The notes beneath the pieces are model-generated. The model was given only the letters and a program-made list of their open reading frames with translations, was not told the DNA's origin and did not search any database. A DNA stretch of 64,000 nucleotides from assembly GCA_024811115.1 (NCBI GenBank), contig JAKOGH010000649.1, positions 1 to 64,000 on the forward strand. Direction: 5' to 3'. A program made the position numbers and the translations under genes. Shown one piece after another: positions 1 through 64,000 of the stretch. This DNA comes from Terana coerulea. Lineage: Eukaryota; Basidiomycota; Agaricomycetes; Polyporales; Phanerochaetaceae. Position 1 is the stretch's first letter; each line of letters starts with the position of its first letter.

Positions 1-1926
1 TCCTCCAGCTTCCTTTTTCTCATCTCTTCCCGTACCGTCCCACTCCTCGTCATCCGCCTCTTTCACAACGTCTGCATCCATCTCATCCACGTTCACACCT
101 TCCTCCTCCTCCTCCTGTGCTTTCTTCTTTTTCTTCTTCTTCTTTTTCTTGGACGACTCGCCCTCCTCTGGCATGATATCTCCGATGTCTATGTCGTCCT
201 CCCAGTGCGGCTTCTCTTCGTCGAATGCTTCGTCGTCGTCCATGCCGTAGAGCTTAGACATCTGCTTGTCGTGCGCATCTGGGTCCCAGTCGCCTTCGAG
301 GTCAAGCTCCTGCAAGGCTATATGCGGTATTGAGCACAAAGCCGAACCAACGAACGATCGACGGAGGCGTACCAGCAGTGTCATCGAGTGTCACGCCTCC
401 CTCCTTGCCTATCCGCTCCAACTTCGCCCTGACCTCCTTCATTTTCAAGGCCTTTAGCCTTTTTACCTCCTCTTTCTTTTGCAGCAGTTCTTCTTCCTTG
501 CGCGCTTTCTTCTTTTCTCGTGTATCCTTCCGACGGCTATCTTCTCGACGGACCGCAGAGTCCAAGTTACGAGGGTACCGTGGTACCTGATCCGCTCCTC
601 TGCGTGGAATAAAACGCACGACGTCAGCGTGCATATGATTATATGCGGGGGCTGACTTACGGTTCCTCAAACCGGAAGTTATACGAGGTCTCGAAGCGGT
701 CCGCAACTTCTTCAAAGTCCTCGTCTTCGAGAGGATCGGCAAGGCCTTCCGCCTCCGCCTCTGCGTCGGATTCGACTTCCTCTGCGACGTCCTCATCGAC
801 CTCCATAACCGAGTCTGCACATCCCTTGCCCTTGTCTTTCTTGCTTGGGCCAGTGATTTCGTGGTAAGTCGGAAGCCGCTTCGTAGAACGGTCTAGCCAT
901 CCGCGGTTCAGGATGTAGCTACAAGCAGAAACGTCTGTCAGAGTTCGTAGCAGAAACAGTAACATGGTCACGCACTTCATGAGAAACTCCTGGTCCTCTT
1001 CTGCCTTACCCTTTCCTGAGTTTGCTTTAGCTTTCTCCTTCTTAGCCCTCTTCACCTTCTTCGTTGCAGATGTCTCTTCGGCGCCATCCTCAGGAAGAAG
1101 TGCACTGCTGCCCTCCTCGACCGTGATGAGATTGCGCAAGTCCTCGCCGACTTCGCGCTGCAGGAAACTCCTGGTACTCCTCTTCCTCGAGTTCCATCTC
1201 GTCCTTCGTCTTCTCACGAGGGACAAGCAGGTCGTCTTCGTCGTCCGACACTGCAGTGTGGAACGCCGCAATTGTCTCATCCCGTAGGGCGGCCTGCTCC
1301 TTGACGTGGGTCAGGGGTTCCGGAGACGGAGAACGAGAGTCGGGATTGAGAGCGGCTTGGATGTTTTGCTGCTTGATGGTCAAGGGCTTGGACTGTGTCA
1401 AAGGTTTGATGTTGTGAGACACGAAGCAAGCGGAATGTGTGCCATAGGATATACCTTGTCCTTCGGAGCCCGTAAAGTAGTCTTACGTTCGCCTGTTTTT
1501 GGACTTCCTCTACGCTGTGCCTCAGCGAACTGTGACATATTCCTGCTTAGCACAGGCACGCACCTTCGAAAACCCCCTTGTCTAACTGATAGATGCTTGG
1601 GTCTTTACGCTTGATTCGAGCTAGCGTCCGAAGAATCGCTGCGTCCACAGCAGGTGTGAGCTCCTCGCCATCCTCATCTTCAGACTCAGCGTCCTCTGAG
1701 TCCTCTTCATCGCCATCATCTTCTTCTGCGTCGGAGCCGTACTTTTCCTTCACTAATCTATGCTCAGTTTAGCTTAACATCTTCTCAGCTCCCTAGACGT
1801 ACGTTTTTGAAGCTCTTCTCGTTCCTTCTTGTATTCGAACGCCTTCGCATAGTGCTCATTGATGGTGAGCTCGTGGATTGACTCTGTGTCTGAGTCGTCT
1901 GAGGCAAGAATGTCATCTCGCGCCAT
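1..1926 (-). CDS. KRI1: KRI1 family ribosome biogenesis protein (C-terminal end beyond the window)
   Basis: Kri1 is a nucleolar protein needed for 40S subunit assembly, working with Krr1 in yeast. The ATG is the complement of 1924-1926. The N-terminus carries the family signature INEHYAKAFEYKKEREELQ followed by KYGSD and a long acidic stretch. Further in are YQEF/LQREVGEDL, the ILNRGWLD block, an acidic region, a Lys/Arg/Glu coiled coil (about 430-590) and the KLYGMDDD and KPHWEDDID blocks near the left edge, with a Lys-rich tract at about 120-155. Introns are visible at about 604-660 and 920-970. Near 1163 one extra base separates YQEF from LQREVGEDL, although the two are continuous in the family. 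I read that as an indel in the assembly. The C-terminus lies off the window. Confidence 0.9.
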
Positions 1927-2277
1927 AGCAGTCCGAACTTTCCGAGGGTTTCTCAGCGTTTCAGTTAAACCAGTTGAACCCATAGGCTGAGACCAGTCGT
2001 AATGAAGCCGTAAGCTTCGAGGACTGTTTGAGCGCCGTCTGCAGCAGGAGAAGCGGGCGTTGACAAATCTGAAGAGGGTGATCTGAAATCTCGATCGCCG
2101 ATCCATCTCACGTGCACAATCACGCCCAAGCCCTGTCACGTTTAACGAGCATTGACATCACGGCGACCGTGACAACTCGTGCAGAGAGGCCGCCACCGTG
2201 CTGAAATCGACGACGACAACGCTGCCTTTCGATTTGAACACTTCGCACTACTATCTGTTCACTCACACACTATCTTC

Positions 2278-4055
2278 ATGAGGACACGAAACCGCAAAGT
2301 CCTGCGGGATGTCACCCCTGGAAACACTCCACAGTCGAAGCGGTCAGCAAAGGCCACTGCCCAGTTGAAAGAGCAGCTCATTGGCAAGTCTGGTCGCATT
2401 CCTGCACTTGACTTGAAGGCCGTCGAGGAGGACGATGACCTGCCACAAATCTCGCGGCGTCCTGCGCCTCATTCATCTACCAGACCGCATGCCGGAGGTC
2501 CTCCCTTGTCTATAGACCCAGAATCCACCCCGGTCGTCCGTCGCACACGCGTTGTTCATAGCGCGAAGAAATCCGTAGATCCGTCATTTTCTCCCCTACC
2601 GCCTTCTCACCGCCTTCCATATCGTCGTTCGATGACGACGCAGAGAATCGTCCGCCTGCCGAACCACAGTATGAAGAGGAGCGCGACAACGTCAATGAAG
2701 AGGTCGTCATACCAGACGAGAGGCCGAAGGTTGACTCGTCCTCTGACGATCCATTTGGTTTCAAAGCTCTCGAACGACGACTGAAGGTGGAGCGCGAAGT
2801 GCGTCATAAAAGTGGAATCTACGCTATGCCTCTGCCGCCGCCTAAAGGCAAGGGCAAGGAGGTCGCTCGAGCGCGTGCGCCGTTTGGAGAGCTGGCCTTG
2901 ACGCAGTGCCGGTTGCTTCTACCTCTGCGGCAATCGCTGTCGAGCTCGATCGCGCACCTACGCCTTATCATCCCAGCGACGACCTTGAGGACATGTACGC
3001 TGAGGAGCCACAGCCGCACGACGCGCATAGAATAACCGAGCGCAGCTACGAACCAAATGGAGGATGAGAACGTCGAACCTCCACAAGATGCCGCACTCGA
3101 GACTACCGAGGAGGAAGACGACCCCACACGTACCCCACGCCCGCAGCATGTCGGCAACATTCTACCACTAGCCTCTCCGTTTTCTTCGCGAGAAGGTACG
3201 CCTTGTGACCGAAGTCTCGCAGAGTCGCCGCTGTCCTCGCCCTCACCCACGAAACCGTTGACCGTGTCGCGTCCTTTGCACCTCCTGAGTTCTCCCGCGA
3301 AGAAGGGCAAAGGACGTGCATTCCCAGGCTCCACGCCGGTTCACGTGCAGAGCTCGACTATCAAGAAGGTCAAAGCCGGATTCCCGAGCTCCGACACCTA
3401 TATCAACTCCACTGGCTGCTGCCAAGCGGGCGCGCGGTGCCATGCTACCTCCGAGAAGCGTCAGGCCGATGAAAGTGGACCAGGAGAGCGACGCAGATGA
3501 CGACGAGGACCCTCTGGTAGCAGCGAGAAATTTAGAGAAGCTGCTACCCAAGCGACCAGCTAAGAAACACTCCATGCATCTCTCCAACATCGCCGTCGGT
3601 GAGAGCTCGAAAGCAGGGCAAGCGAGAGGGCGAAAGTCGGCGAGCCCAGCCAAGATCCTTAGTCCAGCGCGAGCCCCGCGATGAAAGCGACGCAGACGAG
3701 AGCGACAGCGATTTCGATGCGTCTTCTGTAGCCTCTCCGCTTGCCAAGGGCAAACGCAAGGCCCCCTGCGAAGAAGCAGTTCTCTGTCAAGCGGCCTCGA
3801 GTCGAAGTCGTCATCACTAAGCCGCCGCCGAGGCTGCGCCCGCCGCCCCCAGCCCCGCCAAAGAAACGCGGTCGGGGACGGCCGCCCGGCAACGCCCAGC
3901 AGAAGGCCAAGAGCGGGAAGGAGAAGGGAAAGGGAAAGGGAAAAGCTGGTCCTGTCAAAGTTGGAGAGAGGACTCGGTGCGTGTCCCTCATGCTCGGGAC
4001 TGGACGCTCTTGTCGGATTGACAGAGCTGACTTCGGACCATGGACTACTTCATAG
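2278..4055 (+). pseudogene. AT-hook-like basic/acidic protein of unknown function, frame-broken
   Basis: The ATG at 2278 starts a Ser/Pro/Lys-rich protein (MRTRNRKVLRDVTPGNTP). Coding character continues through several frames: DDDAENRPPAEPQYEEERD and DPFGFKALERRLKVERE (about 2630-2800), an acidic block (about 2900-3110), SPAKKGKGRAFPG (about 3290-3330), and a C-terminal PPKKRGRGRPPG that matches an AT-hook core (RGRP, about 3865-3900). The frame changes have no clear GT-AG introns. One falls in the C5 run at 3762-3766: dropping one C joins LAKGKRK to the PAKKQFSVKRPRVEV segment. The product is probably a nuclear DNA- or chromatin-binding protein. The family is not recognised. It is called broken because of at least four frame changes, but assembly error is as likely as real decay. 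It is divergent from KRI1, with about 350 bp between the starts. Confidence 0.5.
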
Positions 4056-4531
4056 GACGAAGCTCGGGCTCGTCAAGCTCGTGTCGAATATTTCCGGAGC
4101 TTGGATGAAAATTACAGGTTAAAGAAGGAAAATGTCTATGTTGTATGAGTAAAGTATTTGTATTAGATGTGGTATTGTGTTACGAAGGACTTCCGTGAAG
4201 TCGCATATCGTTCATTTGAGTTATCGTTTTGTACTATCTTTCTTTGATATTATTGTAGCACCTGAGTGTCAAGTCTCGATATTTCTGTGCATGAATTTTT
4301 ATAATGGGTTTCTCAAACTGGACACAACAGAAGTAGTAGGGTTGCACTTGGGTTGTAGGACATGCTACTGTATGAGTGATAGGCCGACAGCAGACTTCAA
4401 CATTTTCTAGCCGCCAACCTGGTCAGCCTAATCGGGAGAGGTTCGGAGTGATCCGTACCACCACGACTTCCTCCTCGCGCACTCCAAGTGCGAAACGCCT
4501 TCCCTCTTCCAACCCTGCCGGCTACCAAACG

Positions 4532-5590
4532 ATGCCATTTAATCTACCCGGAACGCTAGTTCCTTTGCATCTAATCATTGCACCGCGCTTGGTTGTCCCT
4601 TCAATGGTCGTTCGAGGTCAGTCCGTTCCCCAGCTCACGCGCCTGAAAGTGTACAGGAGGTTGAGTGCGTAATTACAGGAAGATATCCGCCAGCTTGATT
4701 TTATTGAGCTACGAAAGGCTGGATATAGAGGTGCTGTGTTTGACAAGGATAATTGTCTGGTGAGTCGCGTCTTTTGGCAATATCTACAAACTACTGACAT
4801 GGAACGCGTCGAAGACTGTGCCGCATAAGGATCAACTCGTTCCCGAATTGAAGGTGCGTCGCCATACGCGTTTGCTCATACCTACAAACTGAATGAGAAA
4901 GTATAGGAAGCATGGCAAGAATGCCGAGACGCCTTCGGTGAAGGGAACGTTCTCATAGTCAGCAATTCTGCAGGAACCCGCCTTGACCCTGGGAAATCCA
5001 AGTACGCGTCCATTCACATTTTTATTTGTCCAGTACTCTCAACGCTAGCGTTCTAGGCCGAATCCGTGACATATCATCTGGTTGCGCCAGTCCTCCGTCA
5101 CAAAGTCTTCAAGCCGTCGTACTCCTGCATCTCTTCCATCCGAAAATACTTCTCATCACTACCAGCTCCTGTGCGCGATGACGAACTTATAGTGGTAGGC
5201 GACCGTGTCTTCACCGACGTCGTCATGGCCAATCGCATCTCACGTCGCCGGTCATCGCCCACCACCGACGTGACAAGCATAACGAGTCTCCAATCCGAGA
5301 AAGAAGGGGAAGCAAGCACCGTCACAGTCCCTCAGCCGAAGTCTGCGAGGGACGGGCCTCTTTCGATCTGGACAACGGGAGTCTGGCAGCGGGAAAGTAT
5401 GGCGATGCGATATCTTGAGGCAGCGTTCGTCAAGGGTGTGCGAAAATATGTCGCCGACAGCAACGGTGTCGCGATACGTGGCGAGGATCCTGGTCGTTTC
5501 CTCAAGCATGAGATTGTCGAGGAGTTACCGAACGTACAACCACGGGCGTCGCTACTTCAAAAGCTGTGGAGAAGGGTACGGAGATCATAG
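4532..5590 (+). CDS. GEP4: Mitochondrial phosphatidylglycerophosphatase GEP4
   Basis: Gep4 removes the phosphate from phosphatidylglycerol-phosphate on the matrix side of the inner mitochondrial membrane, in cardiolipin synthesis. The start MPFNLPGTLVPLHLI is typical of the family. Exons give DIRQLDFIELRKAGYRG, the HAD nucleophile motif FDKDNC, VPHKDQLVPELK, VLIVSNSAGTRLDPG, HKVFKPSYSC and the acidic HAD motif VVGDRVFTDVVMANR. Four short introns are needed (about 4617-4673, 4758-4817, 4853-4907 and 5003-5057). The tail after the HAD core is long (WTTGVWQRESMAMRYLE onward), making the protein larger than the 185-residue yeast enzyme. Such extensions are common in filamentous fungi. Catalytic residues are intact. 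Confidence 0.92.
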
Positions 5591-6436
5591 AGTTCTCGTT
5601 ACGGTACTGTCCTTTTCAAAACTAAACTGCATACGTAGAACCTGACAGCATCTGCGTAGATTTTGACTTATAGACATTTTGTGACATCCCCACTCAGATG
5701 ATTCCATGAATGACACTGGTTCTGTCGTAACTTACTTCGTGCCACCGCCAATCCGCGTCCGTAAATTATCGTGCACAAGCCAGTCGACTCGCTCTGTTCC
5801 TGCATCTCAGAGCGACGAAGAACCTGGCGGTTCCCATCAGAGACGGCGCCTACCGCGGACTTAGAGTGGCATGCAGCAAGACTACCCAGACAACTCACAG
5901 GTCAGTCGTTGAACCATCGATATTCAGCGTTGATACCTTGGATCCAGATGACTTCTGCGGCTAAAGACAATGCTTTCTCCAATCGACGCGTCGTCACACC
6001 GCATAGGACCATCCACGTCGTCGAGGGCGGCTCCATCAGGAACAAAGCGTTGGCCTTGATGGCATATCTTGCACAACGCTTTGTCCCGGCATGCGTGGTC
6101 CCTCACTTCCGGAACGAGTTTCTAGCCCCTTAACAAATGTCCTGTCGGTAGGCTATGTCAGACGACTTCGTGGCTGCTTGGAGGCCTGCAGCACGCGACC
6201 CTATCTGGCGTTTTGGGCGACGCCCCCAAGTGTTTCAGGTACGCATCCACGGTCAAACTGAGAAGTGCTGAGCTAAAGCACGACCTCATGTGCGATTCTA
6301 AGAGGCCACATACTGGTTTGTCTTTCGTCGACAGCCACTGACCACCCGCTTGATGCGTGGCCCAAACAAAGGTGAGGGCTATCGCGCGCAGATGCTCGAG
6401 GGAGGACCACTAGGCTACGCGCTGGCTCGAGAGCAG
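5591..6436. other. Intergenic stretch with only weak open frames
   Basis: No recognisable gene. A plus-strand frame at 5771-6133 (120 codons, containing RTIHVVEGGSIRNKALALMA) and a minus-strand frame opposite it both look only mildly coding. Neither has a recognised domain or a supported start. Confidence 0.4.
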
Positions 6437-6444
6437 TATATATA
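6437..6444 (+). promoter_or_regulatory. TATA box of the 6555 gene
   Basis: TATATATA lies about 118 bp before the ATG at 6555 and is followed by a pyrimidine-rich leader (CTCTCGCCCTCG), the usual layout of a strong fungal promoter. Confidence 0.5.
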
Positions 6445-6554
6445 CTTCCTCAAAACCGACTCTACCGCCATCTTCTCGCAGCTCGCAGCTCACAGCTCTC
6501 AGCCCTCAGCACTCTCGCCCTCGTTTCCACAAGTCCAAACACACCTCCGTCGAT

Positions 6555-7182
6555 ATGGTGAGTAGCATCTTCGGGCAGCTACGGCCTTGAGCTGAAATTA
6601 TTATCAGATTTACGATTCCAGTTCTCTGACGGATGGCTGCCAATGCGACATGGGTGTCTCGCAGGTCCCCGTGTTGTCCTGCCATTGGGCATCTCGCTAT
6701 GTGGACGGAGAATTGAAGAGATATACTACCGATGACTGCGGGCGCGAAGGGTGCAAATCCTCCAGCTTCAGGCGCCGGAAGTACTGGGGGGCCGGCTATG
6801 ACGACAACTCCGAGTCTGGCGGCCTTTCCCAATCCAAGCCTGAGGTCGAGCCTGTTCAGACCAAGAGGAAAGGCGCAGACAACCTCGACGGCGGCACCTG
6901 TCAGCAAGAAGCCCAAAGACCTCCTCGGAAGCGACGGTGTCGACCGAGCAGCCGCAGGCTGATCGCAAAGCCCAAGGAGCAACGCGGGTCCAACGATGCC
7001 TCTGCGGCGACTTCTTCGAAGAAGACCAAGCCCAGTGACATACCTGTGGTACGGACTCCCCTCACTGGACTGCTCAGAATTGTGCTGATCAACGTTCTTT
7101 ACGCTAGCCCCCTCCAATTATCGCTTTAGACATCGATATACTGGCCATGTCGCGTAGTATGAGTACGGCTCAGCGCGACTGA
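6555..7182 (+). CDS. Small basic protein of unknown function; ATG isolated in its own exon
   Basis: The ATG at 6555-6557 is followed directly by GTGAGT. Splicing at the AG of 6606-6607 joins it in frame to 6608 onward (IYDSSSLTDGCQCDMGV). The protein has an N-terminal Cys/Tyr-containing part (about 60 residues, with CHWASRYVDGELKRYTTDDC) and then a Lys/Arg/Ser-rich, probably disordered half with basic clusters such as PPRKRRCRPSSRR that could act as nuclear localisation signals. A last intron from about 7048 to 7109 (with GCTGATC as branch site) would give the end PPPIIALDIDILAMSRSM and stop at 7182. Unspliced, the frame stops at 7129. Family not recognised. Confidence 0.5.
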
Positions 7183-7638
7183 ACGAGCAAACACTGTCTG
7201 TATATTGTTGACTGTTGATTAGACGCACGTACACTGGATGGCATTCTCTTATACATCTATGTTGGAATTAAATATGTCGGCGCACAGTACATTGAGTGAG
7301 GGTGATGCACCATGCGAACGTCAAGCGGAGCACTGCTTGCTAGCAGCGTTACGTAATGCAGCCGCGCAGGTGGCCATTTGACGGTAAGCGCCCTTGTTTT
7401 TATCTTGACCACGATCACTTCAAGTCTACAACAACAAGGCATCATGGCCAATGCACGCAGACTCCGCTGTCAACGTGCACAAACAGAGCTGCTCTGCGAG
7501 CTGGGGCGTATTTCAACCTTTCTATCCTCGACAGGCTTACGGACAACATCCCCGTCCCTGTGAGACTCGTTCTACTACTTCGCTCGGTTCCTCCGGCCAC
7601 CCAACCTACCACGTTCGCAATTAGCTCTGTTCTTAACC
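7183..7638. other. Intergenic region before the kinase-like gene
   Basis: No gene is supported here. The stretch probably holds the promoter and leader of the kinase-like gene starting at 7639. Short overlapping frames on both strands lack recognisable motifs. Confidence 0.35.
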
Positions 7639-8424
7639 ATGGCACGCGAGTTGCTCTTTTCAGCCCGTATGCTTGACGAATCGCCCCACAGAAATCGAAG
7701 AGGTCCACTTATTCTCCATCTGCTGATTTGCTGGAAGGAAGATGGCCAGTTCTACCTAGTCGAGCATCCTCCCGGCGACTTCGACTTGCAAACGTTAGCA
7801 GCCCCGGAACCAATTCCACACGCGCACCTCTATCCACGATGGCGCAACGGGCTGAAGGAGGCTCCACCCCCTTCCTCCCGATTGTTATGTGAAAATCCCC
7901 AACATTACCCACTATTCGCCTTCACACCCGGATTTTCTACCCGCTCATCTCATGGCGGAAATTGGAATAATCGAAGAGCTTTCGAAGCATCCGCATCCCA
8001 ACGTATGCTCATACCACGGATGCGTAAGGAAAGGAGACTACGTTGCTGGCATCGCCATGACGCGGTACCGACACTCACTGTACGATGCGGTCAAGGCTGG
8101 CGTCCGAATCGATCGGCGTCGCGTAGTGGCAGACATAAAGGCTGCTCTTGAGCATCTTCACGGTCTGGGCTTTGTGCACAACGACTTGTCACCGGGGAAC
8201 ATCATGCTCGACCACAACGACTCGGCAGTCCTCATCGATTTTGATATCACCGCAAGGATAGGAACCACCAGGGACGCGAAGTAGGCACCCCAGGATGGTT
8301 CAGGCCCAACGCAGAACAGGTTGTGCGTACCGACGACGACAACTTTGCCTTGGGATTGCTACCGGAATATTTGAACACGTACCTGAATTATCATCCTGAT
8401 GATGAGTATTCGGTACGTGCGTGA
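7639..8424 (+). pseudogene. Protein-kinase-like gene with frame breaks
   Basis: The start ACCATGG at 7639 has good context. The N-terminal part reads LILHLLICWKEDGQFYLVEH. After a frame change near 7860-7890 comes a kinase C-lobe: CYVKIPNITHYSPSHPDF, HPHPNVCSYHGCV, then LHGLGFVHNDLSPGNIMLD with catalytic Asp and Asn in place, and DFD where active kinases have DFG. A stop (TAG at 8282) interrupts the frame just before GTPGWFRPNAEQ in the next frame. One missing G at 8280 would explain it. The family is common in mushroom genomes, usually as small Ser/Thr kinase-like proteins. Either a real pseudogene or two assembly indels; the HND and DFD variants leave activity uncertain. Confidence 0.6.
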
Positions 8425-8515
8425 TAAAACCTCTGGCGCTGCTGTCCACTGACGTAAATTGACCTTTCACATATAGCCAGATGCGCCCACGTCCTCCGTA
8501 GATGACTATGTACGG

Positions 8516-8973
8516 ATGAAAGTGTTGATCTGCGGCACCGCTCATGGGCTCGAGAACGCTTGTGACACACTCTTGAATCTATTCGGTGCGATATCCACGA
8601 TCTTGAAACCGAAGACGCGTAACTGACCACACTTCTCTCAGAATCTTGGGCTACAGTCACATTCTTGGTCAGAGACAAAAGTCGCTTCCAGAACACCGCA
8701 TGTTTTGCTCCGTTTCTCGCGAGTAGCAAGGTACAAGTCGTAGAGGGAGACTTCCATGACCACAAGGACGTCGAACATGCATGGTCGGTAGCGGGCGCCG
8801 GACTTCGAGAGGGCGAAGTCGACCTTGTGTTTATCGCAACCAGTGCGTAACTCTTTCTGCGTGACGTCTCCGATAGCTTGTCTCATGTACGTGGCCTAGG
8901 CTATGATACTGAAACTAGAGAAGGCGAGAGATCGTTCCAACTGAGGCTAAGCGAGCGATACGTGCGCCCATGA
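8516..8973 (+). CDS. NAD(P)-binding (NmrA-like) Rossmann protein, apparently truncated
   Basis: The start MKVLICGTAHGLENACD resembles the first beta strand of a Rossmann fold, although the glycine motif is degenerate (GTAHG). Splicing about 8585-8641 joins ESWATVTFLVRDKSRFQ, then SSKVQVVEGDFHDHKDVEHAW and VDLVFIATS, which match beta strands 2-4 of NmrA-type NAD(P)-binding proteins. A second intron (8843-8899) leads to only about 24 further residues before a stop at 8971-8973. Full members run to about 250-300 residues, so this copy is either truncated or frame-shifted. The next coding-like segment (8925-9438) starts in another frame and may be its detached 3' end. Confidence 0.5.
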
Positions 8974-9438
8974 TGCACGTCTGGTCCGACCCCGAGACCC
9001 GACATGTAGAACCTTGGCTCGTCGTGGCCAAACTTTCCGTCTGGAAAATCGCACAATATCTCAAGGCTGAAACATCTCGCTTGGCACCAGTGCCGGCACG
9101 AGAAAGACGGTTCTCCCAGCGACGCTTCTGCCCCCAAACTCGTGAAGGTCGTCAAGGAGAGACTTCGCCCGGCAGAGCGACTGCTGGAAGGCGCACCGCC
9201 GTGCACGGTGGCACCTGGGCCCAAATGCTATAGAAGGGTGGCGCTCTTGCAGCTTACGGCGGAGACCCCCGATACGCCACCTGCCACAGTCTCGGAATTC
9301 CTTCACACCTTAGATGTCGGTCATCTGAAGTCGTGGAAAGAGGCGTGGGCGGGGCGCAGGAAGACGTCGAGGAATTGGACAGAGGCACAGTCGGGGATGT
9401 GGCTCGAACTGGATGAGTTCCTGGCGGCACGCCAATAA
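8925..9438 (+). pseudogene. Coding remnant, possible 3' end of the preceding gene
   Basis: Two overlapping frames look coding. The first is EIVPTEAKRAIRAPMMHVW to about 9090. One base away, about 9095-9438 reads KDGSPSDASAPKLVKVVKER, with HLKSWKEAWAGRRKTSRNW near the end and a stop at 9436-9438. Bringing them together needs a one-base shift near 9097. No domain is recognised. Lys/Arg content and codon use look like real coding sequence rather than chance. Confidence 0.4.
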
Positions 9439-9853
9439 CTTCAGGTTCCGTCGCTTTCATACGCGTCCTCCGGAGTCACGTTTCATTAGCCCCTTTTTGT
9501 GGGGAAAATATGCGAATATATTCTCCTGGCAGCGTAGCCATGGGCGTATTTAATGATATATTATATGGCGCTTTTCAGTGAATGCTCGCTCTTGATAGGG
9601 CCAGCTACACTTGAAAATTGTCGACCCGGGCTGAAGTCAGCTCTCCGATTCACAGGAGGGCTAGCCCGACAAAGCTAAGCCTACTATCGTTCAAGTTCAA
9701 GTTCTCACTTTGAGCCTGCTGAAACTGGATCAAAACACGTTGGTTTGGAAGTCAATTCAAGCGATGATACTAATACATGACCCAGTCTTGGTTTACAGGC
9801 CCTCGAGCAATACAGTACGATCAATTCATGTCATTGAGACTGGTGGCATGGGC
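9439..9853. other. Intergenic region between convergent genes
   Basis: No gene seen. The region is AT-rich near 9500-9570 (GATATATTATATGG), consistent with 3' ends of convergent transcripts. Confidence 0.4.
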
Positions 9854-10710
9854 TCACAGTACCTGGGTTGGACTGCTACTGCCCGACTCAAACCCAGCAC
9901 CAATTTCCGCCCTGTACACCTTACTCTTAACCCCGTCAAGAGCAATGCGCAGCACCCTAACCTGGAAAGGGTTCAACCCGAGGTCAGTCTTGAGGAATGC
10001 TGTCTGCTCTGACTCTGGCATAGATGCCAGGCCATTCAGATGGTCCTCGTCGACTATGCCGCCACGCGTGAGAACTGTCGTCAGCTCTTCCATGCGAGGA
10101 TGGATGGTCCTGAGGAATCGCATCACGGATGAGTTGCCGCTAGTTGGTGACGCGGGGTGGTTTGTTGCTGGTGAGGCACTCGAAGAGCAAACGCTGACGG
10201 AAGGATGCGGCGGTGTATCCGCTGCGCTAGAGCCTCGAGCCAGACCGACTCGAACCTCCTCAAGTCTACGGCGAGGACTTTCACTGAAAGCCTTTGTGTA
10301 CAGTAAGTGGAAGGATAATATCCATGCTCGAAATCATTCACTCACTTTTCTCGTTCTAGCCGAACCACTGGCAGGGGGGTCTGGGTCTGGCGACGGGCTA
10401 GACGTACGCACGGAGCGCGAGTGGGACTGCGGTAGGAGGCTACGAGATGAGTTAGAAGACGGCGGGAATCTGTATCGACGGCAGAGGCGTTCCCTCATTA
10501 ATGCCTCCGCCGGCCATGCGTTCTCGTAGCGAGCGAGGAAGGCAAACTGTTCCGAAGCCTATAAGATTCGCTGTCAGAATCGTAACATCTACCATGATCC
10601 TCAGGCCAAGAATATGTACAACGCACCTTCCTGAGAAATAGCCCGACACGTTCGTTATGCTGCCGTCCCCAGGGCTTGCGATCATCGATATACTCCGGGT
10701 TTACAGCCAT
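9854..10710 (-). CDS. Conserved fungal hypothetical protein
   Basis: The ATG is the complement of 10708-10710 (MAVNPEYIDDRKPWGRQ). An intron of about 70-80 bp (about 10550-10625) links LFLRK to FAFLARYENAWPAEALMRER, followed by a Ser/Pro/Arg-rich linker (SVRTSSPSPDPDPPASGS), another intron near 10270-10340, and the C-terminal block VMRFLRTIHPRMEELTTVL with LPESEQ-like and DLGLNPFQVRVLRIAL segments. The order short N-terminal box, disordered linker, helical C-terminal box resembles an uncharacterised protein family I associate with mushroom genomes. No function is known to me. The product is probably soluble; no membrane segment is visible. Confidence 0.6.
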
Positions 10711-11179
10711 TTCCCGCACCCATTCCTGTCGAGGTTTAAATGGCCCCAGACATTCAATGAGAACGCGACCAGAACAGAAGGAATACTCACTCGTAATGTT
10801 GCTCCCTGTTTAGCGGTCAATCCATGAATCTTCTCTGGCGTACGAACTTCCCCAAAACTCCTTGGGCGGGGCAAACAGCGACGTGGCGAAGACATGCTGA
10901 AGTGCCTGTCGAAGGGTTGAGTCAAGCTTACAGTTTTGATATGCAGACTATTATATGCACGCAGCCTGCTCTAAGTCGCCGTGATCACGAGCCTGTACGA
11001 CCTCTCCGTACGGTGGAAACGATGACGCAGGTTGCTCACGAGGTGCTCAAGAGCCTCGAACTGAGGTACAGAACAATTAGCAACCGCTAACCTCATCAGA
11101 GGGACGGCGCATTGTAACACACCCCTTGCAGTGCAGTACAAACTGGTTCTTAACCGCGTTCATTTCCGCTGTGATATTA
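10711..11179. other. Upstream region of the 9854-10710 gene, no clear gene
   Basis: A minus-strand frame at 10701-10925 (including PRPRSFGEVRTPEKIHGLTAK) could be an upstream exon of the leftward gene. Otherwise nothing supported. Confidence 0.3.
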
Positions 11180-11578
11180 GCCACGTTACATAAGTCCCTA
11201 CTCTTCTTCGCTGCCATTGGCTGTCACTCTCTTCCTCCGCCGCCCGCCCGTCCCAGTACGCCGACGAGGCAAAGCGGGTGAAGGCCGCGAGGCGAGTTGG
11301 CGTCCGTCTGTGCACTATTCCATCAAGTTCGCACCAGTTCAAGCAAGCATACATACCCAGGTGAAGTGCCCTCTTCTGCCTCCGGGGCCGACAAGGATGT
11401 ACCTCGCAGCACAAGTCTGCTTGTATCACTTCTCTCAGAAGGGCTCGCGGTGGGCGACCCTCGTAACAACCAGGCCTCGTTCGGCGATCTATTTGACATT
11501 CCTGTTGTGATTTTACAAATCCCCAGCAAGGACTCTGCGGCTGCAGGCCGCATATGCGTACAAGAACAAGAAAGGTAA
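11180..11578 (+). CDS. Weakly supported hypothetical gene
   Basis: Two plus-strand segments look coding and could be joined by an intron or by a frame error: YADEAKRVKAARRVGVRLCT (about 11257-11360) and SGADKDVPRSTSLLVSLL through FGDLFDIPVVILQIP (about 11360-11578). No start codon can be defended, no domain is recognised and the antisense frame is also open, so this is only a candidate. It converges on the deacetylase gene with about 8 bp between stops. Confidence 0.25.
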
Positions 11579-11585
11579 GTAAAAC

Positions 11586-13473
11586 TCACTGCGCCCTCGT
11601 CCAAACCTCCCGGCCCTTCACGAACGTACGCTGCACGTACCCCTTCCGGTTTAGCACGATCAGGTCGGCGTCCGCACCAGGACGAAGGGAACCCTTCTTG
11701 TTCTCAATGCCGAGACACTTTGCCGGGTTGAACGTCGCGCAGCGAATGGCCTCGCCGAGCGAGCAGCCGGTGAAGCGCGAGAAGTTGCGAACGCATTTGT
11801 CGAGGGTGACAACGCTGTGGAATCCGTCAGCGGGTTTGCATTGGTGGGTCTGAGTCAATACGTACCTTCCGGCCAGGGTGTCTGTGCCCTCTAGGTAGAG
11901 CTTATCGCCTTCCTTCACAAAGCGCTTGCCGTCGCGCCATTCGTGCACACCGTCTTTCAGGTGTGGATCCAGAATTTTCATGGCTGGCATTACTTCAGAA
12001 TGTGCACAGCCTACAGTAGCAAACCGAACTCACCGTCTGTAATGAGTACGCAGCCTTCAGGGTATGCCGAGTACGCAAGGCGCACAGAGTTCGGGTGGGA
12101 ATGAATGCCGTCCACGATCATCTCGTAGAAAGGCCGCTCGAACGACAGAGCGGCGACCTCACCCTTCTTGATGTGGAAGTCAATATCGATGGGGGCGAGC
12201 ACAGGCGTCTGGGGCGGCGTGACCAGCTCGTCGAAAGCCTCGGAGGTGGCCTTGGCGCCGCCGTCGCCGTGCGCGGCGATGGCCCGCCTTGCGAACGACG
12301 CGTTGCGCGAGAGAGGCGCAAGCGCTTCTGGCGAGCGCGGCGTCACGAGCGAGGTGGGCGACGTCGGTGAATTCGACCCGTTGCGCGAGGAGAGGTGGGG
12401 AGAGGCGCCAAGCATGCCGATGATGGAGGGGTCGCGATGATGAAGCTGCGGCATGGCGTTGAACAAATGCGTGATGAGCCGAGCACCACCGACAACAGCT
12501 GCGGTCGCGATATCCGTGGAAGCAATGCTACATTGCGCTTAGCTGTTGCAGACGATGATCTACATTGCAATGCAACTCACCTGTGTCCAATGGAGAATAC
12601 GACACCTCTCTTAACAGCCTCCGCCATAGCCGGGCGCACCCCGGTAATTTCGGGGGCCGCAGTAACGATACGCACACCAAGACTGTCTGCGTCGTCATGG
12701 CAAGCCATCATCCAATCCTCCTGGTCGGCGAGGTTGTCTGCACCATACACCTCTTCAAAGGATTTCAAACCCTCCTCCGCTTTCAGGAGAAACTGAGGTG
12801 CATGCGCCCCGCGCTTTGCCATCTGGATGAACGGACCTTCGGCGTGCCAGCCGAGCATGGTAGCGGAGTTGGAGGAAGAGTATGGTCGGAGAAGGTTGAG
12901 CAGTTTAGGGTACAGTGATCTTTCTTGTGTCTGATTACCGAGAGGTTAGTGTAGTACAGTTGTCGTATGAAGAAAGCGTACAATGATAGTTGGCACCAGT
13001 CTAATTAAAGCCGTGAGAGGTCTGAAAGGTTCGGACGAATAAGTGACACGCACGAAGTAACACCCGTTTCTACAATTTTCTCGGCGACGGACTTGATACC
13101 GTTCCTGTATGCTTCATCGTCGCCTTCATACACGGAAAAGTCGAAGCCATAGGCTCCGTTGATCTGGATATCCATGTAACCAGGGCTACAGGAATGTGCT
13201 CAGCCGTAGTAAGTAGGTGGAGGTCAATCCGGCCGCACCTGAGGATGTTGCCTCCGAGGTCGATGATGGTAGCGGGCCTGTCGCCGCGAGTGAAGAAGGT
13301 GCGCTGTTGTAACTGAGTGCTGTACGAACGCTTATGACGATGGACAGACCTACCTGAGCATCCAGGATGACACCCCTGCGCTCGTCGATCCAGAGATCCT
13401 GTTCCACCAAGCCTCCATCTTCTGTAGGCAGCAGGCAGTTTGTGAAGCAGACCAGGCCGTTCGGAGACGACAT
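11586..13473 (-). CDS. nagA: N-acetylglucosamine-6-phosphate deacetylase
   Basis: It hydrolyses GlcNAc-6-phosphate to glucosamine-6-phosphate and acetate, a step in chitin and GlcNAc use. The start MSSPNGLVCFTNCLLPTEDG (complement of 13471-13473) opens the small beta domain. The metal-dependent TIM barrel of the amidohydrolase superfamily shows HAEGPFIQMAKRGAH, then ITHLFNAMPQLHHRDP, the substrate-binding IVDGIHSHPNSVRLAY and CVLITDG carrying the catalytic Asp. It ends with GSLRPGADADLIVLNRKG, the closing beta domain. About six short introns are needed. An insert rich in Ser, Pro and Ala (about 12200-12400) lies between the metal site and the substrate loop, as in other fungal homologues. All key residues are present. 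Confidence 0.92.
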
Positions 13474-13887
13474 GTTGTGGGGCTGTAAGGTGACTGTAAG
13501 TACCGAGGGTTGAGCGGGGAGCTGTCCTTCAAGCTTCCGCCGTCAGCTGGCCTATATATGCTCAAACTACCGTCGGAGGATTCGGAGTGATAGGCCGGAC
13601 TGACCTCAACAAGATACCGAAGGTCACAGTAGCGCTCCTCGAGTTCCTTGAACGTGCTCTCGACGGCGAAGAGTGAATTCGCAATGCTCTCCATCATTGA
13701 GTACCATGAGAGGCCAGCACACCATGCTGGGCATCTCCTGCTATTCATCGACGGAGGTCATCCTCTGTTGGCCGTGCGGGTGGAAGGAGGACAAGAGGCT
13801 ACACATGGGCTGGCTTGCACATGGGTCAGAACGGCGATGCAGGTGGTCGAGATTCAAGGGAATGCAAGTCAAAATCAAAGTGGAGTC

Positions 13888-13920
13888 GATAAGATAACCT
13901 CCCAAAGCAATCTTATCTTA
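13888..13920. promoter_or_regulatory. Clustered GATA-factor sites in opposite orientations
   Basis: GATAAGATAA at 13888-13897 and TCTTATCTTA at 13911-13920 give two GATA cores on each strand within 33 bp, forming a near-dyad. GATA zinc-finger factors (AreA and WC types) bind such sites in fungi. The cluster lies between the divergent nagA and NMN adenylyltransferase genes, 415 bp and 558 bp from their start codons. Confidence 0.4.
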
Positions 13921-14477
13921 CCGCTTAGATTGTATGTTAGCTACTTATAGGAACTAATTGATAACAATTCTCCGGACAGCGACGGCTTACTCCTGTCTCG
14001 TCTTCATTATTCTTCGGATGACTGATACTCTAGGGCGCAGAGAAGTAGAAAATACTATCATACGATTTCCCAACCATCTGTCAATTTTTTAGTAGTCGTA
14101 GAGCCGTGCAGTTATATACGAATCGTGCGCCGCTGAGTGCAAAGGTCTAGCCGACGTCCAGCTCCGGCGTCGCCGGTCTGTTCCACTGTTGGCCGCTGTC
14201 CGCCTCGTTCCTCTCACCCATCTCCTCTTCCACCATCCGCATTTTCTGTAGCCAGCCTCTCGCCCAAGCTTGGCTCATTCCGCAGAGGATGTCCAAATCG
14301 ATGTCGGGCAGATTCCGTCAACCTAGTCAGCAACAGAGCGTGGGAACGCATGACTTCAGATGACCGGGACGGAAACCGCGTCAATTTCTCGCAGCATTGC
14401 TCCTTGATCTCGCACTCGCCCTCTCCTGTCTCCCCCAACAAGCCCACGCCGTCCCAGACTTGCACCGACGGCCAATT

Positions 14478-15494
14478 ATGGGCACATACGTCCCTCCTAC
14501 GTCCTTCACGGACCCGCCGGACTACACTTTCCCCTCACACCGGCTCTCCACAACGCTCCGTAACGAAGAAAAGCAGCCCGTAGTCCTAGTCGCATGCGGC
14601 TCGTTCAGCCCTATTACCTTTCTCCATCTCCGCATGTTCGAAATGGCCAAGGACTACATTCGACAGAACACCGACTTTGAGATCGTCGGAGGGTACCTCA
14701 GCCCTGTGAGCGACCAGTACAACAAGCCGGGTCTCTTGACTGCGACCCATCGGTAAGCGCTTCCATGGTGCCTCTCATTATTTTTCGCTGAGTTCTGTAT
14801 CCCAGCGTCAACATGTGCACGCTGGCCGCGGAGCAGACCTCGTCCTGGCTCATGCTCGACCCATGGGAGGCGTTCCAGTCCTACCAGCGGACGGCAGTCG
14901 TCCTCGACCACTTTGACCACGAGATCAACGTCAAGCTCGGCGGCGTGCGCACGCAGGACGGCGCGCAGCGCAAGGTGCGCATCATGCTCCTCGCGGGCTC
15001 GGACCTCATCGCGACGATGAGCCAGCCCGGCGTGTGGGACGAGGCCGATGTGCGTATTCCCGCTCTTGCGCGTCTGTCGCCCCGGATCTCATGACTTCCC
15101 CCGTGTGCCCGCACGCGTGCGTCTCGAACAGCTCGACCACATCCTCGGACGGTATGGCACCTTTATCGTCGAGCGCGCGGGCTCCGACCTCGACCAGGCA
15201 ATCGACAGCCTCTCGCGCTGGCGGCACAACATCCACCTCATCCACCAGCTCATCCAAAACGACGTCTCCTCCACTAAGGTCCGGCTCTTCCTCCGCCGCG
15301 GCCTCTCCGTGCGCTACCTCCTCCCGTCACAAGTCGTCGACTACATCGAGCAGAACGGGCTGTATATCGGAGACGGTCCCGACGCCTCTGCCTCGAGTGG
15401 AGCTATCGCTGCGGAGAAGGAGCGCGCCAAGGAGAAGGAGAAAGGCAAGGCTCGCGATTACGCCGAGTCAAGCAATGTCAAGACACAGGCGTAA
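14478..15494 (+). CDS. NMA1: Nicotinamide/nicotinate mononucleotide adenylyltransferase
   Basis: It joins NMN or nicotinate mononucleotide with ATP to make NAD or its acid form. The start MGTYVPPTSFTDPPDY is chosen because the nucleotidyltransferase core follows closely: VVLVACGSFSPITFLHLRMF contains the GxFxPxxxxH-like ATP-binding site (in this family the last His is within LHLRM). Then come GGYLSPVSDQYNKPGL, SSWLMLDPWEAFQ, KVRIMLLAGSDLIATM, RWRHNIHLIHQLIQNDVSST and the second ATP motif SSTKVRLFLRRGLSVRYLLP. Introns lie at about 14755-14806 and 15049-15128. A charged Lys/Glu tail closes the protein. Intact and typical in length. Confidence 0.92.
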
Positions 15495-15728
15495 CGACGC
15501 CGCAGTAAAGTAAAGCAAATGTACGAGCTTCTTGGATACCACATAGACTTCAGTTGCAGGTTGAGGGCGGGTCAACGGACTTTTCGATCAGTGTAATCTT
15601 CTGTACTCATGTACATCTAATACCTGCTTCTATTTACCTCGGATACAATGTTCTTTTCTTCTGTTGCTACATAACTAAGTTGTAAGAGTATCGTTGTGCA
15701 GCAACAGTAACACCTAGCCGATATTCCT
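15495..15728. other. Short convergent intergenic region
   Basis: AT-rich 3' flanks of two convergent genes. No further feature seen. Confidence 0.4.
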
Positions 15729-16857
15729 TCAAGATGCAGCGCATATATTATAGCACGGGTATAGTGCTTGGATGTACAATAAGCAGGAATTATCTACAGG
15801 TATTGGAAGGAAACATGTGCATAGTATCATAACTCCTGTCTTACGCCTCCGCATCGCTTGTCCTAGTCCGAGCTTATCTCGACGATGTCCCCAATAGAGC
15901 GAATCCCCGCTCGAGGCACTGCGGGGCATGGTTTCCCCCTTCACGATGGGTTTCCGCATGAATCCATCGGCGTCAGAGAGCATACCTTTAGCCTCCTCCT
16001 CCTCTGACGAGTCCAATTGGAATTCGCCTTCAGATCCATCCTCCTCGTCGCTGTCAAACGGAAGGAAGTCGTCCTCATCAGCCTGGCCCGTGAGCTTGTT
16101 CCAAAACTTCTGCTTCTTTCTCTCGCTCAGCTTCTCGTTTGGATCGATGTGGTGGCGTCGCTGAAAGTTGAGGATTTTCTCGTTAAAGTTCTCCTCGTTC
16201 TTGATGTACCTCTCCCGCCATGATTGCCACGTGTGACCATTCTCATCGTGCCAATTCCAAAACTCATCGGCCTGATTGCCTGTCAGAAAGGAGCTCATTG
16301 ATTGGAATATATGCATTGGACTTACATTTTCTGTGAGACGTTGATAGAGCTTGTTCCCACCACGGTCTGCTTTGGACGGCTTCTCGATGGCAATGAACCT
16401 CATGAGCTCAAGATCATCCTGACGAGTGAACGGGTGGCGAGGATTCCGCTTCTTAACGGCAGGCCCTTCCTCTGCAACATTCTCTTGCCCTTCCAAATTT
16501 GCAAGATATCCATCAATTTTTCTGTCAAACTCTTGCTTTCTCTTGATGTATCGCTGCTTCCATGACTCCCAAGTGTGTCTTTGCGCCCACACCCACTCTC
16601 CGTCCTAAAGGAATTCACGACATAAGTTTGAAGCAATTTAAGTGCGCTAGCTACGTACTGCGTTTTCTACAAGCGATTTGTAAAGTTTCTCACTTCCTCG
16701 TCGCCCGTTTATCGCGTATTTCGCAATGTAAACTGCGAGAAAATGATCGTCTCGTTCGGAGAACTCTTCGCGACTGTTTGGACGGTATGGCGTCGATAAG
16801 CTATGTGAAGCTCTAGAGTAACAGTGCTTACAGTCTCGTGCCTCGATCTGCAGGCAT
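15729..16857 (-). CDS. Rap1-type protein with two tandem Myb domains
   Basis: Rap1 proteins act at telomeres, in shelterin and in silencing. The first Myb-like domain reads EEFSERDDHFLAVYIAKYAI, then GSEKLYKSLVENADGEWVW and RHTWESWKQRYIKRKQEFD. The second reads RHPFTRQDDLELMRFIAIEK, GNKLYQRLTEN and HTWQSWRERYIKNEENFNE. The terminal HTW.SW..RYIK helix is diagnostic of the Rap1 Myb domain. It is followed by an acidic region (about 16000-16080, DDFLPFDSDEEDGSEGE) and a short C-terminal tail. Introns lie at about 16276-16321 and 16609-16663. The start MPADRG (complement of 16855-16857) is tentative, since it needs a very short intron. I see no BRCT domain. A telomere role is inferred from family resemblance only. 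Confidence 0.65.
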
Positions 16858-17168
16858 GTCGTGATAGTGACGCGGTTGTAGTCGTGACGGGTAACGATTA
16901 TTATCCCGACAAATTGGGTGTCAACTACAAAACATATGTTCAGTAGTCAAGTGATTACTAGGAGGAGTATCGGTACTCATAGTACTTGCGGACGCTCCAT
17001 GACACTTCGGGTTGTCAGCAGAAGTTCAAGTTGGAGTCAAGAAGAACAACCAACATCATTCGGAAGCGATGCGCCACAAAGACGGGCGCCAACCTAATTA
17101 GGCGTTTCACCCCGCAGGGCGCCTTCTACTACTGTTAAACTCATACCACCACCATCTTGCACTGCGCC
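16858..17168. other. Divergent promoter region
   Basis: About 310 bp between two divergent genes. No individual regulatory site stands out. Confidence 0.4.
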
Positions 17169-18281
17169 ATGGGCAAACTACGACTCAAACGAACTCCTGA
17201 GGAGCAGCTCGCGCATGATCTACGCAAAGCACGGAAGGCCGCACGCAAAGCCGAGAAACGCTCGAGGCACGAGTCCGTCTCAGACGCCGACGAAGGCTCA
17301 GCCGCAGGACCGTCGAGCAAGCGAGCCAGGTCATCCACTCGCGAGCCAGTCATATTCGACTTTGGCGAAGACCTCCCGCATTATGCGAGCAAACCAGACT
17401 ATGATTACATCCAGGCTCAAGTGGAGGAGGAGCGCTTCAGGGAGAAGATGTGGGGCGCGTTCGGCGACGACGAGCGACTCGACTCCATTGAAGCGTCCTT
17501 CAACAACTACGCGCACATACCCCGGCGCTGGCGCGGAGGCGGGATGGACAAGCTCGACGACGAGGCGGATATCGACCCGCAGATGATGGAGGACGAGGAC
17601 TACGCGGAGTGGGTGCGGAGTAACATGTGGAGGTACGACTATTCTGGTTTCGCAGACTGGGCCAGGACTGAACGCGCAGCGTACAGGCGGAAGCACGCCG
17701 CGGAGCATGAAGAGCAGGAACGACAGAAGGCCGAACGTGCTGCCAGGAAGGAGCGCGAGAAGGCCCTGCGTGAAGAGACGCGGCGCATGGAGAAAGCCGA
17801 GGAGGAGCGACGAAGACAGAAGCGAGGGGAGAAAGAACGGCGACTCTGGTCCGACGCGCGACAACACTACGAGACAGTTTGGAAGGAGCTGTTGGCGAGC
17901 GACGTTGATCGCGAGCTATCTTTCCACGACATACCATGGCCGATCCTCGTCAAAGACACCGGCCCCTATCCTGACAAGAAGGGCAAATCCCGAGCACCCG
18001 GTCGCCAAGCATTCGAATTAGACGATATCACGTTAGACGCAGTCACGACATTTTTGCTACCCGGCGGTCGACCCGCGGAGAGCACCGTCCTCGAGACCGA
18101 CAAGGATGCTATCAAGAAGGAGCGGAGGGACAAACTTAGAGAGACCATGCTGCGTTTCCACCCTGACAAGTTCGAGCGGATTATGCGGAACGTACGGGAA
18201 GCAGACCAGGAGCGAGTACGAGAAGCCGTTGGTAGGGTCGCTCGTGCCATCAACGACCTTCTGGCCGAGAGAGGCCAATGA
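17169..18281 (+). CDS. NFKBIL1-like protein with a degenerate J-like C-terminal domain
   Basis: A single 371-residue exon. The start MGKLRLKRTPEEQLAHDLRK is preferred over the ATG 12 bp upstream because the context GCCATGG is better. The order is a charged N-terminal helix (about 1-40), a Ser-rich segment, FDFGEDLPHYASKPDYDYIQ, then a long Glu/Arg/Lys coiled coil (about 165-230). The C-terminal block contains LRETMLRFHPDKFERIM and VGRVARAINDLLAERG. The last block, with its HPD-like triad, is shared with NF-kappa-B inhibitor-like protein 1, whose fungal relatives are uncharacterised and thought to act in RNA processing. The annotation rests on the C-terminal block. No intron, unlike most neighbours. 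Confidence 0.65.
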   Translation: MGKLRLKRTPEEQLAHDLRKARKAARKAEKRSRHESVSDADEGSAAGPSSKRARSSTREPVIFDFGEDLPHYASKPDYDYIQAQVEEERFREKMWGAFGDDERLDSIEASFNNYAHIPRRWRGGGMDKLDDEADIDPQMMEDEDYAEWVRSNMWRYDYSGFADWARTERAAYRRKHAAEHEEQERQKAERAARKEREKALREETRRMEKAEEERRRQKRGEKERRLWSDARQHYETVWKELLASDVDRELSFHDIPWPILVKDTGPYPDKKGKSRAPGRQAFELDDITLDAVTTFLLPGGRPAESTVLETDKDAIKKERRDKLRETMLRFHPDKFERIMRNVREADQERVREAVGRVARAINDLLAERGQ

Positions 18282-18389
18282 GCAGAGGCAGGCTCTCCAC
18301 TTATTCTCTACATCCTTCCACACCTTCATGTCGGGGAATCTCAACTAAGTATCCATATTTCGCAGATGCAAGAAGCACTGTACTGCCCC

Positions 18390-19700
18390 TCAGCGACTAC
18401 CTGTCCACCCTGCGCGAAGTCTGCGGAATATCCCATGAAACGCTTTCATACTCCGAAAGCTCGACATCATACAAGCCTGTTGATGAGTTCTGCGGTACCT
18501 GGTGTCGTGACCTTCAAGGGCATGCTTCCTTTCGCTGTCACCACCTACGCAACCAGCGGCCTCAGTTCTCAGCTCGCTCACATCCGACCATGGTCTCTGA
18601 TCACATACCAGCTGGTAGTTCACGCCGCAGAATTGCATGAACGTGTTCAAGTTCCGTTCCCTCGACCTCGTCGGATCCCACATCTTGTACTCTTCCAGGA
18701 GTTGCTGTGCGTTCTCGGCTGCAGCACATTCAACATCAGTACCTGGAACAGGCTACCATGCTCAACATTACCACGTACCGTTCATCGAGAATAGCCCATG
18801 CAGGTTTTTCGGGAAGAACGGGCTGATCGTACCATCTGCCTTATAGATGGTGTGAAGATCCTCTGTCAACTTGGATGTCCGAAGGAGTGAATTTGCGCGG
18901 CGACTCTCCCTACGTCGGTCAAATGTCGATCGAGCTCGTATACCCACGTACGCGGTGAGCAGCAACTCACGAGTTGTGCAGTGCGCGCTGCACTTCCTGC
19001 AGCTGCTTGCGATGTTGCGCGACCTCATCCTGGAGGCTCTGCGGGATCAGCCGTGGCAGCTCAGCTGCGACTTGTTCCTTCACGATTTCGTCGATCTCCT
19101 CCAGGACTCCGGCCTCAACTACGCACGCAAGGCGTCAGCGCAACCATACGTAACTCTGCGGCAGCGGGTCAGCTCACTCAACATGCGCAAGTGGTCGACA
19201 ATTTCGTGCTTCAGGGCGTTCTCGAGGAGGAGCTACGGAAATATTGTTGAATGGAGAAGGAGATGAGCAGAGGAAATATGGTACATTTGATCTCGTCGAT
19301 TTGTTCCGCCCTGCTTCCGATCGGACTCGTCCATTTCTTTACGCACTCTATAGTTGTAGTTAGTCACACCATACAACCAGTGGAAGGATTGCCTTTCACT
19401 TGTTCAACAGTTGCGCGGTCTCCAGCTCCCCGCCGATCTGTACCATTTGAGCTGTTTGTTGTCCTAAGGAATCAAATATTTGCTACCATAGACCACCGTA
19501 AATGTCGCGCTGCCGGTAAGGATTGCGCGAGATGTACTCACTCCCAGATTCCCGAGCGAGGACTTCATGGTCGCTAACGTTTCGTTCACCATATTCACCT
19601 CGGGGTTGGTCGTCAGTGCGCTGAAGACACTCCCCGGTGCCTGCCCGTACACCGAGGGTGTTATAGGCTCAAGCAGCGGGGACGCAGATCTGTTAGACAT
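18390..19700 (-). CDS. Conserved coiled-coil protein of mushroom-forming fungi
   Basis: The ATG is the complement of 19698-19700 (MSNRSASPLLEPITPSVYG). The N-terminal low-complexity box is followed by FSALTTNPEVNMVNETLATM, QQTAQMVQIGGELETAQLL, an AEQIDEIK helix, LLLENALKHEIVDHLRML, the coiled coil EIDEIVKEQVAAELPRLIP into LQEVQRALHNS, then TEDLHTIYKADGTISPFFP and finally ENAQQLLEEY with RERNLNTFMQFCGVNYQLV. This order matches a hypothetical family I know only from Agaricomycetes; no function is established. At least six introns are needed. The true stop is uncertain: most relatives end soon after the FQLV-like motif (about 18610), whereas this frame runs on to 18390, perhaps through an unspliced GTATGT donor. 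Confidence 0.6.
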
Positions 19701-20128
19701 GTTGTGAATGATGATAGAACAGAAGTAAGTGTGGAGAGACTGCAAGGTTGCTTGTTATATACGAGCATGACGGCGACACGCCCCGCGTCGCGTGTATCGC
19801 ATCTCTTCGCCGTGCAGCGTGCCTTGCAACGTGTAGATCTGGCGTATGTAACTTCGATCATACAACCGCCCACTTACCACGATTTCAGACCGAGTGAATA
19901 TGAATATGTCGTCAGTCCCAGGAATATGGCTAAAGTGAAGTGCGTAGTGTGGCTGTTTATGTCGTGAGTAGATTAAACGAAACAAGTACACATAAAGTAT
20001 ATCGATACAGTCTACGTAGTGAGTGATGAATGTGCAATATCATGAGGTCCTCCATGAAAAGAAGGTCCCGCGATACATGAGTCCGAATGTGCCGTCGTAG
20101 AGATCGTGCTAAAAGAGAACAGAATTCT
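19701..20128. other. Intergenic region, no gene seen
   Basis: AT-moderate DNA between the coiled-coil gene promoter (TATATACGAG near 19757 could be its TATA box) and the 3' end of MDL1. No open frame with coding character. Confidence 0.35.
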
Positions 20129-23100
20129 TCACATGGCCGCTTCAGCAGTCTTCTCGTCTCGTGGTGGCGGAGATGAGGACGACTCTGCGGGTTCTTCCTT
20201 CTTTCGCGGCGGGCTCTCGCCAGCGACGGTATTCAGCTGTGCCGACATCAGAGCACGGAATCTTGAGCCTTCGCGGTTCACCTGTAAGAGCATCAGGCTC
20301 GATATCCTAGTCGATGTCACAAATATAAAACGCACCAGTTGCCGGTAAGTTCCACTTTCAGTGATGTGACCCTCTAAGAACAGAAAATGAGTCGGGGCTG
20401 CACGGCAGGCATAGCTGGCACGAACCTTCCAAGACTATGATCCTTTCGGCGCGAGCGATTGTGGATAGACGGTGGGCGACGATAAGGCATGTTGTTTGCC
20501 TGGACCGAAGGATCTTATCAATTGCATCGTTCACCTAAGGAGCACGGGTAATAATGAGTAACCTCTTCGTGGTACGGAACGGTGGTTTGTACTTACCCTA
20601 TGCTCGGACGTCGCATCCAATGCACTTGTCGCCTCGTCGAGCGCAAGGATGGCAGGCTTCTTCAACAACGCCCGCGCAATAGCGAGGCGCTGCCGCTGAC
20701 CGCCACTCAGACTCATCCGACCGACTGCGAGCAACCTCTCGTAAATATGATGTCTGGCAGTTCAAAGGGCCACCACTCACTTTCCGTATCGAAGCCTTTC
20801 GGCATGCCCCACACAAACTCGCAGTTCGCCTGTCGAGCGGCGGCCTCGATCTCTTCCCGAGTAGCGGTCTCGTTGCCGTATGCAATGTTGGACGCGATCG
20901 TGCCAGTGAAGAGTACAGGGTCCTGCCGAAGTACACGTCAATAGCAAGTTCATAACTTCAGCTGTAGCGGGACGTACTTGAGGAACGACACCGATGATGC
21001 TGCGCCATGACGTTGGGCTGAACTCCCTGATATCTGCGAAGACGTTAGTAAGATTGACTTAATACAGATGTGGAAACCATACCTTGACCATCATACGTGA
21101 CCCGACCCTTGATAGGGTCGTAGTATCTCAGTAGCAGCGCGTTGACAGACGATTTGCCACTGCCGCTTCCACCTCTGTAAGGTAGGACATGTTGGTTTAA
21201 GTATATCCCAGTATCGAGAGCGAAAGAAAATAGGTAACATACACGAGGGCGACGCTCTCGCCGGGGTTGATTTCCAAGTCCAGGTCCTTGAGCACGGTAA
21301 CCTCCCTACGGGACGGATACTCGAAAGTGACTTTCTCGAAGCGGATGGATCCTCTGCGGGAGGGATCGATCGGGATACCAACGTTTGGATCGATCACGGG
21401 CGTGCGTTCAATTAAGTCGAATATCCGCATGCCGGCACCTATGCCACGCATTATGGAAGACTGCTTTTCGGTGAGATCACAAACGCTGCGAACGCGCGAG
21501 ACAACTCACGAAGAATCCTCTGCACAGGTACGAGTCAGGGAATTTAACGAGAAAGATGGGTGTGTCGCACGTACGTCAAGGTTTGAAGACCACCCCGACG
21601 TAGACGGTATAGAGCAAAAGACTTGTCAAGTCGCCGACAGAGATGGCTCCTTGGCTGACCAGTGTGCCACCTAACGTTCAGTTAGCTGAGTTGTCGTGCA
21701 CGACTGCAATGACCTCTCACCATAACCCAAAAGAGCCAGGAGTGTCACGTTCCCACTCCAGCCAGTGCTACCAAAGAAAATACCACTAGCGACAGCTTCC
21801 TTTCTCGCGAGGCCGAACACGTGCTGGACCTTACTGCCGAACTTGTCCTCTTCAGGCTTGTGAGCATTATACGCTTGAACGGTACGCAAAGCGGACAGCG
21901 ACTCCTGGGCGACCTAGAGGGCGCAAAGAATGTTAGAAACGCTGAGGCAGAACGGTAGAGTAACAGTGCCTTGGTCATGTCTCCGAGAGCTTCTTGTGTC
22001 TTGTTAGAGAGCTTCTTCAAGTATCGACCATAGAATACCTGTGCGTAATGTTTAGTGTGTTGCTCGGTGCAAGCTGTCACAATGTACTCACAGCGCCCAA
22101 AGACACAGGTGGAACCACAGCCAGCATTAAAAGAGTGAGCTGTGGCGAGATGTAGAACATTGCACCGACTTGAAAATCGATCCAGTCAGCTGATGCATCG
22201 AGAACATGACTTGAAAGGCCACATACGTCCAACAGAAGCCATAATGATCGATCGTAGACCGTCCGAAAGGTTGTTCGTTACACTAGCACCTCACGTCAGC
22301 CAAGTCAGCGATTTGAGGCAAAGAATATGAGGGTCAGAGCAAACCAAAGGGTCTTATGTACTCACCTTTCCCCAACAATACTTGAGTCGACGCTCAGCCT
22401 GCTGATGACATCGCCCTCGCCTCGTTCAACGAACTCGACCTCTTGTCGTAATGCTGCACTGTATGTACGTTCTCTGAGCCGAGCGACTATCCGTTGACCT
22501 ACAAAATATTCGGTTAGTGACTGAGACGGACATTGCCCATTTCAGCAAGAACGAGGAGATATTAGACGTACCTGATATCCGCATGAGCGTGGCACGCCCT
22601 GCATTGGCAAACGCTCCGACCGTGAACATTAACAAGAGAATGGCAGAAGCCTGTCCGAGAGTGAGATCCAGAGGTATTTGCTGGGTAACAGGCTCAGAAA
22701 TTTCATTTTGACAAGGATATACACGATACTCACAGGATTAGTGGACGTAAAGAAATCTATCAGTTTCCCAATCGTGAACGGTATGCTCATGGACACAGTG
22801 CTTGAGACTAGCAGCAATCCAATCGCCATGCTCAGAGGCTTCTTCTCCGGTTTTGCCAGCGCAACTATCGAACGGAAAGACGACGCGCTTTTGGCTGAGT
22901 CTCCTCCCTCCACCGAAGGCATCAGTCGGGACAAGATGCCGCGCTTTGGTTTCGGCTTCACTGTGGTAGCAGCCGGCCTCGGCACCGGTGGCTTGTCGGA
23001 TATCTGAGACTCCTCCAACTTCCGGGCTGTTGAGGATATCCATCTCCTCTGTGACAACAGCTCTTGAAGTCGTGGGGGTGAGGCCGTGTGACCGCGTATG

Positions 23101-23237
23101 CCGGCGTGTACGCCAGTGTGGAACGGCCTCCATAGTACAGAGACTGTCTGTGTCGGCGAGCATTGCCGCAGTATATGAGGGCTATGCAGAGGCTTGAGTC
23201 TCGAAATCGCCCTCGGATACACCGAGAGCAAGGACAT
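20129..23237 (-). CDS. MDL1: Mitochondrial inner-membrane ABC half-transporter (MDL1/ABCB10 type)
   Basis: Half-transporters of this type export peptides from the mitochondrial matrix. The start [19 protein letters not shown] opens a basic, Ser-rich presequence of about 100 residues. The six-helix domain begins with [20 protein letters not shown] and [10 protein letters not shown]. The nucleotide-binding domain has [11 protein letters not shown] and the Walker [10 protein letters not shown] (about 21160), then [32 protein letters not shown], the ABC signature [18 protein letters not shown] and Walker [14 protein letters not shown] (about 20640), and an H-loop in [16 protein letters not shown]. 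The tail is a short Lys/Glu/Ser segment. At least ten small introns are spread over 3.1 kb. All catalytic motifs are intact. Confidence 0.92.
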
Positions 23238-23565
23238 GGTGGCGGAAGACGGAGTGCGGACGACGCGAGTAGTCTCCCCGAGGCAGACAGCGAACACAGC
23301 GGGTCAACCTGCGCTTTGGGCTACGGATACGCTGTTAAGCGTCTGCTACTACCGGGGCGGGTGGTTGCAGGTGTTCCTGTTTGATCCCATCATATCATCA
23401 CGTGCATTCATCAAGCTGTGTTTGTCGCGTCCGACGCAGTCGCGACTCAGCTGCGCCGTGCTTCACTTCTGTACAGAGGTGCCCATTATGCATAGGGGGG
23501 AGTGTCATGATATATTTAAGAATGCGTGAGGGATTAGTGGGTGGCTCTTCCACATGCCTTATAGG
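23238..23565. other. Upstream region of MDL1
   Basis: No gene. Probably the MDL1 promoter on the minus strand and the 3' flank of the gene to the right. Confidence 0.35.
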
Positions 23566-24227
23566 TCAGTGTGGGCAGAGAACAGCGCACCGCACACACC
23601 TCAAGATATAGTATTCACCATGGGTCTGTCTCGCTACAACATGACCTACCATCCTGCTCAAGCGACTGAATTTTCGCAGCCTATTCAAGGTCTCATCATC
23701 TCTAGCCGTACAGCCGGGGTGAACTGGTGTGCCCTGCTTGTCTGATTGCCCTAGTAGCAAGAAAGTGTAAAATGACGACAGCGTCGCAGAGAGCATAGGA
23801 GAACGACCTTTCCCGCAGCATAAAAGCCCAGAGCCAGATGATGAAACGGCCGAACGATGAGCAGCCTTCGCGTGTACGGCATCCGAGATCCTGTTGAAAG
23901 GATTGTCTTCTGAAGCCTCTGAGTCGACGTGCGGTGGTGGCGAAGGCTGAGGTGGAGGAGAACCTGGTCGGAAGTCACCAGTGTATAAGGTGTAGACGCC
24001 GTCCTGCAGGTCGAAAGAGCCCTGCATGGTGGGGGCACGACAAGAGCAGAGCGAGAAATGCATAGGAAAACGCGGGAATATTTTTGGGCGTCTAACATAC
24101 CAAATCCAGCGAAACACGTCCAAATCCGGAACACCTCATACGACCCCCGCGTCAAAATACAGACTAGACGCGAGCACTGCTGCCGCGGTGGACTCGGGTC
24201 GCCCAACTCCGACTCGCTCGGCATCAT
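23566..24227 (-). pseudogene. 3' part of a host gene cut by the 8.2-kb element
   Basis: From the ATG at the complement of 24225-24227 the frame reads MMPSESELGDPSPPRQQCS and TRGSYEVFRIWTCFAGFG. An intron of about 80 bp (GTATGT at about 24103 to CAG at 24026) follows, then SFDLQDGVYTLYTGDFRPG, a Pro/Ser-rich linker and AVSSSGSGLLCCGKGRS. The gene is unrecognised. The transposon starts three bases upstream of this ATG, and the matching upstream piece lies beyond it at 32401-32561, in the same frame across the target site. The 3' part could still be transcribed from the terminal repeat, so loss of function is likely but not certain. The stop at 23566 may lie beyond an unrecognised intron. Confidence 0.5.
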
Positions 24228-24229
24228 AC
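24223..24229. repeat. Left target-site duplication ATCATAC
   Basis: A 7-bp direct repeat identical to 32401-32407, touching the outer ends of the two terminal inverted repeats. Confidence 0.85.
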
Positions 24230-24614
24230 TACGGTTGACGAGACGTCCGAGGATGGATTTCGTTTTGATGCACCATCACTCGCGCCAAGCGCCTGATGGG
24301 CGCTCCCACGGCTTGGTCCGCCCGACCGAGGCCTTACTCTGGAATTGGAGTGTGGTCCTTGTACCTACCTATAGCTACAGCTCAATGCTAGTGGAATCGA
24401 GAAAGCATGGAGCAGAGGGAGCCCAGAGTCTCTCGAAAGGTCGAAATCCGAGGTTTGCTGGCGGGCGCTAACAGCCGGAGGTAGCCGGGAATTGATTGAT
24501 GAGCGAATGCGGTAACTTGACGATAACAAGCCCGAGATGATCTAAGTTTGGGTTATCTAGCACGTGAGCCCTCGCCCTCCGCCACGCCACATCGAGCTCG
24601 CGCTCGTTGTTCTC
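24230..24614 (+). repeat. Left terminal inverted repeat (385 bp)
   Basis: Matches the reverse complement of 32017-32400 almost base for base, starting TACGGTTGACGAGACGTCC and ending CGCTCGTTGTTCTC. Differences are a few substitutions near 24281-24287, 24417 and 24571-24573, plus single-base indels, several in short homopolymers. Confidence 0.9.
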
Positions 24615-24822
24615 TAGGTTCGGTAGCGCCCGCTGACGTGCTCAAACCGCACGCCAGCGAGGTGAACGCGAGCGGTTTGGATCAAAGTCCGGGAAAGCCG
24701 AAGGGGTCTGCAGGGTGGCGATCGGTAACAAACTGGGTAATCAATCATTTCAAGCAATTTGTAGTCTCGATCACAATGCTTGTTATCCGCTGTATGTTGA
24801 CTTCGTATACATCCTGTCTGCC

Positions 24823-27248
24823 ATGTCGGAACAACCACTATGTCTACGCCTCCCGTCCTCACCAATAACAGACATTGTTAATTCTACACCGAGACGGCAC
24901 AAGACTCCTCGACGTGCCACTGTACCTCAAGCCCCCAAGAACAAACAACCTCCGTGGCCACGGATAGGTAGAACTGTCCCAGACAGTGCCATAATTGAAG
25001 CTACCGAGGACATTTTTGGATACGCCCCCCGGCCTGCACAGCTCAAGGCGGCTACAAAACTCCTCGAGGGAAATAACATCTTTGTTATTGCTGCTACTGG
25101 CTTCGGGAAGTCACTGGTATTTGCTTTGCTCGCCATAGCAGCAAAGCTCTGCGGGTTCAAGGGACAATTCTTGTCATATGCCCTTTGAAAGCCTTGCAGC
25201 TCGATCGGGTATGCAGCTCGATGATGTTTGTAGTATAAATGAATGACTTACTACTATGCATGTTAGGTACATCGCTTGAATAATCCAAGGGGCCGACAGC
25301 CCGGGAAGATAGCTCAGCGGAGGCCGGCCCTTGTGCAACACCAACTGACGAGCCGGACGAAATACCAGAGGAACTGGTGTTTGCAGACACAGACGACTTC
25401 AACCCCTTTAAGCGCCCGGGAACCCTTGGAGCCTACAGAACCATGCACTTCGTCATCAACACAGCCTCAGACTACGAAAACCGCTTCACATACCTGCGGT
25501 TGCAGTCAACAAGGACCACAACGACCGCAACTATTCAAGAAGATTCGCCAGCGGTGACTTCGGGCTCATATATGCCAGCGCCCGAGTGCCTTCTTCGGAA
25601 CAACGGCTTCAAGCAGCTGTTCCAGTACGAAGACTTCAAGGCGCTGCTGTACGCTATCCCTGGTGGACGAGGGCATGTCATTAATTCATGGGGCAAGGAT
25701 TTTCGGAGGACTACACAAACCTCAGTGTCCTGAAGGTTATCTCCGGTGTTCAAGTTCCATGGGGCGCCTTCACTGCCACTGCTCCGACCCACGTCTTTGA
25801 GGAGATCTTCAACTTGCTCGAGATGGGGTTGCATCGGCCATTCTGGGGTATTGACCTAGGAGCCGATCGCCCTAACCTGGCGCTGTGGGTCCGACCAATG
25901 GAGTTCGCCCTTCGGTCCTCACGCAGCATTGTTTGCATTAGTGCCAGAGTCGCCCAGTGTTGCAGAAGACCTACCTAAGACGATCTTCTACTTCAAGAGT
26001 CGGAAGCAGGCGCTGTATCGCATGCGATCTTCTTCGAGGGCTCTTGCTGGCGTCACTCAAGAAGTGCTTGTACGCGTTCACGGCCATATACTCCGAAGAG
26101 TACAAGACCACCGTCATGGATTGGTTTCGGACTGGGAAGGTGCGCTGGTTATTCTGCACAGACAGCGGCAGGAATGGGTTGCAACGTACCAGATATCATG
26201 ATGTCGGTCGTCTACGGTGTACAAGACTTCTGTGCCGCAATGCAGAAAGGCGGCCGAGCTGCGCCAAGCAGTGACATATCGGGGACAATGCTGTGGCTTG
26301 TTGAGGACTGGGTATTTGACAGCTACAGCGACTCACTTGTGGCATCTGGCAAGAAACCTATTGCACCGGATTCTCAAGCTGGCAAGACCCTCGCAAATCG
26401 ACGAAGCGCACTGGATCCTGCAACACGAGAGTTTGTCAGGCGCTTCACAATCCAGCGAGTGTATGCGCGCGTACATGGTGGACTACTTGCGCCCGCAACC
26501 TTCCCTCCCTGGCTTTCCAAGGCCAAGTGGTGCACCAAACGATGAAGACGAATGTGCAGCTCATGGAGTAGAGTGGGAGGTAGAAGAAGTGACGAAGAAA
26601 CCCGCGGTCGGCCTTTGTTGTTCGGCTCAGTCGTGCCGTGCGAATCCATCGGAGTCTATAGGAACTCTCATTGATGAGGAACGGCGCCGCATTCAAGCTC
26701 ATCAAGCCTTCCTTCAGAGAGCCTCTCATCCCTCCCTCCCCATTCCCGACATGTCATCTCAAGGTGAACAAGAAATGCAGCCGCCATCGAAGAAGATTCG
26801 CGTTTCTGCCGAAGAACGCGAGATACTCTTCAAGCCCTACGACATTGGCGCTGATGTACAATGGTCCATGGTCAAAGCGCGAAATCCCTTCCTCTCTTGC
26901 GACTGGGCTATAAGCGACGAGAACATCTCTCGCTTGGTCAATGCAGCTCACCGCCTGGTCAACGCAGACACTCTCACCCCCAAGCTTGTTCGGCAACTTA
27001 TAACATGGACCTCTCCCGGGGACTCAATGTCCTCTCTTCTCGACTGCCTCGCTGGAGTTTGTCTCTGCATTCAACTGTCGCACACAGAAAACCCGCAAGT
27101 GTGTCAATACTGGCCCAGCAACTGTTGCGACGCTGCTCTCTGCAGAGCCAGAAACACCTACTCGCACTCGTCGCGAACCGGAACATGCTTCCACTGCCAT
27201 CGGATGAGAATGAATCACCAAGGTGTGTCTGGTCACTGGCAGCTATAG
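24823..27248 (+). pseudogene. RecQ-type DEAD/H helicase of the transposon, decayed
   Basis: The start MSEQPLCLRLPSSPITDIV is the best ATG. Helicase parts in order: APRPAQLKAATKLLEGNNIF, Walker A AATGFGKSLVF (about 25091-25123), CPLKALQLDR, NGFKQLFQYEDFKALLYAI, motif II region at 25654-25680, HVINSWGKDF, the TATAP motif III segment at about 25770, AEDLPKTIFYFKSRKQAL, the helicase C strand YSEEYKTTVMDWFRTGKVRW, and QKGGRAAPSS in place of the QxxGRxGR motif VI. Fragments occupy all three plus frames, with shifts near 25165, 25655, 25675, 25715, 25900 and 26180. At motif II the expected DEAH appears only as DEG in one frame and GH in another. A Cys-containing C-terminal region follows. Inactive as written; some shifts may be assembly errors. 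Confidence 0.75.
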
Positions 27249-27612
27249 TCCTGTACTGTTACTGACACTCACCCTTAGACATGCTCGTATTGAGCCTCTG
27301 CGGTTTAGCCCTGCAGCTGGTCAGAGAACCTTTTCGCAGGGCACTGCATGGCAAGCCAATAGTACACCATCTACCGGGCAGTGCCACAGGATCTCTTTTC
27401 CACAGAGCCTGGGCCATCTAGCTCTCGACTATCGGTACCAACTGGCGAGACATCAACATATGATACCTTTTGGGTGTCGTTCGCGTGGCGTAGCCAGTCT
27501 ACGTTCATGAGTGGGCTTACTGGCAGTATGCAGGCAGAAGGTGTTGACGAGAGTACAGTAGAGGCATCAGAATTAATGCGAATAGATATAACATAATGTA
27601 CTTAGTGATAAT

Positions 27613-30412
27613 CTAATCATCCCCGCTTTCTGTCGTGATATCTACATTAGAGAAGGGACACTCGTCTGCAAATTCAGGATCGAGGCTCGTGTCTACGGCC
27701 ATTACACCATTTGGGTCATCAAAAACAGTCTCCGTGATGATTTCATCTGTAGCATCATCCTCGAGATCCATTGCTGCATCTGCATCGCCACCATACAAGT
27801 CCGTCCCTCCTTTACCTGACCGAGCCATCCAATGATGGAACATGCGCTTCTCTGTGAGCATCTTCATTCCGTCACGCAGGACATCTTTCACGGCCGTCTT
27901 CTGCTCCTCAGGTGTCCAGGGTTTCTTTCCTTGCGCTGGCTTTGGAGCTTTTGCAAGAGGCACACGACGCTCTCTTTGAAACTGGTGGATATGTTGTCCC
28001 TTCAGGTTGGCACATAGGGCTTTGATGTCATTAATGACACTGACTTCTCGATGTCGGCGATGGTGGTCGGTAACACCGAAATAAGTGGTTACCTCTTGCG
28101 CTGAGGGCTTGAAGGACTTCGACACATGCCGAGGACTTCCGTTGTACGTGGTCCATTGTTGCGCAGCTATCCATAGCTGTGAACATGTTCGATATCATCT
28201 GTGAGTTAATAACAATTTACTTAGACATATACAATAGTACTGCACCTTGGTAAATCCGTTGTTATGCTCTAGATAGAGATCTGTGGGTATAGATCTTCCT
28301 TTCTTACCCCATCAGTTGACTAACCATGTCCGGCTCAACAATCTCGCCCCAGTAGAGGTGGGAGCTCATGCAGCGAATTGGGCCTTCATTTCGAGAAGCT
28401 CGTTTCCGTAGTTGTGGCAGCCTGCTCCACGCATCATGAACAGCCAGAATGTATATACAGTCCACATCCGGCCGACATCAGCATCATGGACTGCACAGTC
28501 GAATTCTTCGAAGATAAGCGCATCTCGGAGGAAGAATATAGCATGTGCAAAGACTTCATCACCACTGTCGAGCTGTGTGTCCGGCTTGCGTAGTTGTGTC
28601 ACGTCTCCGAAGAGTTTTGTGACTACGATGTCAAACTCCTTGGGCGATGGCTTCCAGTGCCTGAGATCTTCAAGGTTGTCGTATCCAAGTAAGATCCTAC
28701 GTGCAACTCCAAGTCAACTATATCCCAAGCGAAGCACAAAGAGAACTGCTTACCGAGTGCAGTCAAGGATGCAAGCTATCATAGAATGACGTAACAGCTC
28801 CTTCGCTTTGTTGTACTCTGGCTTCGACGTGTCGAGCTTGGCCCGTCGAAGTAACTTGCGATGATGCTCTAGGCTGCCGGGATCGTTGTCGTGGGTATGA
28901 CCAATATGTGTTGAACAGCATATACATGGCGTTGAGCTGAAAGTGAAAGGGCATTGCAACCTCCTGCACCCAGTCCATACGCTGAAAGCTCTTGAACTCA
29001 TCTGCGCGTTCCTCCTTCATCGGCCGAAGGTTTCGGATTGTGAGCCAATCGCCAACCATAAGGCGAATCTCAACATCGACCACTTCTTCAGCAAATTTGA
29101 GCAGTTCCGTGAATATCCTTGTAACAACTTTGATTGTCCCCGAAACTGAAGCTTCTTCCTGATCCAAGGCAGGGAGGGAAAGAACTGCGTCTTCTCACTT
29201 GAGCACACGGACTTTGGGCTTCAAGCGCTTCGTGTGCTTCTGTAGGCGTGTCGCTGTCGAGACTTCTTTGCAAACCCCGGGGAATGAGCCAGGAGGATTG
29301 CTCGGATATTGTGCTGGAACGACAAAGCCAGCTGCGCCTGCTCTTCCTCAGTGGGGCACAACAACTCTACTGTCATCTTACGTCGAAGACCAAAAAGCTT
29401 CAGCGTTCTGAGATAGAGAGAAGCGGCCGCATATGCACGGCGCGTGAAACGGCCGAGTAGTGAGAAAACGGCTGACATCGTAGCATTTAACTGCTGAGTA
29501 CAGTTGTCGAGACGCTGAGACGCTTTCGAAGGGTGAAATTGATATTATCGTAGACGACTGCGAAAGGCGATCGGGTAGTTTACAAAACAGTCGTGCCCGC
29601 TCCTTCGCGATTCTCGGATAGTTGTACTAGGCACCGCTGTATAGTACTATAGGCAAGTATGAGTCTACTGACATTAGACGAGAGTGTATGCAGCGCACCT
29701 GTAGCTTACACACAATGCCATGTGGTGACAGGTGTCCATAACTCGCCGGCTGGCACCGGCGCTGGCTAGAAATACACCAATAACGAGCTGGAAGGCGTTG
29801 GTCGCTCGATTGTGGGTGAAGAGAATCATACTAACAATAACAACGATGATCTGTAATGATTTAGCCTGAGTGCAAATACACGGCAGAGTGATGGACGCAC
29901 GGGATGGCCACCTCTCCCTTCATTGCCTTTTCGACACCTTTCTTCCTCTCATAGTCATTCTGCGCCCGTGAGAGCTGTGTTCAAGATGATCCAGAGACAT
30001 GGGAGAAGCAAGTGGTAGAGGTTCGCGAGAGCTTCAGGCCAAAATCCTCCGTGAGATAGGGAATGTCGAGCTTGTTTGACGGCAGAGCCAGAGTCTTGTG
30101 GTGGGGCGGCACTAACAGTCTCTTCGGCTATGAATCCAGCCACTTTCTCGGTCAGCAAACTGACGCCAAGTGAGGCTGGGAGTCGTCGCGGCGTGTTCTT
30201 GATAATGGACTCGAGTAATACCTCGGTAGGATACTGCTGGCCTTCGACGTATGTCAGGCTGCGTGTGGCCTGGGATGTAATGGTCGGCTCGTCACTGTTG
30301 TAGAATGCGTTGAGAAACTCGTTGAGGAGCGCCATTTGTTCTCCTTGACGGCGGTGAGGACGCCCTTAAGCTTGTCCCGTTGCCGATGCTGGGAGGACTG
30401 GTTGGCGGACAT
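27613..30412 (-). CDS. DUF6589-domain protein of the transposon
   Basis: DUF6589 is an uncharacterised domain found in many copies in mushroom genomes. Visible family blocks from the N-terminus: MSANQSSQHRQRDKLKGVL (ATG complement of 30410-30412), NEFLNAFYNSDEPTITSQA, MILFTHNRATNAFQLVIGVF (about 29790-29850), LMVGDWLTIRNLRPMKEER (about 29010-29065), VQEVAMPFHFQLNAMYMLF, SKPEYNKAKELLRHSMIA (about 28780-28835), then DADVGRMWTVYTFWLFMMRG with AGCHNYGNELLEM (about 28395-28490), and an Asp/Glu-rich C-terminus ending DITTESGDD. Several introns are needed and one base seems missing in an A run near 30335. Better preserved than the helicase. A mobility role is inferred from its place in the element; no catalytic triad could be picked out. 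Confidence 0.75.
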
Positions 30413-32016
30413 GGTGGTGCATAGACGAAGAGACGAAGCCAGATACTCAGAAAGCGCGAGACAAGTAAGCAGGCAGATAATAAATCACATTGATGGCATT
30501 ACAAACACGTTGTAATGAATTTGTATGCAAGCGTCACCCTGCAGACCCGCCCGGTTTACCGGACTTTGAAACAAGACCCTTCGGACTAGCCCTCAGGGGC
30601 GCCAGAAGGGCTCTGGCACGAGACTACGTTGTTCTCAACTGTACAGCCTGCCTTCTGCGGCGTCTCCTTCACTACGAGTACCTTCATCCACAGGCTGACC
30701 TGGCAGGCACCAAGTGTTGCTGGTGCCTCCCGATTATCTTGCTGGCACTCCTCGCCCTTCCCTATACCGTTGGTACGACCCGGAAGACCTCACTTGCTTG
30801 CAAATGCATCGCCACTCTCGGACCACCTGTCGATCAGGACCTACAGGAAGTCACGGGAGGATATGGGGGTTGTCGGCTTGATGGTGCCGGGCTGTGAGAG
30901 GTTCTTATAAACGGCCAGTATGTCACCCATGTCCCCTCTCTCTTTGCGTCGCTGTTCATGGCTGGGCTGTGCTTGCACGGTTCACGGACAACGCTTCCTT
31001 TTACTAAATTGTTTCTCTTTATTATTAGATACACACTTTACCCGCTATCGCCGCTGCACCACCATACGTCGGTCTTGCAGCTTACCTACCTCCGTCAGGA
31101 TGTTACCCGCCAACACAGTCTTGTCAGCATTCAAAAACAAACCTGCAGACCACATCCCGTCTACTGCGTTCTCAAGACAGCAGGAACCTCTGGTTGTGCG
31201 CATGCAACGGCTTGAAGAGCAGATGGTAGTGCCTTGGGCACACTATACCCGTCAATGCTCGTGCAGTTGTCTGCCGCCTCTCAGCTGGCAAGTGGTGTCA
31301 GCGTGCACTGTGCAATACTATACTGTAGGTGTGAATTCCGTGCCGTGTATGTCCACGCCAGTGTCACTGTAACTTCTGTCACCCCATGTGCTGCGCACAG
31401 TCCTGGACATTGTGCACCATGCCGTGTAGTTGCTCTTCTCTGTTCCATTTAGCAGGCCCTCATGTGTTCTCTTCATGTCCAGCTGACCTGCTTGACATAT
31501 TATGTGCTGAATGTTATATTATATTCTATCAATAATAATGTCTGCTCTGCTCGCAGCCCTTTTGGAGTAAGTAAATATATGTATATGAAGTAATACATAT
31601 ATTCTACTGTGTCTATGTCTGGGCTAGAAGGGACAGAGCTGACACCAGCCTAAATGTGTGTCAGCTGAGCTCTTATTAGAGGCACAATGCCACCAAGTTG
31701 ACTTGTTACAGTAGGGACAGCCTGGCTTGTTGCAATTGTGTGCTGTACAGGGATGACCCACTCTGCGCACATTCCCGCTCTATGCACATGGTGTCTATTT
31801 TACGGTGGTGCATCACTGGTTTTCACCTCCGAAGTGCCGTGAAGCGCCAATATTTTGGCGGGGGACATGCGTAGAGTGGGAATGTGCATGGAGCGGTTTA
31901 TCCCTATATACGTATATACTATTTGACATGCATCAACACAACACAAAGGGGGTAAATGCAATATGACAAAGGCATGGCGAGGGAATTCAGGGGACACCTC
32001 CAAGTCTGGCACCATT
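30413..32016. other. Right internal region of the transposon, mostly non-coding
   Basis: A plus-strand frame at 30493-30897 (134 codons, Cys/Leu-rich) has no recognisable domain. The rest lacks coding character. An imperfect inverted repeat of about 29 bp pairs 31762-31790 (CACATTCCCGCTCTATGCACAT) with 31868-31896 (GTGGGAATGTGCATGGAGCG) and might be a subterminal protein-binding site. Confidence 0.4.
31762..31896. repeat. Subterminal imperfect inverted repeat
   Basis: Arms of about 29 bp at 31762-31790 and 31868-31896 share the core GCACATTCCC and a CTCTA(C/T)GCA tail, 77 bp apart and about 120 bp inside the right terminal repeat. Nothing similar was noticed inside the left end. Confidence 0.4.
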
Positions 32017-32400
32017 GAGAACAACGAAGCGCGAGCTCGATGTGGCGTGGCGGAGGGCAGGGGCTCACGTGCTAGATAACCCAAACTTAGATCATCTCGG
32101 GCTTGTTATCGTCAAGTTACCGCATTCGCTCATCAATCAATTCCGGCTACCTCCGGCTGTTAGCGCCCGCCAGCAAACCTCGGATTTCGACCTTTCGAGA
32201 GACTCTGGGCTCCTTCTGCTCCATGCTTTCTCGATTCCACTAGCATTGAGCTGTAGCTATAGGTAGGTACAAGGACCACACTCCAATTCCAGAGTAAGGC
32301 CTCGGTCGGGCGGACCAGCCGTGGGAGGCGCCCATCAGGCGCTTAGCACAGTGATGGTGCATCAAAACGAAATCCATCCTCGGACGTCTCGTCAACCGTA
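32017..32400 (-). repeat. Right terminal inverted repeat (384 bp)
   Basis: Reverse complement of the left repeat, ending CGTCAACCGTA at 32400. Confidence 0.9.
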
Positions 32401-32407
32401 ATCATAC
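32401..32407. repeat. Right target-site duplication ATCATAC
   Basis: Identical to 24223-24229 and immediately outside the right terminal repeat. Confidence 0.85.
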
Positions 32408-32561
32408 CACGTGCGATGACATAAACTCTGCCGCTGTACTGTAAATGTTTTATGCATGAAGCTCCTTCAAGTTTACTGATTACATAAAGACTTAACGAAT
32501 GGATGATTTGCTCCACCAAGTCCACCTCGGCTACATAGTACGGGGTCTGGAGTCTAGACAC
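32401..32561 (-). pseudogene. Upstream exon piece of the host gene interrupted by the transposon
   Basis: A minus-strand frame without stops runs from 32561 to the insertion point and reads TPYYVAEVDLVEQIIHSLSL, LEGASCIKHLQYSG and RVYVIARGM. Removing the transposon and one ATCATAC copy joins ARGM directly and in frame to MPSESELG at 24227. Further upstream the frame hits a stop unless an intron acceptor (TCTAG or CCAG near 32545-32560) is used, so this would be an internal exon. A second mobile element begins two bases away. Confidence 0.45.
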
Positions 32562-32562
32562 T

Positions 32563-33119
32563 TAAGGCTCCAACCATATAGTTTATTTACCATTTATAAA
32601 CGTTTACAACCATTTACATTTACCATATATTTACAACAAGGGCTGTAAATGACCCTAAACAGTTTAGTACACAGTAAATAAATGGTTCTCTTGAGGGCCA
32701 GCAAGCAACCTTTGGAAGTGTCAAGAAGGCATATGAATGGTCTATTATCATATTCTATAGTCTGCTCTATGTCCAACATCCTTATGCGCGGCACCAATGG
32801 CCACCTGCCTCCCGCCTCCCGTGGTCCCGCCGACCATGTCACACATGTGACAGTAATTCACCCAGCACCGCGAGAGCGCCGAAAGCGTCGAGACTTGCCG
32901 CTGCCTGCAGATCGACTTTCTCGCCTGTCTTCAGGGCCAGAATCCTCGGAGGACACCTTAAAGTAGGACCGGAAGAGCTACAGTGTACGCCGAAGCAGTC
33001 TTGCTGGCTTTCCCCCGAAACCATATATTTACTGTGTATAAACTGTTTACAACCATCTATTTACCATATACCATTTATTTACACAAAAAGTAAATGTAAA
33101 CTAAATGGTTGGAGCCTTA
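32563..33119. mobile_element. 557-bp non-autonomous TIR element (Mutator-like)
   Basis: The ends TAAGGCTCCAACCAT and ATGGTTGGAGCCTTA are inverted repeats that continue imperfectly inward through AT-rich TTTACCATTTA-type units (about 32590-32700 and 33010-33100). A perfect 9-bp duplication CTAGACACT lies at 32554-32562 and 33120-33128. Nine-base duplications and extended inverted ends fit Mutator-like elements. No transposase is encoded. Confidence 0.8.
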
Positions 33120-33190
33120 CTAGACACTAGATGTTAGAACTTTCCAGACCAAAAGAACAAAGCCTAAACATTCCCGGCTAAACAAGGGCA

Positions 33191-33274
33191 TGCCCATTGG
33201 CTGGATTGAACAACCGACCTCACCATGTACAGTGCTTATACGAGTGGCGCGCTCTACCACTGAGCTAAACGGGC
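33191..33274 (-). tRNA. tRNA-Thr(CGT) with a 12-nt intron
   Basis: Read on the minus strand: acceptor arm GCCCGTT pairing with AATGGGC, D arm GCTC-AGTGGTA-GAGC (A box TAGCTCAGTGGTAGAGCG), anticodon stem CGCCA with TGGTG, loop CTCGTA plus A carrying anticodon CGT, T arm GGTTG-TTCAATC-CAGCC (B box) and discriminator A. The loop is interrupted one base 3' of the anticodon by TAAGCACTGTAC, the standard position for nuclear tRNA introns. Mature length is 72 nt before CCA. Confidence 0.85.
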
Positions 33275-33841
33275 AGTGGTAAAGGGTCTCGCTAATACAA
33301 CATCACTCCAAAGTGCCTCCGCCCACCCTTGAATCGCCTCAATTATCATGGCAGATCTGGCCTGAAAGCTTGGCTGTCTTTACTGCAGAATTACTATCTG
33401 AAAAAGATGCCTTAAGCCTACTCAGATGCGCACCACCAGATGGGGCCGCAGACTTGCAATCACTTGGGGGTGTCCCCTCGACAAAGTGTCGGCACGCGCT
33501 TGAATTGCACGGCTTTTCGGCGACACGTGAAGGAGCTCAGTCACACCATGTCACGCACTGTGCAAGGACGCGCTGCCGCCCAGGACGTGACAGTGAGTTG
33601 TACTCGAAGCTCCCTCTCCCTTCCTTCCTCTTCTCCTTCCCTAACCTATCCCCAGACCTGCGCGACGATTGGTTTCATCCATCGCATACCTCGCTCATCT
33701 CTGCTACGTATACATCCCGTGTATTGTGACCATTTGAAGAAAGCAAGCTACTTCTCGTTCTCCCGGACCTTGACCATTGGCCACCGCCCATTGTACCTGC
33801 GCCCGACGACACTTCCCCCTCTCCTCAATACAACACCAACA
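33275..33841. other. Promoter region of the first orphan gene
   Basis: No gene is supported. Pyrimidine-rich tracts (CTCCCTCTCCCTTCC near 33610) are typical of fungal promoters. Confidence 0.35.
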
Positions 33842-34650
33842 ATGCGAATTGACCAGGACAACATCATTCATTGGGCTGCGAACGCGCAGAACGCGTCAGA
33901 TGCTGTAAGTCCTAGTCCTGTCTACCCTAGTTGTAACCCAACTACGGATGTGGCGAGTATCAAGTTCTCATCGCATATTCTCAGATCCTAGCTTTCGACA
34001 AAGACTCGCTTCTCCCAACGGAACTTGGCTTTGAGGACCCGCAGAGCATGCAATGGTTTGCGTTATCCCCCGCGTTCCCCGAGCTGTGTCCGACGCTGTC
34101 CAGCTGCCCTTCCGAATCGAATGTGGCCATCCAGGAGAGAGACATTCCCGAGTGCTCGCTTGAGGAGCTTTCCCTCTATTGTGAGGCTATGTCCATCAAC
34201 CCGTTACTCTTCGACCCCTCGCTCCTCCACCTCAGAGAGGACATGCACACGCCAACAGTCATCGACGGCCGCAGGCGAGTCCTCACGCGAGTCGAAGCGC
34301 CCGAGCTCAACTACGAGGTGCTCGCTACGATCCGTCGCATTGAGCAACAGCTCTATCCCCTGCCCATGTCCAGCTGGATCACTGACTACGGTGAGGAGCA
34401 CACCTCAGCATTCCTCGTGGGTTCCTCGTACATCATGCCGCCACCTTCTTCCCCACCCACCCCCCGACGGAAGACAGTCGCCCTGCCGTCCATAGAGGAC
34501 CCCACTTTCGACAGCCTTTCAGGGTGCTCGCTCGAGCCAGAGGACGCTTCTGAGCCGGGCTATGGCCTACAGCTCTACAACGAGTTCGATTCCTACGAGC
34601 GTTTGCCCCCACTCCTTTCCGAGCTCGACCATATGCCCTGCTTCGCATGA
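33842..34650 (+). CDS. Orphan protein A (local family, intact member)
   Basis: The ATG at 33842 (MRIDQDNIIHWAANAQNASD) is followed by an intron (GTAAGT at about 33905 to CAG at about 33986) and one long exon: ILAFDKDSLLPTELGFEDP, SLEELSLYCEAMSINPLLFD, YEVLATIRRIEQQLYPLP, a Pro-rich segment, and a C-terminus with PGYGLQLYNEFD and ELDHMPCFA. Predicted length is about 240 residues, mildly acidic, without signal peptide or membrane segment. No family recognised. Its C-terminal box resembles the end of orphan C (PGYGLRLCYDDD and HLACF), suggesting local duplication. It may be a transcriptional regulator-like acidic protein, but nothing in the sequence proves that. Confidence 0.55.
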
Positions 34651-35462
34651 TCGTCAAGGCGTCCTCAAGCCCACCTAGCGGCCGTGCCATTCTACATCTC
34701 CGCTAATGGGATGGTGAAGAGTGGTCACATTCGGCAGTACGGTTTGACAATTACGAGGATAACGACAGGCATGTGGCGTGCGCGGTTACGACTCATCTGG
34801 AATTGTATTTGTATTACTCTTACTGTATTTTGGAGGATATTTGGTACAGGTTGTGCGCATTTCACCATTTCTACACTGTACTTTTCACTGAATGCAATTG
34901 TAGATTTATTTCTCATTTATCCATAGCGTCTCTGTAGTATTACCCGCTCTTGTGGATTGCTTCATATATCATCGGCTTATTCTGTGCACATAATTGGATT
35001 CAATAACTCGGAGGCCTTCTTGGTATGAGCATGATATAAATTCATTGAAATGACGCGAACATGGTGATATGTTTGTATAACGGAAGGAGTCGCCTCAAGC
35101 GCAGGGCCCACTCATGCTTGCAAACAGTGACTTAGTCGTTTAGGCCCTAACACGCACACAGGTCGCGATGTGGCGCAGAGTCCCAATTTGTGCGTCGGTC
35201 ATCGTACAACGTCTTCTACGTTCGCACAGCTTGGCCAAGGGCATTAGGCTTTGGAATCGTTTGGAGCGCGCCTCGCACATATCCGCTCGCAAGCCGCGGG
35301 TAGTGGCCACACATGCAGGAAAGGCAATTCGCGTCGTTATGAACATCATTTTTGGTAGAGGGACAAAGAACTATGAAGCTGGGGTTCAGTTAAGGGTGGC
35401 CATCTGAGCAACACTGAAAAATACTGTGGCCTCCGTGTCATAGTCCCGCATAGCCCAGCAAC
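34651..35462. other. Intergenic region, no gene seen
   Basis: AT-rich from 34800 to 35060. Short frames at 35140-35407 on both strands lack coding character. Confidence 0.4.
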
Positions 35463-36133
35463 GCATATAAGGACCCTCCTCCGTCTTAAAGAGGACTCCC
35501 ACTAGAGTACCCACCCAACATCCCATCATGCGGTCCCTATTCCTCTGTCTCGTGGTGGCAAGCGCGACGTCCTGTCATCGCCGCGGCTATTTCGTCCAGC
35601 CGACAATCATATATCTCATCACGAACATCTTTTCCGTACGTCAGACAAGTCTTGCTAGATGAGCAGCGCGACTTACTAGTTTCTCGCGGTAGGAACCGGT
35701 TAGGAGAAGGAAGGGTCGTTGTTGTCGTCCGCACCGGCGTCGAGCGCAAGGGAACCCAACGGCTCCGGACGCTACTGACTACGATAGTCGCATCACGCCC
35801 CCGCTGGTGGACTAGCCAGGATTTTCGACGTCGGCATGGACGCTAGGGCTTTGGAAGGTCCATATCACCGTGGGCCCCTCGTCTTCGGAACGTCTATCGG
35901 TATTGCACTGCGACTCACCTCTTGAAGACCTTGGACTGGACCATCTAACATCTTTTCGGTTTCCGAGTTCTACTGCCGTGCCTACACCCCGCATGGGAAG
36001 CCAATGGTTGCGGGACCAGTCGTCTTCGACTTGCGTTCAGCAAGGCCATGTCGGTGACATCCCCTCTCCTCAATATAACACCGCTCCACCTGCGAGAGAT
36101 GAGTGCGTGCCGACACGTTCAAGACAGTCTTAG
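35463..36133 (+). pseudogene. Orphan B, probable decayed paralogue
   Basis: A TATA-like CATATAAGG at about 35465 and a CA/CT-rich leader precede an ATG at 35528 (MRSLFLCLVVASATSCHRRG, signal-peptide-like), but that frame stops after 44 codons. Further on, the plus frame at 35870-36120 contains SPLEDLGLDHLTSFRFPSS, closely matching QLEDLGLNHLISFPVSE of orphan C. No single frame or clear intron set links the pieces, so it is taken as a broken relative of orphan C. Confidence 0.35.
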
Positions 36134-36610
36134 AAAAATAGGAGCATGTAAGAGTTTTTTTTCTTTTCCGTATGAGCATCGAGCATGAGCTAAGAACACA
36201 AAGCAGATACAGAGGTGACGACCGGCGACCGCTGCCCAGCGAAATGAGAGATGCTTATGTAAGAAGTACGTGACCGCTCCTTTGAGAGGCTCATTAGGCT
36301 CGGCAAGTCGGCAGGGCGTGTCAAGGACGCGTTGACGCCCAAAACCGACGCAGGTCACCCTGACTCTCATCCCCCCTTTCTCTCTCCCCCCACCACCCTC
36401 TCACCCCTCCCCCTTCCCGCAAGGCCATATAATCTCCTGAAACACCCTTCAGTACACCCTCACAACGTCTACCATCTGCGTAGACCTGCACATCTTCGAG
36501 TGTAGCTCACGATTCTCGCTCACGCCGAACGGTGGCCCGCAGACCTTTCCTCGCCAGACGACCACGCCCTCATACCCTCATTCCTACCATATACACCAAA
36601 CTCCACCGCT
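36134..36610. other. Promoter region of orphan C
   Basis: Pyrimidine-rich DNA (36370-36420) with a TATA-like CCATATAATC at about 36424, 187 bp before the ATG of orphan C. Confidence 0.4.
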
Positions 36611-37551
36611 ATGTCGACTGCAAATGGCGCAAACTTTACGCTCAGGGACGCACCAGGCACCTCGGGAAATGTATGTCCACTGTGTTCACCGTGGCTGCGC
36701 TCTTGGTGCTGCGTACTGTCTGCATCCAGTCGCTCACGATCGCTTTGACGCAGACATCCCTCAACCTAACCACTCACACACTCAACTCTATGCTCGGTAG
36801 CGAAGACCAATGCACCCCTATGTTAGTGCACTCCGCAGGACCGTCGACGCCGGCCACCAGCGTTGTCCACACCCCCCGCGCCGGGAGCCCCGTGGCTTCT
36901 GAACCGGCCATTTTCGACTCGAGTGAGAATGGCTCACTGGCACTCGCCGCCCAAGTCGTGAGCCCCAAGCCTCCTGCAGGAATACACTGCATCCCTGTCA
37001 CCGCCCGGCGCCGCGGGAGGCGAAGCTCGCGTTCTGTTCCTGCCGAAGGAGCCAGCTCTGGCGAACATCTTGGATCCCAAAGCGCTGCAGGAATCGCTAG
37101 CGCTCCTCGCGTTTGCCCTCGGATACGATGAGTATCAGGGTATCGAGCGGTTCTCCACCAGGGCGCCTCGACTGACGACGATCCCTTTGCCTCTGTTGGA
37201 AGGTACCTCCAACTCGAACCAACTCGAGGACCTGGGTCTAAATCACCTCATCTCCTTCCCTGTCTCCGAGCTCGACCATCCTCGGGCCCACGACTCTTGC
37301 CTCGGCCTCAAATTGTTCTGAGCGCTGTCGAACCGGTCCTCGCCGATGAGGAGCTCACGCTGGCGTATTCACGAGCACACTCATCCCTGCTCTGGCCTGG
37401 CGCTGCAGCGATATTGAACATCGCTCCTGGATATGGGTTACGTCTTTGTTATGATGATGACGCGCATCTGGCATGCTTCACCATGATTCCTTTCTTCTTT
37501 TGCAATGCATCCGACTCCATCCCGGTTCCACTTAGTGATTGGCAAGGGTAA
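36611..37551 (+). pseudogene. Orphan C, frame-broken and altered by a MITE at its 3' end
   Basis: The ATG at 36611 (MSTANGANFTLRDAPGTSGN) is followed by a GTATGT donor. Coding sequence continues as SEDQCTPMLVHSAGPSTPAT to about 37010 and then, one frame over, as LFLPKEPALANILDPKALQE, ALGYDEYQGIERFSTRAPR and QLEDLGLNHLISFPVSELDH. A last segment in a third frame is EELTLAYSRAHSSLLWPGAA with PGYGLRLCYDDD and HLACF. The frame change near 37010 is in a GC-rich run with no intron signals. The C-terminus resembles orphan A and the middle resembles orphan B. The hAT-like element at 37533 replaces the last codons: without it the frame would end PVPLLSAVL. Function unknown. Confidence 0.45.
37525..37532. 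repeat. 8-bp target-site duplication of the hAT-like element
   Basis: GTTCCACT, repeated exactly at 37886-37893 directly outside the inverted ends. Confidence 0.75.
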
Positions 37552-37885
37552 ACCCTCCATGCTCAGAGGGCAACCCTTACCCTTACCCTCCAATACCCTT
37601 ACCCTCATGAAGGGTAAGGGTTAGCTACCTTCAAACCCTTGCCAAAATAGGCTGAAAATGGTGCTTTAAGTGCCTTTCCTACTTACTTATAATGTCAGTC
37701 TTCTATTTGAGTGGCTTGCATTGGTATAGAAAGCACTTACAACACTTGCAGCTCTCTCTAGCAATATACCTAGCATTTGAATACAGACCCCTGCCAGACA
37801 AGGGTTAACTTTCCTCAACCCTTACCCTTACCCTCTGTACCCTTACCCTTAACCCTTGAGGGTTTGCGAACCCTGCCTATCACTA
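37533..37885. mobile_element. 353-bp hAT-like MITE rich in CCCTTA units
   Basis: The ends are TAGTGATTGGCAAGGGT and, reversed, TAGTGATAGGCAGGGTT, with an 8-bp duplication GTTCCACT. TA-initial ends and 8-bp duplications fit hAT elements. Inside, both halves hold arrays of ACCCTT units (about 37583-37625 and 37815-37860), partly mirrored as AAGGGT. No coding capacity. Confidence 0.75.
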
Positions 37886-37893
37886 GTTCCACT

Positions 37894-38718
37894 TCTATCT
37901 GCAGTCTTGTAATCTCATCGGATTCACTCATGGACACTTCACGCATATCCTATTGTACTTGTCACCATATCATCACTCTGAATGTACTTCTATCTTCACG
38001 TTGGCTGTAATTGTACGGGTTTTTCTGTAGATTTTATTCCTCTCTCTCGCATCAAGTACTCTGTAGTAGACATAGTTGATAATAGAAGATTAAAACAACA
38101 ATATCATGAACTGCTTGTACCAAGTCTAAGTAGGTACTATCTAGCGGCCATCCTGTGCAAACCATGAGCATAAATTGAATATCAGAGGTAAGTAGCAAGT
38201 ATCCGGTGGAGAGGTTTAACACTGAAGCCCGGTCGTTGGCGTTAAGTACTGAGCACTTACCCGTAAATCAAGGTTTGTACTTATACGTGGTTTGTGTTTT
38301 CCCCTGCGGGATGTCCATGTCGAGCAAAAAATAGGAACACTGGAGAAAAGTTGCTTAGCGCTTAGTCACGGTCCTGCTCCGATCTTGTGGCGCTCCCGTC
38401 CTGCTTTGGTGTATACGTCTGATTCATCTCCAGCCGTCATTGACCTCGCGGCAGTCGCGCCGACATACCACGCGTCCCGGCGTATCAACAATATCTTCAT
38501 GGGCACCGGCTGATCCCGGCGTGTCGCCATTTGTCTAATGGCCGCGGCATAAAGCCCTTTGTTCTGAGGCACGTTGCACCACCGTGGCCACAACCATTGG
38601 ATATTAAAGGCTGCGCGACCTACGCCCATCGTCATGACACTTCCCCCACTGTACTGAAAAGCACTCGGCTCACCGTTTCTAAGATCATCACGCCTTGTCC
38701 CGCCCTCGTCGCTGCAAG
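37894..38718. other. Intergenic region, no gene seen
   Basis: AT-rich to about 38300, then mixed. Open frames at 38292-38513 (plus) and 38366-38635 (minus) overlap each other and show no domain. Confidence 0.35.
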
Positions 38719-39379
38719 ATGTCTTTCCCCAACAACCAGCCTATGCCGCCTTTCCCTGTCCAAGCGCCGCAGGCCCAGTACGCCTACGCACCCGGTAATG
38801 TCGCCAGGCCACAACCTGTAAGATCGGTCAGTTGGATATTTTTGCGCCCGTCGATAGACATTGTAACGTACTGACCGATATATCCAGGCATCCTCCTGGC
38901 AAGATAACTTGGCTGCCTTGGCCAGCCGGGCGATCTCGCGCGTCGAGGGCCGTGCAGCCGCAGAGCAAGCCGCAGCGTCCATCGAGGCCAACAACAAGCT
39001 CCTCAACCATCTCCTCGCCGAGTACTTGCACGTCCAGATGTCCAAGCTCTTCCCTGGGGCGGCGCCACCACCAATGACCGGCGGTGTCCAGCCTTCGGGT
39101 TCGTACGCCAATGTGCCGGGTACAGAGGATGTTTACAGGACCTTGCCTCCGCTGCCTGCGGCGGAGGCGTACGACCTGGAGACCACACAGCTGCTCATCA
39201 GCATGCTGACCCAGTACCTGTACCCGCAAGCCAGCGCTTCGTCGTCGCGTTCCCAGTCGACAGCCAGTGGCGGTGCACCATACCATGACGTGCGACAGAT
39301 CCTGGGCCAGAGAGCCTACAGCCCAGAAGAGATAAACCAGATCCTGTCCGTTCCTAGGTGGGCTAGACCAAGTTGGTAG
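38719..39379 (+). CDS. Small hypothetical protein, Ala/Gln/Pro-rich
   Basis: The ATG at 38719 (MSFPNNQPMPPFPVQAPQAQ) opens a Pro/Gln-rich exon. An intron from about 38819 (GTAAGATCGG) to about 38888 (CAG) leads to SSWQDNLAALASRAISRVEG, an Ala-rich helix with NNKLLNHLLAEYLHVQMSKL, a Gly/Pro linker, DLETTQLLISMLTQYLYPQA and a C-terminus YSPEEINQILSVPRWARP. About 190 residues, probably soluble and partly helical. Family not recognised, but the clean intron and long coding-like exon make it a credible gene. Confidence 0.6.
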
Positions 39380-39818
39380 CGACTTGGTTTCGTCAGGCAC
39401 GAAGTCTACCTTTCCTTGTCCTGTATAAAGTATGTGTCAGACTGGAGATACCAATGGAATAAAGAAATTACTTGTAAGCGTATCTGGCGTGTGTGCCTTC
39501 GCGGCGGTCTGTGCAGCGGCATCCTACGAGACATCCTCTTGCAGGTCGAATGAGCATCATTGTCTATGAAATCCATGGGCTTGGGCCATGTCTCAAGAAG
39601 TGCGTTGTCGCAGCAACTGTTGCATACAGGTTTCCGACTTTGGCGAGAAAGCCGCAGGGAGGTGCCCACTGGCATGCCAGAGCTCGCTTTGAAGGGGATG
39701 CTTAGAACCGCCGGACAAAGAACGACAGACTGGGTTGTCGCTCAACAATTGTCCGCGCTGTCACTGTGCTTTTCCCGTTTGCTGCCTTGCCAAAGGGCCG
39801 TGATCTGAAAAGTGGGGG
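39380..39818. other. Intergenic region, no gene seen
   Basis: Open frames on both strands near 39406-39808 lack recognisable motifs. Confidence 0.35.
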
Positions 39819-39826
39819 TATAAATA
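39819..39826 (+). promoter_or_regulatory. TATA box TATAAATA
   Basis: A consensus TATA box followed by a CT/CA-rich leader (GACTCCCCAATCTCCCC) upstream of a short coding-like stretch. Confidence 0.5.
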
Positions 39827-39889
39827 CGTGGAAGGAGAGGCTCATACTGACTCCCCAATCTCCCCAAACACGCACCACTCGCAGACGAG

Positions 39890-40181
39890 GCATCTTCGTC
39901 TTAGCAAAGCAAGCCATGCGACAACACTGTCGGCCCTACCCACCCACCGCGCATACAGCTCGTCATATATCTCGCCGCGAATCCCAACCAGCTCGCCAAT
40001 GAAATGCTCCCGCGCTTCCAAGAGGCAGCCCTCGATCAAGATTTGAAAGCATTTGCTACGGATGCATAGGAATACCTTCGAACCCTCGAGGTGCGCCCTC
40101 GCCGCGAACAGTGCAAGGAAAGGCTCTGGGAGGTCGTGAGCAAAGAGTCCGGGTCTGTGTCACCTGTTTATAAAGCTGTGA
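39890..40181 (+). pseudogene. Short coding remnant behind the TATA box
   Basis: Plus-strand coding character in one frame: THPPRIQLVIYLAANPNQLA, EMLPRFQEAALDQDLKAFAT, a stop or splice acceptor (GCATAG at 40064-40069), then EYLRTLEVRPRREQCKERLW and SGSVSPVYKA before a GTGAGT donor at about 40178. No start is defined and nothing downstream clearly continues it. Unrecognised. Either a gene with missed exons or a remnant. Confidence 0.3.
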
Positions 40182-40664
40182 GTATTCAGACTCATGAGAA
40201 GAGAAATAATCATACTTACTTTCGATCTGCAGTTTGCGCAACTGTGATACAGTGGCCGGCACTGACAGGTGCGACGACGAAGAGGCGGATGCCATTCGGG
40301 GACGACGCGATACAGTACATAGCTAGCGTGTCAGTGCCGTTGCACCCATCTCTGATACAATACACCACGTAATCTTCACGCAAGCTGAGCGACCTTAAGT
40401 GCATTTGTTCGCTGCAGCATATCATTTAGCTCTGAAAACACATCAGGGGGTGGCGGTATGAGGCAACGTTGAACAGACGCCCGCGTAGTCTGGCGATTCG
40501 GTTCGGAGTGAAATGCCGCCACCAGGCTGCCACTGGCGTTTATCAATTGATGCGCTTCCCGGGCCCGCCCTCCTGTGGGTGTACTTACACGGCTCTCTCA
40601 TTCCTCCAAATACTTCCGCTCCAGGAGCCGAACTTGAGGTACTCGCGTCTGAAGGCTAGTCTAC
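40182..40664. other. Intergenic region before the first YCII gene
   Basis: Overlapping frames on both strands, no supported gene. Confidence 0.35.
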
Positions 40665-41241
40665 ATGTTTACTCGTGGAATCCGCCAATCAGGACGCTCA
40701 ACAGCCTCGTACCGCAGAGGTTGCTTCGTTGCACGATCGGTCCAGTCCCCCATCCGACATCTTTACCCTCCGCAAACCCGAACTCTTGCCAGCATGTCCG
40801 ACACCAAACCCAAGACCCACATGTTCATGGTTTATGCTCCAGACTACACCGATTCAGACGCGTACAGTCGGAGAATGGTTGTGAGGCAAACGCATCTAGA
40901 TAATGCGAAGCGGATGAAGGAGAAAGGCGTCGTGAGTACGTGTGCAAACCGCTGCTCCTCTGCTTTGCAGATCTGAGAGATGTCACAGAAATTGGCGGTG
41001 GTCTCCTCGAACCCGAGACGTATCAGGCTGAAGATAAGAAACTCATTGGGTCCATGTTAGTGTATGAGGCTGAGACTATCGACGACGTGAAGAAGCTTGT
41101 GGAGGAAGACATTTACTACACCTCAGGCGTAGTGAGTGTGCTATCCCCTCGGCCTTCGCCATAAGCTCTAACCCTTGCATGTAGTGGGATAAGGAGAAGC
41201 TAGTTATTCTGCCCTGGATGTCAGCTCTGCCGCTCCCGTAG
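40665..41241 (+). CDS. YCII-domain protein, probably mitochondrial (copy 1)
   Basis: YCII proteins are small ferredoxin-like alpha+beta barrels related to dienelactone and muconolactone isomerases; most have no known reaction. From ATG 40665 the first 43 residues are rich in Arg and Ser without acidic residues (MFTRGIRQSGRSTASYRRGC), like a mitochondrial presequence. The core starts at an internal Met (40794): HMFMVYAPDYTDSDAYSRRM with its His/Asp-containing first strand and helix, GGGLLEPETYQAEDKKLIGS, YEAETIDDVKKLVEEDIYYT and WDKEKLVILPWMSALPLP. Two introns, about 40931-40979 and 41131-41184. A second copy lies about 340 bp downstream. Confidence 0.8.
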
Positions 41242-41581
41242 AGCACTGAAGGTGTGTCCACTCGTAGTACTATCGTGAGCTATGCAATATTTACAGGACT
41301 GTCCTTTTGCGTAGTTAACTCGTGTGGCTACATTTACCCGCAGCACATGTATGAGTAGTCAGGAAATAACTAGTGATCACCGAAGATCGATGACTTCTCA
41401 CCGTCACTCCCGCAAGAGTTCACGCGCGCGGCCCGTTAAACGTCACAAGTTCACATCGCTCCCCGAGTCCGAAGCAGCTGGGAACTGCGGGCCTTGGTGT
41501 TCCGGCTGGTCGTCACTGGCAGCACTAGGGCGTATAAAAGGCTTCCCAATCTGAGGAGGCCTTCGTGTACCGCCCCCAACT

Positions 41582-42039
41582 ATGGCCGACTCGAAACCCG
41601 AAGTACACTTTTGTCGTCTTTGCTCCCAGACTACACAGACTCCGAAGGGCTTTGCGCGGCGACTGAGTGTCAGGGAAAAGCATTTGGCGAATGCGAAGCG
41701 TTGTATTGCCTCCGGCCTGCTGCGTACGTATTCTTGTTATCTTCCCGCTGCATGCGCTCATGCTCTCTGAAGGACTTGGAGGCGCTCTTGCATCGCCGGA
41801 GACATACCAATCCGCGGAGAAGAAGCTTATCGGATCGACGATGATCTATGAAGCTGAGAACATTGACGTTGTCCGCAAAACTATCGAGGAGGATATCTAC
41901 TATACGTCTGGTGTGGTGCGTTCTCCATATGTTATTGCGGAAGTCCCTGTGCTTAATGAAGATGCAGTGGGACAAGGAGAGGCTTGTTATTCTGCCATGG
42001 CTTCCCGCTACGCCTCTTCCGCCGTTGGTGCCTGAGTGA
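41582..42039 (+). CDS. YCII-domain protein (copy 2, with suspicious indels)
   Basis: A tandem copy of the previous gene: MADSKPEVHF, FARRLSVREKHLANAKR, GGALASPETYQSAEKKLIGS, YEAENIDVVRKTIEEDIYYT and WDKERLVILPWLPATPLPP. There is no presequence, so it is probably cytosolic. Where copy 1 has MVYAPDYTDSD, this copy reads a foreign peptide (CRLCSQTTQTP) because three homopolymers (TTTT 41609-41612, CCC 41625-41627, GGG 41647-41649) each appear one base too long. The shifts sum to three, so the frame recovers, but the conserved first strand is lost. Shortening each run restores VVFAPDYTDSEGFARR. Introns about 41727-41772 and 41918-41968. Confidence 0.7.
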
Positions 42040-43016
42040 GCACCGGACTGGTCGGTCATGTTGCTGAAACGCTTACGCCATCATCCAAGTAGTTCAAGAA
42101 TGTAATGTGATGCTGCCCAACATCCCCTTGTTGCACGTTATCTTGGCCGAACTTGCCGAGCAGAGATATTCGCCTGGCATATCATATAATTCTTTCTGCA
42201 TGATATAATTCACCGGTCTCAGAGTACTAGTGAACGAACGAAACACTGTCGAGACTCGAGGTACATGCTGCCTTGACTGCGTGCTCTTGGGATGATAAGG
42301 TTACCTGGTGGTAGCGAAGTGCGCCTGATAGCCATAATCACCCTAGGATATCGCCAAGAATCAGTCTCATGAAATTTAACGGTGAGCCCGTGTCGTATAG
42401 TCCGCTGACAACGCTAGATAACTTTTCTGATATCAGAGACGTACGCGATCCGTATCCTGAACAGCACTTGCGTCCGACACCGGTGGTTCTATCGGCCGAA
42501 TCACAGGGACAACGGGCTGTTTGTATGATATAAAATTCAAGCAGGCCTTCGTAGGTTTAGTTCAGCAGATACCCGCTGTTCACGCCTATTGTCTCACGGT
42601 AGGGCTGCATGGTGTGGCGCATATACTCGAATTCCTCGGATTAGCTTCTCATTCCATTGAAGGGAACCTGCCGGTGTACCACGTTCTCATACCACCTTCA
42701 GATTGAACGTACCACGCCTAGGCCTTCAGCGCGGTAGTAGGCGTTATCAGCCATATAGGACATCTCTTCGTGGCATCTCGCGTCCGTTCTGCCTTCGCTG
42801 AACGGCCTCCGTCCTGTATACAAGGTTCTGCCAAGGGTCCAACATTACGTGGTCAGTGTTCGCGCTACAAAGTCTCATGGCCTAATAATTCACACAGACT
42901 GTCAGCTCAAACCCAGTGACATGAAACCCAACTACGCGATATCACTCTCGCGAGTCACTTATAGTCCCCGATGCACGCAGCCTGAGCACCGTACCCCGCA
43001 ACGTGATCTTCGCCCG
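42040..43016. other. Intergenic region, no gene seen
   Basis: A 61-codon frame at 42521-42706 has no recognisable motif. The rest likely holds the promoter of the membrane-protein gene. Confidence 0.35.
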
Positions 43017-44832
43017 ATGGATACCGACTCCGTGCCAGCGCAGGCTCCCGTTGACTACTTCGCTGTCCTATCTTCATGCATCACGACTCTCGTCATCTGC
43101 GTCTGGAATGCTGTTCACATGGATATACCCGCAATGACAGATGGCACAATCCGCAACTTATTTTACAAAATTTGCTGGGTTTTTGCTGGGATGCTTGTAC
43201 CGGAAATGCTCGTGGTTGCCGCATTCACCCAACGACGCTGGGCCGTCTACCTCGCGAAGGAGGCGGGTCACCACTTGAATCTTCCGCGGAAACCGCCAGC
43301 ATGGTGGCAGCAGCTTGTACGTGATGTCTTCTCTATATATACCATCTTAACATCGTCAATATTGTTCCGTCATAGCTCTCCATTTTGTTTCTGCGAAAAG
43401 ATTGCGAGAGCCAACGTTGATATGGAAGTACAGAGACACAAAGGTACATATTATGCCTTACTTCCTCGTTGGTCTCCCGCCGGGACTGACGTTTTTGCTG
43501 AAGTTTCGTCAATATCCGTGGTCCTCTACCCATGGGTTTTACGCCGTTATGGGTGGTTTTATCCTGGACTTGTCCTACGGCGAAGACATCCTGCATGGTG
43601 GTCAGAAACGCGTCGTATTGACGCCTCGAGGTGTTCTGTTCCTGATGGAGCATGCCCCTGAGCTAATCCCAGACATTTCTGAGGATGACATTAGCGACCG
43701 GAGCAAAGTCGACGCTTTCGCCAAATCACTCCTCGTTCTCCAGCTCTTGCATTTCTGCATGTCGTTTGTATCACGCGTCCCCTTCCATTCTACCACGCAC
43801 ACGACGCCACCCCTCACCCTCTTGGAGATCTCTACCTTTGCTCACTGCTTGTGTGCAGTCGTCACCTACATGCTGTGGATCGAAAAGCCGCAGGACGTCC
43901 GGCAGCCGATCGCAATCAAGGGCAGCGGCGTGCGCGAAATTGGGGCTTTATTCGCGATGCTAAGTCCACGAGCCTCGCTTTTCTTCGAAGGCTTAGCGTA
44001 TGGGCCGCTCCCGTCCGAGTTTACCTTCATGAGGTTCGTGCAGCCAGAGAGGAGAGCGTCGTACGGGCGAACACCAATCGGTGATGACAGCTCCGACGCC
44101 GGAGTCAAGCTTTCCGAGAACAGTTTACTCGGGGATACTGCATTCGCGATCCAGTGGCGGGACGGTGAACATCCAAGCTCAGCCTCAGCGGTCGCACGTC
44201 ACCACATCAAGCTCTTCCCCATACGTTATGCGTATCACAAGTTATACGGTGCGCACCTGCCGTGGTACCAGCAACCACTCTCTTCGCGATCGGCCACACT
44301 CGTTCCCTCGGACATAGCTCGCTGGCGCCTTGCCGCACAAGCAGTGGAGTCATACGGCCTTGCCGATTCTGATCTTCTTGTAACTCGAGCAAGTTGGGGA
44401 GTTACGGAAAGAGAGATTCCACACGTTGTCGGTCACGCGAGGCTCTCCGCCATGGTTCACACCCGCCTGCCTGGCAAGTACGCATATTTGCAAAAGCTTG
44501 CTCTCGTGGGTACGACCATGACTGCCTTTGCTCTTCCTCACTTCTTTGGTTGGAACAGCATTTTCAGAACGGACCATGAGCGGTTTTATTGGCGCTTGGC
44601 AGTGTTGTGGATGACTGCCACACCACCTCTCTCCATGATCCATAGGTGGCTGGCAAGCAGCGAGAGAGGATTGCGCGCTTTTGCCATCGGCCCCGCGCTG
44701 ATAATATGGCCCATTCTGTACCTTTGGGCAAGCATGTACCTGGTTGTAGCTAGTTTCCGGCAGCTCTTCCAACTTCCGGACGGACTTCCCAAACTGTCTT
44801 GGTCGAACTACTGGCCTCACCTTTCACTTTAA
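43017..44832 (+). CDS. Multipass membrane protein, conserved mushroom family of unknown function
   Basis: The start MDTDSVPAQAPVDYFAVLSS is followed by a first membrane segment (SSCITTLVICVWNAVHMDIP), then YKICWVFAGMLVPEMLVVAA. Two or three introns between 43317 and about 43525 lead to HGFYAVMGGFILDL, LLFLMEH-type helices, VVTYMLWIEKPQDVRQPIAI and a long C-terminal part with LALVGTTMTAFALPHFFGWN, LAVLWMTATPPLSMIHRW and IGPALIIWPILYLWASMYLV. The motifs WNxxHxDIP, THGFYAxMGGF and WxxKPxDVxxP are ones I recognise from a large expanded family in mushroom genomes with no assigned function. Predicted 6-8 membrane segments. Confidence 0.7.
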
Positions 44833-45463
44833 TACTACGGCACGCGTCCATCACTCCCACTTTGACTCAAGTACAAGCTTACAGTATGCATCATTCTGTA
44901 TGTTGAAATAGTCTCATTTTCGACTCGTGAAGAGGTATCACTGGTAACGTGGGTCCAGTGGATCCGGAACCGAGACTAATCAATGTTGAGATTCTACGCG
45001 AGCTATGCCATTAACTTGTTGAATCGAGCCATCTACACGATGTCTACATCACTTTTTGCCACAACCAAAGCAAAACCATCCACGAACAAAGGCCTATCAG
45101 CATAAGTGGGAGCGGAAAACAGTAACGATGCATATTTCTGTGAGGTGCGAGAGCGAGCGGAGACAGCCATTAGCAAATATAAGCGGGGTTTAATACAGGT
45201 TATAGGTAGGGGTTCCAGAGGCGGAGCGGCGGGTGTGGGTGTAACGACCGACGCGGCGGCGCAACGAAAGCGAAAAAAGTGTTGCGGGCGCCGCGCAAAT
45301 GTGGATGTGTATGGTGTGTTGTGCATGAAGAAAAAGAAGAGAATCCTGTATTCATAAAAATAACCAATGCCAATCCGTTCCATATCCAAAGAGCAAGACG
45401 GGGAAGAGAGAAATGCCGTCCGCAGCCGGCCTCGGTGCCCAAAGAGTCGTCGCGTGGCGCGGC
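44833..45463. other. 3' flanks of convergent genes
   Basis: No gene seen. Contains GA- and A-rich runs near 45330-45365, in keeping with 3' untranslated DNA. Confidence 0.4.
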
Positions 45464-47517
45464 TCAGCACAGCTGCACCTCCCACTCGCCGCCCTCGCGG
45501 CCCTGCCCGGGCACGCTCTTCAGCGCTATGCGCACACGGCGGCGGCTCGCTGGGGCATGTGGGACGCTGTAGCCCGCGTCGAGCGCGCCGGCGAAGTCGA
45601 ACGACGTCTGCGGCGCGAACGCGCTCGGATCCGCGTGCGCCATCGCCATCGCGTAGTCGCTGCTGCCGCCGACGCCGAGGAACGGGTCCGCGTCCGCGTA
45701 CCCGCCGGGCGACGCCGCGGCGCTGCCGAGCTCGCTGCCGCCCCACATCGTCTGGTCGTCGTCCGCACCGCCCGCGCCGTCGCCCGACGTCGCGGGCGGG
45801 TGGATGCGCACGCGGATCGTGCCGTCCTGCGAGGGCGTTGCGTCGAAGGAGATGTCGAGGCCGCTGAGACCGAGCGCCTCCGAGTCGGCGTCGACGAACG
45901 CGAGCTTCTGCAGGCCGCTGGGGTGGTAGGCGCCGGGGGCGGCGGCGGCAATGCGGCCGTGCCGATCGATGTCGAGGTCCATGACGGACCCGCCGGCGGA
46001 GAACCAGTCGAAGTCGCCGGAGACGAGCGAGTTCATGTCAAAGGTGGACGACGCCGCTTGGATGGCGTTTGGGTTCGAGAGCGGAAGCGAGAACGTGGCG
46101 GGCATGGCGGAGTGTGTTGGAAGCGAGAGGAGTGTTGGCAGCGCGCAGAGAAGGACCTAAGCAGGTATTTTGAGCTCGAGGAGGAGACAAGGGGAACGGG
46201 ACGGGTACTCACCATCAAGCCGAGGCTTGCGCTGCTCTTGTGCAGTGCCTGCGCCGGCGCACGCGACGATCCATAATGCAGCTGCGGCTCGACCGCTTCC
46301 GCCTTAACGGGCGCGGTTTTGCTGCTGCTGCTTTTCGCGACAATGCATCACTGAGTTCACGCTCGCGCTGCTCCGCTGCGGCCAACTGGGCGCGCAACTG
46401 CTCGACCTCGGAGAGCAACTCCTGGGGACCTTCGTTCTGTCCGGCGCCATGGGTAAGCGCCTGGAGGCGTGCGTTTTCCTGCTCCAGTTCTGCGACACGG
46501 CTGTCACAAAAAAATCATGGCCATCAGCATCCATTATGGCACTGGATCTCAGCGGAAGATGAGGATAGCTGATGCACGCGGAATCGCCGTGAAACTCGAA
46601 CCACTCCAAGGAGATCAAGCCCGCGGGTTCGTATCACTTGCCGGCGAGGGCAAGGCCTGCAGACCGTCCTCTACGGCGAGCGTGGGTAGGAAGACTGTAC
46701 AGTTCCACGAACCACCACAAAACACCGGGGCTGCTTCTGGCAGAGCGACATGCCTTGCACTCCACTGGAAGACCCTGGGTTCTGGGCTTCGCGTCCACCA
46801 GGCGACGAGTGGAAAACGTGCAAAGCGACATGAGAACACCGTCCCGGCAAATCCCGGCAAGCGAGCGCGCAGACGCAGGCCGCTTGCGGGGTGTCGGCGA
46901 CAGCGTCCAAAGCCCGCCACCCGTGCTCTCGAGCGCATACACGAACTGAACACTCACGTTTCCATCGTCTCGAACTCCTCCCGCTTCCGCTGCCGACTGA
47001 GGAACGCCGCCGCCCGGTTCTTGACCAGCCGTGCCTCACGCTTACTGAGGCCCGACACGTCCGGCGGGATGAAGTCCTTCGTGCTCATGCACGCCCGCGG
47101 CTTCTTCGACGTCGACGGCGTGGCGCTGGACTGTCGCTTGCACGGAATGAGGCTCTCGACGGCGTGCGGCATGGGCGGCAACGGCTCCTGCTCGGAGGCG
47201 GGCGACGAGTAGACGTCGGGCGAGGGTGCGTAGGACATGTCGAAGACCTGGTGGGTCGGCAGGCAGAGCTGCTGCTCCTGCTCCATCTGGTCGGGGCTCA
47301 TCCTGCCGCGCAGGACCCGTGAGACCGGGATGGGCGAGCCCGAGCTGGTCGAGCCGACGGAGCGCGAGGGCGAGATGGGCGCATAGTTGTAGTGCAGCGA
47401 GGGCGGGAATTCTAAGCTGGTTGGCGAATACTGGTGGTCCCAATCTGAGAGAGGAGACAGGGGAGCGTCGCTGTGAATGAGATGAGACATATTGAGTGGC
47501 GAGATGTTAACGTTCAT
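45464..47517 (-). CDS. bZIP transcription factor (ATF/Hac1-like)
   Basis: The start MNVNISPLNMSHLIHSDAPL (complement of 47515-47517) opens a Ser/Pro-rich region. The basic region is SKREARLVKNRAAAFLSRQR, with the DNA-contact pattern N-x7-R (NRAAAFLSR). A 457-nt intron (46501-46957) then intervenes, and splicing restores RVAELEQENARLQALT, the first heptads of the zipper, followed by LLSEVEQLRAQLAAAEQRE. A second intron (46157-46211) precedes LLSLPTHSAMPATFSLPLSN and an acidic, Gly/Ala-rich C-terminus with FDMNSLVSGDFDWFSAGG. The layout resembles fungal Hac1/Cib1-type regulators of the unfolded protein response, but no Ire1 splice site was identified, so that role is inference. If the first intron is retained, TGA follows at once and leaves a zipper-less 187-residue protein. 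Confidence 0.8.
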
Positions 47518-49887
47518 GATTACTAGAGCTTGAGTATGGATTAGAGGAGGTCGTGTCGAAGTATTACAAGGGTGTAGATCGTGGAGGCCGGCGACTCTGG
47601 CGGGCGGGAACGGCGACGGTTGGTGTGGGGGTGTTCAGGGTGGAAGTCAAAGCCAAGCGGACTTTTTATCCAGGCGTGGTGGTTCAAATGTGGGAGGGGT
47701 TCCCGCCGGGATCTGTGAACCAAATCTCGACTGATGAACACCTCCCATCAGTTCCATCCTGATTTTCCTCCAAACGCTGCACCGCTCGCGTGCGGCTGCC
47801 ATCCCAGGTTCTGACGTCCAGAGCCGCTTCTTCGTTTGTATGTCGCTCGAAATAACAAGCTTGCAAAGCGGTGCGGCCATACAACATGTACACCCCGCAA
47901 CCACCCGTCGCGCGAGGTAGCTGGATGCTCGCTAGGCGCCTCCCAGGTCCGTGCAATTATAGCGGACAGGGCTAGGCTCTGTGCCTCGCCGTATGATGTC
48001 GACATTACCCTGAATTTTCATGGGGTAATCACGTTCAGAACAACATTCCGCACACGACCAGAGCCAGTCGCCAAGATGTGGAGAGTTGTGCAGATAGAGC
48101 AACGCCCATGACCTCCATGCCTGAGCACTTTGCTCCGTACATGGGTCCACCAGCCGAGAACTGCCCGAATTCCCTTCGTCGCAGAACTCCCAGGCCGATT
48201 TACGTCCCCGCGGGTCCTATCAACTACCTCTCGGCCTCCCGCAGCAGCAATTTTGCAAGACAAGGGAGTACGAAGTATTGGAATTCACGATAACACACGC
48301 TCCTCCACCGCCAGTCAAATTCGAGAGCACGATCACTTCCGTGCGCATTTCATTTTACCACTGCGCTAGTCGCGATTACTCGCAGGCTGAGCACTGCTGA
48401 GCACGATCGCTCCAGGTATATAATTAACAGGGAAAGAAGTCGACCCAGGCAGGGCCCCGCGTTCGCGCGATCGTTCCTATCCATGTGGCCGTACGTGCCG
48501 TCCTTCGGGAGGCGTTCTCCGCTCTACCTTCTCCAACCTTCTCTCTCTCGGTTTGTCCAACCAACTGAGGTGCCTAGCGTTTCGAAAGGTTTGGGCTTCG
48601 GTTACCAAATGCTAGGGCCGTCGTACCCCTCTTAGCCTCTGTCGGTGTCTATCTCCCCAGGCGCGACGGGTGCTCTCGAAACTTCTTGACGCTGCCGAGA
48701 CGACCATGTTACTCCCTCCCGTACATGACATCAGGCGCACGCACCGCCCGAACATGCCCAGTCGAGTTTCATTCAAGGCAAGGTTCGTACAGATCAGATA
48801 GTGTGACCTCTCAATACACGCTGAAGGAAAGCTCCCAGATAGAGGCCGCTCAGCATCCGCCGCGCTATCCCGCTCAGCTTAGTATTCATATGTGGCATCT
48901 CCGTACCCTTCGTACTGGGACTGCTTGAGACAAGGATGAACTGTTGATACCTGGATTGTTTCCTTTGGATATTTTCTTCCGTGTGTACCCGTATATTCTA
49001 GGTTGAGCACATTGGCCTGGAACATATTCAAAATGTCTCGGTGAATATTGGATCAATGGCTTACTACGTGAGTACAGTATTCGGTATTTAGCTTACTGCG
49101 GTACCGCTTAAACTCTTGTCACCTGTTGAACTCTTGGGTGTGCTTCGATGTTATCAAGCTAACTACGAAAGGTTCGTATGGCAACCGTACGTCAATCCAA
49201 GATATACCACGGACGGCTCTACCAGCATACTGTATACCTTCGTACTCCGGTCAACTCTCCATCTCACCTGGGTCTTGGCGCTGCCGCGTCCCGCCCCTTC
49301 CATGTCCAAGAAGCTGTCCATGCCGGAGCCATTCCTATCCAGGCCGAAGCCACAAAGACTCCGTGCCTTGGCGCGACGAGATCCTCTAAGGCGATTGGAG
49401 TCAGATATTAGGCAGCAGAGCCTGTCGCCGCATTACACCCCACCAGACAGCTAGGGTTCTAAAGCTATGGGATCGCCCACTTCTGTCCCACAATTGAACC
49501 CTGTGCTTGCTTCCACAGCACTTCTTACGCGCGTGTGTCAGGCCTCGAGAGCTCTCGAGAGGATCCCAAGTTCCAAGGATGACCTGCGGGGCACCGAGTG
49601 AGCCTGACGGATCAAAATGTTTGGGTTCTCTCAGTGGTAAATCCGAGGGACATGAAGCCGAAACATACTGACATCTGAATATACGCGCCAAGCAACGGTT
49701 GGTGAATCCACCGTACCCAGGGTATGTCGAGGAATATGTTTGGCTTGAGGGCACCAACGTTCGGTACGCCAAATGTCTATCACCGTGTGCTCATTAGCAT
49801 GGCTCGTATTGTACATGAACGTGTATACCCGACGTAAGGCATCCAAAGGAGTCGTGAAGCGCAACCATGTGCCGCGCGTCTCGAGAC
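47518..49887. other. 2.4-kb gene-free region
   Basis: Upstream DNA of the bZIP gene and 3' flank of the hydrolase gene. A TATA-like TATATAATTAAC lies near 48418. Frames at 48686-48928 and 49116-49454 have no start context or recognisable domain. Confidence 0.4.
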
Positions 49888-51251
49888 TTAAGCATACCGC
49901 TTGACGGCATCCAGCAACCGCACCCAGCTGCTGCCCACGCCTTGTTCTCGCAGCGCATAAGCAAGCCCCGCATCCAGATGTACCCCGCCCTCGACCAAGT
50001 CCACGTCCACCACCACGCCGTCGGCCTCCATACGCCGAACAAGCTGCGCGATATCCTCGTGCAGGTTCTCCACGCTCCCGTACTGGATCCAGACCACCAT
50101 CGGACGCTCCTTCTGCGCAGCCGCGAGGTACGAGAACCCGCCCGCTAACGCCGGGCTGAAGTACGGGTTCGTCGCCCGAGCGTCTGGCGGATAGTGCCGC
50201 GCGAGTGAGGGGTAGGCGCGCTTGTTCAAGAACGGCACCAAGTAGTCTGTAGACGACATGGCATGCGGCGGGCCTGCGAGGTTGCAGCTCGGCTAGTGAT
50301 AAATAAACGGTGAATAACGCACACGGCGTGTTCACTACGGCATTGCTTACTGAGATAAGGAGTAAACCGCCTGGCATGCCGACATGCAAAGCCGGACGCT
50401 GCGCGTCGAGGTCGGCCAGGTACCGCGACAACGCGAGCACGAGGTGGCCGCCGGAGCTGTCGCCTATCATGGTGATGTTTTCGGGCAGGAAGCCGCGTGC
50501 TAGCAGGTAGGCATACGCGGCGGCGAGGTCGAGCAACTGCGCGGGGAAGGCTGTCTCTGGCGACAGCGCTTTCCGGTGATTGACGGCTGCAAGCGCAATT
50601 GTAAAAGGGCGGCCACACGACTGGAGACCGCAGACGTACATAACACACGTCGCGCACTCGTGGTCACGAACTTGTACGGAAACATCGTGTTTTGCGGGTG
50701 GCCCATGACCCAGGAGCTGGCGGCGGGGCGTATTAGGTAATAAGCGGGGCAATGGCAGCGTTGCTTACCCTCCGGCAACATACATGATCACCCGTTCGCC
50801 CGTGCTCGCCTGTTCATCGCCGTTCACAAGTACCGTGCTGGGCAAGAATGTCCAAAAGCCCGCGACCGGCTCGCGCAGGACGATGTCTTCGCCGACGGTG
50901 GCAACGCCGACGACCCAATCATCTGCAGGGGGAGGCATCTCCACCACCTTAACGCGTGTTCCTTCTCCCGATCGCGTCCCGGATGGCCGACTTGTATGTC
51001 CATGCCTCGCGTCCGTGTGGCCGAGGCAGCGCAAGGAAGGTCGTGCACGCGAGGTACAGCCGTCCGACGGCGACTGCAAGGTCTCTTCGGTAGGGCCATG
51101 TCGGGTACGGCCTAGTTGCCGGTAGAATGTGGCGCGCGCTCCGGTAGAGCAGAGTAGGAATTATAGCGACAAAGAAAGCTGTGAAGCCGAGGAATTGATA
51201 TAGGATGTGAAGGAATAGTGGGGGTGCGTTTGGTGCGTTGTTGTCAGACAT
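49888..51251 (-). CDS. Membrane-anchored alpha/beta hydrolase (HSL/steryl acetyl hydrolase type)
   Basis: The start MSDNNAPNAPPLFLHILYQF leads straight into a hydrophobic anchor (FLGFTAFFVAIIPTLLY). The hydrolase-3 fold shows ERVIMYVAGG, a degenerate oxyanion loop where HGGG is usual, then GHPQNTMFPYKF, the nucleophile elbow MIGDSSGGHLVLALSRYLAD (Ser at about 50460) and late motifs TNPYFSPALAG, VVWIQYGSVENLHEDI and DLVEGGVHLDAGLAYA, supplying the acidic residue and catalytic His. Introns fall at about 50950, 50740, 50600 and 50300. Substrates in the family are acyl or acetyl esters of lipids and xenobiotics. Substrate cannot be told from sequence. Confidence 0.8.
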
Positions 51252-51839
51252 GATGTAGGTCGCTACAAGCGAGGGGTGGTGGGGGGACGTAGAGCACTGG
51301 GAGCTGGGTATCAAATGCGGCCACCGTCGATGCCAGCCTCATGAAGTCATCGCAGGCCGGTGCAGCAGGCGGAACCAACATCGAGCCCTATGGAGTCGGA
51401 CCTGTCGGGATACAGCTCTATTAGGCAATCAGGAACGAACGTCACATACGAAACGAAGACAGGCACACCGACCTGCAAAAGGACGAACACTCAGGGGTAG
51501 TCGGTTGCCGCTGTGGACGAGGTGGAATATGTGCTACGGTCAGTCGTGTGCTAATATGCCGGTCGAGACAAGGCATACGCAGTTACCCGAGATACAGTTA
51601 TGTTCATGCAGGAAGCTTCAGCTCTGAGCTGTGGTACGTGTACCGCATTCCCTCACCTACAAGAATGAAACTTGATAACATGTACAACTGGAGTATACGA
51701 TTTATTGTTCGGGTCGAGCTGAAGCTACCAGAAGTCGTTAGTAGCAAACACTGGCAGCAAAGAACGGCAAAAGTGAGGGGCGATTATCCTGACCGCAGAT
51801 GATATAATACACGATGTCTTGCGCATATGAATACATATT
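51252..51839. other. Intergenic region, no gene seen
   Basis: Promoter of the hydrolase gene and 3' flank of ISA2. No coding frames of note. Confidence 0.4.
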
Positions 51840-52655
51840 CTACGTCTTGAGCTCCCAGCTAACACCGCAGCCACATCCGCTACCTTTGGCCTGTGACTAT
51901 GTGTTAGGGAATGTCACGTAAGACCAGAGTGGAACGTACCTGAGGATTTTCCACTATCCTGAAACTGCTCCCAATAAGCTCCGTCGCAAAGTCGATTATC
52001 GAGCCCTTCAAAAGCGACATAGAGACCGCGTCTACAATCACGTTGGACGGTTTGATCATTGGATGCGAGAAATGGCTGTCAGAGCAATGTAAAGCACATA
52101 TTAGTGCGCATGTTTCGTGCAGTATCATGCGGTGGTACTTACTAATCGTCGGGGTGTCGTTCAGTGGCCAGCTCCATCTTGTACTGATATCCGTGACAGC
52201 CTCCGCTTTCGACCGCTATTCGAAGCCCCGCATGGTTGTTGTTCTGCCGTTGCGCTATCGCTCGTAGTTGCTGCCGACGACACTGGTCAATGAAGAGAAT
52301 AAGCCACGCGAACACCGACACGCACCTCCGCCGCCCGTTCCGTAAGCTCAAGCTTTGCCTCCTCTGGTGGTATAAGGTCAATCTCGGGGTCGTCCGAATC
52401 CTCCGTGCCGTGTTCCAGTAGCGACTCAGACGTAGGTGCAAACAGAATCTCCGTAGCTTGGCCAGGAGGGTGTGAAGCGAGAGCAGCAAGCCGTGTGCGA
52501 CTTGACGAGAACGTCCGGGCTGCGTGCGTAGCTCTACGTGGCCGGTGTATCTGAGCAAGGGCACTGCATGCTGCCAGTGGTCGTGACGGGCCCGCATGAA
52601 GCGAGCCGGCGTACAAGTGTCGCAGCAGACGAGTAGACGATGCGCTAGCGTTCAT
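51840..52655 (-). CDS. ISA2: Mitochondrial iron-sulfur cluster assembly protein ISA2
   Basis: Isa2 works with Isa1 and Iba57 to mature [4Fe-4S] proteins in the mitochondrial matrix. The start MNASASSTRLLRHLYAGSLH opens an Arg/Ala/Ser presequence including ATHAARTFSSSRTRLAALAS. An acidic linker follows (DSDDPEIDLIPPEEAKLELT). The A-type core has NNHAGLRIAVESGGCHGYQY with the first cluster Cys, then NVIVDAVSMSLLKGSIIDFA, IGSSFRIVENPQ and, in the last exon, KGSGCGCGVSWELKT with the GCGCG pair. Three introns: about 52310, 52100 (AT-rich) and 51890-51940. All three cluster ligands are present. Confidence 0.9.
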
Positions 52656-53533
52656 GGTCGTCGCGAATGCAAAGGCGAATGGGTGAGAGTGGGTGAGTAA
52701 TGAGATGGAAAGACGCCGGTCGGTGTCTTTTCGGGCGGGAGGGGGAGGCGCATCAGTTGATGGCTGGTATAACAAGGTTCACCCCAAGCGCCTGAGTACT
52801 TATGCATGATGCAATGAGAGACCATCCCAAATCGGAAGAGGGGCGGGACGCTCAACTATAGGCGCCGACAAGCAATGTATGCGGCACTGGTACTCACTAC
52901 GTGTATGCTAGATACACAATACATTCCGGGGGCTTTATTTATCCTTCTGTTAGCACTGGTGCAATAGTAAAAAATTGAAGCAACCGTCAGTACTCACATT
53001 TTGACAAGCAAATCTGTTACATGATACAGTGACTTACCTTATAACCATGCAGCTAGTCTAAGTAATGTGTGGGGAGATCTGGGGAAAGACGCAAGCTACA
53101 GTAAGCATATATTCAGGATTCATTGACTCATAGGTTGAATCCCTCAGTGAAATCAGCTAAAAGCCATATATAAGCAACAGTAAGTAACACTTGGTAATAA
53201 ATAGTACATTTGAGTATGCAAAATCTCAATGCTAATTCATACTTATTTTATCAACCTTTAGTGGAGCCTTTTGTGTTTTAAATATGGCAATGAATGAGCT
53301 TATCCTCCTCTGATATTGGCCGACGCTGTTGAGCGCCTATCATCCAGGCCGCCCGACGCCTTCCTCATTTAGGTGGGTTTCTCGGGCGCTTGTGGAAACC
53401 GGGGTTTCCAATTAGAATTATCCATGCAATGGCTCTCTCGCCGACGTTCATCTACCGCACCGTGCTTTCTCGACGCTGTTTCATGACTTGTATATACTAA
53501 ACCCGAAAGAACTGTGTGTATTATAGGTTTGTC
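52656..53533. other. AT-rich divergent intergenic region
   Basis: No gene. Strongly AT-rich from 52900 to 53300, a contrast to the GC-rich genes on both sides. I looked for terminal repeats and target duplications and found none. Confidence 0.4.
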
Positions 53534-55965
53534 ATGCCATTCAAGCGGCCTGCGGTCTCTCACGAGCCGTCCTCTGGATACTCATCCGGAGGAAGGTCAG
53601 ATTCCAACCAGGACGCGGACCCCCTTCCAAGCGGTCGAAAGTCAGCAAGACCGCCAAGATCTATCCTGACGTTAAAGTGTACATTGTACAGGCAAAGATA
53701 GACGGACCTTCCATCGCGGAGCTATTCACTATAGCGGAACGGCACTGCGAACGTCTCGTGGGGGAAGTCGAGGATGCGGACGTGGTCATCACGGCAATCA
53801 CCATGCGGAGGCGGTTTGAGAGGCATGTCCCATGGGATATAGCGGCACGTATCCTCAGTACTATATGCGCTTAGGCAGTCTTGACCAATTCTCACAGAAA
53901 AGTAAAGCAACCGTCACGCCCTCCTGGCTCCGTGACTCCGTCGCCGAGGGCAGGCCCCTCCTGTGCGCGCCCTACGTCGCCATTCAGGACCTGCACGACG
54001 AGACGGTCCAGAACTGTCCGACCTGCAACAAAGAGAAATGCGAATGCGAAGACACAGACATTGAGGAAGAAATGGACGTCGAGATGGGCCCGGAGGCCAA
54101 TTACCCGTCGCCTCCTGTGTCTGTGAGGTCACTGCCGCGAGAGCCTCCTAGCCCTTTGGAACGCCCCGAGGCGAAGAAAAACAACTCGAAGCGCGGCTCC
54201 ACGGTCCATGTCAAGCATAGGCTGGATTCACCACCATCGAGTTTGCCCTTGAAGCCCAGCCACACAGAGACAACCGAGAAAGCTTTAGACTTCCGCGCGC
54301 CAGCGCATCTCCTCGCGCCCGATCCGCCTCTCCAGACCGACATATCGAAGATGGACTGCAGGCCTCAGTACGCGTGCTGCAGGCCATCGCCGCTCGTTTG
54401 CCCCAACCAGGCGTTATGCTTGGAGCTGGACATCATCAAGAAGAGCCGGGCATTGGAAGGCGAACACCGCAGCGCCCTCAGCTACTCCCGAGCCATAAGT
54501 GTTCTCAAAGGTAGTCTTAACACAACATACGACATATTTACAACATTCATGTCTGTATGTAGCTTACCCGAATCCCATCACTTCTACTCGCCATGTCGCA
54601 GCGCTGCCTGGTATTGGCACGAAAACCATCGGTTTGGTAGGTGCGAGAAGGCGACTGTTCAGGCTGCGTCATAAACATCGGTGTTGCCCTTAGATCCAGG
54701 AGTACATAGACCGCGGTCGGATCACCGAGGCTCGTGAGTGCGCTCATCCTGAAGCGCAGTGAACCGGCTCATGTTGTATCCCAGGGCACATCGCCTCCTC
54801 CGAACGCTTCCAGGTACTGACGCTGTTTTCCTCCGTCTATGGCATCGGCCCGTCCACCGCACGCAGACTGCATGCGCTCGGCCTCCGCACCGTGGACGAC
54901 CTGGAGGTGTACTTCGGGGTCGAGCCGGACGAAGAAGAGAGCCAGCTCGTCGAGCTGGAGCACCAGGAGCGGTTTGGCAGGGTAGGCGACGGCGGGCTCG
55001 GCGAGGCGTGGATCAAAGTCGCGCTGGGGCTGAGGCGGGACTTGGACCTCAAGTGAGTCAACGGAGGCGTATAGAGATGAAGAGGATACTGAGGAATGTG
55101 CAGGATTCCGAGAGAGGAGGTGGAGGAGATGGGTCGGGTGATGGTGCAGGAGCTGAACTTGGTCGAGCCCGGCTGTGTCTCGACGATCGTCGGAGGGTAG
55201 GCTGCAAGCACTCGCACTCCACGGTACTTCACGCTGAGGTATCGGCGACAGGTATAGGAGGGGAAAGCCCGACAGCAACGACGTCGACATCGTCTTCACG
55301 CACCCCGATCCCACGAAAGCGAAAGGCCTGTGCAAGCGTTTCGTCAAGCACTTACACGCGCAGGGTGCGTCCCTTCTCCTCGCTCTCGCATTCAGCACGC
55401 TGACGCGCGGACGCAGGCATGGTGACCCACGTCATGCACCTCTCGGGCTTCCACGGCCACAACCCCCTGCGGACGACGCACTGGGACTCGCTCGAGAAGG
55501 CCCTCACCGTCTTCATCCTCCCGACGTCGTCGCCATTTTCCAAAGGGACCCGCCGGCGGCTGGATCTCATATTTGCGCAGCCGGAGGTGTACTGGACGGC
55601 CGTGATTGGGTGGTACGCATCTCCTTCCTTCGAATCAGTGGGGAAGGCTGATGTCACAGCGGGGCAGGAGCGGCTCGATCATGTTCCAGAGGGACCTCAG
55701 ACAGTGGGCGAAAGACAAGAGGTACGTCTCGTTGCCGACTCCTATCACCTGCGTTGATGTTGCTTACCGCGCTGTAGGGGTATGAAGTTTGACAGTTCTG
55801 GAATGTGAGTGCGAGAAAACGACTGCACCATTTGCGAAGCTCACCGATTTGGTTAGCACGCGTCGTTATGATTCCAAGCCCTTCTACCCGAACACGGAGA
55901 AGGAGGTGTTTGATCTTTTTGGGCTTGAGTGGGTCGAGCCGAAATGGCGCAACTGTGATGTGTGA
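53534..55965 (+). CDS. POL4: Family X DNA polymerase (lambda/mu type)
   Basis: Pol4-type polymerases fill gaps in end joining and base excision repair. The start MPFKRPAVSHEPSSGYSSGG is followed, after a frame change in the C5 run at 53620-53624, by a BRCT domain: KVYIVQAKIDGPSIAELFTI, DADVVITAITMRRRFERHV, ATVTPSWLRDSVAEGRPL. Next come a Ser/Pro linker, ALEGEHRSALSYSRAISVLK and a helix-hairpin-helix HVAALPGIGTKTIGL (about 54590), then LFSSVYGIGPSTARRLHALG (second hairpin). The catalytic domain has EEMGRVMVQELNLVEPGC, the nucleotide loop GGYRRGKPDSNDVDIVFTHP with two metal-binding Asp, and RRLDLIFAQPEVYWTAVIG with the third Asp, ending YPNTEKEVFDLFGLEWVEP. About eight introns. Catalytic residues intact. 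Confidence 0.9.
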
Positions 55966-56128
55966 TGTGGTCCACAAATGTGCATTCATGGCGAAGTATG
56001 TATGTATACTATCGAGATTAGGCGTAGAGTACTGTACAACGACACTGAGGCCGTATAATATAGGAAGATGCCAAGTCGTTGCAGGGCCTCCATTCTGTGA
56101 CGGTAGCCTGAGGGCGACGTTGCGCTCT

Positions 56129-57382
56129 TCAGACACGGTGGGGTGGGTACGACGACGGTGCATACTGCTGCCCGCTCGCCATCGGGGTGTTCGAGTCCAT
56201 GCTGGCGTTGCCGCCGTAATTGTATCCCTCGTTCTTGCCCTCGTTCTTCATCGCGTTGAGCTCGGCCTTGGACGGCACGAGCCCGGGCACGAGGAACAGC
56301 ACGGCGGCGACGAACTCCGTCGTCGCCGCGAGCGGGAAGAACAGGGCCGCGTTGTTTTGCTACGAAGCGGGGACGGCAATTAGGGCGGAATGCGGAGAAT
56401 GGCAGGGCGCGGGCTTACTCTGTGGATGTTGTTCTGCGTGGCGCAGAGGAAGGCCTCGCGGATGATCAAGAGGGCGGCGATGACCAGGAGGATGAAGATG
56501 CCGTAGCGTCTGCCGAATGGTACGCCTCTCGCGTCCAGCACACCGGCTACATCGGCCGGTCAGACTCCATGTCGCACCGTGCGCAGTGTGCAGCACTCAC
56601 CGGCGCGCTCGTCGACAATAAGCGTCAAGGTGACGAGCAGGAACAAGATGCACACGACCAGGAAGATGTACACGGCGGCCTTGCGCAAGTCGGCGCCCGT
56701 TTGCTGGTCCGAGACGTTGCTGGAGCCGGACTTGATCTGCAGAACAACGACAGGTCAGAAAAGCTAGCGTGAGGTTCAAGCTAGGGCGGGCATGACTTAC
56801 ACCGCCGATGATGCCCAGGACAACTGCGGCCATGCAAGTGATGCGGATGAGGTGGCGGGTGCGCATGATGCGTGTGACTATGCCCAATGGGCCATGCATT
56901 TGCCATGCGCCGTTGGCGCCGTTGACAAGCACGTCGCTGTGAGGCGAGGCATTCTGTGAGCTCGGACCGCTCCCTGGACGCCAGTGGGAAACTCACCGGT
57001 CAAGAGCCAGGGTGTAGGCGGAGTAGAGCAGACCGAAGAAGCCGATGCTGTAGATGACTTGTTGGGCGATGTATACGTGTAGGTTCTCCCCAGCTCCCTC
57101 GTCGCCGGCAAGGATGGCCCGTAGTATGAAAGCCGTGAGTCGAACTGGATTGGAAGGCAACTTGATCAGTTTATCTTTAAAAAATCTGGGAAAAGACTGG
57201 AGGTATACCTAGGCAGAAGAGCACCAGCGACCCGAAGACAAACGTTTTCCGGCGGATGCTCTCAAAAATAAAAGCGGCGAGGAGGGGGTGTATAGCACAG
57301 CGAAAAGAATGGATGGGCCCAAGTCTCGGTGTTGGATGCCTTCGAACCGAGCATAGTTGATTTTTCCGGCAACGGTAGACAT
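56129..57382 (-). CDS. Seven-span-like membrane protein, possible DUF7702 family
   Basis: The start MSTVAGKINYARFEG (complement of 57380-57382) precedes membrane segments in this order: PSILFAVLYTPLLAAFIFES, VFGSLVLFCL, IAQQVIYSIGFFGLLYSAYT, LIRITCMAAVVLGIIGG, AAVYIFLVVCILFLLVTLTL, YGIFILLVIAALLIIREAFL and LAATTEFVVAVLFLVPGLVP. The tail contains KNEGKNEGYNYGGNASMDSN. The arrangement resembles the fungal DUF7702 membrane family, but I cannot confirm it. Four introns are visible (57146-57207, 56936-56995, 56736-56800 and 56530-56600), plus one near 56360-56415. In the G5 run at 57284-57288 one extra base breaks VLYTPLLAAF; removing it restores the frame. Confidence 0.6.
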
Positions 57383-58959
57383 CCTGGAGGGTATATCGAA
57401 AAGGGGCGCGAGTTATTGAGGCATAGATGGCAGCGGCTTCCACCCTTTATAATAGTGCTGTCAGTCGGCTGTGAACCCGTCGGCCCTGGCGTGCGGTTTA
57501 GGTTCATTTGCCCGTGGAGAACTCACTGCGGAGGCTGCACCCTCCGCAAAGTACTGGACTTCGAGCTTGCCTGCAGGTGGCCATCGCGCCAACCAGAATT
57601 GGGCAGCCGGCCGCCGTGGACCCAGGATACAAAGTCAAACACGCCCGGGCGCCGATGGGGGCTGTGCGCAGTACAGATTCTCAATCGGCGCTTCTCGCTT
57701 TGCGGTGCCGCAGTTGCGTTCTAGAGCTTCGTTACGACGATTGCAGCGCCTCCCGAGCCATACACTGCGCTGCGTACCGCGAGTGGCGATACTAGGCGTC
57801 CAGTTTGGACAATGCAACGCTTAAGACCTCCGAGTCCGAGCCGCCTCTAGCAAGTCTCCGGACCTCCGGTAGGCGGCAGTATCAGTGGTCCGCCATTGGT
57901 GGATTGATTCGAGCGAGATCGAGATTGGCGCGAAGCAATGGGACTCCATGACGCCAGGCACAAACTTTGAGCTAGGCGGAAAGTATAACGGCGGCTTCAG
58001 ACGACCTCGCAGGATTCAGAAATATCCCACACACAGAGCATGCTATCCACGTCATGAACCTGCGTCTCGAGGTGAGCAAGTCAACCGGATCAAGCAGAAG
58101 TAAATGAGAAACTGACCATCGGAAGCTCTATAATACCACTCACGCGACGCAGTAATAGCTGACCGTTGACGGTGAGAAGGAATAAGATCACTGACGGCGC
58201 TGGTCCTGTTGTCTCGAGTAGCAATTTCCTACTGGGCACCATTGTCGCATCATGCTGGTGGGTGATATCAGGATTGTCAAACCCCTAGCTTACGTGCTCC
58301 ATGATTGGGAGCTTGTTGCAGGCTAGTTGCGAGCCACTACGCTGTAGGACGCGGAGCGGTTATTTTGAGCATGTGGCATCATGCCGGATAGTAGCTTGTG
58401 CATTGTCAATGGTGGAGCCGTACCGAGGCAAGAGGCGTCCCTAATCGACGTTTGATGGTCAGTCTTGGAACACAAACTCGATAATGTATCTATCAAACAC
58501 CGTCCTCCGGTGGAGTGACGTCGGCTAGCGGCCCTTGATCTGGAGAGAGAGGTTGGCGAATTGGCAGGAAAATAGGCATTGAATGGTGGGACGTACGATG
58601 GATGTAGGCGGTACGCTGTATGGCTGCACCATTGGAACGGCGCGTTAGAAGCTGTGTGGACATGATCATAACGTTGTCGTTGGCGTTGGTCGCCGAGCTT
58701 GTCACGGCTTACCATCGAGAAACCCGACTGAGCTGGGATGCTCTACATAAGTTAGTCATGAAGTGTCTCTCACGCGGGGTTCTTGATGATGCGCCCGGGT
58801 CGATGCATGCCATTTGAGCTCGCCTGGCCTGGAACGTGGCGACGAGCAACAGCGCTGCAAGATGTGGCAATGGTTAACAATGTAGACGCGGCGCTACCAG
58901 TGCGGTACTAGAAATGTGTAGCGCTCACTTGAAGTTGAAACGTTGGAACGTTGACCTAG
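57383..58959. other. 1.6-kb gene-free region
   Basis: Open frames at 57329-57824 lie over each other in all plus frames, typical of GC-rich non-coding DNA. No motif or splice pattern supports a gene. Confidence 0.4.
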
Positions 58960-59520
58960 AGTCCGTGTGTTTTCTCGTCCATTGAGCGTTGAACGTACTT
59001 GTTGGCGTTTCATGTTATCTCGACAGCTATGTGAAGCCGGTGTAAACAACGCGCTGGACTACATGGACTTGCTCAGTCAGGAAGGCGTCGATGCCGCTTT
59101 GATATCATAGCCCTGGAGCTTAAAGTTTAGATATCAAGAGCACGCAATAAACAATGAGGCTGATGCGGAGTTCAGGGACGTAGCAGCATGTCCACCTCGA
59201 GGCGATGACTCACTGGGCTAACAAACCATTGACCTAGGACACAGCACACACGGAATCTGAGAAACATCCACGTCGGCATTTATTGACGGTGCCCGAGAAG
59301 TGTTCTAACAAACTACCACCCATCTGTTTCGCCGGTCGCTCCGAGGACACCCCGAGTGAGTAGGCCCATGCCTAGAGACCCTCTGCACGTTGATCGTAGT
59401 CGAGAGCCCGGCGGCGTGGGCACATGGAGACAATGTAGGGAATGTGGCGCGGTCATACAGTAGTTTGCTGCGCTTCAACGTAGGATGTGAATGACCTGGG
59501 TTATTTGATTTGCGAAGGGT
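58960..59520 (-). pseudogene. Tandem unit copy 1, decayed
   Basis: On the minus strand the segment around 59240-59310 reads HFSGTVNKCRRGCFSDSVCA and stops. The corresponding parts of copies 2 and 3 share NKC.RGC or NQCRQGC. No continuous frame. Confidence 0.4.
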
Positions 59521-59899
59521 TGCTCCAGGAAACTCCAACGGAGTCTCCCGAGCAACTTGAGGATGTGCCAACTAACCGACACCGTCGACCGGGGCCCTAT
59601 ACATGGTGTCAGTCTGATAAGGTACGGAAACACGAATGACTACCACTCACGGCGAGAAGTCACATCCTACTGTCGGAGTTTCACTGACAGGCTACAGCCG
59701 CCGACCTTGAAGAGTTCTGCAGCGCGGTATGAGCAAGCCCAACACATCCAAGGTGCTACGAATACTGACCGAGGTCCCGCGGGGATGCTACCACTCCCTC
59801 AGGCTTTGCAGCCAGGCGAGGACGTGGTGACAGAGCCGCAGAAACGTGCGGTGATAGAACACGGGCTTGGGTAACATTGCTTTAGGGCAGGACGTGCAC

Positions 59900-60545
59900 G
59901 AAGGTTAACAGGCGTCTCCGAAATATTGACGGGATTCCAGTTTCCGCAGTATGAATGCAGACTCCGTTGAGCAATCCAACGGTATTCGTTCATTAGTTGA
60001 ATATACTTATTGCTGCAACCTACTATCTCAATTGCTATGTGAAGTGGAGATGACCTGCGCACTGTACATGGACTTGTTCAGTGAAGGAGGCATCAAAGTT
60101 GTGTTGATACCCTTATGCTCAAAGTTCATATCTTCACACTGATACGAAGTCCGGAGACATAGCTGCGTAGAGCTGCATGCTCACCTCAAGGCGATATCGA
60201 TGACACAGTGGAACATTTGCCAGCAACCATGTACGACACGCAACAGATCTGGGAAGCATCCACGCTGGCATTTATTGACAGTGCCCGAGAAGCATTCAAA
60301 CAAACTACAACCTATCCGCTTTACCTGTCGCCTCAATGACACCCCGAATGAACATGCCCGTACCTCGAAAGCCTCTCGCATGACCACCACGGCTATGTTA
60401 TGCTACTAGTGTCGTGTCGTTCATGGTTGAGAACCTTGGCGGTGTGGGCACACGGGGGCGGTATGAGGGACGTGGTGCAGTCTGACGGTAGCTTATTGCG
60501 CTTCAACGTAGGATGCGAGTGACCTGGGTTATTTGATTTGTGAAA
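59900..60545 (-). pseudogene. Tandem unit copy 2, decayed
   Basis: The minus strand near 60190-60300 reads CFSGTVNKCQRGCFPDLLRV. Several stops separate this from a segment with CPKAMLPKPVFYHRTF-like reading at about 59850-59890. No continuous frame, best seen as a relic. Confidence 0.4.
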
Positions 60546-60772
60546 CAGCCGCTCTGGTGCTCTTGCGAATACCAGAGCGGCTACAATGACTGCAGTAAGG
60601 GAGTCCTGACTGCAGCTTGACCAAATTGGTCCTGTACATTGGTGTCAGACCGGACGGACGCAAGGATGCCAACAGCGGATATACGCACACAAGGAGTATT
60701 ATTCCTCACTGGCGTCGCCAGTTCAGCAGTAGCTGGGCGTCATCGAAGATTTCTGCGATGGCGTTAGCAAGC

Positions 60773-61450
60773 TCAATGCATCCACAGTCTGAAGCATACC
60801 TTCGTAGACGCCAACATTGGGATGATACCACCTCCACCCAACATACCACTGCCAGCGGGTCCCGCTGGTGAGTTGGAGGTGGTGACAGAAGGTGGGGACA
60901 GAGCCGGGGAAACGATCGAGTGGTGGGAGAACACGGGCTCTAGGGAAGGAGCTTTAGGGCAGGTCACGTTCCCACGGAGGTCAATTGGGCATTCTCGGTA
61001 TATAGACATTGAATTGCTTGTTTTCGTCACTTGAGCACACAAATCGGGGCAAGCTGTCTCACAAACCATTAAGTTCACAGCAGGCTCATGCATGCAGTTT
61101 TGAGAACATCCTTGTCGGCATTGATTGAACATGCTCACAAGCCTATACAGACCACCACTGGTCCACCAGTACGAAAGCGCAGCTCGTCTCTCGATACTGT
61201 ATACCCGTCCTTCCCATACCGGCACTGCTACCACCCTGCGGTCCGCGCACTATTCCATCGCACCACCCAGCAGCCTGGCTTCGTGTGACACAGCCTGGCG
61301 GCGCGCTCGCCAGACTGGATGGGTTGTTTGCGGTCCGGCAGCTTCGGGTGCGTGCCATGATGATGAGAGCTCGGGGCGGCGTGATGTAGCGGCCAGCCTG
61401 CACGGCTTCGACGTAGGACATCCATGACCTGGGGTATTTGATTTGCAAAG
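60773..61450 (-). CDS. Tandem unit copy 3, cysteine-rich protein, best-preserved member
   Basis: A 153-codon minus-strand frame (60773-61234) contains SMFNQCRQGCSQNCMHEPAV and VCETACPDLCAQVTKTSN, so seven Cys within about 33 residues, then RECPIDLRGNVTCPKAPSLE and a Pro/Ser/Gly-rich tail. Such spacing suggests disulfides in a secreted or wall protein. The start is unclear: upstream exons (about 61240-61450) would be needed for a signal peptide and I cannot define them. Function unrecognised. Confidence 0.4.
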
Positions 61451-61480
61451 CTGGTTGGGAGATAATGCCGGATTCCGAAC

Positions 61481-62305
61481 ATTTCGCCTAACCGAAAGGT
61501 ATCCGAGTTCTCATCGGTGTCCTTCAGGCCTCTCGGCCACACTGCATGCACGAATGAGCGTTGTAGCAAAGTGAGGATCTGAGGAGAGGCTCACTCGGTA
61601 AAGCGCTCGATTCGTCAACCAAGCACCTACGGCAGGCCGCCGCGTCCGACGACCGCCACGGGCGGAAACGTTCTAACCGACATCTCTCGCCTGTGCACCC
61701 AAATTAACTGGAGCAAAGGAGCGATCGAAGCCGAGGACGCTCACCTTTACCGCGGGATGCCCGACACCTCCCCAGGAGCCACGAACAACTACTCGCGAGC
61801 TACATCTGGGTCCCTAGAGATGAGGAACGGGACAGAGCCAAAGAAAACCTCCTCCGCAGGGTTGCGAGTGTCAAGGGTAGAAATTTAGGGCAGGGTCTTG
61901 CACCACGTGAGATAAGCGCCATGCCTTCCGGGGACGATGCCCAGGTCGCGTTTCGCTTGCATTTCGCTGAACTTTGCAGCTTTGAAGGGCTACCGTCTTT
62001 CACGTTCACGAGCACTCGCTTTGGTGTGTTCCATAACACGATAACCTCGCATCTACGGTCAACGAGCTGGAGCTGGAGCAATGAAAGAGCCGAACAAACC
62101 CATGTTTCCTTTGCGCTCCTCACAAGTCCTTCGCCTGGATGTTACTCGTCTGTCATGTTCCGCGCTACGGACTTCGTCTGAACAGACGCAAGAGATTTAG
62201 TCTAATGGGGTCTACTATCCGTCTTGAGAATGCTGGCGACAGGTACAGGGACAGGCCTATCCGGACGGGAAGAAGAGCCTAGTATGAAGCGTCGGCACAC
62301 ACGAC
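61481..62305. other. Intergenic region, weak frames only
   Basis: A plus frame at 61921-62181 (MPSGDDAQVAFRLHFAELCS) and its minus-strand opposite are both open. Neither has a recognised domain. Confidence 0.3.
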
Positions 62306-62794
62306 CTATGCAGCAACTTTGCCCACGCGACGCACCTTGGTCAGTCCGTATGCAAGGATGGCGTTCGCTGCATCCCCCGCAAGCTTCGTCGAAAGGTCTG
62401 CGCTTCCTTCTACCCTGTCCTCACCAACCTCCTCCACGTCCTTCGGCCCGCGTTTCTCATACCCAAACACGCCGTACCGCCTCCCGACCCTCTGCGCCCA
62501 CTGCCCGCCCTCCTCCACCCACTCCTTCGCCGTCTCCTTCGCCCAGCTATTCGTTTCGCCCGGGGTGCTCTCAGAGATGGCTGTCACGACCCGTTCTCCG
62601 ACGCCGAGAGCGCGCGCGCCGAAGAAGAAGCCGGCGATGGGCAGGAGCGCGGTCGCTTCATGAAGGACCGCGAAGGAGACGATGAGTGATGGCAGAGGGG
62701 TGCCCGTCCGTACTGAGATTGATCGTAGTGCCTGCCTGTACGGAGCAAAGCGAGAGCTAGGTGGTGGCGGTCCAGCTGGGGGCGTGGTGGGCAT
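62306..62794 (-). CDS. Small membrane protein, probably mitochondrial
   Basis: A 162-residue intronless frame. The start MPTTPPAGPPPPSSRFAPYR (complement of 62792-62794) is basic and lacks acidic residues, suggesting import into mitochondria. Then come RTGTPLPSLIVSFAVLHEAT, one membrane helix LLPIAGFFFGARALG, an amphipathic part AKEWVEEGGQWAQRVGRRYG and a C-terminus AANAILAYGLTKVRRVGKVA that may form a second helix. This layout is common in an uncharacterised fungal family of mitochondrial inner-membrane proteins. An upstream ATG at 62923 exists but its product reads like leader. Confidence 0.6.
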   Translation of the reverse strand: MPTTPPAGPPPPSSRFAPYRQALRSISVRTGTPLPSLIVSFAVLHEATALLPIAGFFFGARALGVGERVVTAISESTPGETNSWAKETAKEWVEEGGQWAQRVGRRYGVFGYEKRGPKDVEEVGEDRVEGSADLSTKLAGDAANAILAYGLTKVRRVGKVAA

Positions 62795-62956
62795 GAATAG
62801 AGTACGGTTCCAAGATGTGAAGGTCCCACGATGCGTTGTTGACCAACTGGGACGGCTATCGCAAACTAACTCACATGATTTCACCCATGTCGTGCATACC
62901 ATCTCTAAGCGTAAGCAGTCCAAGTAGCCATCTACAGTTGTCTACAGGTCGTAGTA

Positions 62957-64000
62957 TCACGTCTTACGCTCTGCATGAGCAGTGTCGTCATCCCCCTTAG
63001 AGAGAGACCCCATCTCAATATCTCCAGCAGACCGAACCTCCTGCTTCTTTTCCTGCATCTCCGCTTGGGCCCTCAGCTGGGCCTCGTCGCCCCTGGTAAG
63101 CTCCTTGTGCTTGATCATGAACACGCTGACCACAGTCGCGACGGCCGCCAGCGTCGCGTTCATGATAAACACCGCCCTGAAGCCTGCGTTATAGCCGCCA
63201 AGAATATGGTCCGCAGCGTCCGCGGTGATCCCAAGTGAGGCTAGCGGGTTGGAGGTGTCGTTCATTGCACCAGTAAGGCGTGCGCCGAGTAGCGTCGGCT
63301 CGTCGATGATTTTCTTGACGACCGCTGGAGGAAGGTTGAGCGTGCCCATCGAGTGTCGCAGGGAGTTGTTGCTGCAAAAATGAGCATTGATAAACAACGG
63401 CTGCACTGAGGCAAGAACAGGCACTCACATGATAGTAGACCCAATAGCAAGAGCGAGTGTACCCCCGAGCAAGCGTACAAACTGGTATATAATGAGTCGA
63501 CGCCTTGGCAGAAGTCTACAACAGTAAGGCACGTACGTTTCGAACGGCAGTAACCACAGACATATCGCGTCGAGAGACACTAGCTTGTGCCGCTACGGTC
63601 GTAGTTTGCAAAGTCTGACATCTGAGGTCAGCACCCGACTGAATTAGAGTGAATACCAAACCTACCTGACCGCCGCCGGTGCCAGTAAGAAGCATAAACA
63701 AGACGACCAGTCCTTTCGGGGACGAGTAGTTGATGGTGGAGATGCACCCGCATCCGACAGCCCACACGGAGAAGCCGACGTGAATGACGGTGCGGTAGCG
63801 ACCCGTCTTGCTAATGATTTGGCCCTGCATCATATTCAGCCGTGCTATTTACTGGATTGAGAGGCACCACCCACCGCTACAAAACTCGCAACTGTTTGGC
63901 TAACCAACACAGGGAGAAGAAATAGGCCCGATTTTATGGGCGAGTACGCCAACGCAACCTGGAAGAACTGTGGCAGGTAATAGAGCGCGGAGAAGAAAAT
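62957..64000 (-). CDS. MFS multidrug-type transporter, C-terminal part (5' end beyond the window)
   Basis: Exons from the right edge give YYLPQFFQVALAYSPIKSGL, LFLLPVLVSQTVASFVAG, ISKTGRYRTVIHVGFSVWAV, GLVVLFMLLTGTGGGQ, LQTTTVAAQASVSRRDMSVV, TAVRN then a helix with LLGGTLALAIGSTIINNSLR, and AVFIMNATLAAVATVVSVFM, ending in a charged tail with a stop at 62957. The helix pattern and the RNxxRxLGG-like motif fit drug:H+ antiporters of the DHA2 type. About five introns are visible. The N-terminal six helices lie outside the window, so substrate class cannot be narrowed. Direction is export at the plasma or vacuolar membrane by family analogy. Confidence 0.85.

Follow-up and report, generated by a model that had tools for sequence, protein, structure and literature searches.

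A RecQ-type helicase gene and a DUF6589 gene share a bounded fungal transposon in which DUF6589 is a candidate DDE transposase

The locus raises the question of whether a stretch of about 8.2 kb carrying a RecQ-type helicase gene and a DUF6589 gene is a mobile unit and, if so, which protein moves it. The stretch lies in a window of 64,000 nucleotides of Terana coerulea DNA; below, C-numbers denote contigs of the same assembly and L-numbers loci fetched from them. The transposon comprises 8,171 bp (window positions 24230–32400), has the ends TACGGTTGACG and CGTCAACCGTA, and is flanked on each side by ATCATAC, a perfect 7-bp target-site duplication at 24223–24229 and 32401–32407. Its terminal inverted repeats are located at 24230–24614 (plus strand, starting with TACGGTTGACGAGACG) and at 32017–32400 (minus strand). 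They measure about 383 bp each and are identical at 377 of 387 aligned positions, with 5 gap positions.

Joining both window flanks and searching the assembly with them yielded contig C4, in which the 223 bp spanning the junction were 100% identical. The 5 kb fetched from C4 matched window positions 20999–23269 at 99.7% and 32401–35081 at 99.4%, and a single ATCATAC occurs at the position where the window has the element. Most likely, C4 represents the other haplotype or allele of the window site, the alternative being a recent duplicate of that site. In either case, a near-identical site without the element indicates that the unit moved whole. The original prediction of a bounded element at 24223–32407, with repeats of about 385 bp and a perfect ATCATAC duplication, was therefore borne out by both the repeats and the empty site, and the RecQ/DUF6589 unit was confirmed as a genuine mobile element. 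Inverted repeats, a duplication of fixed length and an empty site were all found, as in cut-and-paste transposons with terminal inverted repeats; excision is deduced from this type rather than from direct observation. C4 also lacks a second insertion of 897 bp (window 23270–24166; ends TAGTCTCCCC...ACAGACTA, 8-bp duplication GACGCGAG). Nine other copies of this small element had readable ends, five with 8-bp duplications, one with 6 bp and three with none, and in its TAGTCT ends it is similar to the DUF6589 elements with 9-bp duplications described below.

The left repeat had 30 matches in the assembly, the two in the window included. Fourteen places with such matches were fetched, of which 12 had a facing pair of ends and two (L043, L047) a single end. 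As read by eye, perfect 7-bp duplications, all different, flanked 11 of the 12 other paired copies, in line with the earlier expectation of further copies with duplications of this length; the remaining pair, on C524 (L046), had no target duplication. Eight short copies of 2.0–2.5 kb (L034–L041) consist of the left repeat joined to the 1.77-kb right part of the element (window 30627–32400, plus strand) at 94–97% identity, with additional gaps in L039, L040 and L041. All eight share one junction at a 10-bp direct repeat, CGTTGTTCTC, which is present on the plus strand of the window at 24605–24614 and 30627–30636 and marks the left and right breakpoints of the internal deletion. The short copies are 96.4–99.8% identical to one another and 96.3–97.7% identical to the window, and every one of them lies between 7-bp duplications of its own. 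The shared junction indicates that a single deletion of about 6.0 kb removed the part with RecQ and DUF6589 and that its product then multiplied. Losses of sequence between short repeats are to be expected when gap repair after excision is interrupted, and the deletion may have arisen in this way. Since copies with the same gene-removing deletion carry separate 7-bp duplications, a trans-acting factor presumably moved their ends. Left-repeat, DUF6589 and RecQ searches of the assembly (for RecQ, among the matches listed) revealed no further locus of either gene bearing the ends of the window element, so that the mobilizing enzyme of the short copies was not seen directly; the fetched copies sharing these ends contained no detectable DUF6589 or RecQ. 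Further families, with repeats 73–85% similar to those of the window, occur on C5 (L042), C335 (L044), C534 (L045), C510 (L043) and C524 (L046). The pairs on C5, C335 and C534 have 7-bp duplications, and five window pieces used as queries detected neither DUF6589 nor RecQ in the five families.

The original prediction placed a RecQ-type helicase gene and a convergent DUF6589 gene inside the element, and both assignments held. The helicase gene (approximately 24823–27250, plus strand, multi-exon or decayed) matched Pfam DEAD with 29.3 bits. Motif 0 (FGYAPRPAQ, at 25015), which is RecQ-like, motif I (at 25099) and motif VI (at 26243) are readable, and an apparent frame change was seen by eye near 26141, in motif V. 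The window helicase was absent among the listed matches to the RecQ model TIGR00614, and its RecQ character therefore rests on its motifs and its relatives. The DUF6589 gene (approximately 27616–30365, minus strand, multi-exon) matched Pfam PF20231 on two separate pieces with 72.4 and 92.2 bits; its landmarks are a first Asp, D1 (YDNIN), near 29549, a second, D2 (GDWLT), near 29053, FH near 28954 and LLE near 28410. By eye, a frameshift appears directly after D1, where the change of frame leaves no space for an intron, and the window copy therefore looks decayed. With apparent frame breaks in both genes, the same seems to hold for the element copy as a whole.

DUF6589 matches were found at 10 loci in the assembly. 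The RecQ search with TIGR00614 listed 32 matches on 20 contigs, with 40 of 51 candidates scored; scored exon by exon, every match, that of the best locus, C834, included, remained below the model cut-off. Among the matches listed, RecQ lay within 4 kb of DUF6589 at five of the 10 loci (C376, C282, C16, C366 and C508), and with the Pfam DEAD helicase of the window a RecQ/DEAD helicase lies within this distance at six; no RecQ match was listed at C278, C400, C788 and C728. Helicase motifs I, II, III and VI are present in C376, C366, C508 and C16. The two genes are convergent in the window and at C376, C366 and C16 and divergent at C508; C282 is rearranged, with two helicase halves on opposite strands. 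On C282 (10352–13580), the plus-strand DUF6589 runs into the C-terminal half of the helicase on the same strand, and the N-terminal half is on the minus strand. As a control, the listed KDZ and Plavaka matches occurred on 6 and 29 contigs, respectively, together 34 different contigs, and none of the 32 listed RecQ matches was within 10 kb of any of them. The only contig with both a listed RecQ and a listed KDZ or Plavaka match was C550, where the two are about 68 kb apart.

Of the nine other DUF6589 loci, five are bounded by 5'-TAGNCT...AGNCTA ends and 9-bp duplications, four of them perfect. The corresponding elements span 5184–11188 on C366 (GAGAGTAAG twice), 56224–64795 on C508 (AATGAGGGC twice), 26709–28540 on C728 (CGTAAATGG twice), 3439–9693 on C16 (AGAGCGCCC twice) and 1434–8971 on C376 (TGACGTCCG/TGATGTCCG, one mismatch). 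The ends at C376 came from inverted-repeat scanning and those at C366, C508 and C728 from comparison of copies. The TAGNCT pattern was set on these four, and C16 was found only afterwards by means of it. Assuming equal base frequencies, the chance expectation was 0.0004 for the ends at C16 and about 0.005 for the pattern with its 9-bp duplication summed over the nine loci scanned. No ends were found within the fetched flanks at C282, C278, C400 and C788; C400 lies amid retrotransposon-like frames, and C788 is degenerate. A blind inverted-repeat scan gave nothing convincing at C366, C16 and C282 and partial repeats with no duplication at C508. With the window, six DUF6589 elements are thus bounded; five contain both genes (window, C376, C366, C508 and C16) and the sixth, on C728, measures 1.8 kb and derives from the C508 family. 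That the gene pair recurs in five bounded units speaks for a required helicase rather than one that is just carried along. The prediction that RecQ and DUF6589 would occur together between shared ends was correct as to their joint presence between transposon ends at several loci and wrong as to the ends, which, wherever found at other DUF6589 loci, were TAGNCT with 9-bp duplications instead of those of the window. On C376 (L048), an outer pair of TAGNCT ends at 820–9148 with the 9-bp duplication GCGATAGAA/GCGATAGAC (one mismatch) surrounds the DUF6589/RecQ element, suggesting nested related elements. C508 also contains an inverted repeat pair of about 680 bp, 98.5% identical, to the left of the element (53890–54570) and inside its right part (63372–64049), with a 91% copy on C282.

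In a tree of seven DUF6589 proteins, C16, C366 and C278 formed a strongly supported clade. Elements with 9-bp duplications occur both inside and outside this clade, and the window falls outside it with C282, C376 and C508; its branch is long and has no firm position among these. Going by this distribution, the 7-bp duplication is likely the derived state.

An alignment was made of six DUF6589 proteins, each put together by eye from its exons. The Asp of the DN motif and that of [GS]DxxT are invariant in all six, as is the Glu preceding the second Asp, and [W/F]H follows [GS]DxxT in all five rows covering that part. The Glu of LLE is present in five of six proteins, with His in C508; two additional invariant Asp residues lie between the motif residues, and farther downstream follows another conserved Glu (LLQEH). 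The acidic positions thus appear to be conserved in a DDE-like order, with several candidates for the third catalytic residue: the LLE Glu, replaced by His in C508, the LLQEH Glu and the other invariant acidic residues. Judged by eye, KDZ proteins encoded in this genome show a similar succession of D, D, H and E. Comparison of the six-row alignment with two-row KDZ and two-row Plavaka alignments by hhalign, an insensitive comparison, found nothing, and a sequence search of the PDB gave three hits with a best E of 0.17, none of note. In a Pfam scan, all six proteins matched DUF6589 and no other family. AlphaFold2 modelled one 143-aa piece of the window protein with a pLDDT of 44.5, too low for a usable fold. 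Searches of viral contigs, GTDB genomes, plasmids and phages found no relatives of DUF6589. Given the residue order, the original statement that the element holds no DDE protein is probably wrong, as DUF6589 itself may be one; its proposal as a candidate mobility protein gained support from both the conserved acidic order and the recurrence with RecQ in bounded elements.

We therefore favor, with a probability of about 0.75, a fungal cut-and-paste transposon with DUF6589 as the DDE transposase and RecQ as an accessory protein, AcademH-like or a close sister, with TACGG ends and 7-bp duplications. DUF6589 would be a DDE-type (RNase H-like) transposase that binds the terminal inverted repeats of about 383 bp, excises the transposon and inserts it at a target opened by staggered cuts 7 bp apart. 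The RecQ-type helicase, encoded convergently, would most likely be accessory, either separating strands or taking part in the repair that follows strand transfer or excision. As for its affinities, the transposon would fall within AcademH, the helicase-encoding kind reportedly assigned to the Academ superfamily by Kojima in 2020 (Mob DNA 11:15), or stand beside it as a close sister.

The original prediction had named an assembly palindrome or a nested unrelated element as what would overturn it. In principle, the two ends could come from two helicase-less copies, with unrelated genes between two separate short elements. A palindrome is ruled out by C4, which lacks the element and keeps one ATCATAC, and either version is practically negligible since the near-identical C4 lacks exactly the element stretch, the single ATCATAC pair lies at the outer ends, the interior of the short copies is the right part of the window element, and 11 of the 12 other pairs have different perfect 7-bp duplications. 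We regard it as improbable that the TACGG ends are moved by another cellular transposase (KDZ, MULE or hAT-like), with RecQ and DUF6589 as passengers. A passenger role would fit the genes of the window, which look broken while short copies moved, and also the literature, which gives 8-bp duplications with long inverted repeats for a KDZ element and 7-bp duplications for hAT7 and Kyakuja. However, passengers would hardly recur as a pair in five separately bounded elements or keep a conserved acidic pattern, the listed RecQ matches avoid the listed KDZ and Plavaka loci, and the window's contig has no KDZ, Plavaka or MULE match among those listed.

That the DUF6589 elements form a DNA-transposon group of their own outside Academ, a RecQ-carrying superfamily with 7–9-bp duplications and a DUF6589 transposase, appears rather unlikely. 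Neither "DUF6589" nor the accession "IPR046496" occurs in any open-licence PMC paper, and "PF20231" occurs in an unrelated physics paper alone; yet the absence of a Pfam name from the literature says little. The 7-bp duplications of the window family are outside the range quoted for AcademH in PMC10045372, which gives 9–10 bp for AcademH, 3–4 bp for AcademX and a helicase for AcademH. On the other hand, helicase and 9-bp duplications coincide with AcademH in four relatives (C366, C508, C16 and C376), and AcademH is reported, in PMC10799480, at low copy number from Basidiomycota, Ascomycota and Mucoromycota. A related version, in which a separate superfamily of fungal DNA transposons depends on RecQ, has DUF6589 as its DDE transposase and has shifted its duplication between 9 bp (TAGNCT) and 7 bp (TACGG), is a tentative possibility.

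If DUF6589 is the transposase, this Pfam family of unknown function would gain a candidate function and a link to RecQ-type helicases. The 8.2-kb element with its genes and a 2.15-kb deletion derivative share their ends and so form a natural pair for a transposition assay, and the two kinds of element raise the question of what determines duplication length while gene content stays constant. As PMC6416283 says of Academ, RecQ-type helicases of transposons can pass for host genes in fungal annotation.

Helitrons also encode a helicase; the window element, in contrast, has inverted repeats and a target duplication, and the window pieces scanned with Pfam had no Rep/HUH match. MULE/Mutator elements have long inverted repeats. 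Their duplications are given as 4–10 bp, but the window pieces scanned had no match to MULE PF10551, for which two matches, one over the cut-off, were found on other contigs. KDZ elements (Kyakuja, Dileera, Zisupton) are likewise fungal, some with long inverted repeats and 7–8-bp duplications. They differ in that none of the six DUF6589 proteins has the KDZ domain PF18758 or a profile match (by the insensitive comparison above), and in that KDZ matches are on six other contigs, where none of the listed RecQ matches comes as close as 10 kb. Kolobok duplications are TTAA. None of the 12 window-family duplications, 12 different 7-bp sequences, contains TTAA, and the window helicase is convergent rather than downstream of the transposase domain, whereas a RecQ helicase in a fungal DNA transposon is shared with the fungi-only KolobokH, which carries RecQ according to PMC9587614. 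The closest likeness is to AcademH, described in citing papers as the helicase-encoding Academ lineage of animals and fungi; fungal Academ copies are stated to carry DEAD/recQ_fam domains (PMC6416283). It shares the helicase beside the transposase, found here as Pfam DEAD in the window and as TIGR00614 matches below cut-off at C376, C282, C16, C366 and C508, and its quoted 9–10-bp duplications agree with the 9 bp of C366, C508, C16 and C728 and, with one mismatch, of C376. The original prediction knew of no named superfamily with such content; AcademH, however, is named in print, and C366, C508, C16 and C376 fit its description as quoted. The window family differs in its 7-bp duplications and TACGG ends, the comparison with AcademH being one of descriptions rather than of transposase sequences. 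On the basis of helicase and 9-bp duplications, we provisionally class the relatives as AcademH-like; the window family, with its 7-bp duplications and TACGG ends, is then a probable variant.
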